NCBI GenBank assembly: GCA_030600545.1
Contig: JAUVLV010000018.1
Coordinates: 1 to 44,138, forward strand
From: Candidatus Aegiribacteria sp.
GTDB lineage: Bacteria; Fermentibacterota; Fermentibacteria; Fermentibacterales; JCC-6
DNA length: 44,138 nt
Direction of reading: 5' to 3'
In this document: positions 1 to 44,138 of the stretch, one piece after another
Layout: the number at the start of each line of letters is the position of its first letter
Numbering within the stretch: the first letter of the stretch is position 1
Made by a program: the position numbers and the translations under genes
Notes under the pieces: model-generated
Told to the model about the DNA's origin: nothing
What the model saw: the letters and a program-made list of their open reading frames with translations, nothing else
Database searches by the model: none

Positions 1-60
1 GCGCGACGAGAACCAAACCTGTTTGCCCATTGGCGAGTACTCTACGCATCGGCTGAATGA
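1..60 (+). CDS. C-terminal end of group II intron maturase (5' truncated by window)
   Basis: An open frame enters from the window edge and stops at 58-60. The last residues read REPNLFAHWRVLYASAE. I recall an LFAHW-type ending in some bacterial group II intron reverse transcriptase/maturases, but the fragment is too short to prove it alone. The support is its place: the stop codon lies directly before the intron's domain V, exactly where a domain IV-encoded maturase should end. The rest of the protein lies outside the window. Confidence 0.5.
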   Translation, partial: ARREPNLFAHWRVLYASAE

Positions 61-63
61 TAG

Positions 64-137
64 GAGCCGGATGAATGGAGACGTTCACGTCCGGTTCTGA
101 GAGAGCCTGAGGGTGAGATTCCCTTGGGCTACTCGAC
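64..137 (+). ncRNA. Group II intron 3' end: domains V and VI and 3' splice site
   Basis: Bases 64-97 fold into a 34-nt hairpin typical of group II intron domain V. The lower stem pairs GAGCCGGA (64-71) with TCCGGTTC (90-97) and carries the AGC catalytic triad near its 5' end. A two-base CG bulge sits on the 3' side, then an upper stem TGAATG/CGTTCA capped by a GAGA (GNRA) tetraloop. Bases 104-130 form a second hairpin (AGCC...GGCT with inner GGG/CCC), fitting domain VI. The intron should end at the AC of CTACTCGAC (129-137). The 5' part (domains I-IV and most of the maturase) is outside the window. An unpaired branch-point A is not obvious in my fold of domain VI, so the exact pairing there is uncertain. 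Confidence 0.85.
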
Positions 138-374
138 TCCAAAGGCACAGGAGGAGGCCTGGGGCACCAGGATGCCACCGGGAAAGATATCATCGCGACC
201 AGTGGCTTCATGAAGGAACATTGTAAGAGAATCCCACGGACATCTGCAGAGTATTGGCAAGAGTTCCCTGTGATGCAGAAAATGCAGCCTGAGCATCTTC
301 GGAACACGCAACGACCGGTGCCGGTGAGGAACTGGCCTGAAGAGTTCTTCTTCAAGGAAGATTGCACGGTCTAA
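138..374 (+). pseudogene. Unrecognised 3' exon fragment downstream of the intron
   Basis: The frame that runs through the intron end stays open from 117 to the TAA at 372-374. From the predicted splice junction it begins SKGTGGGLGHQD and ends EEFFFKEDCTV. A second open frame, shifted by one base, overlaps its end and runs on to a TGA at about 481-483 (ending SLHRILAKPK). This looks like the tail of a gene interrupted by the intron and then frameshifted. I do not recognise the family. It has no start codon and ribosome binding site of its own, so I treat it as a remnant rather than a working gene. Confidence 0.3.
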
Positions 375-895
375 TGACTTCCTCTTCAAACAGGATGGAC
401 AGAACCCCCTGCACTTGAATGAGAAGGGTCTCAGGTATTCAGCACCGCACTCTTTGCACCGGATCCTGGCAAAGCCGAAATGAGGATCGCCGCATTGTTT
501 AATTTCCCTACGACCTCATCGATGACAGGACGCTAGAAGCCGTAACGTTTTGAGAAGCGTTCGTCATACACATTCCTGAACTCTTCGTAATGGGAATCCA
601 GTAATCTGAACTCAGTACCTGTAATATCCAGACAAAATCTTATCAATTAAATGTCAACCAGACGTGAAAAAGATGAAATCGATACTAGAAATCTAAAGAA
701 TTCTTCGTAGATAATTTATATGTGTTCAATATCTTTCTGAAATTGCAGATGAACAACAAAACCATTAGACTTATAAACAGCAGTTTTTGGATATGAATAA
801 TGCTTGGTGTCAGGGAAATTGATCAGAAATGGATTCAGTTAGCGAACACTGAGCTTTAACGAAGACTTTAAGAATAGCAACAGAAGGGAACCGAT
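375..895. other. AT-rich intergenic stretch, mostly featureless
   Basis: After the exon remnant (open frame ending near 483) I see no coding frame of credible length, no tRNA and no strong terminator. The last part must hold the promoter of the cyclophilin gene; its ribosome binding site (AGAAGGGA) lies a few bases before 896. Confidence 0.4.
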
Positions 896-1375
896 ATGGC
901 AGCACAGTACAGTACTCCGCCGGAGATGAAGATAGATACGGACAGAACGTACCTGTTAACAATTGAAACCGACCGCGGCGCGATAGAGCTGGAATTATTC
1001 CCGGAGTACGCTCCGAAAACCGTTAACAACTTCATCAGTCTCGCTAAGGATGGTTATTACGACGGGGTTACATTTCACAGGGTTATTCCCAATTTCATGA
1101 TACAGGGCGGCGATCCTACCGGAACAGGCAGGGGAGGACCAGGTTACAATTTCGAGGATGAATTTAGTGGAAATCCGCTGAAGCATGAAACCGGCTCATT
1201 GTCCATGGCTAACGCAGGCCCTGGCACCAACGGCAGTCAGTTCTTTATCACTCACGCTCCCCAGCCTCATCTGAATGGAAAACACACCGTATTCGGTAAG
1301 GTTACAACGGGTCAGGACATAGTGGACGCAATCCGCCAGGGTGATGTGATGATTAAGGTATCGGTAGCTGATTGA
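896..1375 (+). CDS. Cyclophilin-type peptidyl-prolyl cis-trans isomerase
   Basis: This is a 159-residue single-domain cyclophilin, which catalyses cis/trans isomerisation of X-Pro bonds during folding. The signature [14 protein letters not shown] (60-73) contains the catalytic Arg62 and Gln70. [14 protein letters not shown] (104-117) supplies the hydrophobic pocket and substrate-binding loop, and [10 protein letters not shown] (125-134) follows. The usual Trp before the LxGKH segment is replaced (PHLNGKH), as in many bacterial forms, which should weaken cyclosporin binding. There is no signal peptide, so it should be cytoplasmic. The start is supported by AGAAGGGA just upstream; Met11 is a possible alternative start. 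It stands 80 bases before the next gene on the same strand and could be co-transcribed with it. The family is certain; the client proteins are unknown. Confidence 0.95.
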
Positions 1376-1456
1376 GGACTTCAAATTGTAGATATTCAGC
1401 TATGTGGAATCGTACTGATTTATTGAAAGCATTGTACCATACAGGGGAGGACAGAA

Positions 1457-2605
1457 ATGCCTGAAGATATCGTTGATGGAACTGTACCTGTTGAGGAACC
1501 TCAGGGAGAGTTTCAAGGAGAACCTGTCGAGAATACTGTTACGGATGATGTTGCTGCGGACGATTCTAAACCTGAAATTCATGAGATAAGCTGCAGTAAC
1601 TGCGGAGCACCTCTCACATATATGGAAGGCGAGGCTGTTATTACCTGTGAGTACTGCGGCACAACAACGATGCTTGCCGGTTACGACAACATTGTAACGG
1701 TTGAATCTCACTATCTTCTGCCTCCCAAAGTAGGGCGTGATGAAGCCATTGGTATAGCTTCAGGCTGGCTGAAAAAAGGTTTCTACAAATCGAAGGAGCT
1801 TCCCAACAAGGTCAGCTGGAGAGAGACTGAAGCAAGGGTTCTTCCTTACTGGATAGTCCGTTGCACCGGAAATACCCGCTGGAGCGGTCAGCAGAAACGG
1901 ACGAGAACTATAGGCGAGGGAAAGAATAAAAGAACAGAAACGTACTGGGAGCCGGTTCAGGGACGAATTAACGATAATTATACATGGCCCGTTTACGCCA
2001 GGGAAGATACTTCGGAATTCTGGGGAATCAGGAATATGGAACCCGGGCAGCAATGTGTATTTCCCGACTGGGGTAAGTTCATTCTCAGAATCGGAGGTTC
2101 GAAAAAAGCTCCCAACAAGAATCTTCTCGAAGGTAAGATGGATTTTTCCATCGATGAGCTGAAGAAACTCAATATGCAGGAGCATATTATCAACGGGCAG
2201 ATCGTGCAGGAAAGGGCCGAGGCATCCGCAAGGAACAGGATAATAGAACTGCATCAGCAGCAGGCCGAGAGTAAGGCTACAAAGGTTACCGATATAGATA
2301 CAACCATTGATGTTCAGGGCGTTGACCTTGTTTACGTTCCCATCTGGGAGCTTATATACAGTTTTGCGGGTAAGGATTACCATGTACTGGTTGATGCAAG
2401 CCGCCAGGAAGTTCTTTCAGGTGAGGCACCCGTAGGTAAATGGGCGAAAGCTACCATCTTTGACATTGTTTTCCTGCTGATAGCAGCAATATTCGCGGCC
2501 ATAGGGGGCACAGCCGATGGTGCTGCGTGGCCCTGGATAGTGGCAGGAGTTTTCGGCGGAAGCGCTATCGCCTACTCGATCTGGACCGCGACTATGAAGG
2601 AGTAG
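1457..2605 (+). CDS. Zinc-ribbon protein with two C-terminal membrane helices
   Basis: This 382-residue protein has an acidic, low-complexity N-terminus (1-44). A zinc ribbon follows, made of two CxxC knuckles (Cys46/Cys49 in CSNCG and Cys64/Cys67 in CEYCG). Next comes a long soluble region rich in Trp and Tyr (about 75-335), then two hydrophobic helices at about 335-375 separated by a short GGTADGAAWPW turn. The topology suggests a membrane-anchored protein with its zinc domain in the cytoplasm. The middle region holds a basic, threonine-rich stretch (KRTRTIGEGKNKRTETYWEP) that could be a loop or an interaction surface. The ribosome binding site GGGGAGG lies 9 bases before the ATG. The gene converges on the lipoprotein gene at 2614 with only 8 bases between them. 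I do not know its function; similar zinc-ribbon/TM proteins occur in archaea and poorly studied bacteria. Confidence 0.8.
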   Translation: MPEDIVDGTVPVEEPQGEFQGEPVENTVTDDVAADDSKPEIHEISCSNCGAPLTYMEGEAVITCEYCGTTTMLAGYDNIVTVESHYLLPPKVGRDEAIGIASGWLKKGFYKSKELPNKVSWRETEARVLPYWIVRCTGNTRWSGQQKRTRTIGEGKNKRTETYWEPVQGRINDNYTWPVYAREDTSEFWGIRNMEPGQQCVFPDWGKFILRIGGSKKAPNKNLLEGKMDFSIDELKKLNMQEHIINGQIVQERAEASARNRIIELHQQQAESKATKVTDIDTTIDVQGVDLVYVPIWELIYSFAGKDYHVLVDASRQEVLSGEAPVGKWAKATIFDIVFLLIAAIFAAIGGTADGAAWPWIVAGVFGGSAIAYSIWTATMKE

Positions 2606-2613
2606 AGGATAGT

Positions 2614-3723
2614 TTAATCCTGCTTCAGTTCAAGTCTGTATAGCCTTGGATAATCTTCGGGCCAGGGATCCCAGGCTAAAATACCGTACCTGTTTACTTC
2701 AAAGTACATAAGTACTGAGTCTGGAAAAACGTTACAGTACACTTCGCGGATCTTCTCTCCTTCAGGCGAGAATACATCCCACATCAGTTCGTTGGATGTT
2801 CCCCTCTGAGCCCACAGGTTACCGCCGGAATCAACACCCATTCTTTCCACCTGTGGAAGATACTCAGGCCTGTCACCGTAAATCACCTGATTATTACCTT
2901 CACCGTCACCGATCATGAAAGAGACAATGGGAAACTGAGCGGTTCTTACCATCTCTTCAAGGCTCACTCTGGCAGCTTCGGATAGAATTGAATCAATTAA
3001 TTGACCTTCGAGATTATATACCTCTATCTCATAGTCATCATTACACATTCTTGAGAGGTAAACCAGATCTTTTTCTCCTCCGGTAACGGTTACATACCCC
3101 TGTTTGAAATCGTAAGATTCATCTGGATAAGTGAAAAGATGAGAAAGGAGAATTGCTGCCGGCTCTTCACGCATACCTTCCCATATATCCATTTCAAAGC
3201 CCATTTTGAATGAATCCTCCAGGTAAGTGTAAATACTTGAGTAAACCACGAAGCAGGAATCCCCCGCGGCAGTCATGGCCAGTGCTCCGCCTCCCGTCCC
3301 TGAGTTCGGGCGACTGCCAAGGTATTCACCTTCTGAAGAGAAAAAACAGACTTCACGGTCAATGGCATCGAATACAATTATCCTACCATCTCCGAGAACG
3401 GTCATCTGATTTGGTCTGTTGAATTTACCCGGAGCTTCACCCAGCCCACCGAATGAGAAAACAAAATCCCCATTCGAATCAAAAATGGAAACTGTCCCTC
3501 TGATTCCATCGAGAAGTACTACTCGACCATCAGGTAGAGCCTCTGCTTTCGCGATGGAGCCTATCATGTAACAGCTGTCGCCCATGAGGACACCGATGGA
3601 ATCGGTAACGATCAGCGTATCGATACCTGTTTCAATAATATCTTCCTGTGGAACTGCGGGTTCTTCACCACCGCAAGCTAGAAATAGTATCAATGTGACT
3701 ACAAGACATACGGCAATTTTCAT
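2614..3723 (-). CDS. Lipoprotein with six-bladed (NHL-like) beta-propeller
   Basis: The protein has 369 residues. The N-terminus is a lipoprotein signal peptide with lipobox LFLAC; the modified residue is Cys17, followed by GGEE. The body carries repeated propeller-blade motifs of the form 'LPDGRVVLLDGIRGTVSIFDSNGDF', 'LGDGRIIVFDAIDREVCFFSSEGEY' and 'DSGGNLWAQ...VFSPEGEK', which fit a six-bladed NHL/TolB-like propeller anchored to a membrane by lipid. A phrase like EAPGKFNRPNQM is typical of NHL blades. Such proteins bind partners or polysaccharide; no catalytic residues are apparent. The start is well supported by GGGGGAA five bases upstream. It is divergent from the RND operon across a 313-base region and convergent with the zinc-ribbon gene. 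Confidence 0.8.
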   Translation of the reverse strand: MKIAVCLVVTLILFLACGGEEPAVPQEDIIETGIDTLIVTDSIGVLMGDSCYMIGSIAKAEALPDGRVVLLDGIRGTVSIFDSNGDFVFSFGGLGEAPGKFNRPNQMTVLGDGRIIVFDAIDREVCFFSSEGEYLGSRPNSGTGGGALAMTAAGDSCFVVYSSIYTYLEDSFKMGFEMDIWEGMREEPAAILLSHLFTYPDESYDFKQGYVTVTGGEKDLVYLSRMCNDDYEIEVYNLEGQLIDSILSEAARVSLEEMVRTAQFPIVSFMIGDGEGNNQVIYGDRPEYLPQVERMGVDSGGNLWAQRGTSNELMWDVFSPEGEKIREVYCNVFPDSVLMYFEVNRYGILAWDPWPEDYPRLYRLELKQD

Positions 3724-4036
3724 TTAATTCCCCCTATACAGTTTTGATTAACAGATTGGTAATTCTGATATATGTTCAAGGGCAGTATTTCAGTCAACAT
3801 TCTATTCGGATTCAGGAATGGAACTCCAGTATCTTACCGGGATAGTACAAGCATGTAAGCACTGATTATTCCTGAACATATCGAATTCGAATTTTTTACA
3901 CTGTTTTTTTAATATTTATGTACAGTTAAACATAGCAAGTACATAGAATAAAAACATGTTCGATTCTTTGCGAAAAACGATTTTCTGATGTATTGTTTAC
4001 CAGTATAAATCAAAAGAACGAACGGGGGTTGTTCCG
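3724..4036. promoter_or_regulatory. Divergent promoter region between the propeller lipoprotein and the RND operon
   Basis: This 313-base AT-rich region separates genes reading outward on both strands, so it must hold both promoters. Reading toward the RND operon, TTGCGA (3968-3973) is followed after 17 bases by TATTGT (3991-3996), a fair sigma-70-like pair. A TATAAA at 4004-4009 is an alternative -10. A ribosome binding site GGGGG (4024-4028) precedes the GTG start at 4037. I see no clear operator palindrome. The promoter assignment is by eye only. Confidence 0.35.
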
Positions 4037-7000
4037 GTGAAGCTTACCCACAATGCCATCTCCAGACCTGTTGCAGTTACAGTTCTCTCCATAGTTGCTG
4101 CCCTTCTCGGAGCAGTCGCGGTGATGAAAATGCCGGTGGACCTTCTTCCTTCTGTCGAATATCCCAGGCTTACTATAGAAACCACTTATCCGTCATCAAG
4201 CCCGTACGAGGTTGAACGCCTGGTTACAGACCCCCTTGAGAATGCGGTAGCAGGAGTACGCGGGCTGCGGAGTTACACTTCCAGGTCTTACGGAGACAGA
4301 AGCCGTGTTACGCTTGAGTTCGACTGGGGCGCAAGGATGGACTTCACCAGGCTGGAAGTCAGAGAGAAGCTGGATGTAGCCGGATGGTCCCTTCCCGATG
4401 AGGCGGGAAGGCCAACGATCGTAGATTACGACCCTTCGCGAAGGCCATTCATGGAAATACTCATGACCATGGAATCGGGAGACTGGACAGAAGTCACTGA
4501 TTTTGCCAGAAGGATTGTAACCACCAGAATCGATCAAGCCAAAGGTGTGGCCGGATGTGAAATTCAGGGTGAGGCCGAACCAGCTGTTTTCGTGCGATTA
4601 AGGGAAGGTGTTGTTGAAGAACTTAACCTTGATCCCAAGTTAATATCCCAGGCTCTACAGGGGGCTAACGTATCCATGTCCGGAGGGCTTGTCCGTGACG
4701 GACAAAGGGAGTATTTCCTGTCCCTTGAAGGTGAGTTTTCAAGTATTGAAGACGTTGAAAGCACCGTAATAGGAATAAGAGGCACAACACCACTGTTGCT
4801 GAGCGATGTTGCAGAGGTTTCCCTTGGCGAAAAACCCGTTACCGAATGGGCGAGTTTCAACGGTGAGCGATGTCTTATTATCCGCGTAAGGAAAATGGCT
4901 GAAGCCAACACTGTTGAGGTTGCAAGGGAAGTTGCGGAACTCGTTGAAGAACTGGGCGGGGAATACGAGGCACTTGAACTTGAAATAATACAGAACGACG
5001 CTGAATTTATAGAAGATTCAATAGGTGAAGTAATCGAGGCTCTTATTCTTGGCGGTCTTCTCGCTTTCGGAGTTCTCTTTTTCTTCCTGAGAGACTGGAG
5101 AAGTCCTCTGATACTGGGCCTTTCACTTCCGCTGAGTATCGCCATCGCACTTTTCTTCCTTTTTATGTCGGGCGTAACTCTTAATATCATGTCACTTGGC
5201 GGTCTTGCCCTTGGAACCGGATTACTTGTTGACAATGCGGTGGTTGTGCTGGAGGCCATATACAGGCGGCGGGAAAACGGTGAAAAAGCATTCAGCGGAG
5301 CCAATTCCGGCACATCAGAAGTCGGCAAGGCCATTACAGCAAGCACGCTTACTACACTTATTGTTTTCTTCCCGGTTGTATACATGGAGGGGATAACCAG
5401 CCAGCTGTTCCGTGATCAGGCTCTGGCAGTGGGATTTGCTCTGCTAGCAAGTCTTCTTGTAGCAGTTACTGTTATTCCAACTCTTACAGCAAGGATCAGA
5501 AAGATTAAGACAGGCAGCGATATAACAACAAGGCTTAAGGATCGGTACGCCAATATCATGAAGAAGGCTCTCAAACATCCCGTAGCCATTATGACCGGAG
5601 TAATTGCGATATTTTTGATTGCGCTGCTTGCGGGGCTGGGGCTTCCAATGCAGCTTCTTCCAAGCACACCGGTTGACCAGCTGGAGATTTCATATTCAGC
5701 TCCCAGGGGTACATCCATGCAGCAGATGATCGAGCTTTCCGCCGAGGTCACAGGGCTGGCTATATCTTCCGGCGCCGACTGGGTTTCCGGACGCAGCGGA
5801 GTTCGATCAGCAGAGGGCGTGGACGCTGTCCTTACGGCCTCATACCCATCTCCGGAGGATGCAGCAGATGCCATGCCGGTGCTCAGAAATACCTGGAATT
5901 CCATGTTCAGTTTTCCCATTACAGTTGAAAAGCGGGAATCCCTTCTTGGTGAGATACTCGGCGGTGGAAGTTCCTTTACCGTCTATCTTGAGGGGGAGAG
6001 TATCGATGCTGATCTGATGGCAGCTGAAGGACTTGCGGCTATACTGTCGCAGTATGAGGGAGTTGAGTCGGCAGATGTTCAGTACCTTCCGGGCAAACCG
6101 GAAATGGTCCTTGATCTTGACCAGGAACTGCTGAACCTGTACGGATTGACTGCGAACGATGTTGCTGATTTTGTGGAAAGTTTATCAAGAGGCATTACGG
6201 CAACCACTTATTACAGGCAGGATGAAAGGGTGGATGTTGTCCTTCTCGCAGGGAGCGGTGAGGGGATACCTACGGATTCGCTTCTTGCCAGGTCAATACC
6301 TACTTCATCCGGACTTCTATTGTTGAACAGGATCTGTGAACCGTACAGGCAGCAGACACCCGGCTTCATTGAACACAACCAGGGAAACCGCGCGGTGGGT
6401 GTTCAGGTGCAGGGATCGGGAAGCAACCTGGCAAGGATATCAAATGAAGTGGCTGCCGCCGCGGATACACTGCTCTGGGAGGTTCCCGTTCAGCTGAGGC
6501 AGGGCGATGAGATAGAGGAGATGAACAGAACTACATCGAGTCTGGTGCTTGCCGCACTGCTTGCCATCGGTCTGGTTTACGTTCTGCTCGCGACCCAGTT
6601 TGAATCCTTCAGGGAACCCTTTGTGATTATGTTTACCGTTCCTCTTGGGATCATTGGCGTCGTCATCGGTCTGGGCCTTTTCGGTCAGAGCTGGAACGCA
6701 CTTTCAGGCATTGGGCTCGTGGTACTATGCGGTATTGTTGTTAATGACGGAATTCTTCTGGTCGAGAGAATAGGCCAGCTCAGAAAGCAGGGGCTTGCAA
6801 AGAACAATGCCATCATTCAAGCAGGAAGAGATCGATTCAGACCTGTGCTTATGACGACTGTAACAACTGTACTTGGTCTTCTTCCCATGGCAATTGGATT
6901 CGGTTCGGGAGCAAGTCTCCGCCAGCCTCTCGCGATTGCGGTAATTGGAGGGATATCGGTAGCCACTGCGCTGACACTGATAGTTGTTCCCATCCTGTAC

Positions 7001-7042
7001 AGGCTGCTTTCCGGAAAGAGGGATACAGTTGTCGATGGTTGA
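4037..7042 (+). CDS. RND-family efflux transporter, inner-membrane subunit 1
   Basis: At 1001 residues it is close to the usual length of AcrB/HAE-type pumps, which drive export of amphiphilic compounds by proton influx. It opens with the standard TM1 (about 10-30) ending KMPVDLLPSVEYP, followed by a first periplasmic domain. TM2-TM6 lie at about 335-490, with the TM4 motif GTGLLVDNAVVVLEAI. A second periplasmic domain precedes TM8-TM12 near the C-terminus, with the TM10 motif GIVVNDGILLVERI. Compared with AcrB, the relay pair Asp407-Asp408 is Asp-Asn here and the Lys940 position is Asn. These substitutions are common in the HAE1-like branch, but they mean the proton path differs from AcrB. 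GTG start with GGGGG upstream. It overlaps the next pump gene by 8 bases, so the two are translationally coupled. Confidence 0.93.
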   Translation: MKLTHNAISRPVAVTVLSIVAALLGAVAVMKMPVDLLPSVEYPRLTIETTYPSSSPYEVERLVTDPLENAVAGVRGLRSYTSRSYGDRSRVTLEFDWGARMDFTRLEVREKLDVAGWSLPDEAGRPTIVDYDPSRRPFMEILMTMESGDWTEVTDFARRIVTTRIDQAKGVAGCEIQGEAEPAVFVRLREGVVEELNLDPKLISQALQGANVSMSGGLVRDGQREYFLSLEGEFSSIEDVESTVIGIRGTTPLLLSDVAEVSLGEKPVTEWASFNGERCLIIRVRKMAEANTVEVAREVAELVEELGGEYEALELEIIQNDAEFIEDSIGEVIEALILGGLLAFGVLFFFLRDWRSPLILGLSLPLSIAIALFFLFMSGVTLNIMSLGGLALGTGLLVDNAVVVLEAIYRRRENGEKAFSGANSGTSEVGKAITASTLTTLIVFFPVVYMEGITSQLFRDQALAVGFALLASLLVAVTVIPTLTARIRKIKTGSDITTRLKDRYANIMKKALKHPVAIMTGVIAIFLIALLAGLGLPMQLLPSTPVDQLEISYSAPRGTSMQQMIELSAEVTGLAISSGADWVSGRSGVRSAEGVDAVLTASYPSPEDAADAMPVLRNTWNSMFSFPITVEKRESLLGEILGGGSSFTVYLEGESIDADLMAAEGLAAILSQYEGVESADVQYLPGKPEMVLDLDQELLNLYGLTANDVADFVESLSRGITATTYYRQDERVDVVLLAGSGEGIPTDSLLARSIPTSSGLLLLNRICEPYRQQTPGFIEHNQGNRAVGVQVQGSGSNLARISNEVAAAADTLLWEVPVQLRQGDEIEEMNRTTSSLVLAALLAIGLVYVLLATQFESFREPFVIMFTVPLGIIGVVIGLGLFGQSWNALSGIGLVVLCGIVVNDGILLVERIGQLRKQGLAKNNAIIQAGRDRFRPVLMTTVTTVLGLLPMAIGFGSGASLRQPLAIAVIGGISVATALTLIVVPILYRLLSGKRDTVVDG

Positions 7043-10000
7043 TCTGGTTCTCCGCAGACCGCGGGGGACAGCAGTAATTTTCGCAGCCCTTCTTGTCCTT
7101 GCGATAGTCTCTTTCAACAGGGTGCCGATAGAGGGAACACCTGACGCTACATTGCCTACATTGAATATCTCCGCTTACTGGTCGGGAGCTGATCCCGAAG
7201 CTATCTGCGAACAGGTTACCCGTCCCATCGAAGATGTTGCCAGGGAAGTAAAGGGTGTTATAGAGGTTTCTTCCACTTCGAGGCCAGGCAACAGCAGCGT
7301 AAAAGTATCCTTTGAAAAAGGAACGGATATGGACGTTGCGTCAATGGAGCTCACCGAGAGGATTTCGTTTCTCCGGGATGAGCTGCCCGACGCTGTAATG
7401 ATAGGAAGCGTTACCCAGGCCGTTCCCAGGGAACTTACCAGCGAAGGGTTCCTGATCTACGCCATCACAGGAGCCGAGCCTTCCGTACTCAAACAGATTG
7501 CCGATGATATTATCGTTCCAAGGATCGAGCGCATCGAGGGTATCAGCTCGGTAATCGTTGAAGGCCTTGGTCAGCAGGAAATCGTTTTGGACATAGACCG
7601 CGACGCACTGAACTCTCTTGACCTTACCCTCATCGAAGTTGCCGGTGCAGTTACTAACGGTATTGTGGACAGAAACGCGGGTGTAGCCGTAGACACCTCG
7701 GGACTCGAAGCGGTCATTCGGCTTTCAACCGTTCCTGCGAATGTGGCTGAATTGAAGGATCTTGTCGTTTCAAGCAGGGGCGGAAGGTTCGTTACACTGT
7801 CCGATGTCACCAGCAGAATACTGGTGGATTACAATACCAGTGAAAATTTCATATACAGATACAACGGAATGGATCAGGTAAGCCTTCAGATAGACCGAAG
7901 CTCCTCAAGTAATGCAGTCCGTGCAGCAGGGCTGGTAAAGAAGGAGATTGAGGAACTTGAGGCTGACCTGCCTGAAGGTATAGAACTCAATCTTAATGAG
8001 GATGGCACAGAGGGAATAACCAAAGATCTTAAGGATCTTTCCTGGAGAGCCCTTATTTCACTTATTCTGATTGTTCTCATTCTGCTTCTCCTGAATCACA
8101 GCCCCCTTTCGACACCATTGATAATAAGTTCAATCGTTTTCTCCGCTGCTATGGCGATTACAGCAGTGTACCTTGCGGGTTACAGTATCAATATACTTAC
8201 ACTCAGCGCCCTTGCAATCGCGTTCGGGCTTCTCGTTGACGGTGCTGTTGTTGTGCTTGAGGCTATAGGTTACCGCAGAAGACATGGAATGTCCCCTATT
8301 GAAGCGGCCGGCATAGGCGCGAAGGAAGTAGCCATGCCCATTCTGGGAGGCATACTCACTACAATGGTGGCCATGGTTCCGCTTCTGGCCAGTGAAGGTA
8401 TTCTGAAACTTTATTATCAGCCTTTCGCCTTTACCATAGCCGCCACACTTACGGCTTCCTATTTCATCTGTCTTACTCTGGTTCCTTCGATAGCGGGAAG
8501 ATGGAAATCGAATAAATGGTACAGGGAAAGAAAATGGGACAGGCATCTTGCCAGAATGATAGCGGTTCTCCATCATCGCCCGCTGATAGCTGTAATCCTT
8601 GCTATACTGCTTGTTGGTGGAGCGGTTTACGTGTTCCTTGCAAAGGTTGAAAAGGGAGAGGAATGGGGCTTCAGCTTCGATGTGGATTACATACTGGTAT
8701 GGATGCAGTTCCCCCCGGGAACGCCACAGGATGTTGTGGATGAAGCGGCAAAAGGTTTTGAGGCAATTCTGGCAAACAGGGAGGGTATCGAATCTACAAG
8801 AACTTCCGTTTACGGCGAGAGTGCGAATATCTACTCGATTCTCACCGAAGAGGCTGTTGAAACGGGGTACGGCCTTCAGATCGAGGCCGAAGCGGTGGCT
8901 TATGCTACGACCCTTGGCGGTACCCGGAGCGTTTATGTCAGGGGTATGAATCCAGAACCATACTGGAGAAGTACCCGAAGCGCGGGGATGATGCAGACCA
9001 TCGAACTTCGGGGTTTCGATTACCAAGGGCTCAAGGATATTGCTCTGGCCATGCAGATCATGCTGGAGAGACATCCCAGAGTCGGGGAAGTCAATATAAA
9101 CTGGGATCCCAGAAACCCCGAGCGGAACCAGCTCGCGGTGGTTTTCGACAGGCAGGAGCTTGCGGATCTGGGTGTAAATCCCTACCAGATATTTCAGGCT
9201 TTCAGATACAACCTTGCCGGTGGGTACGGCAGAGAGATTCAGATAGGTGATGAAAGCATCGATATGACATTCAGAATAGACGGGATGGAAAACCCCGAAT
9301 TGTCCGACGTTCTGGAAAGCCGCATAATGACAGTCGGCGGTACTATGGAACTGGGCGACGTAATCCGGATCGATACTCTCGATGTGCAGGGTTCAGTGGA
9401 AAGGGAAAACGGAGAGTACATCCGTACAATTGCCTATTCGTTCATGGGAGCTGAAAGAATGGCTGCCCGTTTCAGGGTCTCACTTCTTGACAATCTTGAA
9501 CTTCCATCGGGATACAGAGTCTACGAGGAGGAGTACGTACCATTCTGGCTGCAGGATGATGATACTGACATGAATCTTATCGTACTGCTTGCGATAATAG
9601 CCGTATTTGCCGTTACCGCGATTGTATTCGAGTCTTTCACAGCTCCCCTTTACATACTGGCGGTCATACCCATGGCCCTTGTGGGAGTCGTTGCCGGTTT
9701 CTGGATATTTGACAGGGTTTTTTCTCCGCAGGCTTACGTAGGGAGCGTTTTCCTCGTTGGAATTGCGGTTAACAATTCAATATTGCTGGTAGACAGTTTT
9801 GAGAAGAAGAAGAAAACCGGCATGGATATCAAAAAAGCTGCTGACATGGTGGTCGCGGAAAGGTTAAGGCCCATTCTGCAGACCAGTGCCACGACGATTC
9901 TGGGGCTCCTCCCGCTGGTTCTGTGGCCCATGCAGCAGTCCAACGATCTATGGGAGAATTTGTCATTCACAGTTGTGTGTGGCATGCTCATTTCTACTCC

Positions 10001-10067
10001 TCTTGTGCTGATATCTCTGCCCGCCATGATACAGTTGACTTCCCGGAAAGGGAGGAAGAAAAAATGA
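7035..10067 (+). CDS. RND-family efflux transporter, inner-membrane subunit 2
   Basis: This 1010-residue paralogue of the preceding pump shares its layout: TM1 at 15-35 followed by RVPIEGTPDATLP, a TM4 motif FGLLVDGAVVVLEAI, and a TM10 motif GIAVNNSILLVDSF. The AcrB Asp-Asp pair is Asp-Gly here and the Lys940 position is Asn. I start it at the ATG at 7035, inside the end of the first pump gene, because the predicted protein then begins directly at the TM1 region (MVDLVLRRPRGTAVIF); the frame could be extended 17 codons upstream, but without need. Two adjacent, divergent RND genes with one adaptor suggest a heteromeric pump of the MdtBC type. The gene ends KGRKKK and overlaps the adaptor start by four bases (ATGA). 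Confidence 0.92.
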   Translation: MVDLVLRRPRGTAVIFAALLVLAIVSFNRVPIEGTPDATLPTLNISAYWSGADPEAICEQVTRPIEDVAREVKGVIEVSSTSRPGNSSVKVSFEKGTDMDVASMELTERISFLRDELPDAVMIGSVTQAVPRELTSEGFLIYAITGAEPSVLKQIADDIIVPRIERIEGISSVIVEGLGQQEIVLDIDRDALNSLDLTLIEVAGAVTNGIVDRNAGVAVDTSGLEAVIRLSTVPANVAELKDLVVSSRGGRFVTLSDVTSRILVDYNTSENFIYRYNGMDQVSLQIDRSSSSNAVRAAGLVKKEIEELEADLPEGIELNLNEDGTEGITKDLKDLSWRALISLILIVLILLLLNHSPLSTPLIISSIVFSAAMAITAVYLAGYSINILTLSALAIAFGLLVDGAVVVLEAIGYRRRHGMSPIEAAGIGAKEVAMPILGGILTTMVAMVPLLASEGILKLYYQPFAFTIAATLTASYFICLTLVPSIAGRWKSNKWYRERKWDRHLARMIAVLHHRPLIAVILAILLVGGAVYVFLAKVEKGEEWGFSFDVDYILVWMQFPPGTPQDVVDEAAKGFEAILANREGIESTRTSVYGESANIYSILTEEAVETGYGLQIEAEAVAYATTLGGTRSVYVRGMNPEPYWRSTRSAGMMQTIELRGFDYQGLKDIALAMQIMLERHPRVGEVNINWDPRNPERNQLAVVFDRQELADLGVNPYQIFQAFRYNLAGGYGREIQIGDESIDMTFRIDGMENPELSDVLESRIMTVGGTMELGDVIRIDTLDVQGSVERENGEYIRTIAYSFMGAERMAARFRVSLLDNLELPSGYRVYEEEYVPFWLQDDDTDMNLIVLLAIIAVFAVTAIVFESFTAPLYILAVIPMALVGVVAGFWIFDRVFSPQAYVGSVFLVGIAVNNSILLVDSFEKKKKTGMDIKKAADMVVAERLRPILQTSATTILGLLPLVLWPMQQSNDLWENLSFTVVCGMLISTPLVLISLPAMIQLTSRKGRKKK

Positions 10068-11110
10068 TTAACAAAGTGTTTTTTGCAGTTACCGTTATAG
10101 TTCTCTCTATCGCCGCATGCGGAGGTGAGGAGGAAGAAGCCGAAAGGGAGACTCTTGAACCTTCACCCCTTCCGGTAGCAGCTTCAGCTGCTGTTATTGA
10201 CACGCTGTTCGAAGTTGTCAGTTCAACGGGCAGGATAACTTCGGCAAGGACCCAGTCCCTCTCCGCACAGATCCAGGGTGAAGTTGTTCTGGCGCCTGAA
10301 TTCGTTGGAATGGAAGTAAGTGATGGAGAGGTAGTATTCAGGATCGCCTCGGGTGAGAGCGCTTCCAGCTTATCAAGCGCCAGCAGCTCTTACAGGAACG
10401 CACAGTCGCTGTACGAGTTCGAATGCGAGAATTACAGGGGTGAACTTACACCGGAAGTGAAAAGCATGCTGCGGCAGACAACCGGGCTTGCCGATGCTCA
10501 GACAAGACTTGCCTCAGCCCAGACGCAGTACAGTAACGCTGCCATTACAGCACGCTTCGATGGAGTGGTATCGGATGTTTCCGCAAGGGAGGGCATGGTT
10601 GTTTACCCGGGAACAGTTCTTGGAGAAATAATAGACCCCTGGAGCCTTCAGGCCAGGATAAATCTCGATGAGCGCGAGCTTGCCAGGTGCGCGGCCGGAC
10701 AGAGGGTTTACATGACAATTCCATCTCTTAACGACACTACACTGGTTGGAACTGTGGCATCGGTATCCCCTGTTATTAATCCTTCGATGAGAGCTGGAGA
10801 AGTCATAATTGACCTCCCCGCAGTGCCCAACCTCAGAACGGGAGCCACGGCCAGGGTTGAGATAGTTATAGCCGTGTATCCGGATCAGCTTGTAATACCG
10901 CAGGAGGCTATTCTGATAAGGGATGACCGCGATATGGTTTTCGTCGTTCTCGAAGGACATGCCAAATGGCGATACATTACACTTGGTCCTGAAGGAAGGG
11001 GCATAGTCGCGGTGGAAGAGGGGGAAGAAGGTATAAAGGAAGGTGATCAGGTTATCACCTCCGGTCATTACTCCCTGGCCCACGACGCTCCCGTAGCAGT
11101 GGTTAACTAG
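10064..11110 (+). CDS. Lipoprotein RND periplasmic adaptor (membrane fusion protein)
   Basis: This is a 348-residue adaptor that links RND pumps to an outer-membrane channel. The signal peptide ends in lipobox SIAAC followed by GGEEEE, so the mature protein is lipid-anchored. The order is as expected: a first half-lipoyl strand (about 50-85), a short helical hairpin rich in Ala, Ser and Gln (about 100-155), a second half-lipoyl segment (ITARFDGVVSDVSAREGMVV), a beta-barrel domain (about 195-275) and a membrane-proximal domain ending in DQVITSGHYSLAHDAPV. The hairpin is short, closer to MdtA/CusB-like than HlyD-like lengths. The ATG is chosen because GGGAGG lies just upstream and a lipoprotein signal follows at once. 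It is the last gene of the pump operon; no TolC-type outer-membrane gene is present, so the channel must be encoded elsewhere. Confidence 0.9.
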   Translation: MINKVFFAVTVIVLSIAACGGEEEEAERETLEPSPLPVAASAAVIDTLFEVVSSTGRITSARTQSLSAQIQGEVVLAPEFVGMEVSDGEVVFRIASGESASSLSSASSSYRNAQSLYEFECENYRGELTPEVKSMLRQTTGLADAQTRLASAQTQYSNAAITARFDGVVSDVSAREGMVVYPGTVLGEIIDPWSLQARINLDERELARCAAGQRVYMTIPSLNDTTLVGTVASVSPVINPSMRAGEVIIDLPAVPNLRTGATARVEIVIAVYPDQLVIPQEAILIRDDRDMVFVVLEGHAKWRYITLGPEGRGIVAVEEGEEGIKEGDQVITSGHYSLAHDAPVAVVN

Positions 11111-11270
11111 CGGAATCAGGTGACAACAGGAAATGAACTGCTAACTCAGCGTAAATTGCATTCAAAGTATTTTTAACTACCTTTGCCATCTAAATGCATA
11201 TGGCAATAGAGTTATCGCCGAATACATCGCGAATGAAATCGAATAATTATCCTGTACCCGGAAATACTTG

Positions 11271-11289
11271 AATGAGCAGACTCATTTTT
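11271..11289 (+). terminator. Weak intrinsic terminator candidate before the Cys-rich propeller gene
   Basis: AATGAG (11271-11276) pairs with CTCATT (11281-11286) across a CAGA loop and is followed by further T residues to 11289. The stem is short and AT-rich, so this is marginal. It lies about 160 bases after the pump operon and 30 bases before the next start. Confidence 0.25.
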
Positions 11290-11317
11290 CATCGGTTTAT
11301 CAGAATAAAGGTTATGG

Positions 11318-12517
11318 ATGAAATTTAGTTTTGCCACGCTATTCCTGCTGACCGCGGGAATTGTATTCGGAGATATCCCTGACTATACGCTTCAGTGGGA
11401 TTGTCTGACAGTTATGGATAAGCAGGGCGATGAAATTTTGTGCGACTGCATCATGTCAGATGACTGTTCATGTTTCAAGCTCGTATATCTTTCATGTACG
11501 GAATGCGGCAGAGAACTCTGGCTGCTGGAGCTGGACATAGCGGGAGAAATCATGAGTAGAACCGAGCTGCTTTTCGGTCATATCGATCAGTCAGAATGGG
11601 TGCTTCCCAGATTCATTGATGAAAGTACTGTGGCCATCGCGTACGGTTCCCGATCCGAAATCTGTAATACTGAGATTCAGATAGTTGACCTGTCCGGCTC
11701 GGAAGATGTAAGAACAATCAACCTCTCCGACCTTTTCCCGAACGATGTAATAGTTCGGATTACTTCCATTGAACCCTCGAGTACGGATCTGATGATACTT
11801 GTCGGCAGCAGCCAGTCATCAGAACAGATGAATTCACTTTTTGTTGCAACCATGGATATTAACGGTACGATTATCTGGCAGACAAAACTGTTCGGATCTC
11901 TGGATTATGTTCAGAAAGGAAGTACACTGAAACTTCTGAATGACGGTGGCTGCATACTGACGGACATGATTGACTGTTTTCCCTCGGAAGGCATTTTCAT
12001 TTACAGGCTTGATGCGGACGGCAGAGAGGTCTGGAGAAGTTCCATTGAGCTGGATTGTGAATGTTATACGGATTTCAGTGATTTCACCGAGCTCGATAAT
12101 GGAAACATCCTCTGCACCGGCGGATTCGAGCAGGCTGGTGGTCAGATGGCATACCGGGGTATGGTGGTATGCCTGGATCCCTCCGGCCATGAGCTCTGGC
12201 GAAGGGAGGACTGGTACCAGGATCATACTATGTTTGTTTCTGCGGAGCCTTTGCCAGGAGGCAGCTCCATGCTCACCGGATGGACCGGTACTGAGGGTGA
12301 TTACGTCTTTGAAATAATGGATATGGACGTACTTATTGCGGAAATTGATGCTGAGGAAGAATCAATCACCGGGTTCCTGATTGAAGAACCCGGAGATCAG
12401 AAACCCCGTTTTGTTTATGCGATGAGTGAAGGAGAGCTTTTCATAATCGGCGAGCATACCCCTGATGGAAACGACGAATCGGATATTTTCCTTGGCAGAC
12501 TTCTTATATCGCTTTGA
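11318..12517 (+). CDS. Exported protein, Cys-rich N-terminus and PQQ-like propeller repeats
   Basis: The protein has 399 residues and an N-terminal signal peptide (1-18) with no lipobox Cys, so it should be released into the periplasm or beyond. Seven cysteines fall between residues 29 and 63 (29, 42, 44, 50, 52, 60, 63), an unusual density that suggests disulfides or metal binding. The remaining chain has repeated 'D..G.IIWQTKLFG', 'LDADGREVWRSS' and 'LDPSGHELWRRE' segments, typical of PQQ-like or BamB-like beta-propeller blades. The start at 11318 gives a clean signal peptide; an ATG four bases earlier is in another frame. Its 3' end overlaps the convergent regulator gene by 14 bases. The exact function is unknown. 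Confidence 0.75.
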   Translation: MKFSFATLFLLTAGIVFGDIPDYTLQWDCLTVMDKQGDEILCDCIMSDDCSCFKLVYLSCTECGRELWLLELDIAGEIMSRTELLFGHIDQSEWVLPRFIDESTVAIAYGSRSEICNTEIQIVDLSGSEDVRTINLSDLFPNDVIVRITSIEPSSTDLMILVGSSQSSEQMNSLFVATMDINGTIIWQTKLFGSLDYVQKGSTLKLLNDGGCILTDMIDCFPSEGIFIYRLDADGREVWRSSIELDCECYTDFSDFTELDNGNILCTGGFEQAGGQMAYRGMVVCLDPSGHELWRREDWYQDHTMFVSAEPLPGGSSMLTGWTGTEGDYVFEIMDMDVLIAEIDAEEESITGFLIEEPGDQKPRFVYAMSEGELFIIGEHTPDGNDESDIFLGRLLISL

Positions 12518-15500
12518 GGATTATACTTGCGATTTCAGTCAATGTAAGTGATTCAGCCGAGGCTCTGATCTCATTTACCGTTTTGTCTGGCAGTTTACCA
12601 AGGACATTGCTGAGCAGTTCTTCAATATTCGTTGACTCGCCTTCAACGAAGAATGATTCTTTATTCTCCTTTATGAACAGAAGGGCTAACGCGGCATAAT
12701 CCAGCCTGTTATCTTCAACAAACCTCTTTGATATTTCGAGAAGTGCTGAGAGGGCAAGTGGAAGAAGGCCCACTAAGGTAGCTGTCTTAAGGGCTTTGCG
12801 GTAATATTCCAGGGATTTCCCTGGGTTTCCCAGGTTATTTACATCACGTCCGAGATTCAGATAGCAAATAACTATACCTTCGCGGTCTCCAATTCTCTCG
12901 GATATGGAAAGGCTTTTTTCATGGAGTTCCAGAGAATGCTGCTTGTCTCCTCTGACGAAAGAAACGTTGCCCAGGTTTCCAAGGCAGTTGGCAATTCCCC
13001 ATTGATTCCCAAGTGATTCGTAGGCTTTCAGGCTTTCTCTGTAGTACTCACCAGCATCCTCAAATCGGTCGAAAGTCATGGCTATGTTTCCCATGTTTAG
13101 CTGTGTGATGGATATTCCGTTGACATCATCTATTTTCCTGTAGATTTCATAGCTCTTTTTATAATAGGAGAGGATTCTGTCATAGTCCCTCTCATTATCG
13201 AAATCTGCCATTCTCATCGTAGCTCTGGCCAGAATTGATCTGTTACCGGATTTTTCAGCGCTTCCGTAGGCCTTTAAGCCCAGTTCTTGTGCAAGATCCA
13301 TCTGACCCCTGAGGATTGCTATCCAGGTTAGAACAAGCAGTGACTGTGCAGCAATTCCCTGTTCGCTCTCTTCCTCTGCGATTTCCAGTGCCCGTTCCAG
13401 TTGCTTGCAGGCTTCATCGTATCTGGTCAGCTTTTCAAGAGTGCAGCCCGTATCAAGGTGAAGCTGCGCAAGATCACCATAACCATCCGGAACGATGGAA
13501 AGAGCCCTCTGGAATGCAGATAGAGCTTCCGCAAAAGAACTTGTTGAATAGGCGGATTTGCCCGATCTCGACAGCCATTCAACGGCATGCTTCCGGTCAG
13601 CGCCCCTGTCATAGTGTTCGGCTATCAATCCGGAGAATTCTGAAACGCGGTCTCCGCTGTTATTGACAATCCACTCAGCAATCTTGCGGTGGTACGTTTT
13701 TCTGAGTTCAAGAAGTACTGTATCGTATGTTACATCCTTCAGTATCGCATGCTTGAAAAGATACTCCCGGGCGCGCGAGAACGTTGAATCATCGTTTCCA
13801 TGTATCAGATCCCTGGACTGCAGCAGAGAAAGCATTGAATCGGTATCTGTGCTGTTCTCATACAGATTCTCCACCGCAAGGTCCCAGAACAGTCTTCCTA
13901 TTACAGATGCTTTCTGAAGCATTTCTTTTTCCTCGCCGGGCAGGCTGTCAAGCCTGGCCTGCAGAACACCGGTAAGAGTAGAGGGTACTGTTTTCCTGAT
14001 CATTGATCCGGGTTTTACCGTCCATCTATCTTTTCCCGGAATGATAACACCGTCTTCCACAAGCATTGCTATCAGTTCTTCCACATAGAATGGATTGCCC
14101 TCGGAACTTGAAAGAACAAGGTTAGTGATATACGCAGGAAGGTCTTCCACTTCTTTCAGGATTTCTCTTATAAGGTTGCCACTGTATTTCTCGGACAATG
14201 GTTTCAATTTTATAAAACGATGCGGAAGCCCTTCCCCCCAGCGTGGATGCGTTTCAAGAAGAGGAGGTCTGGAAAGGGAGAGTATCAGTAGTCTGTCATC
14301 GGTGATATCCCCTGCCAGTCGTTCTATCAGTTCAAGGGATGTGTTGTCCGCCCAGTGCAGATCTTCAAGGTATATCAGGGTTCTGTTATCGGCTGCGGTG
14401 CCTCGGAAGTAATTGATCAGGCAGGACTGGCCGGTGGCTGCCAGAGCCGGTGTTCCCATGAGTTTTCTGACCGGTTCGGATGATGAAAAATCGAATCCTG
14501 CGTAGTGGCATGCTATATGTATTTCATCCTTTGTCAGATATTCACCCATTTCCGCTTCGAACTTCTTCCATGCGACTTCGGCTGAATCAGTTTCCCTGAC
14601 GTTCATTCTGTACCTTAGAATATCCCTGAATACCGAGCAGGGAGTATTTTTCATTTCAGGAGTACATCGCGCATTGAAGAAGACTATATCATCGCCTTCC
14701 CGCTCAACCCTCTTTCTGAATTCATGAAGCAGTCTGGATTTTCCAATACCGGCCTCACCGATAATGGTAATCATGCGGGGAGTGCTTTCAAGCATCGTTC
14801 TGTTAAGAGTGTCTATCATGGTCTGTAGTTCTTCATCCCTGCCTATCATTTCGGTCTCAATACCCAGTATACCTGTGTTGATCTGCTGGAATCTTCTGGG
14901 ATTGGCCGATAGGGCAACGTAGGTTTTCAGAGGATCGGTAATACCTTTTACTTCGATAGGATCTCTGGATTCAAAAACAAAAGCGTTCCGGACATGCTTG
15001 TAAGAATCATGAGAAACGATGACGCTTCCAAGCGGAGCTGAGGACTGAAGCCTGGATGCTACATTAACAGTGTTACCCATTGCGGTATATTCTCCCTTGA
15101 GTCCGATTCTGCCCAGGAAGACAGGGCCGGAATGTACTCCTATTCTCATTCTGAATTTCGGGATTCCCTTTTCCGGGTCAGGAAGGATTTTCTCCGCTGA
15201 AGCCTGCATCTCCAGAGCTGATTTTATCGCTCTTTCCGTATCGTTCTCCCGAACGGTTTCTGTTCCCCAGAGGGCCATAACGGCATCACCGATGTGTTTA
15301 TCTATCACACCTCCATGTTTGATTACGATGGAATCAAGGGCGGTCCAGAGGTAGTTAAGTGCCTCCGTAACGTATTCAGCATCGTGTGATCCGCATATTT
15401 TTGTGAAATCCGATATGTCCGCGAAGAGTACGGTAACGTATTTCCGCAATTTCCTTCCGTCATTATCACTGATATTCTCAAGCTTTTCCCGGAGAGGGAC

Positions 15501-15608
15501 CAGAGCGATATCCACGATTTCGCTTCCCAGCTCATCCCTTTTTTCCTCAAGGGCTGCGATGGCCTTCTGCAGACGTATCTTATTGTTCTTTGAACCTTCT
15601 TCAGCCAT
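12504..15608 (-). CDS. Class III nucleotidyl cyclase - ATPase - TPR multidomain regulator
   Basis: This 1034-residue cytoplasmic protein has three parts. Residues 1-50 are helical and charged. Residues about 57-235 form a class III adenylate/guanylate cyclase domain: metal-binding Asp64 (LFADISDFTK) and Asp108 (HIGDAVMA), Lys104 and Thr175 at the positions that select ATP in adenylate cyclases, and Asn182/Arg186 in GNTVNVASRL for the transition state. All catalytic residues are present. Residues about 255-600 form a STAND/AAA-type ATPase with Walker A GEAGIGKS (284-291) and Walker B LIYLEDLHWAD (411-421). The C-terminal third is TPR repeats, several with the NLGNV and NLGRD-type pattern. The architecture suits a signal-gated cAMP source whose TPR arm senses a partner. 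It lies alone, convergent with the propeller gene. Confidence 0.9.
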   Translation of the reverse strand: MAEEGSKNNKIRLQKAIAALEEKRDELGSEIVDIALVPLREKLENISDNDGRKLRKYVTVLFADISDFTKICGSHDAEYVTEALNYLWTALDSIVIKHGGVIDKHIGDAVMALWGTETVRENDTERAIKSALEMQASAEKILPDPEKGIPKFRMRIGVHSGPVFLGRIGLKGEYTAMGNTVNVASRLQSSAPLGSVIVSHDSYKHVRNAFVFESRDPIEVKGITDPLKTYVALSANPRRFQQINTGILGIETEMIGRDEELQTMIDTLNRTMLESTPRMITIIGEAGIGKSRLLHEFRKRVEREGDDIVFFNARCTPEMKNTPCSVFRDILRYRMNVRETDSAEVAWKKFEAEMGEYLTKDEIHIACHYAGFDFSSSEPVRKLMGTPALAATGQSCLINYFRGTAADNRTLIYLEDLHWADNTSLELIERLAGDITDDRLLILSLSRPPLLETHPRWGEGLPHRFIKLKPLSEKYSGNLIREILKEVEDLPAYITNLVLSSSEGNPFYVEELIAMLVEDGVIIPGKDRWTVKPGSMIRKTVPSTLTGVLQARLDSLPGEEKEMLQKASVIGRLFWDLAVENLYENSTDTDSMLSLLQSRDLIHGNDDSTFSRAREYLFKHAILKDVTYDTVLLELRKTYHRKIAEWIVNNSGDRVSEFSGLIAEHYDRGADRKHAVEWLSRSGKSAYSTSSFAEALSAFQRALSIVPDGYGDLAQLHLDTGCTLEKLTRYDEACKQLERALEIAEEESEQGIAAQSLLVLTWIAILRGQMDLAQELGLKAYGSAEKSGNRSILARATMRMADFDNERDYDRILSYYKKSYEIYRKIDDVNGISITQLNMGNIAMTFDRFEDAGEYYRESLKAYESLGNQWGIANCLGNLGNVSFVRGDKQHSLELHEKSLSISERIGDREGIVICYLNLGRDVNNLGNPGKSLEYYRKALKTATLVGLLPLALSALLEISKRFVEDNRLDYAALALLFIKENKESFFVEGESTNIEELLSNVLGKLPDKTVNEIRASAESLTLTEIASIILKAI

Positions 15609-15710
15609 ACCAAACCGATTTCATACTGGTTACGGCAACTCCTTTTGATTCACCTTCTATATCCGGTAAAACTCTTATACTGTGTCTGTACTGTCCCTTC
15701 ATAGTAAATG

Positions 15711-16196
15711 TTAAAGATGTAATTCCGAAAGCATTCGAATGATCTCACCTGACCTGATGACTGCTGAGTTCGGACAGGAAAGTACATTACAGAAAGCAAT
15801 TGCCTGGTGCGGATCCTTTCTTGGATAAAGATAGCACATTACAGTTACCGCTTCGGGACTGCAGGGACAGCTGGCCAGAACATCGAGCTCCGTTCCACAG
15901 TTGGGGCATGAAAAAACAAGAGGTTCATTCGGATCTACTTCTCCCTCGATCACACTGTAGGATGTGTCTCCGAATACTGCTGAAAGGGAAACAAGTCCGT
16001 TTCCGCTCTTTCTGCCGCGAAATCTCACAATGATTCCAGGGAAACCGGATACATCATGATCAACTGAAATCAAGTTATGCCCTTCAGGGCAGTATGCTGC
16101 GTTTACCACGACTTCAGCCTTAATGGTTTTCCTTTCATCATGTTCTATTTCAGGGATATTCAATCTGCCCTTATCGTTGAACATATTGCCTGGCAT
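15711..16196 (-). CDS. Cys-rich, probably zinc-binding protein of unknown function
   Basis: This 161-residue soluble protein has no signal peptide. It has several metal-site candidates: CPEGH (Cys36-His40), CPNCG (Cys97/Cys100), CPC (Cys110/Cys112), Cys121, Cys136 and Cys141. The region between the first and second Cys groups is beta-rich. CPNCGTELDVLASCPC resembles a rubredoxin-like zinc knuckle. It ends in an amphipathic segment. It lies 102 bases upstream of the cyclase gene on the same strand and could be co-transcribed with it; the spacing is too long for coupling. I do not recognise the family. Confidence 0.7.
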   Translation of the reverse strand: MPGNMFNDKGRLNIPEIEHDERKTIKAEVVVNAAYCPEGHNLISVDHDVSGFPGIIVRFRGRKSGNGLVSLSAVFGDTSYSVIEGEVDPNEPLVFSCPNCGTELDVLASCPCSPEAVTVMCYLYPRKDPHQAIAFCNVLSCPNSAVIRSGEIIRMLSELHL

Positions 16197-16418
16197 GTAA
16201 TTACTCCTTTTTCTAAATACAAATTTTGGATATTAACATCTCTTCATATATGATAGACATAAAGATGCAAAAGGAAAAGTACCCCTGTTTTATCTGCCAG
16301 TACGTCGTTACAGCAAAGATTGCGGCAACAACAATATAGTTAATCAGCGGTAATGATGGTGTTGGCGAATGAAATGTGCGGGTTTATTTGAACCATAGCT
16401 TCGGGAAGGAAGTACGAG

Positions 16419-18440
16419 ATGAAAACCAGGTCACTTTGCAGTGTAATAATGCTTCTTACGGGTCTGATTCTGGCAGTCGCCTGTGGGGAGAACGGAGCCC
16501 CGGTCGTACCGGAAGATTCTGATGTTGTTATTGAGCATGTTGAATCAGAAGGGGCGGCTGAGCTTATTCCCCGATCTGTTCTATTCGGCAATCCTGAGAG
16601 AATAAGGCCGCAGCTGTCCCCGGACGGTGAGCAGATCGCTTACATAGCTCCGGTTGACTGCGTTCTCAATCTCTGGGTTATGAATGCCGATGGAACTGAA
16701 GCCAGGCAGCTCACCTACGATACCAACCGTGGTGTAACCAATTATTTCTGGGCGGAGAACGGTATAGATATTCTTTACATGCAGGATCAGGCAGGTGAAG
16801 AGAATACGCATGTGTACAGGCTGAATGTTGAAACTGAAGAAGTAACCGACCTTACTCCTTTCGAAGAAGTAAAAGCCTACGTAAGCGCTACTGACCGCGA
16901 TCAGCCTAACACGGTAATTATCGAGATGAACAAGAATAATCCTATGTTCTTCGATGTCTATTCCTGTGACCTCGAGACCGGAGAGCTTACACTGCTTCAG
17001 GAGAATCCTGGAACGACCGAAGACGGCTGTATGGTTCTTGGTTATATGACCGATGAAGATTTGAATATTCGAGGAATGGCTACAATAAACCCGGAGAGTG
17101 GTACGATTGTATTCTATCTTAAGGATGTCGGTGCAGAGGAATGGAAAGAGTTCGTCAGCTTTTCTGCTCTTGATTCAGTCAGCCCACAGCGTTTCAGTGA
17201 GGATGGCAGGGGCATTTATTACGAGTCCAATCTGGAATCCAACACAACCATGCTATTCTATCAGGATCTGGATACCGGAGAGATAACTGAAATAGCCCAC
17301 GATTCGCTTGCGGATGTAGGCGGTGTTTCCTTTGATCCTTTCACTGGTGAACCCAGGGCAGTCAGTTTCCATTACCTTCGAAGGAACGTCGAAGTTCTTG
17401 ATTCTTCGATCCAGGATGATTACGATTTCCTGGGTGAATTCCATCCGGGTGACTTTGGGATTACTTCCAGGGATAATGCTGACAGTACATGGATAGCGGT
17501 GTATTTCACTCCACAGAGTCCTGCCAAATACTATCTCTACGACAGAACATCGCAGGAAATGACGTACCTTTTCAACGCTATTCCCGCCCTTGATGATTAT
17601 CAGCTGGCAGAAATAGAACCTGTTCTTATTCCGGCACGTGATGGACTTATTCTGCCCAGCTATCTGACACTTCCCCTTGATGCCGGTGATGAACCTCTTC
17701 CCATGGTTCTTTACGTGCATGGCGGTCCGTGGGCAAGGGATTACTACGGTTACGAACCTTTCGCTCAAATGCTTGCTAACCGAGGCTGTGCCGTTCTTCA
17801 GGTTAATTTCAGAGCTTCATCCGGTTTCGGCAAAGAGCATCTCAATGCCGGTAACAAAGAGTGGGGCGCTCTTATGCAGGATGACCTTACGGATGCAGTT
17901 AACTGGGCGATTGAACAGGGAATTGCTGACCCTGAAAGGGTAGTCATTATGGGAGGCTCCTACGGTGGTTACGCGACGCTTGCCGGAGTTACATTTACCC
18001 CCGACCTTTATTGCGCTGGAGTGGATTTCTTCGGGCCATCAGACCTTATTACCTTCAGGGAAACCGTTCCGCCGTACTGGAAGCCTATGAACGTCCTTAT
18101 GGATATTAGAGTGGGTGATATGGATGAAGATTCACTGATGCTCGAGGAGCGTTCTCCGCTTAATTACGTCGAGAATATCAGTGTTCCTATGCTCATAATT
18201 CAGGGCGTTAACGATCCCAGAGTGGTACAGGCGGAATCGGATCAGATGGTGGAAGCTCTTAGAAACAACGGCAACGAAGTTTACTATGTGGTTTACGATA
18301 ACGAGGGGCACGGTTTTGCCATTGAAGCGAACAGGCTTGAATTCGCGGGCAGGGTGGAGGAATTCCTTTACAACAATGTATCCGGTCTTGAATGCCAGAT
18401 GTTCGAGGAGATCCCAAACTCCACTTCTCACGTCAGATAG
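16419..18440 (+). CDS. Lipoprotein S9-family (prolyl oligopeptidase-like) peptidase
   Basis: The protein has 673 residues. The signal peptide ends in lipobox LAVAC, with Cys22 as the lipid-modified residue, so the enzyme is membrane-anchored outside the cytoplasm. Residues about 45-400 form a TolB/WD-like propeller (RIRPQLSPDGEQIAYIAPVD opens the first blade). Residues about 410-665 form an alpha/beta-hydrolase domain with a complete triad: Ser514 in GGSYGGYA, Asp599 in GVNDPRV and His631 in EGHGFA. YVHGGPWARDYYGYEPF is the oxyanion-hole strand. The family hydrolyses short peptides or acyl-amino acids. The start follows GGAAGGAAG. The TAG stop shares its last base with the first G of a repeat copy (18440), so the C-terminal tail (NSTSHVR) may have been set by that insertion; the catalytic domain is intact. 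Confidence 0.92.
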   Translation: MKTRSLCSVIMLLTGLILAVACGENGAPVVPEDSDVVIEHVESEGAAELIPRSVLFGNPERIRPQLSPDGEQIAYIAPVDCVLNLWVMNADGTEARQLTYDTNRGVTNYFWAENGIDILYMQDQAGEENTHVYRLNVETEEVTDLTPFEEVKAYVSATDRDQPNTVIIEMNKNNPMFFDVYSCDLETGELTLLQENPGTTEDGCMVLGYMTDEDLNIRGMATINPESGTIVFYLKDVGAEEWKEFVSFSALDSVSPQRFSEDGRGIYYESNLESNTTMLFYQDLDTGEITEIAHDSLADVGGVSFDPFTGEPRAVSFHYLRRNVEVLDSSIQDDYDFLGEFHPGDFGITSRDNADSTWIAVYFTPQSPAKYYLYDRTSQEMTYLFNAIPALDDYQLAEIEPVLIPARDGLILPSYLTLPLDAGDEPLPMVLYVHGGPWARDYYGYEPFAQMLANRGCAVLQVNFRASSGFGKEHLNAGNKEWGALMQDDLTDAVNWAIEQGIADPERVVIMGGSYGGYATLAGVTFTPDLYCAGVDFFGPSDLITFRETVPPYWKPMNVLMDIRVGDMDEDSLMLEERSPLNYVENISVPMLIIQGVNDPRVVQAESDQMVEALRNNGNEVYYVVYDNEGHGFAIEANRLEFAGRVEEFLYNNVSGLECQMFEEIPNSTSHVR

Positions 18441-18482
18441 GGGTCAGGTCTTGCATTCGGGCATTATTACACTATTATATAT
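18440..18482 (+). repeat. Direct repeat copy 1, left edge of the carbamoyltransferase segment
   Basis: The copy begins GGGGTCAGGTCTTGCATT and runs into GCATTATTACACT and an AT-rich tail. It matches copy 2 at 22527 in 38 of 43 positions in the same orientation. After a variable AT tract both copies are followed by a similar CTGAGT-ACTT stretch, so homology may extend further. In copy 2 the centre is a perfect TGCAT-TT-ATGCA palindrome; copy 1 has mismatches there. I recall similar GGGGTCAGGTCTTG repeats beside transposase-related genes in other environmental genomes, but no transposase is present here. Confidence 0.8.
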
Positions 18483-18719
18483 CTATTGCTATATATAATA
18501 AATGTATAATGATATCTGAGTACTTTTAGTGATCGCAGTCGCTGCTGCTGCATAAGTTCAGTATTGTGAACGATGTTCTGGGTTGCTTGTTGCTGTTGCT
18601 CTATCGAGAGATGATAATCCGGGAAGCTTTTTTCAGTAAAATATCCGCCGGAGGGGAAAGATCTCAATAGAATCTTTGAACAGTGATTATTCAAATGCAA
18701 TACAAGATTGGGAGTCTTC

Positions 18720-20114
18720 ATGAGTAGCGAAAAAAAGCTCAGCAATGGCTCTATTCAAATAATCAGAGTAATTGCGATATCCATCGGAACCCTGCTGCTT
18801 ACGGCTGCACTCTTCGCGAATTTACTTGGACTCAGCACGAGCAGCGGGCTGAGCGGGAACCAGATCACCTTCGGGGTCACCGGACTGGTCCTGATCGGTG
18901 CTGGTATCCTCGGCAGAAGATTCCCGGGGTTCTACAGAAATACAGCGCTGATGTTGCTGAATATTATCATCGCTGTCGTGCTGCTGGAAATTCTCTGCCT
19001 GGCGCTGGTCAAGATCATCGATCCGGGAAGGTTCGAGCATCGAGCGATCAAACCGGAGAAGGTTCATGCTGCTGATGTACTGCAAAATACTGTCGTACAG
19101 GGCATGTACGCTCCTTACGTTGTTTGGCGCACGCATCCAGTGGTTCGCAGCGATATCCTTACTATCAGCGAAAACGGTTACAGACTTGTTCGGGGAATCT
19201 CCGAGGATAACGATGCTTTCAGAGTATTTCTCTTTGGCGGTTCCACCATGTGGGGAATGGGTGTATCGGATTCAAATACCATAGGCAGCTACCTGCAGGA
19301 CGAGCTGGCCGAGCTGTCGGATAGACCGGTCGCTGTCTATAACTTCTCTCAACCCGGTTTTGCATCCACCCAGGAGGTTATCGAACTCATGCTTCAACTC
19401 CGCGACGGAAACATTCCGGATATAGTGATCTTTTTCGACGGGGTGAACGATATCTGGAACGCTTACGGATCCGGACAAGCCGGAGGACATCATGGGCAGG
19501 AACAAGTTGCAGCCAGAGTCGAGGGCAGGTCGATGGAGTTCGAAGAGCCTTCCATATTCGAGTTTGTTCTCGAGAATAGCAATCTCTGGCTTCTGGTGAC
19601 CTCTCTCCGCAACAGGATCCAGGGTGAAGAGATCAGAGTGGAGGATCTGTTGACTTACAGAACCATGGGAATGGACAGGGACAGTCTTGCACTGGACGTG
19701 GTGAATACTTACATGGGAAATTGCTTTGTAGTCGAGGCTTTAGCCGAATCGTACGGCTTCGAATACGTTTTTATCTGGTAACCTTGCATATGGATCGGTT
19801 CCAAAACACTTACTCCCGATGAGGAGAATCTGGCTTTGGGAGGAACCGATTATCGTTCAAATAGTGCCGATGTTTCTTACGAGGCATTGTTGGAATCAGC
19901 GTACGAGCTTTTTGAGGTAAATATCCCGGATACCGTTCGATACTCATCTTTCACCCATGTGTTCGATCAGACATCTGAGAGCGTCTATACCGATGTATCG
20001 GGAGCGCACCTGAATCCGCCGGGGAATCAGATCGTAGCAGAAGAAATTCTGAATATGATCGTTGAGCGCAACCTTCTGAAACTCGATTTACAGAGTGAAG
20101 TACGGAGCAATTGA
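18720..20114 (+). pseudogene. Membrane-anchored SGNH/GDSL hydrolase gene with one in-frame TAA stop
   Basis: Two open frames (to 19781, and from 19782 to 20114) are in the same frame, separated only by TAA at 19779-19781, codon 354 of 465. The stop falls in FIW-stop-P, where I expect a Gln (WQP) in this family, so a single CAA-to-TAA change explains it. The N-terminal part has three hydrophobic segments (about residues 15-105), then the nucleophile block FGGSTMWG (Ser175) and the DGVNDIWN block. The Asp425 and His430 dyad (DVSGAHLN) lies after the stop, so the truncated product would lack two triad residues. Start chosen at the ATG at 18720, with GGGAG five bases upstream. It converges on the DUF5989-like gene. 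Alternatives are a real pseudogene, a sequencing or assembly error, or stop readthrough; the rest of the frame is intact, which suggests a recent event. Confidence 0.8.
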
Positions 20115-20143
20115 ATACTCATGGCTAAGTCACCCCATGCGGA

Positions 20144-20293
20144 TTAGAATATAGCGTATATGAACGGAGCGATGGCTGAGCCCTGGGATAGGACCAGAAC
20201 AAGGCTGAGAAGCAGCAGGACAACGATCACCGGGGTGAGCCACCACTTCTTACGTGTTCTTAAAAATCCCCAGATCTCCTTCACTTTTCCCAT
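20144..20293 (-). CDS. Small DUF5989-like single-pass membrane protein
   Basis: This is a 49-residue protein, starting MGKVKEIWGFLRTRKKWW and ending APFIYAIF. A basic cytoplasmic N-terminus is followed by one strongly hydrophobic helix (about 19-38) and a short tail. I recognise this as a DUF5989-family pattern, known to me as the small protein that accompanies SxtJ-like proteins and carbamoyltransferases. AGAAGGA sits about six bases before the ATG, and the gene starts 12 bases after the end of the SxtJ-like gene on the same strand, so it belongs to that operon. Its role is unknown; it might be an assembly subunit of a membrane complex with the SxtJ-like protein. Confidence 0.85.
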   Translation of the reverse strand: MGKVKEIWGFLRTRKKWWLTPVIVVLLLLSLVLVLSQGSAIAPFIYAIF

Positions 20294-20305
20294 TTATTCC
20301 TTCTC

Positions 20306-20692
20306 TCAGTAAGGTTTATCCGGCCTGCTGCAGGGACCGTCGGGGTCAACTTCATGCCAATATGATTCCATATCATCCCTGAACACAAGCCCCAGCGAGT
20401 CTTTGCCAAAGAGCCGCATGACCAGACCTGTCAGTGTCACCGCGATGAAGAAGACCAGGGTAAGCAGTACATTCGTCATGACGAAGCCCATCGCGAGAGC
20501 CAGCTTCATCCAGATCCATTCAACTGGTCCGAGAAGCCCGGGGAAGAACAGGCCGAAGATAAGAAAGAATCCGGAGAGAACGGCTGAGTAAGGCCATGCT
20601 CCAAAACCCCTGAGCCATAGCACGACGGTTACTACCGCGAATGCTGCGGTCATAACCAGACCGAACTTTCTCAACTTCCGTTCGTTACTCAA
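20306..20692 (-). CDS. SxtJ-like small integral membrane protein
   Basis: This 128-residue protein has a conserved basic N-terminus (NERKLRKFGL), a first TM helix at about 10-26, a second at about 33-52 and a third at about 62-92. A polar tail follows, with LMRLFGKDSLGLVFRDD and a YWHEVD element. The hydrophobic pattern and the RLFGKD-L-type end match what I know as the SxtJ family, found beside carbamoyltransferases (first named in the saxitoxin cluster). The start codon is TTG, beginning three bases after the carbamoyltransferase stop, so translation is likely coupled. It probably forms a membrane complex with the 49-residue protein. The biochemical role is unknown. Confidence 0.8.
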   Translation of the reverse strand: MSNERKLRKFGLVMTAAFAVVTVVLWLRGFGAWPYSAVLSGFFLIFGLFFPGLLGPVEWIWMKLALAMGFVMTNVLLTLVFFIAVTLTGLVMRLFGKDSLGLVFRDDMESYWHEVDPDGPCSRPDKPY

Positions 20693-20695
20693 AGC

Positions 20696-22516
20696 TCAGT
20701 CCAGTTCGAAAACTTCATGCAGATCCTTTTCCTTTTCGCTCTTGGGCTGATCCTTCTTTAAAAGCAGACAGTCACCGAGCGCGAGCATGTCCATCTGCGT
20801 TCTCATGAAGCAGATGTAGGCGTCATCGGGTGAACAGACGATCGGTTCCCCTCTCACGTTGAAACTTGTGTTTATTATAAGGCCGCAGCCTGTTTTTTTC
20901 TCGAAGGCTTTGATCAGCCTGTGGTACCTTGGATTCCGTTCCATGTCCACTGTCTGGACCCTTGCGGAATAATCGACGTGTGTGATGGCAGGTACATCAG
21001 ACCGAGGTGCCTTCAGCTTTTCTATCCCGAAGAGATTTTCCTGTTCCGGTGTAAGCTCCGTCCTCCGAAGGGGCTGTACAGGGGCAACCAGCAGCATGTA
21101 AGGGCTTGGTCTGTCCAGCTCGAAGTAATCCGAGACACGCTCCTCCAGTACCGATGGTGCGAAAGGTCTGAAGGACTCCCTGTACTTGATCTTGAGGTTC
21201 ATCCGTGACTGCATCTCGGGACTCCTGGCATCACCGATGATGGATCTGTTGCCCAGTGCTCTCGGTCCGAATTCCATCCTGCCGCCGAACCAGCCCACTA
21301 CCTTGCCGTCTGCAATGGCATCGGCCACCAGGTCGATGGTATCGGCTTCTTCCAGCCTCCTGTAGCGATAGTCCTTCACTTTTAACCACGTCTCGATGCT
21401 GTCGTTGTCCCATGATGGACCAAGAAGGGAGCCTTGCTGCAGGTCGTGAACACCATCGGCTTCCCGTGCGCCGTTCAGTACCTGGTGCCAGGTGAAGAGC
21501 GCGGCTCCCAGAGCGCCTCCGGCGTCTCCGGCAGCAGGCTGTATCCAGATGTCGTCGAAGATACCTTCTCGAAGTATCTTACCGTTTGCCACGCAGTTCA
21601 GGGCCACTCCCCCGGCGAGGCAGAGGTTCCGAAGGCCAGTTTTTCTTCTGACGTGCCTGGCCGTCCTGAGCATAACCTCCTCGGTGACCGCCTGGACAGA
21701 GGCAGCCAGGTTCATGTCACGCTGTGTCAGCTTGCTTTCCGGTTTCCGGGGAGGTCCTCCGAACAGTTTGTGGAACTTCCTGCTGGTCATTGTAAGTCCC
21801 TGGCAGTAGTTGAAGTAGTCCATGTTCATCCTGAAGCTGCCGTCCTCCTTGAGGTCTATCAGCTCGTTCAGGATGAGATCGGCGTATTCAGGTTCTCCGT
21901 AGGGAGCAAGACCCATCACCTTGTACTCCCCCGAATTCACCCTGAAGCCCGTGTAGTAGGTAAAGGCAGTGTAGAGCAGCCCCAGGCTATGAGGAAAATG
22001 GAGTTCTCTCATCAGCTCGATGCGGTTACCGCTGCCGCTTCCCCAAGAACCTGTGGCCCATTCACCTACACCGTCCATCGTTATGACTGCCGCCTCCGGG
22101 AAGGGGCCGGGGAAGAAGGCAGAAGCCGCGTGTGACTGGTGGTGCTCAGTGTAGATCATCTCACCCTTAAAACCGCCCAGCTCTTTCCTTATCATTTCGC
22201 CCATCCAGAGTTTTTCTTTGAGCCAGAGAGGCATGGACTTCAGGAATGAGGGAAGACCTGAGGGCGCGAATGAGAGGTAAGTCTCGAGGAGTCGCTCGAA
22301 CTTCAGGAAGGGTTTATCGTAGAAGGCTATATGAGTAAGTTCTCCAGCATCAATGCTTCCCTCTTCCAGGCAGTACGAGATGGCGTTGCTGGGAAAGGCA
22401 TGATCGTGTTTCTTCCGCGAGAAGCGTTCCTCCTGTGCTGCTGCCACAATACGTCCGTCGTGTACAAGGCACGCGGCGGAATCATGGTAAAAGGCGGAAA
22501 TACCGAGGATGAACAT
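20696..22516 (-). CDS. NodU/CmcH-family O-carbamoyltransferase
   Basis: This 606-residue enzyme transfers a carbamoyl group from carbamoyl phosphate to a hydroxyl of an acceptor, such as a sugar or a secondary metabolite, through a carbamoyl-adenylate. The N-terminal Kae1-like half starts ILGISAFYHDSAACLV and carries AAAQEERFSRKKHDHAFP. The HHQSHAASAFF segment supplies His ligands for the metal, and LAGGVALNCVANGKIL is in the ASKHA-type nucleotide fold. The C-terminal half has FGPRALGNRSIIGDAR, the carbamoyl phosphate-binding signature, and NTSFNVRGEPIVCSPDDA. The start I prefer is the ATG at 22516, with GGGAG four bases upstream. An in-frame ATG 27 bases further upstream exists only because copy 2 of the repeat spells MQDLTP. 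Visibly more GC-rich codons than its neighbours. The acceptor is unknown; no sugar-activation gene is nearby. Confidence 0.93.
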   Translation of the reverse strand: MFILGISAFYHDSAACLVHDGRIVAAAQEERFSRKKHDHAFPSNAISYCLEEGSIDAGELTHIAFYDKPFLKFERLLETYLSFAPSGLPSFLKSMPLWLKEKLWMGEMIRKELGGFKGEMIYTEHHQSHAASAFFPGPFPEAAVITMDGVGEWATGSWGSGSGNRIELMRELHFPHSLGLLYTAFTYYTGFRVNSGEYKVMGLAPYGEPEYADLILNELIDLKEDGSFRMNMDYFNYCQGLTMTSRKFHKLFGGPPRKPESKLTQRDMNLAASVQAVTEEVMLRTARHVRRKTGLRNLCLAGGVALNCVANGKILREGIFDDIWIQPAAGDAGGALGAALFTWHQVLNGAREADGVHDLQQGSLLGPSWDNDSIETWLKVKDYRYRRLEEADTIDLVADAIADGKVVGWFGGRMEFGPRALGNRSIIGDARSPEMQSRMNLKIKYRESFRPFAPSVLEERVSDYFELDRPSPYMLLVAPVQPLRRTELTPEQENLFGIEKLKAPRSDVPAITHVDYSARVQTVDMERNPRYHRLIKAFEKKTGCGLIINTSFNVRGEPIVCSPDDAYICFMRTQMDMLALGDCLLLKKDQPKSEKEKDLHEVFELD

Positions 22517-22526
22517 ATTACTCCCT

Positions 22527-22569
22527 GGGGTCAGGTCTTGCATTTATGCATTATTACACTTTTATATAA
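22527..22569 (+). repeat. Direct repeat copy 2, right edge of the carbamoyltransferase segment
   Basis: GGGGTCAGGTCTTGCATT is followed by TATGCATTATTACACT and a TTTTATATAA tail, matching copy 1 in 38 of 43 positions. It contains the palindrome TGCATTTATGCA. Read on the minus strand it contains TATTATATAAAAG, so it may supply a promoter for the carbamoyltransferase. It sits between that gene's start and the end of proS. Confidence 0.8.
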
Positions 22570-22595
22570 TATGGTCTGAGTTACTTGGGTGTATC

Positions 22596-24038
22596 TTAGT
22601 ACGCCCTTGCCAGGATGACTCTGGTACTCGTTTCTCTGCCGGTCATGATGCACTTCCCGGAGCCTTCCTGTTGCTCGAGGGGAATACATCTCACTGTAGC
22701 TTTTGTTTCCTGCTGCAGCCTAGCTTCATCTTCGGCATCGCCATCCCACCATACATTGTAGAAACCGGGGTTATTCACTATGGCTTCGCGGAAATCATCA
22801 AGACTTTCAACGCAATAAGTTCTTGCATCCCTCTTCCGGATCGCTTCATCAAGCATCTCGTTCTGTATTCCATCCAGAAGCTCCGGAATTCTATCCACAA
22901 CTGATTCGAGTGGAATTGTAAATTTGCAATCTCTGCCCGGCTTGTTCCTCGGACTGGCCATCACATGTCCCTCCTGCAGGTCACGCGGCCCTATCTCAAG
23001 CCTCAGGGGAACACCACGGACTTCCCAGTAATTGAATTTGAAGCCAGGACTCATCCCCTCGCGGTCATCCACATCAACTCGAATATCCTTTTGCTTAAGA
23101 TCATTCCTGATCCCGTTTACAACCTGCATAACCTCAGCTCTGGCGGAATCGTCCCTGGCTATAGGAATTATAACCACCTGAACGGGTGCAAGCCTGGGAG
23201 GCAGGCGCAGGCCATTCTCATCACCATGAACCATTATAACGCCTCCGACAAGCCTTGTGGACACACCCCAGCTGGTCTGATGTACGAACTGCTGTTCGTT
23301 GTTGCTGTCGAGGTACATCGTGTCGAATGCCCTGGCGAAGTTGGTTCCAAGGTAATGGCTTGTACCACTCTGAAGAGCCCAGCCGTTGCTCATCATGGCT
23401 TCTATGGTATAACTGTCAACTGCCCCTGCGAACTTTTCCCGTTCTGTTTTTCTTCCTGGTATTACCGGGATCGCGGCTACATTCTCTGCGAAATCCGTGT
23501 ATACATTCAGCATTCTGAGAGTTTCCTCGCGGGCTTCCTTCTCATTCGCATGGGCGGTGTGCCCCTCCTGCCAGAGGAATTCAGTGGTTCTGAGAAATGC
23601 CCTGGGACGCATTTCCCATCGAACTACATTTGCCCACTGGTTAAGAAGCATGGGTAGATCTCTGTAACTGTTGATCCATTTGGAAAACATATGGTTTATG
23701 ATGGTCTCGGAAGTAGGTCTTATAACCAGGGGTTCTTCAAGTTTTTTGCCTCCGCCGTGGGTTACAATTGCAAGCTCAGGGGCAAAGCCTTCCACATGCT
23801 CCGCTTCCTTTCTAATAAAGCTCTCAGGTATGAGTAGAGGAAAGTATGCGTTCTTATGTCCTGTTTCCTTAAAGCGTTCATCAAGGTTTGACTTAATATT
23901 CTCCCAGATTGAATATCCGTAGGGGCGGATTATCATACATCCCCGTACTGGAGCGGAGTCTGCAAGCTGCGCTTCGCGGATTACATCCTGGTACCATTTT
24001 GCGAAATCCTTATCAGGATTTGTAATATTCTTTGCCAT
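22596..24038 (-). CDS. proS: Prolyl-tRNA synthetase, short archaeal/eukaryote-like type
   Basis: This 480-residue class II aminoacyl-tRNA synthetase charges tRNA-Pro. It begins with the PDKDFAKWYQDVIREAQLAD segment typical of the archaeal/eukaryote-like branch, not of the longer bacterial type with an editing domain. Motif 2 is WEMRPRAFLRTTEFLWQEG, and motif 3 is near GDENGLRLPPRLAP. The anticodon-binding domain starts at about 285 (VQVVIIPIARDD). The C-terminal domain ends in ILARAY, with the conserved last Tyr. Only one Cys (GKCIMTG) remains of the zinc-site cysteines seen in Thermus-type enzymes, plus scattered others. There is no bacterial INS editing domain, so mischarged Ala-tRNA-Pro would need a separate factor. 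It reads toward the repeat at 22569, with 26 bases between. Confidence 0.95.
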   Translation of the reverse strand: MAKNITNPDKDFAKWYQDVIREAQLADSAPVRGCMIIRPYGYSIWENIKSNLDERFKETGHKNAYFPLLIPESFIRKEAEHVEGFAPELAIVTHGGGKKLEEPLVIRPTSETIINHMFSKWINSYRDLPMLLNQWANVVRWEMRPRAFLRTTEFLWQEGHTAHANEKEAREETLRMLNVYTDFAENVAAIPVIPGRKTEREKFAGAVDSYTIEAMMSNGWALQSGTSHYLGTNFARAFDTMYLDSNNEQQFVHQTSWGVSTRLVGGVIMVHGDENGLRLPPRLAPVQVVIIPIARDDSARAEVMQVVNGIRNDLKQKDIRVDVDDREGMSPGFKFNYWEVRGVPLRLEIGPRDLQEGHVMASPRNKPGRDCKFTIPLESVVDRIPELLDGIQNEMLDEAIRKRDARTYCVESLDDFREAIVNNPGFYNVWWDGDAEDEARLQQETKATVRCIPLEQQEGSGKCIMTGRETSTRVILARAY

Positions 24039-24362
24039 TTATCAGTACTTCCCGTTAGAGTGGTCACTAAGATATCCAACGGCAAAACTAATTGAGATTC
24101 GCAGATACTCCAAGGCCGTAATTGACATGCGAGGTGATTGATATTAACTTTTTACTGTAGGGGGCCATTTGCTGAGAGTGGCAAAAGGAACCGATGAAGG
24201 CCGCGCCCTGATGTTTTGCTGATGCGTGACCTGCAAAAACAGGTAGACAGAAGTAGCAACAGGCCGTAGTAAGACCTTTAGCCCTGTTTGATAGACATTC
24301 TTCAGGGATATGGCCCCCGCAATTTTTTCCAGATTGATCCAAGGTTTACGGAAGGTATTAAA
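24039..24362. other. Intergenic region between proS and the PAP2 operon
   Basis: This 324-base region lies between divergent genes and must hold promoters for both. The part 24150-24290 is rich in short complementary runs, such as ACCTG-caaaa-CAGGT. I compared it by eye with riboswitch cores I know (TPP, SAM, FMN, cobalamin, glycine, c-di-GMP) and saw no match. The frame of the PAP2 gene could extend into it from a TTG at 24288, but there is no ribosome binding site there. Confidence 0.35.
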
Positions 24363-25286
24363 TTGTTTTCTTTCAGAACGATATACTCTTCTGTGAAAGA
24401 CAGAAACTACCGTTTGATCCTTCTCTTTTTTACAGTTTACACTGCAATCATGTTGCTTGTTCCCATTGTAAGACTTGTACCGAGGATTCCGGTTCCTCTT
24501 TTATCCTTCTTGTTGTGTTACTTTCTGTACAGATGGAAAAAGCTGCCGGAAGTGCTGAGACCCTGGATGTTCTATCCATTGCTCGTGCTTTCGTACTGGC
24601 AGCTTCAGTTTGTTGTATCATCCAATTTTCAGGAATACCATGGTGCTGGTATTATCGCCTTCGAAAGTAATCTGTTTGGAGAACTGCCAGTTGTATGGCT
24701 TCAGGAACATTTATATCAGGGCAGTATATCATGGTTCGATTACATTTTCGCCGTTTTTCACTCTTCACTATTCTTCATACCGATCGTATTTCCACTGATA
24801 CTCATCTTCAGAAAGGGAGCGGAAAGGATGAAGAGGGCGACCGTTGCACTTACACTGATTTCTCTTGCCGGTTATGCGACCTATGTACTGTTTCCTCTTA
24901 CACCTCCATGGATGGCTTCACTTGAAAATATGATACCACATGTGGAAAGGATAACGATCAGAGCACTTGGGGAAATTGCGCCTGGAGGAATAATTTCCGC
25001 TTTCAGCCCCAGCCCAAGAGGAGCGATGCCTTCACTTCATGCCGGGGTACCGATACTGGTATTGATGATCGCTTTTCGTGAATTTCGATGGAAAGCCTCG
25101 TGGTTTGTAATAATAGTAGCTGGTATATGTTTTGAAATTTCGTACGGTGCGGAGCACTATATTGTCGATATAGCTGCAGGTTTGGCCTATGCGATAATAT
25201 CTTACCTGGTCGTTTACAAGTGGCTGATTCCGGACAGACGTCTGAAACCTGTTATTTCTGTTGATGCTGTGGAGGCATCAAAATGA
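24363..25286 (+). CDS. PAP2-superfamily membrane phosphatase/phosphotransferase (inositolphosphotransferase-like)
   Basis: The protein has 307 residues from the TTG at 24363, which has GGAAGG seven bases upstream; an in-frame TTG at 24288 would add 25 residues but has no such site. About six membrane helices are visible. The acid phosphatase-type motifs are present: MPSLHAGVP supplies the PSxH motif with its catalytic His, and SYGAEHYIVDIAAG gives the last motif, with its His nucleophile and supporting Asp. The spacing and FPLTPPWM resemble the PAP2_3/IPC-synthase branch, which moves phospho-head groups, more than phosphatidate phosphatases. A function in phospholipid or isoprenyl pyrophosphate recycling is equally possible. 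It is the first gene of the panB-purD-purE-tsaC operon; its stop overlaps the panB start by four bases. Confidence 0.85.
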   Translation: MFSFRTIYSSVKDRNYRLILLFFTVYTAIMLLVPIVRLVPRIPVPLLSFLLCYFLYRWKKLPEVLRPWMFYPLLVLSYWQLQFVVSSNFQEYHGAGIIAFESNLFGELPVVWLQEHLYQGSISWFDYIFAVFHSSLFFIPIVFPLILIFRKGAERMKRATVALTLISLAGYATYVLFPLTPPWMASLENMIPHVERITIRALGEIAPGGIISAFSPSPRGAMPSLHAGVPILVLMIAFREFRWKASWFVIIVAGICFEISYGAEHYIVDIAAGLAYAIISYLVVYKWLIPDRRLKPVISVDAVEASK

Positions 25287-26092
25287 AAAAGAATATCCAT
25301 TTACTTGCGATGAAGAAAAGCAGAGGCGAGAAGATAGTGTCTCTTACCGCATACGATTACATGACCGCCAGGCTTGAAGAGGAAGCAGGAATAGATTTCA
25401 TACTCGTAGGTGATTCGATGGCAATGGTTGTATTCGGTGAGGAAAATACTCTTGGTGCGGATATTGACGTCATGATTGCCCATACAAGAGCTGTTTCAAG
25501 GGGAGCGGCGAACACGCTCGTTGTAGGGGATATGCCGTTCGGATCCTATGAAAAATCCGATACTCTGGCTGTAAAGAACGCAGTGAGATTTATCTCTGAG
25601 GGCGGAGCTGGCGCCGTAAAGCTCGAGGGGGGCAACAATCGGTCCGTATCCCGGGTGAAAGCTATCATTGATTCTGGTATACCTGTTATGGGACATGTAG
25701 GACTCCTTCCACAGTCAATCAAAAAAACTGGAGGCTACAAAGTTGTATACAGCGACAGACGTGATGAGCTATTTGAAGAAGCCCTTGCCCTGCAGCAGGC
25801 AGGTGTATTCTCAATCGTGTTCGAGTGTATTGAAGAAGAACTTGCGCGTGAGCTTACCGAGAAACTCGAAGTGCCCACCATCGGTATAGGTGCCGGCAGG
25901 TACACAGACGGACAGATACTTGTAGTGAACGATATGCTTGGCCTTTCGGGAGAGTTCAAGCCAAAGTTTCTCAAGAAATACGCACAGATGGACGGCATAA
26001 TTCTTGAAGCTCTGAAGAAATTCTCGCAGGAAGTAATTAACGAAGAATTTCCCGCCGAGAGCCATGTTTACCATTCCAGGAAGAAAAAGTGA
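25283..26092 (+). CDS. panB: 3-methyl-2-oxobutanoate hydroxymethyltransferase
   Basis: This 269-residue PanB transfers a hydroxymethyl group from methylene-tetrahydrofolate to 2-oxoisovalerate, giving ketopantoate for pantothenate and coenzyme A. The family signature VSLTAYDYMTARLEEEAGID lies near residues 20-39. Mg-binding Asp residues are in VGDSMAM and VGDMPFGSY, AVKLEGG carries the substrate-binding Lys, GHVGLLPQS follows, and the catalytic Glu is in IVFECI. The length and motifs are those of a typical enzyme. It overlaps the preceding gene (ATGA) and the following purD start (GTGA). panC and panD are not beside it, which is usual in scattered pathways. Confidence 0.96.
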   Translation: MKKNIHLLAMKKSRGEKIVSLTAYDYMTARLEEEAGIDFILVGDSMAMVVFGEENTLGADIDVMIAHTRAVSRGAANTLVVGDMPFGSYEKSDTLAVKNAVRFISEGGAGAVKLEGGNNRSVSRVKAIIDSGIPVMGHVGLLPQSIKKTGGYKVVYSDRRDELFEEALALQQAGVFSIVFECIEEELARELTEKLEVPTIGIGAGRYTDGQILVVNDMLGLSGEFKPKFLKKYAQMDGIILEALKKFSQEVINEEFPAESHVYHSRKKK

Positions 26093-27330
26093 GAATTCTC
26101 GTTGTTGGAAGTGGAGGCAGAGAACATGCGCTTACATGGGCATTATCAAGGTCAGGTGATCATTCCCTGATGTGTGCACCGGGTAATCCGGGAATGGCCG
26201 AAATAGGGGAACTGTTCCCTGTGGAAGCGAATGATATTGGTGGTCTTGTAGATCTCGCCAGAAGAGAAGAGGCTGACCTTGTTGTAGTTGGTCCGGAAGT
26301 ACCTCTTGTAGCCGGCCTGGCTGATGAACTGAGAAAGGAAGGAATTCCCTGTTTTGGCCCGGGGAAGGATGCTTCCCGACTTGAGGGCAGTAAGTGGTTC
26401 GCAAAGGAAATAATGGAGTCTGCAGGAGTGCCATCTGCCCGGGGAGAGGTTTTTTCTGACGTGGCTTCTGCCATGGAATATATCGGAGAAGATGCCTGCA
26501 GGTATGTTCTTAAAGTAGATGGTCTTGCATCCGGAAAAGGTGTATTCCTTCCCGATGATTCTGTTGAGACGCATGGTATTCTTGAAGAACTCTTTGCAGG
26601 AAGATTTGGGGAATCGGGAGTTCAAGTTGTAGTTGAGGAAAGGCTTGAAGGTAAAGAAGTAAGCATACTCGCAATCTGCAGCGGAGAGGAATGCGTGGTT
26701 CTTCCTCCAAGTCGCGATCATAAAAGGATTGGTAATGGTGATACCGGACCGAATACCGGGGGGATGGGAGCAATCTGTCCTCCTCCAGAACTGGCAGATG
26801 ATTTCAGGGAAACCGTCAGGGAGATGATAATACTCCCCGTTCTGAATGAACTTTATAGAAGAGGCATCGATTACAGAGGTGTTCTGTACGCTGGACTGAT
26901 GATGACTGATGAAGGCCTGAAGGTTCTGGAGTTCAATGTGCGTTTTGGTGATCCTGAAACCCAGGCAGTTCTTCCGCTGCTTGAATCTGATCTTGCCGAT
27001 CTGTGTTATTCGGCAGCCCTTGGCAGATCCCTTCCTGGTTCGCTCAGTATCAGGGACGGGGCGTGTACGTGTGTTGTTCTGGCATCCGGAGGGTATCCGG
27101 TATCTTACGAAAAAGGATTCATCATCAATGGAATTAAAGATGTAGAGGATGCTTACGTATTTCAGGCTGGAACATCCCTTTCTGAAAATGAAATTGTGAC
27201 ATCCGGAGGACGAGTACTCAGCGTAGCAGCGCTTGGCGCAACACTGGATGAGTCGATAAAGAAGGCCTACAGCGAACTTGAAAAGATCAATTTCAGCAAA
27301 AAGTATTTCAGAAAAGATATCGGAGGATGA
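26089..27330 (+). CDS. purD: Phosphoribosylamine-glycine ligase
   Basis: This 413-residue ATP-grasp enzyme makes glycinamide ribonucleotide, the second step of purine synthesis. The N-terminus [19 protein letters not shown] is diagnostic. [21 protein letters not shown] precedes the ATP-grasp domain, with [13 protein letters not shown] as the P-loop-like strand. [21 protein letters not shown] and [16 protein letters not shown] carry the family's Mg/ATP and substrate motifs. It starts with GTG, overlapping panB's stop by four bases; the ribosome binding site lies within panB. The next gene is purE, so the operon makes purine precursors, possibly linked to panB by their shared one-carbon folate supply (inference). 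Confidence 0.96.
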
Positions 27331-27334
27331 TTCT

Positions 27335-27778
27335 ATGCTTGTAGGAATAGTAATGGGCAGCGAAAGCGACAGAGAGGTTATGACAAGGACTGCAGAGATC
27401 CTTGAGGATCTTGGTATTCCCTATGAGGTCAATGTGATGTCAGCTCACAGAACGCCTGACAGGGTGAAAAAATATGCCTCTACAGCTTCCGAAAGGGGTC
27501 TGAAGGTACTGATTGCAGGTGCCGGTCTTGCCGCTCACCTGGCGGGAGCCATAGCAGCTCACACGATTCTTCCGGTCATAGGTGTACCTCTTGCCGCCGG
27601 ACCACTGAATGGAATGGATTCACTTCTTTCTACCGTTCAGATGCCTAAGGGTATTCCGGTTGCAACAGTTGCCATTGGATCGCATGGGGCTATGAATGCC
27701 GCTTACCTTGCTGCTCAGATCCTTGCGCTGGAAAATGATGCTGTTGCAGCAAAGCTGAGGAAATTGCGTAACTGGTGA
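27335..27778 (+). CDS. purE: N5-carboxyaminoimidazole ribonucleotide mutase
   Basis: This 147-residue class I PurE moves the carboxyl group from N5-CAIR to C4, giving CAIR. The signature GSESDREVM (8-16) binds the phosphate, and MSAHRTPDR (35-43) supplies the catalytic His. [26 protein letters not shown] is close to the usual AGAGGAAHLPG block, with small changes. I start it at the ATG at 27335, because GGAGG lies eight bases upstream; the open frame extends into purD only by chance. No purK is in the window, so N5-CAIR formation must be encoded elsewhere, or this enzyme works by direct carboxylation. It overlaps tsaC by GTGA. Confidence 0.96.
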
Positions 27779-28356
27779 AAGCAACTGAACTGTCCGTAGA
27801 TATCTCAAATCCTGAAGAGGAAATCGTTGAGAAAGCAGCTTCACTCCTTCTCTCTGGAGGAGTAGTCCTTTACCCTTCCGATACTGTTTACGGAATACTG
27901 TGTCGTGCCGATAAAAGGGATTCTGTGAAGAGACTTGCGAAGATCAAGGGTTACGTGCGCCAGAGACCCTTCATCCTTCTTGTTGATAGTGTGGTTATGG
28001 CGAGAACGATTGCGGACTGCAGCGATCCTGAAGTTATCGGGATAATGGAATGCCGGTGGCCTGGAAAGCTCACTCTTGTTCTGCCTGCATCGGAGGAATG
28101 CCCGGAATGGGTTTGTGGTGATGAACACACCGTTGCCCTGCGATATCCCGCCGATAAACTTAGCAATCTGGTTATTGGTAATTGTGGTATGCCCCTTGTA
28201 TCCACCAGTGCGAATTCTGCAGGAGAAAATAGCTACTTTAATGTGAAGGATATTCCGGGTTACATTAAGGATAAGGTTGATCTGATTGTCGATGCTGGAA
28301 TTTTGCCACCTTCATCCCCATCAACCATCCTGCGCCTTCTCCGGGGTCGTTCTTAA
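27775..28356 (+). CDS. tsaC: Threonylcarbamoyl-AMP synthase (YrdC/TsaC type)
   Basis: This 193-residue YrdC-domain protein makes threonylcarbamoyl-AMP, the donor for t6A modification of tRNA position 37. [14 protein letters not shown] is the substrate pocket strand, followed by [13 protein letters not shown] (the family's K-x-R-x-x-x-P block, here with an extra Tyr and Val). [10 protein letters not shown] and [12 protein letters not shown] form the ATP/Thr-binding loops, and SPSTILRLL closes the fold. It lacks the C-terminal Sua5 domain, so it is the short TsaC form. Start is GTG, overlapping the purE stop. It is the last gene of the operon, and its stop overlaps the convergent LPG-TM/radical SAM gene by three bases. 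Confidence 0.93.
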
Positions 28357-28395
28357 GTTAAGTCCGGCTGCGGTCGCCCCCGACCCCGGAAGGCG
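28333..28395. terminator. Long inverted repeat over the convergent tsaC/radical-SAM gene ends
   Basis: CGCCTT-CT-CCGGGGTCG (28333-28349) pairs with CGACCCCGG-AAGGCG (28381-28395): 15 base pairs with a two-base bulge, across a 31-base loop (28350-28380). It spans the last codons of both convergent genes. No T-run follows it on either strand, so it may act as a bidirectional pause or mRNA-protecting structure rather than a classical intrinsic terminator. Confidence 0.5.
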
Positions 28396-30479
28396 ATCCA
28401 GAGGGCCTTGAAAAGACTGGGGGGATGAAGCAGAATGTTCGAGTAAGCCTGATTTGCTAACGGGCAGGCACATTCACCACGCCTGATTGATTTTCTTATT
28501 TCCTTTGCTTTCTTTGAATTCCAGATGTCCTGGAAATCCGTATTCTCATTGAGTTTCCCCATCTGTCCCTTGTACGCGAGTACTGCACAGGGCCAGATTC
28601 CTCCATCGGAGTTTATATGAACATTCATCAATCCTGCCGAACAGGGAATTACCTGTCTTTTTTCATTGAGTATTTTAACAACAAGATCATAATAAACAAC
28701 CCTCAGTGCCGTCGTAATTCTTGGCAGAAGTTTCATGTCTCTCATTTTTTCCAGTACTGAATTTTTGAAGACATCCATTATTTTACCATAATTATCACCG
28801 TCCGGTGTGATGCCTGAGCCCAGATTAAAGAACTCCTCCCTCTCCTCAGCTATTTCATTAATGTAGGAATCAACCTCCATATTTTTCGAATATTCAATTA
28901 TTTCTCCAAGGCGATCAGCATTGAATCTGGATATTACAGTACCCACTCCAACTTGGAGATTACTGTGTTTTCTCTGCATATTTTTGAGCTGATCTAGCGT
29001 ATCAAGCAGTTTTTTAAAATTGCCCGGAACGCCTCTTATTTCATCATGAAGTTTTCCTATGCCGTCAAATGAGGGTTTAATCGTTAGAACAGTCCCGGGA
29101 GCTTCCCTGTCAATTACGTCAAGGATCTCATTAGTCATCCGTATTATTCGGTCTGTTGCTATCGCATTTGTCGGTATATGAACAATTGCTGGAGTCATGA
29201 ATCTGCAGGCGTACTTGATAATATCTGGCAGATCATCCCTCAGAAAGGGTTCTCCTCCCGAGACATTGAAGAAGTAAGTCCAACCAATGGAGCGGAACAA
29301 CCTTTCAATAGTACTAATATCAAGATCATCATCGGAGTTATGCTTCCAGATGTAACAGGTTTTGCATCTTGACTGACATTTTCTTGTAACAGAAAATGTT
29401 ACATTAATCGGGTTTGGTGCCTTGGCCAGTCCGTACATTGCCAGCTTACTTCTGATAACACTTCCCCCCAGATGGAAGATTTGCTCAACATGGTTCATGG
29501 ATTTGGTAAATCGGCGACGAAGATAACCGTAAATTATTCCCTGAAGTGCGTAGAGTCCTTCCACTACCATCAGCATAAACCTTTGCCCGAGTGCTATTAC
29601 TGTAGCGACTTGAACTCCACCTTGAACAAAACCTGAAAGAAGAAGCCCCTGAACACCCTCTCTTATACCAATCCCTCCAGGGATGAAGACCATTACCAGT
29701 GCAATGAACCAGGAAACTGGTCCTGCTAGCATACATACCGCTATCATTGCGAAAGGTTGCTCCGGCCGAACTCCGAAACCGCGGAACCATAAATAAAGAG
29801 CCATGCTGCGAAGACTCCACGAAAACAGATGGTAACCAATAAAGATTGCCTGGTCCTTATGCGAGATATGAGGTAAAGTATCGATGTCCATGCCAAATTT
29901 GTGACTCAGCCTATGCGCGAGTTTCTTCTGGATTTTCGGCGCGAATAGCATTACAATTCCCAGAATAACAGAGATCCAAAGGGCAATTACAACGGGAACA
30001 GGTACATTTGCAAGACCCAGAAAAGGAAGACCAATCAAAGCCATGATTGTCAGGGCGACCATCATATAGATGTTCTCAAGAATAAGTGCTGTTATTGCTT
30101 TTACCGGTCCAATGCCCTTTGCCTTAAGAAAAGCTATCCTTCCAACAACCATCCAGAGTTTTCCCGGAACGTACTGTCCCATCTGGGTGATATACCAGTT
30201 GCGTCTTACTTCGCCCTTATCGATCTTGGGAACCTTCAGTGCATCCAGTATCTTTCGCCAGGGTGCTGGAGCGAAATGATAACCAAGCATCAACGATATA
30301 AAGGAAAGCACTACCATAGGCAGACTGGCGCTCTCCCTTGAAGTTTCCCAGAAACGAATGATCTCTGGCTGCCATTTTGGCCAGAGATTCAGTGTGAAAT
30401 ACAGAATAGCTGCTATCAGGAGGATTACACCTCCCCAGGTCGAGAGTATATGGAACAGTCTTTTGCGGTCTCTTGTCAT
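28353..30479 (-). CDS. Fusion: LPG-synthase-TM (UPF0104) membrane domain + radical SAM/SPASM-like enzyme
   Basis: This single 708-residue frame joins two families. Residues 1-330 form an LPG_synthase_TM (UPF0104) domain of about eight helices, with the conserved MGQYVPGKLWMVVGRIAF (100-117) and FIPGGIGIREGVQGLL (265-280). This family includes the flippase half of MprF and AglD-like proteins. Residues about 355-700 form a radical SAM enzyme: CQSRCKTC (Cys368, Cys372, Cys375) binds the 4Fe-4S cluster that cleaves SAM, NVSGGEPFLRDDL is the GGE motif for SAM, and a C-terminal Cys set (PCSAG, WPCAV, GECACPL) fits a SPASM/Twitch auxiliary cluster. The joint around 330-355 has no stop or internal start signal. 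It is the last gene of the envelope operon, overlapping YfhO by ATGA, and it has a paralogue of its N-half at 32809. The substrate is unknown; it is likely a lipid-linked one, since the enzyme is tethered to the membrane. Confidence 0.9.
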   Translation of the reverse strand: MTRDRKRLFHILSTWGGVILLIAAILYFTLNLWPKWQPEIIRFWETSRESASLPMVVLSFISLMLGYHFAPAPWRKILDALKVPKIDKGEVRRNWYITQMGQYVPGKLWMVVGRIAFLKAKGIGPVKAITALILENIYMMVALTIMALIGLPFLGLANVPVPVVIALWISVILGIVMLFAPKIQKKLAHRLSHKFGMDIDTLPHISHKDQAIFIGYHLFSWSLRSMALYLWFRGFGVRPEQPFAMIAVCMLAGPVSWFIALVMVFIPGGIGIREGVQGLLLSGFVQGGVQVATVIALGQRFMLMVVEGLYALQGIIYGYLRRRFTKSMNHVEQIFHLGGSVIRSKLAMYGLAKAPNPINVTFSVTRKCQSRCKTCYIWKHNSDDDLDISTIERLFRSIGWTYFFNVSGGEPFLRDDLPDIIKYACRFMTPAIVHIPTNAIATDRIIRMTNEILDVIDREAPGTVLTIKPSFDGIGKLHDEIRGVPGNFKKLLDTLDQLKNMQRKHSNLQVGVGTVISRFNADRLGEIIEYSKNMEVDSYINEIAEEREEFFNLGSGITPDGDNYGKIMDVFKNSVLEKMRDMKLLPRITTALRVVYYDLVVKILNEKRQVIPCSAGLMNVHINSDGGIWPCAVLAYKGQMGKLNENTDFQDIWNSKKAKEIRKSIRRGECACPLANQAYSNILLHPPSLFKALWIAFRGRGRPQPDLT

Positions 30480-32812
30480 TCTGTTGTTTTCTTCCTCGTT
30501 CTTCCGGATTTCATATCAAGGGCGATGATAAGAAGAACGGACAGTAAACCCGCAATTGATATTACAAGCCCGGTGGTTACATCGGATGAATCGAATCTGA
30601 ATTCTACCTCGTGCAGTCCTGAAGGTACAACAACTCCACGCTGCCAGTGATTTGCCTGCATCATCGAAGCCGGTTCTCCATCTATGAATACATGCCACCT
30701 CGGATACCATGTATCGGCGAGAATTAGGAGACCATCCTCCGGGTTATCAGTTCGAATTGTAACCTGTTGAGGTTCATCAAGTACTATTGTTGCTTCCGCT
30801 TCCGATGTATTCAGTATTTCGGGCAGTTCAGAACTTTCGTACAGTATCGTGATTTCTTGCGGATCTATACCGCTCGATAGAAGATTCAGACACTGATTCT
30901 CCGATAGTTCTACCCAGGCTTCAGCAAACCATACCCTTGGAAGGGGTTCCACAGGAAGCAAAGCTTCGAGTGTATCAACATAGGAAGGATTTGAAGAAGA
31001 TGTCTGCTCAATTATAGAGCCTCTGAACTGCGCGTATGTGAGATACCCATCCTGTGTCTGAAGAACTGTAAAAGCAGTCTGCCTGGCTGCTATGACCCCG
31101 CCCGTTGAAATAATGTACTGAAGGTCTTCCGCAATGGCGGTTTTTGCCGCATGATAACCACCTACCGACCTGATATGGTAGGGAACGAATTCGTTCCCTC
31201 CCGGGAGGAGCCTTCCTGACCCTGTCAGCGCGGAAAGATCATTGTCGTGATCAAAAAGTTCATCAACACTTGTTTCATCAAGGTAGAACTGAAAATCTTT
31301 GTCCAGCGGTATTATTTCAACGGCAATCAGAACCGAAAGGACTGTACCCGGGATAAACAGACCCATTTTTATTTTGTTTCTGAAATAGATTAAACCTGCC
31401 AGTACCAGAGCAGCAGCAGCAGCTTTCAGGAAATCCGGAGAAGCCATATCAACTCTTCTTTGTACTACGGAAGCGTATCCTGAAGCAGAGGGGTTCCCCA
31501 TTCTGGACCACCAGCCGGATTGCAGACCGGGCAATACAGAATCAGCGAGCAGGAAGATCAGCACACATATGCTGGCAAAAACGGAAATTCCGATCAGGAA
31601 CTTCCTCCTCGGAAAACTATCGTTCCTGAAAATTGCATCGAAGCCAGGGCCCGCAGACAGTGCTATAGCGGAAGTTGTAAGAAATGCGGCCATATGCGGA
31701 GCTCTCAGTTTACTGAAAAATGGTACGATCTTGTAGAGTACTCCGAAGAACGGTGTATAACCGCCCCATGAGGTGAGCAGTCCTGTCACCATAATAGCCA
31801 GCAGAGGCCATCTGTATTTTTTTGAAAAGCCCAGAAATGCGGCAGATGCCAGCAGAAAAACCAGAATACCTGTGAATTCACTGCTCAATCGTAGCCCGAG
31901 TCTGCCGAAATACAGAGGAACACCGGAAAATGTACTATCAGGAAATCCATGTCTGTAACCGAAAAGATGCGGGAACAGCATTGTAAGTGTTTCTTCCGGA
32001 GGGAGAGAATAGCTTGATGCCTGATCGAGGGAGAGATTATCACCTCTTGTAGAATACTCCGAGAAATTGTATCCAGGCAGCAGTTGAACTGCGCCTATAG
32101 CTACTGCAAGAAGTACGATAGTCACTATTCCCATTGATGCACTTCCAAGGTTCTTCCCAATGGTTCCTTTTCTGGAGAAAGCCCGGAAACCGAACCAGAT
32201 TAAAGCTGCTCCCACCGAGTAGAGAACCATCTGTGGATGACTGGCCAGGGTCTGCATACCAAGAGCTATCCCGCCGATTGCGATGTATTTTCCCCTTCTT
32301 GTTTGCATCCACTTTTCGCATGAATACAGCAGAAGAGGTAAAAAACTCCAACAGATTATCTTACTGCCATGTCCAGCGTAGAACAGTGTATTTGACCAGG
32401 CTGTTACGGCAAAAGCAATAGAACCAGCTATTCTGCCCCACCTGCTTACTCCGATGGATCCAAGAAAGAGCCAGGCGAATATTCCGCCAAGAAGCATTTG
32501 AACAGGAAAAAGAAAACGAGCCATACCTTCTACTCCCGTAATCAGAAGAAGCAGGCCTCGAACAGGATAGAAAACAGGGGCAGAAAATGAAGAGTAGAAT
32601 GGAGTACCACAGAATACGTATGGATTCCAGTGGGGGAGACTGCCATCCTGAAGAGATTCAGCAGTGTATGTAAAGAAGGGATATCCCTGAGTTACCGTAT
32701 CGCTGAGTTCCCCGCCTGGCAGTTTTCCTGATGTAAAGACAGTTGAATAGGTTATTAGTACTGCAGGAATCAGAAAAAGCAAATACCCGGTTCTTTTCGG
32801 AAATGAAATCAA
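30476..32812 (-). CDS. YfhO-family polytopic membrane protein (GT-C-like)
   Basis: This 778-residue membrane protein has about 12 or more helices, beginning at residue 8. It has an early acidic loop (GGELSDTVTQGYPFFTYTAE) with Asp positioned as in GT-C glycosyltransferases, and LPHWNPYVFCGTPFYSSFSA, typical of the YfhO (bacterial membrane protein, PF09586) family. A large soluble C-terminal domain (about 520-745) lies before the last helix (about 745-770). YfhO-type proteins attach sugars from polyprenyl-phosphate donors to envelope glycans, as seen with teichoic and lipoteichoic acids in Firmicutes. The adjacent GT2 gene is a natural supplier of that donor (inference). Start TTG at 32812, with GGGG about nine bases upstream; the stop-start overlap is TTGA. 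Confidence 0.85.
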   Translation of the reverse strand: MISFPKRTGYLLFLIPAVLITYSTVFTSGKLPGGELSDTVTQGYPFFTYTAESLQDGSLPHWNPYVFCGTPFYSSFSAPVFYPVRGLLLLITGVEGMARFLFPVQMLLGGIFAWLFLGSIGVSRWGRIAGSIAFAVTAWSNTLFYAGHGSKIICWSFLPLLLYSCEKWMQTRRGKYIAIGGIALGMQTLASHPQMVLYSVGAALIWFGFRAFSRKGTIGKNLGSASMGIVTIVLLAVAIGAVQLLPGYNFSEYSTRGDNLSLDQASSYSLPPEETLTMLFPHLFGYRHGFPDSTFSGVPLYFGRLGLRLSSEFTGILVFLLASAAFLGFSKKYRWPLLAIMVTGLLTSWGGYTPFFGVLYKIVPFFSKLRAPHMAAFLTTSAIALSAGPGFDAIFRNDSFPRRKFLIGISVFASICVLIFLLADSVLPGLQSGWWSRMGNPSASGYASVVQRRVDMASPDFLKAAAAALVLAGLIYFRNKIKMGLFIPGTVLSVLIAVEIIPLDKDFQFYLDETSVDELFDHDNDLSALTGSGRLLPGGNEFVPYHIRSVGGYHAAKTAIAEDLQYIISTGGVIAARQTAFTVLQTQDGYLTYAQFRGSIIEQTSSSNPSYVDTLEALLPVEPLPRVWFAEAWVELSENQCLNLLSSGIDPQEITILYESSELPEILNTSEAEATIVLDEPQQVTIRTDNPEDGLLILADTWYPRWHVFIDGEPASMMQANHWQRGVVVPSGLHEVEFRFDSSDVTTGLVISIAGLLSVLLIIALDMKSGRTRKKTTE

Positions 32813-33753
32813 AATGTTTTCCCCTTTCCGAAGAATTTTACTGTTCGTGTAGAAGCGAGGGCAAAAAATACTTCAATAATCGATAAAATCAAACGCTGTC
32901 CTGCAATAACAGCAAGAACAGGACCCGTGGCACCTGAAGGAGCAAGAAGGGCTACCGCAGCCGCCTCCCTTACACCGATTCCACCAGGAATAAGAAATAC
33001 AATATAACCGGCAAGCCATGAAAGCGGCGCAGCTGCACAGCAAAGAAGAAAACCTATACCTGAAAGGCCGAAGCCTTTCAGCCAGAGAAAAAGTGCAAAT
33101 CCCCGAACCCACCATAAGACAGAATAGATAAGAAGCAGCTTAATAGAACCTGTTAATCCCGGCAATGGTAATTCCTGAGGAACAAGCCCGTACTTCAGCC
33201 TGTACAGCCACTTCTGAATGGGGGTGAGAAATGGAATCGCAAGAAGTGAGATACCCGCTGCAAGTACCGCATACTTCAAACCTGAATGCGAAAACACATC
33301 ATTGCTTGAAACAATAACCGGTATCACAGCGGCAAGTCCTGCTCCAGCTGCTGTGTACAGCAGTTCAAGAAATGGAATGCTCGTAGCTCTGTATCCGGTA
33401 AGACCTCGTGATCTCAGGAAAGCGACTCTACCGGCGAACAGCCATACTTTTCCGGGTACATACCGGCCGAGTTGTGACATGAACCAGGCGGCTCGAAGTT
33501 CTTTTGAACTAACAGTGCTTCCCACACGGTGTGAGAGAATTATCCAGCCGGCAGGTATGATGAAGTAGGATATACCAAGCAGGAGGGCTGCGGCGCATAT
33601 AAAAAACCAATCAAGCTGCCAGCTGAATCTGTTTATCTGTTCAAGCCATTTCTCAGCGTTCAGAATAATGATCCATACGGCAACAGCGAGGAGAAGCAGC
33701 ACACCGATTCTCATTAGCCATTTGATCCATATTTTTTCTCTGATTGTGTTCAT
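32809..33753 (-). CDS. LPG-synthase-TM (UPF0104) membrane protein, stand-alone
   Basis: This 314-residue polytopic protein shares the family's marks with the N-half of the fusion at 28353: SQLGRYVPGKVWLFAGRVAF and FLIPGGIGVREAAAVALL. About eight helices are visible. Start chosen at the ATG at 33753, overlapping the last base of the epimerase stop (TAATG); a GTG 30 bases upstream is inside the epimerase. As the family includes lipid flippases, it may move a lipid or lipid-linked sugar across the inner membrane. Having a fused and a stand-alone copy in one operon suggests the two may work as a pair or on two substrates. Confidence 0.88.
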   Translation of the reverse strand: MNTIREKIWIKWLMRIGVLLLLAVAVWIIILNAEKWLEQINRFSWQLDWFFICAAALLLGISYFIIPAGWIILSHRVGSTVSSKELRAAWFMSQLGRYVPGKVWLFAGRVAFLRSRGLTGYRATSIPFLELLYTAAGAGLAAVIPVIVSSNDVFSHSGLKYAVLAAGISLLAIPFLTPIQKWLYRLKYGLVPQELPLPGLTGSIKLLLIYSVLWWVRGFALFLWLKGFGLSGIGFLLCCAAAPLSWLAGYIVFLIPGGIGVREAAAVALLAPSGATGPVLAVIAGQRLILSIIEVFFALASTRTVKFFGKGKTF

Positions 33754-34652
33754 TACGGTAGAATTCCATTCTTCAGATACCACGAAACTGTCTCGCCTAT
33801 ACCTCTCTTAATATCCCATTCGGGATAAAAATCAGCCTTTTCAGCTTTTTCGGTTGATACGTAGTGATCCTTACCGAAGAGTTGGAATCTGCTTTCCGAA
33901 AGAGCGTCTGGACACAGCTTTCCTGAATTGAGAGCTATTCTGAAGAAAACCTTTGGCAGATGTATGATTCTTAAAGATTGACCCAGAGCTGACGCAATCT
34001 CGCTGGAAAGTTCCCTGACAGTCACAATATCCGGACCAGCAATGTTAAACAGACCACCGTTCAGTATTCCTCCGGGAAGAGCAGATTCCACTGCTCGGCA
34101 GACATCTCCTGCAAATGTGGGTCTTATTTTGGCGCCGTTCCTTCCGATCAGGGGCATCCATCCTTTTGAAACCTGTTTAAACAAAGCAAGCTTATGAAGG
34201 TCACCAATCCCGTAAACGAAATCAGGACGCAGAACTGTCAGCCGGTCAGCAGGCAGGTCTTCGTGTTCACGCAGGTTTATCTCACCCACCATTTTGGATG
34301 ATTCATATTCGCCCCAGGGATTGTATTCCGAATCTTCCGAAGCGTTCGCTGAAAGGCCTGTAACACCGGGAGTACTAATGTGTATCAAATGAATATCCTT
34401 CTTCGAACAGTGGTCAGCAAGCATTTTTGGAAGGGTTGCATTGGATAACATTAACTCGGTGCTGTCAACGTCTGGAGTTCCCAATCGACCTGCTGAGTTA
34501 ACAATTACATCTACATTTTCAGGTATCCCATCCGGAGAAAGGTTTCCATCCTTCGATCTTTTGTAAATAGCGGTTTCATACCCTCTTCTGGAAAGGTACT
34601 CCGCAATGCATGATCCTATAAAACCGCCTGCTCCGGTAATGAATATCCTCAT
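33753..34652 (-). CDS. NAD-dependent epimerase/dehydratase (extended SDR)
   Basis: This 299-residue extended short-chain dehydrogenase works on nucleotide sugars, normally UDP- or GDP/dTDP-linked. The Rossmann motif GAGGFIGS is at 7-14. HISTPGV (91-97) supplies the Ser/Thr of the catalytic triad, and the Tyr-x3-Lys pair is in YESSK (Tyr116, Lys120). RPDFVYGIGD is the sugar-binding strand. The protein is shorter than UDP-glucose 4-epimerase, so a specialised sugar 4-reductase or epimerase is possible. It lies between the GT4 gene (ATGA overlap) and the LPG-TM gene. The exact sugar is not deducible. Confidence 0.9.
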   Translation of the reverse strand: MRIFITGAGGFIGSCIAEYLSRRGYETAIYKRSKDGNLSPDGIPENVDVIVNSAGRLGTPDVDSTELMLSNATLPKMLADHCSKKDIHLIHISTPGVTGLSANASEDSEYNPWGEYESSKMVGEINLREHEDLPADRLTVLRPDFVYGIGDLHKLALFKQVSKGWMPLIGRNGAKIRPTFAGDVCRAVESALPGGILNGGLFNIAGPDIVTVRELSSEIASALGQSLRIIHLPKVFFRIALNSGKLCPDALSESRFQLFGKDHYVSTEKAEKADFYPEWDIKRGIGETVSWYLKNGILP

Positions 34653-35761
34653 TGCAGCTTTTTCATAAGTTCTTCAGCATAAGTTTCCCAGCTGAACGAG
34701 GCAGCTTTCAAGCGTATCCTGTTTTCTGTATCAGGATCGGAAGCAAGGTCAAAGGCAGCCAGTATGGATTCGGCCAGGCTTGATGGTGACCAGGGCTGAG
34801 CAAGAAAGCCTGTGGAACCAGGATCAACAAGTTCTGACAATCCTCCGGTATCGGTGAGAACAAGAATTCTGCCGAATGAGAGAGCTATTTGTGCCACACC
34901 GCTCTGAGTAGCGCTGCGGTAAGGAAGGGCGACAACATCAGCTGCATTGAAATAAATGGCAACGTCATCATCTGGAACGAACTCGTCGATCCATCTTATT
35001 CTATCTGAAAGCTTAAGAGAGGAGATGATTGAAGTTATTTCACGTCTGTCTGCGTAGCATTCGCCGACAATAAGAAGAGATATCTTATCCGGAAGGGCAC
35101 TCATTGATCTTACAAGATCCTGAACTCCCTTGTATGACCGTACAAGACCGAAGAAAAGAATCAAACGTGTAGTTTTCGAGTAACCAAGTTGCTTTCTGGC
35201 ATTCTCCCTGGTGACTTCAGGATTATTGTATTGATCGTAAATAGGATGGTAAAGCTTGAGAAGCTCTGCATCAAGATCAAGAGTTTCGGCTTCTTTCATA
35301 TCCGTTTCGCTGTGCACAACAGCAAGATTCATTCTGTTGAGGAAATTTCTTGACAATCTTCCAGCAAAAGGGAAGGACTCATGGGGAATAACATTGTGAC
35401 AAACAGCAGCTGACGGAATTGCCCTGGGAATTGAAGCAAGAAGCGATGGTGCAAAGAAGGGATTCCACCATTGAATGATCAAATTATCGAATCCGGAATT
35501 CTTGAAATACTTTCTGGATGATATCCACTTAAAAGGATTGCATGAATCTATCTGACGAACAATTTCATCGGAGTTCTGTCCGTTATCGGGTTCGAGTTGT
35601 GACGTTCCGGGGAACAGAACGGATGGATAAAGTCTTCTGTACGATATTGGAACAAAATCATGTTCGGGAAAGCTGGATGTAAGGGTTTTGAAAAGCCGCA
35701 TTGAAAACTGGGCAATTCCACCACGGTAGGGCGGAAATGGTCCTGCAACACCGGTCTTCAT
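34649..35761 (-). CDS. GT4-family glycosyltransferase
   Basis: This 370-residue GT-B fold enzyme starts with the nucleotide-independent loop GPFPPYRGGIAQFS (7-20), which binds the acceptor. LILFFGLVRSYKGVQDLV opens the C-terminal Rossmann domain, and the donor-binding region has ALPYRSATQSGVAQIALSFG, the place of the E-x7-E motif (here the first Glu is replaced by an SATQSG context). Such enzymes are retaining glycosyltransferases that use nucleotide sugars on the cytoplasmic face. There is no membrane helix. It overlaps GT2 (ATGA) and the epimerase (ATGA). Acceptor and sugar are unknown. Confidence 0.88.
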   Translation of the reverse strand: MKTGVAGPFPPYRGGIAQFSMRLFKTLTSSFPEHDFVPISYRRLYPSVLFPGTSQLEPDNGQNSDEIVRQIDSCNPFKWISSRKYFKNSGFDNLIIQWWNPFFAPSLLASIPRAIPSAAVCHNVIPHESFPFAGRLSRNFLNRMNLAVVHSETDMKEAETLDLDAELLKLYHPIYDQYNNPEVTRENARKQLGYSKTTRLILFFGLVRSYKGVQDLVRSMSALPDKISLLIVGECYADRREITSIISSLKLSDRIRWIDEFVPDDDVAIYFNAADVVALPYRSATQSGVAQIALSFGRILVLTDTGGLSELVDPGSTGFLAQPWSPSSLAESILAAFDLASDPDTENRIRLKAASFSWETYAEELMKKLQ

Positions 35762-36720
35762 TCTTCTTCCGATTTGGGATCGGTTTTTTCCAGAATATCG
35801 AATGATTTATTTCTAGATAGTTTCAAAAACATCTCGCCGAGGAGTCCCAGTGAGATGAACTGAAATCCGACAACGAGAAGAAGTACTCCAAGAAGCAGAA
35901 GGGGTCTTCTTCCGATTGATTCACCTCCGAACCAGATTACTGTAAGATATGCTGAAATACCCAGGCCAATCAGTGCCAGTACTGTCCCGATGCCCCCGAA
36001 GAAATGGAGAGGTCGGTAAGAGTATCTGTGCAGGAAAAGCACAGTCAGAAGATCTGAATATCCCCTGAAAAAACGGGCTAGTCCGTACTTGGTTTGTCCG
36101 TATTTGCGTTGCCTGTGATTGACAGTCTTTTCCCCGATCAAGAAACCCTGCTGAGCTGCCAGTACGGGAGTATACCTGTGCATTTCTCCGTAGAGTTCTA
36201 AATTTTCGATGACTTTTCTTCTGTAAACCTTCAATCCGCAGTTGAAATCATTGAGTTTGACACCTGTGGTCAGCCTGACGGTGAAATTGAAGAACTTTGA
36301 GGGCAGCGTTTTCCCGATAGGATCCTTACGATCTTTTTTCCATCCATTGACAAGATCGAAGCCTTCTTTAACCATCAGATCAATTATTCCGAGTATTTCA
36401 AATGGATCATCCTGAAGGTCAGCATCAAGAGTCGCGATAAATTTGCCCCGTGATTCATTGAATCCCGCAGCAAGAGCGGCAGCCTTTCCCTTGTTACTGC
36501 TGAATCTTAATCCTGTTACCGGGAAATCAGAAGATAGCTGGGAGATTCGTTCCCACGTGTTATCAGTGCTGCCGTCATCGATGATGATAATTTCATAGGT
36601 TTTGTTCTGCATGCATTCGGATATCTCTTTTACAAGTTCCGGAAGGCTCTCCTCTTCGTTGAACGCCGGAATTACAATTGAGACATCCGGGTTTTTATCT
36701 CTTGCCAATAACTCTGTCAC
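35758..36720 (-). CDS. GT2-family glycosyltransferase, GtrB/DPM-like (polyprenyl-phosphate sugar synthase)
   Basis: This 320-residue enzyme has an N-terminal GT-A domain with VSIVIPAFNEEESLPELV, IIDDGSTDNTW (Asp48-Asp49) and DADLQDDP (Asp99, Asp101), then YRRKVIENLELYGEMHRYTP and QRKYGQTKYGLARFFRG, which mark the GtrB/DPM branch. Two C-terminal helices (about 235-295) anchor it in the membrane. The family transfers a sugar from UDP or GDP to undecaprenyl (or dolichyl) phosphate, making the donor that GT-C enzymes use at the outer face. That suits the YfhO-family gene of this operon. Confidence 0.92.
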   Translation of the reverse strand: MTELLARDKNPDVSIVIPAFNEEESLPELVKEISECMQNKTYEIIIIDDGSTDNTWERISQLSSDFPVTGLRFSSNKGKAAALAAGFNESRGKFIATLDADLQDDPFEILGIIDLMVKEGFDLVNGWKKDRKDPIGKTLPSKFFNFTVRLTTGVKLNDFNCGLKVYRRKVIENLELYGEMHRYTPVLAAQQGFLIGEKTVNHRQRKYGQTKYGLARFFRGYSDLLTVLFLHRYSYRPLHFFGGIGTVLALIGLGISAYLTVIWFGGESIGRRPLLLLGVLLLVVGFQFISLGLLGEMFLKLSRNKSFDILEKTDPKSEEE

Positions 36721-36722
36721 TG

Positions 36723-37484
36723 TTACCTCTTCTCCTTATGACTCATGGATGTTCCATCTGAATATGTAAGCAGTTCAGGTTTTCCAGTACCGTTTTTCAT
36801 GCGGCAGTAAGTGAATCTCGTCAGCCAGTCTCCAAGAGAGACATATATACCTTTTTTACTTCTATTGACAGTGTCCAGGTGTGTGTGGCCTGCAATAATG
36901 ATATCAATACCCTCATCGAATTTGCCCTTAATCCAGTCCTGCAGTCCTGAGGATATACTATCAAGGTTACGCCTGAGAATTCTCTTACTTGTATCTGAGA
37001 AACGCCTTGCCAGGAAAGTACCAAGGTCAGGATGAAGAAGGCTGAAGAGAAATCTGCTTATTCTCGATCTTAAAACCGGCTTTAAAAGCCTGTAACCGAC
37101 GTCACCAGATCCCAGTCCGTCGCCATGAGCCAGGAGTACCCGCTTTCCACTTATATCCAATGTCAGATAATCATCAAAGTGGATTATTGCCCCGGTCGCT
37201 TCACTGAAATGCCTTCCTACCCAGAAGTCATGATTGCCGGGAAGGAAGTGAACTGTCCATCCTTTATCGGAAAGCCTTCTTAATGCGGAAAGGCATCTTT
37301 CGAATCCGGATGGGATAACGCTCTGGTATTCGAACCAGAAATCGAAGAGATCGCCCAGTATCCAGAGTTCTCCCGGATCGTTGAGATCATGGAGACAATC
37401 AAGGAAGGAAATGAATCTATTCCGACCGGGATGAGGTTCCCGCTCCGGGAAAAGATGAACATCACTCAGAAAGAATCTGTCCAT
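36723..37484 (-). CDS. lpxH: UDP-2,3-diacylglucosamine diphosphatase-like metallophosphoesterase
   Basis: This 253-residue calcineurin-like phosphoesterase has the full set of metal motifs: SDVHLF (Asp8, His10), GDLFDFW (Asp45), GNHD (Asn84, His85), AHGDG (His120) and GHTHLD (His200, His202). The order and spacing fit LpxH, which removes UMP from UDP-2,3-diacylglucosamine in lipid A synthesis. A general LpxH-like phosphoesterase acting on another UDP-lipid is an alternative, since no other lpx gene is present. Its start overlaps the lipoprotein stop by one base (TAATG). Confidence 0.8.
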   Translation of the reverse strand: MDRFFLSDVHLFPEREPHPGRNRFISFLDCLHDLNDPGELWILGDLFDFWFEYQSVIPSGFERCLSALRRLSDKGWTVHFLPGNHDFWVGRHFSEATGAIIHFDDYLTLDISGKRVLLAHGDGLGSGDVGYRLLKPVLRSRISRFLFSLLHPDLGTFLARRFSDTSKRILRRNLDSISSGLQDWIKGKFDEGIDIIIAGHTHLDTVNRSKKGIYVSLGDWLTRFTYCRMKNGTGKPELLTYSDGTSMSHKEKR

Positions 37485-37984
37485 TATTCCCCTCTGTGGA
37501 TGGAAGGTAAAAGTCTTGAAGGCGATCCGAAACCGTTTCCAGCGATCTCTTCACCTTCAGTAGTCAGGATCAGGCAGGATGGCAGTATATCGGTATCCAT
37601 CTTCTTCATGACATCGAAATCCGCAAGATATACGGGCAAAGATATTCCCATGTTATTGATAACGCGCTGAGCATGATTTCTCGAATCATGATCCGGCTGG
37701 ACAGGCAGAGCCAGAATGGTTGTGTCAAGTGAAGCCAGGAAAAGAAGATCAGCCTGCATCTCATCGTGTTTATAAAGGGGGAGCCAGTAGTAGAGAATGA
37801 CATCGGTTTCAAGAAGAACATCCACCGTGTCTCCTGAGGGAGCAACAAGAACACCGGGCAGCTGCACAGTAAGTTGGCCGGTAAGTGTTGAGTCACTATT
37901 GCCAGATTCTACTTTTTCCGTTCTTTCATCGCAGCCGCAGATAAGAATAAGGGAAATCACGAATAACACAATTGTACTTTTCAT
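37484..37984 (-). CDS. Lipoprotein with a thioredoxin-like fold lacking the redox cysteines
   Basis: The protein has 166 residues from the ATG at 37984. The signal peptide has lipobox LICGC, with the modified Cys at residue 18, followed by DERTEK. The rest has a thioredoxin-like pattern: ILYYWLPLYKHDEMQADLLFLAS, where TlpA-type proteins carry WCxxC after the tryptophan, and LPVYLADFDV with a cis-Pro-like LPSCLILT segment. The CxxC motif is absent, so redox chemistry is unlikely; it may be a chaperone or binding protein. It is the first gene of the envelope operon, 62 bases after the gene at 38047. A longer start with TTG at 38014 would add ten residues but spoil the signal peptide. Confidence 0.7.
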   Translation of the reverse strand: MKSTIVLFVISLILICGCDERTEKVESGNSDSTLTGQLTVQLPGVLVAPSGDTVDVLLETDVILYYWLPLYKHDEMQADLLFLASLDTTILALPVQPDHDSRNHAQRVINNMGISLPVYLADFDVMKKMDTDILPSCLILTTEGEEIAGNGFGSPSRLLPSIHRGE

Positions 37985-38046
37985 ATTAGTATTTTTCCAT
38001 TCATGAAAATTCAATTTCAGCAGGAAATCAGTAAATCCTGTTCAAA

Positions 38047-38511
38047 TTACTGGTCACTAGTCATAATTGAAAACAGTCTGACTGGCCAGGATTCGGAGTT
38101 CTGGCTTCGTATAATGACTAAAGCATCTGTATCCTGTACAACAGCGGTGAAGTGAAAGTTCCTGCGGGTTTCAAAATCAGCATTCGACGAGAGATTCAAT
38201 GGAGATGTTATTCTGATAAGAACGTCCCCGGTTCTCACATCTCTTGCTGTAAAGAATTTGTAAGGGTAGTAATCGTGTGTTCCGAAAGCTACGCAGCCGG
38301 GGAGTGGAGGTTCAATTCCCTCAATCATCCACCAGCCGCCGGACCAGACGGAATCGGATAAGGAAAGCGTAGATGCATGGATGGCTATCTCTCCGATATC
38401 TGACATAGTACTTGCAGGTTTCCTGAACAGTAACGGCATCGACGCTAAAAGCAGGAATCCAATTATTACCGCTGATATCCTGGCAGCTGTCAATTCCGAC
38501 AAATCATGCAT
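38047..38511 (-). CDS. Single-TM protein of unknown function following the anti-sigma gene
   Basis: This 154-residue protein has one hydrophobic helix near the N-terminus (about 13-28) and a 120-residue domain outside. The domain is beta-rich (DSVWSGGWWMIEGIEPPLPGC) and has a DYYPYKFFTARDV element. No known family is recognised. Its start overlaps the anti-sigma gene by eight bases, so it belongs to the sigma operon and may be a co-anti-sigma factor, or a sensor that interacts with the anti-sigma protein (inference). Confidence 0.65.
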   Translation of the reverse strand: MHDLSELTAARISAVIIGFLLLASMPLLFRKPASTMSDIGEIAIHASTLSLSDSVWSGGWWMIEGIEPPLPGCVAFGTHDYYPYKFFTARDVRTGDVLIRITSPLNLSSNADFETRRNFHFTAVVQDTDALVIIRSQNSESWPVRLFSIMTSDQ

Positions 38512-38725
38512 TTGTCAGTAAACTGCTGATCGTGTTCTGCAGCTCGAAAGGAGCTTTGTATTGCATGTGATTCCTCATGGTTTGCTGAATGTATTCAGTC
38601 TGCCTGAAGAACTCTTTGCAGTCCGGACAATCATCCATATGATCCATAAGGTTTTTGCGATGCTCTGAAGCCAGCTCTCCCGAAATGTAATCGTGCATAT
38701 ATAAATGAGCATCTTCACATGTCAT
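38504..38725 (-). CDS. Zinc-finger anti-sigma factor (ZAS/zf-HC2)
   Basis: This short 73-residue protein carries the ZAS motif: Cys3, His29, Cys33 and Cys36 (HMDDCPDC, a His-x3-Cys-x2-Cys site). There is no membrane helix, so it should be a soluble zinc anti-sigma factor that binds the ECF sigma protein and releases it on a thiol or metal signal. It overlaps the sigma gene by ATGA, the usual arrangement for such pairs. Confidence 0.88.
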   Translation of the reverse strand: MTCEDAHLYMHDYISGELASEHRKNLMDHMDDCPDCKEFFRQTEYIQQTMRNHMQYKAPFELQNTISSLLTNA

Positions 38726-39285
38726 ACTATTTCCCCCCCCATTGCCACGTTCTTCCAGTCAGAAAGAAGATGGCGCAGTATCATTCTGCCTCTGTGTATT
38801 CTGGATCTTACTGTACCGATCGGTATATCAAGGATAGATGCGATATCTGTATATGAAAACCCCTGCACATCGCATAGTACTACGGAATCCTTGAATTCCT
38901 CAGGAAGATTAGCGATAGCTCTTGTGATATCTTCCTTTAACAAATTATCCAGAAACTTGACACTCGGGTCAGGACCGTGCTTTTTCAGCTCCGACACATC
39001 CTCCCTGACCATCTGCTCTATCCACTCTCCAGCTGTACCCTCTGGCTTTCTTCCATTTTTTCTGATTTTATTCAGAAATGTATTACGCATTATCGTAAAC
39101 AACCAAGCCCCTGCATTTGTTCCAAGGGAGTACTGCTTTTCAGATTTGAGTGCGTTCAGATAAGTATCCTGGACAAGGTCGGACGCGTCTTCACTGTTCT
39201 TGCAAAGATATATTGCGTATCCGTAGAGTTTATCCAGGTGACTGAGCACTTCCTTCTCAAAAATCTTTCTTCGTTTGTTTTTCAT
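38722..39285 (-). CDS. ECF-family RNA polymerase sigma factor
   Basis: This protein has 187 residues from the ATG at 39285, with GAGAG just upstream; a TTG at 39303 is possible but not needed. Region 2 has ASDLVQDTYLNALK and GAWLFTIMRNTFLN, which bind -10 DNA and core enzyme. Region 4 has LPEEFKDSVVLCDVQGFSYTDIAS with IGTVRSRIHRGR, the -35 recognition helix. The order (sigma, zinc anti-sigma, one-TM protein) is that of a typical autoregulated ECF unit. It reads into the envelope operon, so it may control lipoprotein, LpxH and glycan genes (inference). Confidence 0.95.
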   Translation of the reverse strand: MKNKRRKIFEKEVLSHLDKLYGYAIYLCKNSEDASDLVQDTYLNALKSEKQYSLGTNAGAWLFTIMRNTFLNKIRKNGRKPEGTAGEWIEQMVREDVSELKKHGPDPSVKFLDNLLKEDITRAIANLPEEFKDSVVLCDVQGFSYTDIASILDIPIGTVRSRIHRGRMILRHLLSDWKNVAMGGEIV

Positions 39286-39582
39286 ATTACTCTCAATATA
39301 CAATATTCGTTGTTTATAAACTAGTAAACGAATCGTCCATATGCCAATAGGTTACCGTCCAGCACAACCGGTAGTGGTGCCCCCTTGCCAAAGGTACAAA
39401 ATATTGATAGTCTACCTCTGTCGATGGCGTTTTTGACTTGCGACTTTGAAATGAGTTTATTTAGGAGTTGGAACCCCATTATTATTTTGAAGGTAGTGAT
39501 AAAATTCATAGATGTGGATTAATTAATAGTGTTTATTATTACTGCTGACGATTACCCCTTATCATGGGGCAGGAGGGTGTAG
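39286..39582. promoter_or_regulatory. Divergent promoter region between ECF sigma operon and nrdJ
   Basis: This region is AT-rich around its ends and must hold both promoters. On the minus strand, GTAACC (39351-39356) is followed after 14 bases by CGATTC toward the sigma gene, which loosely resembles an ECF-type -35/-10 pair. A 62-codon minus frame at 39321-39509 has no ribosome binding site and I do not annotate it. I looked for a cobalamin riboswitch, since nrdJ needs B12, and found no B12 box. Confidence 0.3.
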
Positions 39583-42003
39583 TTGGCTGAGCTCCATCTG
39601 CAGAACGATCTATTCTCGGAAACAGACAGTAGCAGTGAACAGTTTATTGATGACGGAAAATCCTCATCTGATTTTAGTGGATTGATTACACCTGAGTTCA
39701 GCAGTAACGCTCAAACTGTTCTGAGAAAGCGGTACCTGAAAAAAACTGAATCCGGGGAAATAATTGAGAAGCCGGGGGATATGCTTCTGCGTGTTGCTGA
39801 AGCCGTTGCATCTGCTGAGGAGAAATACCAGAATAATGTAGAACAGATGACGGTTACATTTTACAATATGATGGCTAAAAAGGAATTCCTTCCCAATTCT
39901 CCAACACTTATGAATGCCGGAAGAGAACTCGGACAGCTTTCAGCATGTTTCGTTCTTCCTGTCGAAGACAGTATGGAAAGCATATTTTCTGCTATAAAGA
40001 ATACTGCACTGATACATAAGAGTGGCGGGGGAACAGGATTTTCATTCTCAAAGATACGCCCTGTTAATGATACTGTGATGTCCACAAAAGGTGTTTCCAG
40101 CGGCCCGATTTCTTTCATGACGGTTTTTGATCAGGCCACAGAAACCATCAAGCAGGGAGGCGTACGCCGGGGAGCCAATATGGCTGTTCTCAGGGTTGAC
40201 CATCCGGACATCAGTGAATTTATAAACGTAAAGCGAGATATGGAAAAGCTGAATAATTTCAACTTGTCAGTTGCAGCTACCGATGAATTCATGGATGCTG
40301 TTGAAAGGGGGACCAGGTACAATCTTGTAAACCCCCGGAACGGTAAGGTAGTCGGTTCAAGGGACGCAAATGAAATATTCGATGATATTATTGATTCCGC
40401 ATGGAATTCAGGGGAGCCGGGACTGGTTTTCATTGACCGCATGAATGACGCTAACCCTACACCGTATATTGGTGATATTGAAGCCACAAATCCATGTGGA
40501 GAGCAGCCGCTGCTTCCATATGAGGCGTGCAACCTTGGTTCTGTAAATGTTTCCGTTATGGCTGAAAAGAACGAGAACGAAAAGTTTACAATGAACTGGT
40601 CTAAGCTTGAAACAACTGTAAAAACTGCTATAAGATTTCTGGACGATGTGATAGAGATCAATCGTTATCCTCTTGAAGAGATAGCTGAGATGGTGGCCGG
40701 GAATCGAAAAGTAGGCCTTGGTGTTATGGGCTTTGCAGATCTTCTTTTCAGGTTACGAATACCTTACGACTCAGAGGAAGCGTTGCTGTTCGCAGAAGAA
40801 CTTATGAGTTTCATTGCTGAGAAGGGAAGAAAAGCAAGTGCTGATCTGGCTGTGGAACGGGGACCATTTCCGAATTTCAAAGGAAGCGTTTACGATATCA
40901 AACATTTGCCTTCGATACGTAATGCCACAGTAACGACAATTGCGCCAACCGGTTCGATCAGTATCCTTGCTGGATGTTCCGGTGGCATTGAACCTGTATT
41001 TGCTCTTGCCTTTACAAGGCGAAACCTGTTAGACAAAGATGATGAACTGCATGAAGTAGTTCCAGAATTCGGGAAAATCGCGAGGGAACGAAACTTTTTC
41101 TCTGAAGAGGTTTTTGCAGAGATTGCTGAAAAAGGAACCTGCCAGGGAATACCCGAGATTCCGGAAGATATTCAGAGGGTATTTGTCACTTCTCACGATA
41201 TATCTCCCGCTTACCATGTAAGAATGCAGGCTGCTTTCCAGAAATACACTGATAACGCAGTTTCAAAAACGGTGAATCTTCCCGAGCACGCCACGAGAAA
41301 GAATGTTGCGGATGTTTTCAAGCTTTCCCGCAGGATCGGGTGTAAAGGTGTTACGGTTTATCGGGATAAAAGCAGGGACAAGCAGGTTCTTAATCTTGCG
41401 AACTCAAAGGAGTCCGAGAAGGCCAATGACGTTGCGCTGCCATCAATGCCCATAGGTCCAAGGGACAGGGGAGATGTTACTTCAGGGATAACAAGAAGAA
41501 TCAGAACCGGTTGCGGTAAGTTGTATATAACAATAAATAGAGATGAAAATGGACCTGTTGAGCTGTTCTCCCAGATGGGAAAAGCCGGTGGATGTGCCGC
41601 CAGCCAGTCGGAAGCCATAAGCAGGCTCATTTCTCTGGCCTTAAGATCCAATGTTAAGCCCAAGGCCATAGTGAAAGAGCTCAAGGGAATAAGCTGTCAT
41701 AGAATCGTCTGGCAGGGCGGTAATAGAATTCTGTCCTGTGCTGATGCCATCGGTCAGACCATTGAATGGTACAGCAACGAGAATATTGATGACTTAGCCA
41801 TGAAAAGTACCGATACAATTCAGTCAATTGAACCGGTACCAAGTGAACAGACTAACAACACTGAAATGAATGATGCTGAATCGGACGATGAAGAAGTAGT
41901 GGAGAACCTTGCCGGAGCCTGTCCAATGTGCGGAGGACCTCTCAAGTACGAATCAGGATGTGTTGCCTGTGCCCTCAATTGCGGCTATTCCGAGTGTGGC
42001 TGA
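39583..42003 (+). CDS. nrdJ: Adenosylcobalamin-dependent (class II) ribonucleotide reductase
   Basis: This 806-residue enzyme makes deoxyribonucleotides with a B12-generated thiyl radical, working with or without oxygen. Catalytic residues: Cys122 (LSACFVLP) and Cys316 (EACNLG) form the reducing pair, and Cys305 with Glu307 in NPCGEQ are the radical and proton-transfer site. SGGGTGFSFSKIRP is the substrate loop. A TSCPD domain (about 640-720) has GCGKLYITINRDENGP. The C-terminus holds a Cys-rich ribbon (Cys780, 783, 793, 796, 800, 805; CPMCGG...CGYSECG), which is the redox tail of this subfamily. It starts with TTG, five bases after AGGAGGG. No nrdA/B/D is in the window. It is the only gene here on the plus strand downstream of the operon break. 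Confidence 0.96.
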   Translation: MAELHLQNDLFSETDSSSEQFIDDGKSSSDFSGLITPEFSSNAQTVLRKRYLKKTESGEIIEKPGDMLLRVAEAVASAEEKYQNNVEQMTVTFYNMMAKKEFLPNSPTLMNAGRELGQLSACFVLPVEDSMESIFSAIKNTALIHKSGGGTGFSFSKIRPVNDTVMSTKGVSSGPISFMTVFDQATETIKQGGVRRGANMAVLRVDHPDISEFINVKRDMEKLNNFNLSVAATDEFMDAVERGTRYNLVNPRNGKVVGSRDANEIFDDIIDSAWNSGEPGLVFIDRMNDANPTPYIGDIEATNPCGEQPLLPYEACNLGSVNVSVMAEKNENEKFTMNWSKLETTVKTAIRFLDDVIEINRYPLEEIAEMVAGNRKVGLGVMGFADLLFRLRIPYDSEEALLFAEELMSFIAEKGRKASADLAVERGPFPNFKGSVYDIKHLPSIRNATVTTIAPTGSISILAGCSGGIEPVFALAFTRRNLLDKDDELHEVVPEFGKIARERNFFSEEVFAEIAEKGTCQGIPEIPEDIQRVFVTSHDISPAYHVRMQAAFQKYTDNAVSKTVNLPEHATRKNVADVFKLSRRIGCKGVTVYRDKSRDKQVLNLANSKESEKANDVALPSMPIGPRDRGDVTSGITRRIRTGCGKLYITINRDENGPVELFSQMGKAGGCAASQSEAISRLISLALRSNVKPKAIVKELKGISCHRIVWQGGNRILSCADAIGQTIEWYSNENIDDLAMKSTDTIQSIEPVPSEQTNNTEMNDAESDDEEVVENLAGACPMCGGPLKYESGCVACALNCGYSECG

Positions 42004-42069
42004 TAAAACAATTCATATCAGATAATCATCAGGTCAATAGTTAACCCATAAGTTCAACAAATTACTATC

Positions 42070-42404
42070 CGGCAGAACTATCTCAGAAGGACAATCCGGG
42101 CTGAGGTAATGTCACCTGATCCACTCACAAGACGAATAAGGTAAACCCCATCGGCCATCGTTTCGCCGCCCGATACGCAACCAGCCCACAGGAAGGAGTT
42201 CTGTCCCTCAGCCAATTGGCCAAGCTCATAGTCGCTCACCAGCCGCCCCGACGTATCGAAAACTTCGAGCCTGACAGACTCGAACCCCAGAGACTGGAAC
42301 AGCACTATGGCGGTGGACCTAACCGGATTCGGACAGACCGAGCTGATGGAAAGAAGCTCCTGAACCGGGGTGACAGGTATGTCCTCCACTGAGACCGGCA
42401 TACC
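42070..42404. repeat. Direct duplication of the RCC1-gene 3' end (second copy at 43639-43973)
   Basis: Sequence from CGGCAGA-CTATCTCAGAAGG onward through the C-terminal domain code is nearly the same in two places, offset by 1569 bases (42070 and 43639). Identity is high by eye throughout, with scattered substitutions. The duplication begins a few bases past both stop codons, which points to a whole-gene tandem duplication. Confidence 0.8.
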
Positions 42405-43295
42405 ATGAAGCCCCAGGCTATGGTAACCTCCACCTGCCAGATCCACGAAGTCCGTATTGGGCGCGGGGACGTTGCATTGGCCGAAGTAGTTCCATCCCCA
42501 GGCCACTATAGAGCCGTCTTCTTTCACCCCCAGGCTATGGTTATATCCACATGCCACTTTCACGAATCCAGTGTTGGGCACAGGGACGTCGCATTGGCCG
42601 TAATCGTTATACCCCCAGGCCACTATCGAGCTGTCCGCTTTCAGCCCCAGGCTGTGGTTACCTCCTGCCACATCCACGAATCCAGTGTTGGGCGCGGGGA
42701 CGTTGCATTGGCTGTCGCTGTTATCCCCCCAGGCCACTATCGAGCCGTCTTCTTTCAGCCCCAGACTATGGAAACATCCACCTGCCAGATCCACGAATCC
42801 CGTATTGGGTGCGGGGACGTTGCATTGGCTGTCGCTGTTATCCCCCCAGGCCACTATCGAGCCGTCTTCTTTCACCCCCAGGCTGTGGTAATATCCAGCT
42901 GCCACATCCACGAATCCCGTATTGGGTGCGGGGACGTCACATTGGCCGTAGCTGTTACTCCCCCAGGCCACTATCGAGCCGTCCTCTTTCAGCCCCAGAT
43001 TGTGGTAACATCCACCTGCCACATCCACGAATCCAGTGTTGGGCGCGGGGACGGTGCATTGGCCGTTTCCGTTATCCCCCCAGGCCACTATCGAGCTGTC
43101 TTCCTTCAACCCAAGACTGTGGTAACGTCCACATGCCACATCCACGAATCCCGTATTGGGTGCGGGGACGTCGCATTGGCCATATTCGTTCCACCCCCAT
43201 GCCACTATCGAGCCGTCCTCCTGGGCGTGCGATGATCCTGCAAGAAACACCAGGAGAGTAAGACAGATATAAAATGAAAGTCTTGAGTATCGCAT
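42078..43295 (-). CDS. Secreted RCC1-repeat protein with C-terminal sorting-type domain
   Basis: The protein has 405 residues from the ATG at 43295. The signal peptide ends SSHA before QEDGS. Residues 26-297 contain seven near-identical 39-residue units (one of 38), each with SIVAWG-N--GQC-VPAPNTGFVDVA-GYHSLGLK, an RCC1-like seven-bladed propeller. The last 108 residues have SISSVCPNPVRSTAIVLF and SGRLVSDYEL, plus GVYLIRLVSGSGD, typical of a Por/T9SS-style or FlgD-like C-terminal Ig-fold that guides export to the surface. The start upstream at 43346 would spoil the signal peptide. It is co-directional with, and 351 bases downstream of, its partial paralogue at 43647. Confidence 0.88.
   Translation of the reverse strand: MRYSRLSFYICLTLLVFLAGSSHAQEDGSIVAWGWNEYGQCDVPAPNTGFVDVACGRYHSLGLKEDSSIVAWGDNGNGQCTVPAPNTGFVDVAGGCYHNLGLKEDGSIVAWGSNSYGQCDVPAPNTGFVDVAAGYYHSLGVKEDGSIVAWGDNSDSQCNVPAPNTGFVDLAGGCFHSLGLKEDGSIVAWGDNSDSQCNVPAPNTGFVDVAGGNHSLGLKADSSIVAWGYNDYGQCDVPVPNTGFVKVACGYNHSLGVKEDGSIVAWGWNYFGQCNVPAPNTDFVDLAGGGYHSLGLHGMPVSVEDIPVTPVQELLSISSVCPNPVRSTAIVLFQSLGFESVRLEVFDTSGRLVSDYELGQLAEGQNSFLWAGCVSGGETMADGVYLIRLVSGSGDITSARIVLLR
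42405..43220 (-). repeat. Seven tandem RCC1 blade repeats (117-base units)
   Basis: The units are about 117 bases each (one is 114) and are highly similar at DNA level: the VPAPNTGFVD and SIVAWGDN codons recur almost unchanged, and two central units share DNSDSQCNVPAPNTGFVD. Low divergence suggests recent amplification or gene conversion. The antisense frame stays open across the array only because the repeat has no stop codons in that frame. Confidence 0.85.
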
Positions 43296-43646
43296 TGTAC
43301 CACCATCCCTTCTCCATCTATGGGGTCGTATCTTGAATTTTGACATTTCAATAACTGTTGGTCAGTATTACTCTGCCTGAAAAAGTATACACGGGGCAAT
43401 TTTCAATGTCAAACAATAATCGAATTCTGGACGCTATTTTATTGCTAAAGGGATGTTTCCGTATACGGTCAGGAGCGATGCCTTTAAGCAGCGACCCGAA
43501 CCGTTCCGGTCTGATTTCCTTACAGTTGCATAGGGATAAGGTAGCCCGTTATCAGCTCAAGTTCGATCTCGGTATCGTTCCTTATGAGCGTTAATGACAC
43601 TGTAGAACCGACAGTGTCACTTGGTGCATGAATCTATTCGGCAGAG
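43296..43646. other. Intergenic region between the two RCC1 genes with a hairpin
   Basis: A perfect nine-base-pair inverted repeat, TGACACTGT (43595-43603) with ACAGTGTCA (43611-43619), surrounds a seven-base loop about 30 bases after the stop of the upstream minus-strand RCC1 gene. No T-run follows, so termination is uncertain. A plus-strand frame of 78 codons (43358-43594) has no ribosome binding site or known family and is not called. Confidence 0.4.
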
Positions 43647-44138
43647 CTATCTCAGAAGGACAACCCGGGCTGAGGCAATGTCACCTGATCCACTCACAAG
43701 ACGAATGATGTAAACCCCATCGGCCAGCGTTTCGCCACCCGATCCGCAACCAGCCCACAGGACGGAGTTCTGCCCCTCAGCCAATGGGTCAAGCTCCCGG
43801 TCGCTCACCAGTCGCCCCGACGTATCGAAAACCTCGAGCCTGACACCCTCGAACCCCAGGGACTGGAACAGCACTATGGCGGTGGATCTGACCGGATTCG
43901 GATAAACCGAGCTGATTGAAAGAAGCTCCTGAACCGTGGCGACTGGTATGTCCTCCACTGAGACCGGCATGCCATGCAGCCCAAGGCTGTGGTAACCTAC
44001 ACCTGCCACATCCACGAATCCAGTGTTGGGCGCGGGGACGTCGCATTGGCCATATTCGTTCCACCCCCAGGCCACTATCGAGCTGTCTTCTTTCAGCCCC
44101 AGGCTGTGACGATATCCACTTGCCACATCCACGAAGCC
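43647..44138 (-). CDS. Second RCC1-repeat sorting-domain protein (5' end outside window)
   Basis: The frame is open at the window end and reads GFVDVASGYRHSLGLK, a complete unit EDSSIVAWGWNEYG, then the same C-terminal sorting domain as the first gene (SISSVYPNPVRSTAIVLF, SGRLVSDREL, GVYIIRLVSGSGD) and ends RVVLLR. The signal peptide and most blades lie beyond 44138. The near-identity of the two tails shows a tandem duplicate; one Cys to Tyr change (SSVCPNP/SSVYPNP) and a few others distinguish them. Confidence 0.88.
   Translation of the reverse strand, partial: GFVDVASGYRHSLGLKEDSSIVAWGWNEYGQCDVPAPNTGFVDVAGVGYHSLGLHGMPVSVEDIPVATVQELLSISSVYPNPVRSTAIVLFQSLGFEGVRLEVFDTSGRLVSDRELDPLAEGQNSVLWAGCGSGGETLADGVYIIRLVSGSGDIASARVVLLR

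Follow-up and report, generated by a model that had tools for sequence, protein, structure and literature searches.

Modification and translocation are combined in a single protein, to our knowledge, in the known case of MprF. The order 'tailor, then flip' is known too from the L-Ara4N modification of lipid A, and AglD-type proteins carry an LPG-type membrane domain joined to a GT2 catalytic domain. DesII, BtrN and SpeY are radical SAM enzymes that act on sugars or cyclitols; the enzymes of this kind known to us are devoid of a membrane domain and act on soluble substrates. Calditol synthase (Cds), described in the accessible part of a published account (PMC9385802), uses radical SAM chemistry to rework a sugar carried on a lipid.

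The window analysed here is a 44,138-nucleotide stretch of DNA from Candidatus Aegiribacteria sp. (Fermentibacterota), contig 63 of a 2.29 Mb genome that is 73% complete. On its minus strand, positions 28353..30479 form a single frame of 708 codons with an ATG start and zero internal stops, encoding a 708 aa fusion of LPG_synthase_TM, radical SAM and SPASM-like cluster domains. Pfam matches exceed the cut-offs for LPG_synthase_TM (PF03706; residues 49-295, 54.2 bits against 33.4), Radical_SAM (residues 363-511, 41.9 against 29.5) and SPASM (PF13186; residues 613-672, 36.1 against 21.5). The two-domain fusion is thus confirmed as a real feature of the DNA, and the first-pass annotation, which had read one frame joining both domains, is borne out by the exact frame and by these matches. 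The membrane domain, with an MprF Subdomain 1-like fold, occupies residues 1-323 (29511..30479) and includes a PGGIGIRE motif recognised by alignment conservation (residues 267-274; 29658..29681). A helical linker placed from the structure model (residues 324-355; 29415..29510) leads to the radical SAM core (residues 356-605; 28665..29414) with its CxxxCxxC motif (CQSRCKTC, residues 368-375; 29355..29378). The SPASM-like domain delimited by Pfam (residues 606-700; 28380..28664) holds C613, C631, C670 and C672 as well as the tail motif CACPLANQAYSN (residues 670-681; 28437..28472), a signature of the nearest clade. There is about an even chance that this is a 'modify, then flip' protein, one that shares the MprF layout except for its catalytic head and tailors a lipid-linked sugar before export.

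Conservation was assessed in 42 genomes (own, same genus, family or order) by a tally counted by hand. Both domains share one frame in 36 of them, at full length in 33, the contig edge cutting the other frames (G014, G020, G040). The radical enzyme stands alone in two genomes (G005, G036), the membrane part is split across frames in one (G035), a contig edge leaves only the membrane part or a piece of it in two (G004, G032), and the fusion locus is absent from one (G009). One stop was first printed for many of the relatives' rows; the frames there are uninterrupted, at about 700 aa, when read out. The frame is retained down to 48% full-protein identity to the window (18 aligned rows of A2), and dN/dS against G018, the sole pair unsaturated in all three parts, comes to 0.09 (membrane part), 0.041 (linker, 30 codons) and 0.08 (radical part). 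The fusion is conserved, and purifying selection acts on it. A frameshift in relatives had been named beforehand as what would undo the finding; no general split was seen, and a frameshift or assembly artefact is ruled out by the one-frame relatives together with the dN/dS values.

One genome, seen in the loci L055 (Candidatus Sabulitectum silens) and L068, carries the membrane part over several frames and the radical part intact, owing either to sequencing error or to decay; its membrane-part pieces were searched separately, with the frames left unmended. Since two relatives carry a solo enzyme in the same operon, the enzyme can do without the membrane domain in places. The idea that genomes losing the fused domain also lose lipid A was considered and dropped, as the solo genome G036 has LpxC and the solo genome G005 has LpxB. 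LpxC gave no match in G005, nor in the fused genomes G008, G013 and G019.

Outside the order, no LPG-type/radical SAM fusion was seen among the matched genomes (385 searched). Frames longer than 600 aa occur there in G328, G161 and G329; the two of them scanned by Pfam hold a reductase domain (G328) and only Radical_SAM and SPASM (G161). In the phylum of G302, 17 of 20 genomes gave a match, none of which extended over the profile's membrane part; G436 and G437 carry long frames. A plasmid search returned three distant matches at 24-27% identity. The profile search for the two-domain architecture that the first-pass annotation had proposed finds the fusion in 36 of the 42 genomes of the order and none among the genomes searched beyond it, and its statement that it knew of no described enzyme of such makeup agrees with a literature search, poor in subscription journals, in which no published description of the fusion was found.

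The membrane domain, as predicted, shares the fold of MprF Subdomain 1 over 283 residues in a structure comparison; the link is one of structure, MprF chains being unreached from the domain by phmmer and giving no real match by profile. Of 39 aligned rows, two of which come from a single genome, 33-36 retain P267, G268, G269, G271, E274 and R300; the other rows show gaps at these sites, except for a single A (position 267) and a single X (position 300). On residue spacing, E274 and R300 are proposed as a possible counterpart of the gate formed by Glu280 and Arg304 in MprF of R. tropici, and the proline-to-glutamate spacing of the MprF gate, as given in the available part of PMC8131360, agrees with that of the fused domain. 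In a tree of LPG-type domains built on chosen loci, the 19 rows of the fused domain (one contig-cut) and the 18 rows of the upstream LPG-type protein form sister clades in a group of 37 with support 97/98, the output warning of long branches. This sister relationship is explained best by a tandem duplication in the phylum, after which one copy fused with the radical gene. In the radical-domain tree, which excludes rows below 165 bits and near-identical loci, the solo enzyme of G005 branches inside a fused genus, and its membrane part was therefore most likely lost; that of G036 stands beside all the others, with a branch support of only 90/72, and may either retain the older state or have lost the membrane part as well.

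The sister clades also suit an explanation in which the membrane domain is a mere anchor that moves no lipid, a duplicated upstream LPG-type gene having fused by chance with its downstream neighbour; the two relatives without a membrane domain and the one genome with broken frames (L068) point the same way. A bare anchor would hardly need the constraint seen in the conserved gate-motif residues and in the dN/dS of the membrane part against G018, and this explanation is held to be rather unlikely, though it survives better than the two others considered below.

Turning to the catalytic half, C368, C372, C375, C613, C631, C670 and C672 are invariant in all 49 rows of the A3 alignment, that of the window among them, so that the CxxxCxxC motif and the C-terminal Cys set noticed earlier both stand; PF13186 is matched at 1e-5 by 33 of the 49 family rows. 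Canonical SPASM domains hold two auxiliary clusters and seven or so Cys. Only four Cys are invariant here outside the core, which sets the domain apart from the two-cluster SPASM type and fits one auxiliary cluster. Among the 15 NCBIfam radical SAM matches listed at 1e-10, none reaches its cut-off for the window domain (best model 65.2 bits against 306), and the domain scores below the cut-offs of Tes, NirJ, mycofactocin, PTO1314 and other named families. BlsE, of the radical SAM enzymes that act on sugars or cyclitols, is the best structural match to the catalytic domain, at 14% identity in the structural alignment.

The fusion gene lies in a run of minus-strand genes in which neighbours overlap or are separated by gaps of 32 bases or less. 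A large YfhO-like membrane protein, a proposed GT-C glycosyltransferase (30476..32812), overlaps it by 4 bases, and upstream of this lie in turn a second LPG_synthase_TM-type protein, a paralogue of the fused membrane domain (32809..33783; 27.9 bits, under the 33.4 cut-off), an NAD-dependent epimerase or RmlD-type SDR (33753..34652), a GT4 glycosyltransferase (34649..35761), an ArnC/PgfS-like GT2 glycosyltransferase proposed as a polyprenyl-phosphate sugar synthase (35758..36720) and an LpxH-like metallophosphoesterase (36723..37484; 108.7 bits, under the 134 cut-off). The window's GT2 has a family match above the Pfam cut-off, its best NCBIfam model scoring 177 of 529 bits. PF09586 is found at E <=0.1 in seven of ten aligned YfhO-like rows (best 1.8e-21), the window's own protein giving E 0.027 and 13.3 of 28.5 bits. 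No GtrA- or Wzx-type flippase was detected among the 10 neighbourhood proteins scanned; LPG-type proteins are present. Across the order, the GT2, GT4, SDR, LPG-type, YfhO-like and fusion genes are consecutive in most loci read, some with an extra gene. The 16 order loci counted include LPG-type, GT4 and YfhO-like genes in all 16, GT2 in 14 and LpxH in 13; of the 20 loci retrieved, L059, L062, L066 and L067 were excluded for lying on short or truncated contigs and L074 for belonging to another family. LpxC and LpxB are encoded in the window's genome. The gene neighbours of the fusion suggest a change of a sugar-bearing lipid ahead of its membrane crossing.

Several other features of the window deserve mention. 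A carbamoyltransferase gene near the operon (20696-22543, minus strand) possibly serves another sugar-tailoring step. A group II intron match lies at the contig edge (62-137, plus strand; RF00029, 58.6 bits against 40), a tandem pair of AcrB-type RND transporter genes at 4037-10067 (plus strand), and a single protein with a guanylate/adenylate cyclase catalytic domain, an AAA ATPase and TPR repeats at 12504-15608 (minus strand). An RCC1-repeat protein with a FlgD-like C-terminal domain (42078-43346, minus strand) shares 85% identity with a frame cut by the window end (43647-44138, minus strand).

The radical SAM domain belongs to a family that is present in Bacteria and Archaea and has no matching curated model. 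Relatives were identified with profile A1 at E <=1e-45 in 73 of 385 genomes (39 in the order, 34 outside), and of 51 genomes in the group that includes the archaeal locus L056, 5 hold a member (E 1e-20). Four places outside the order (G431:C92, G134:C9, G405:C88, G411:C193) were left out of the context set. Three tiers can be told by the tail, 'CPLANQAYSN', 'CPLANASYTN' and 'CTxECFLTxN', plus variants, with which the radical-domain tree largely agrees; the first is shared by the window, an archaeon and several bacteria and is altered in L125. In the first tier, 0 of 6 loci have a GT2 gene 150 bp or less from the radical gene; the count is 11 of 17 in the second tier and 12 of 18 in the third, so that the two genes adjoin in 23 of 35 second- and third-tier loci, on the same strand in 21 of the 23. 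Twenty control windows, each about 20 kb long and placed by hand rather than at random elsewhere on the same contigs in 12 of these genomes, yielded any GT2 match in two cases. The GT2 seeds included neighbours from L122, L128, L130, L133 and L135 and the f72 genes of L131 and L137; because the profile was partly seeded from first- and second-tier loci, the third tier, which includes two order paralogues (L156, L158), neither with a GT2, is the fairer test. The fragment L160 was uncounted, and the large overlaps at L131, L145, L146 and L148 are approximate because each gene was taken to extend as far as its longest frame.

Among the first-tier loci, a PMT_2 membrane glycosyltransferase adjoins the radical gene in L122 and L124 (on the opposite strand in L124), resembling the window's YfhO-like neighbour; L117 has a GT4 and two GT2 genes, and L121, L123 and L125 gave zero matches to the glycosyltransferase profiles. 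In family f72, an LPG-type gene, a GT2 and a GT4 occur near a solo enzyme in three genomes; these LPG-type genes lie outside the 37-row group of the LPG-type tree, so that this gathering of the same parts looks independent. Other arrangements were also observed. In L125 (9124-11127, plus strand) a relative of the radical enzyme is fused to an FAD/NAD-binding reductase domain, possibly a built-in electron supply; in L126 a geranylgeranyl-reductase-like FAD protein (11043-12239) lies beside the radical enzyme, with LptF/LptG-type genes nearby, and L140 has a gene of equal length (398 aa) in the same position (6106-7302).

In the scheme proposed for the window, which follows the multi-component transmembrane glycosylation systems in the available part of PMC8035078, the GT2 would load a sugar onto polyprenyl phosphate at the cytosolic side. 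The cytosolic C-terminal radical SAM domain would then oxidise the sugar of this lipid-linked glycan, most likely by dehydrogenation or oxidative decarboxylation, the substrate probably being the polyprenyl-phosphate sugar from the operon's own GT2; its single putative extra four-Cys iron-sulphur cluster would be able to accept an electron. The SDR may finish the sugar change. The lipid would be presented by the fused LPG-type domain, which, alone or together with its paralogue, would move it to the outer leaflet, and the adjacent YfhO-like protein would attach the tailored sugar to a polymer of the envelope. As the genome encodes LpxC and LpxB, lipid A may be an acceptor. The first-pass annotation had placed radical chemistry beside lipid translocation in 'lipid or glycolipid tailoring': the predicted Subdomain 1 fold and the conserved fusion support the placement, and the operon (GT2, GT4, SDR, LPG-type, YfhO-like) with the family's GT2 pairing narrows the tailoring to the glycan side, while translocation and the change to the lipid are what we infer.

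Alternatively, the radical domain might alter the lipid hydrocarbon, cross-linking, cyclising or in some other way altering isoprenoid or acyl chains in the manner of Tes/MAS or GrsA/B, with the membrane domain presenting the lipid. This is improbable: the Tes cut-off of 450 bits is far from reached, the neighbours are glycan genes, and the domain fits BlsE and peptide maturases better. Slightly more improbable still is a membrane-tethered peptide (RiPP) maturase, given that the window protein falls under the cut-off of every model listed for it (15 in one list, the best 25 of 37 in another), that no separate precursor gene fits into so tightly packed a gene run, though one may lie elsewhere, that Pfam yields no peptide-recognition domain at E up to 10, and that the wider family pairs with GT2 genes.

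If the 'modify, then flip' reading of the fusion is true, a second catalytic head would show the MprF chassis to be modular and would extend radical chemistry to the export of glycans. As a pointer, the fusion hints at what a broad radical SAM family may do, one in which many members lie against glycosyltransferase genes, and the family's function thereby becomes approachable in easier organisms. It is conceivable, at somewhat less than an even chance, that this widespread GT2-partner family of Bacteria and Archaea tailors lipid-linked sugars at the membrane by radical chemistry and that one Fermentibacterota member took up the MprF flippase chassis, modifying and then flipping a glycolipid.

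Compared with the described systems, the fusion protein resembles MprF in that its LPG-type membrane domain is followed, towards the C-terminus, by a modifying domain in the cytosol. It differs in its radical SAM head, where MprF has an aminoacyl-PG synthase domain of GNAT folds, and in the lack of Subdomain 2, the catalytic domain beginning about 30 residues past the part aligned with Subdomain 1. AglD-type proteins show the same joining of an LPG-type and a catalytic domain, the partner being GT2 there and a radical enzyme here. A second cluster near the C-terminus is thought to be present in BlsE too, according to the available part of PMC3715490. Cds, likened by description, differs in being archaeal and in acting on the head group of a tetraether lipid. 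The operon is like CsbB-GtcA-YfhO, as far as the accessible text of PMC8035078 describes it, in gathering a GT2, a candidate flippase and a YfhO-like protein; among the neighbours scanned, LPG-type proteins stand in place of GtrA/Wzx, and a radical SAM protein is added. The MprF Subdomain 1 chassis, the enzyme superfamily and the operon type are thus each of a known kind, and within the literature found it is their combination that is new.
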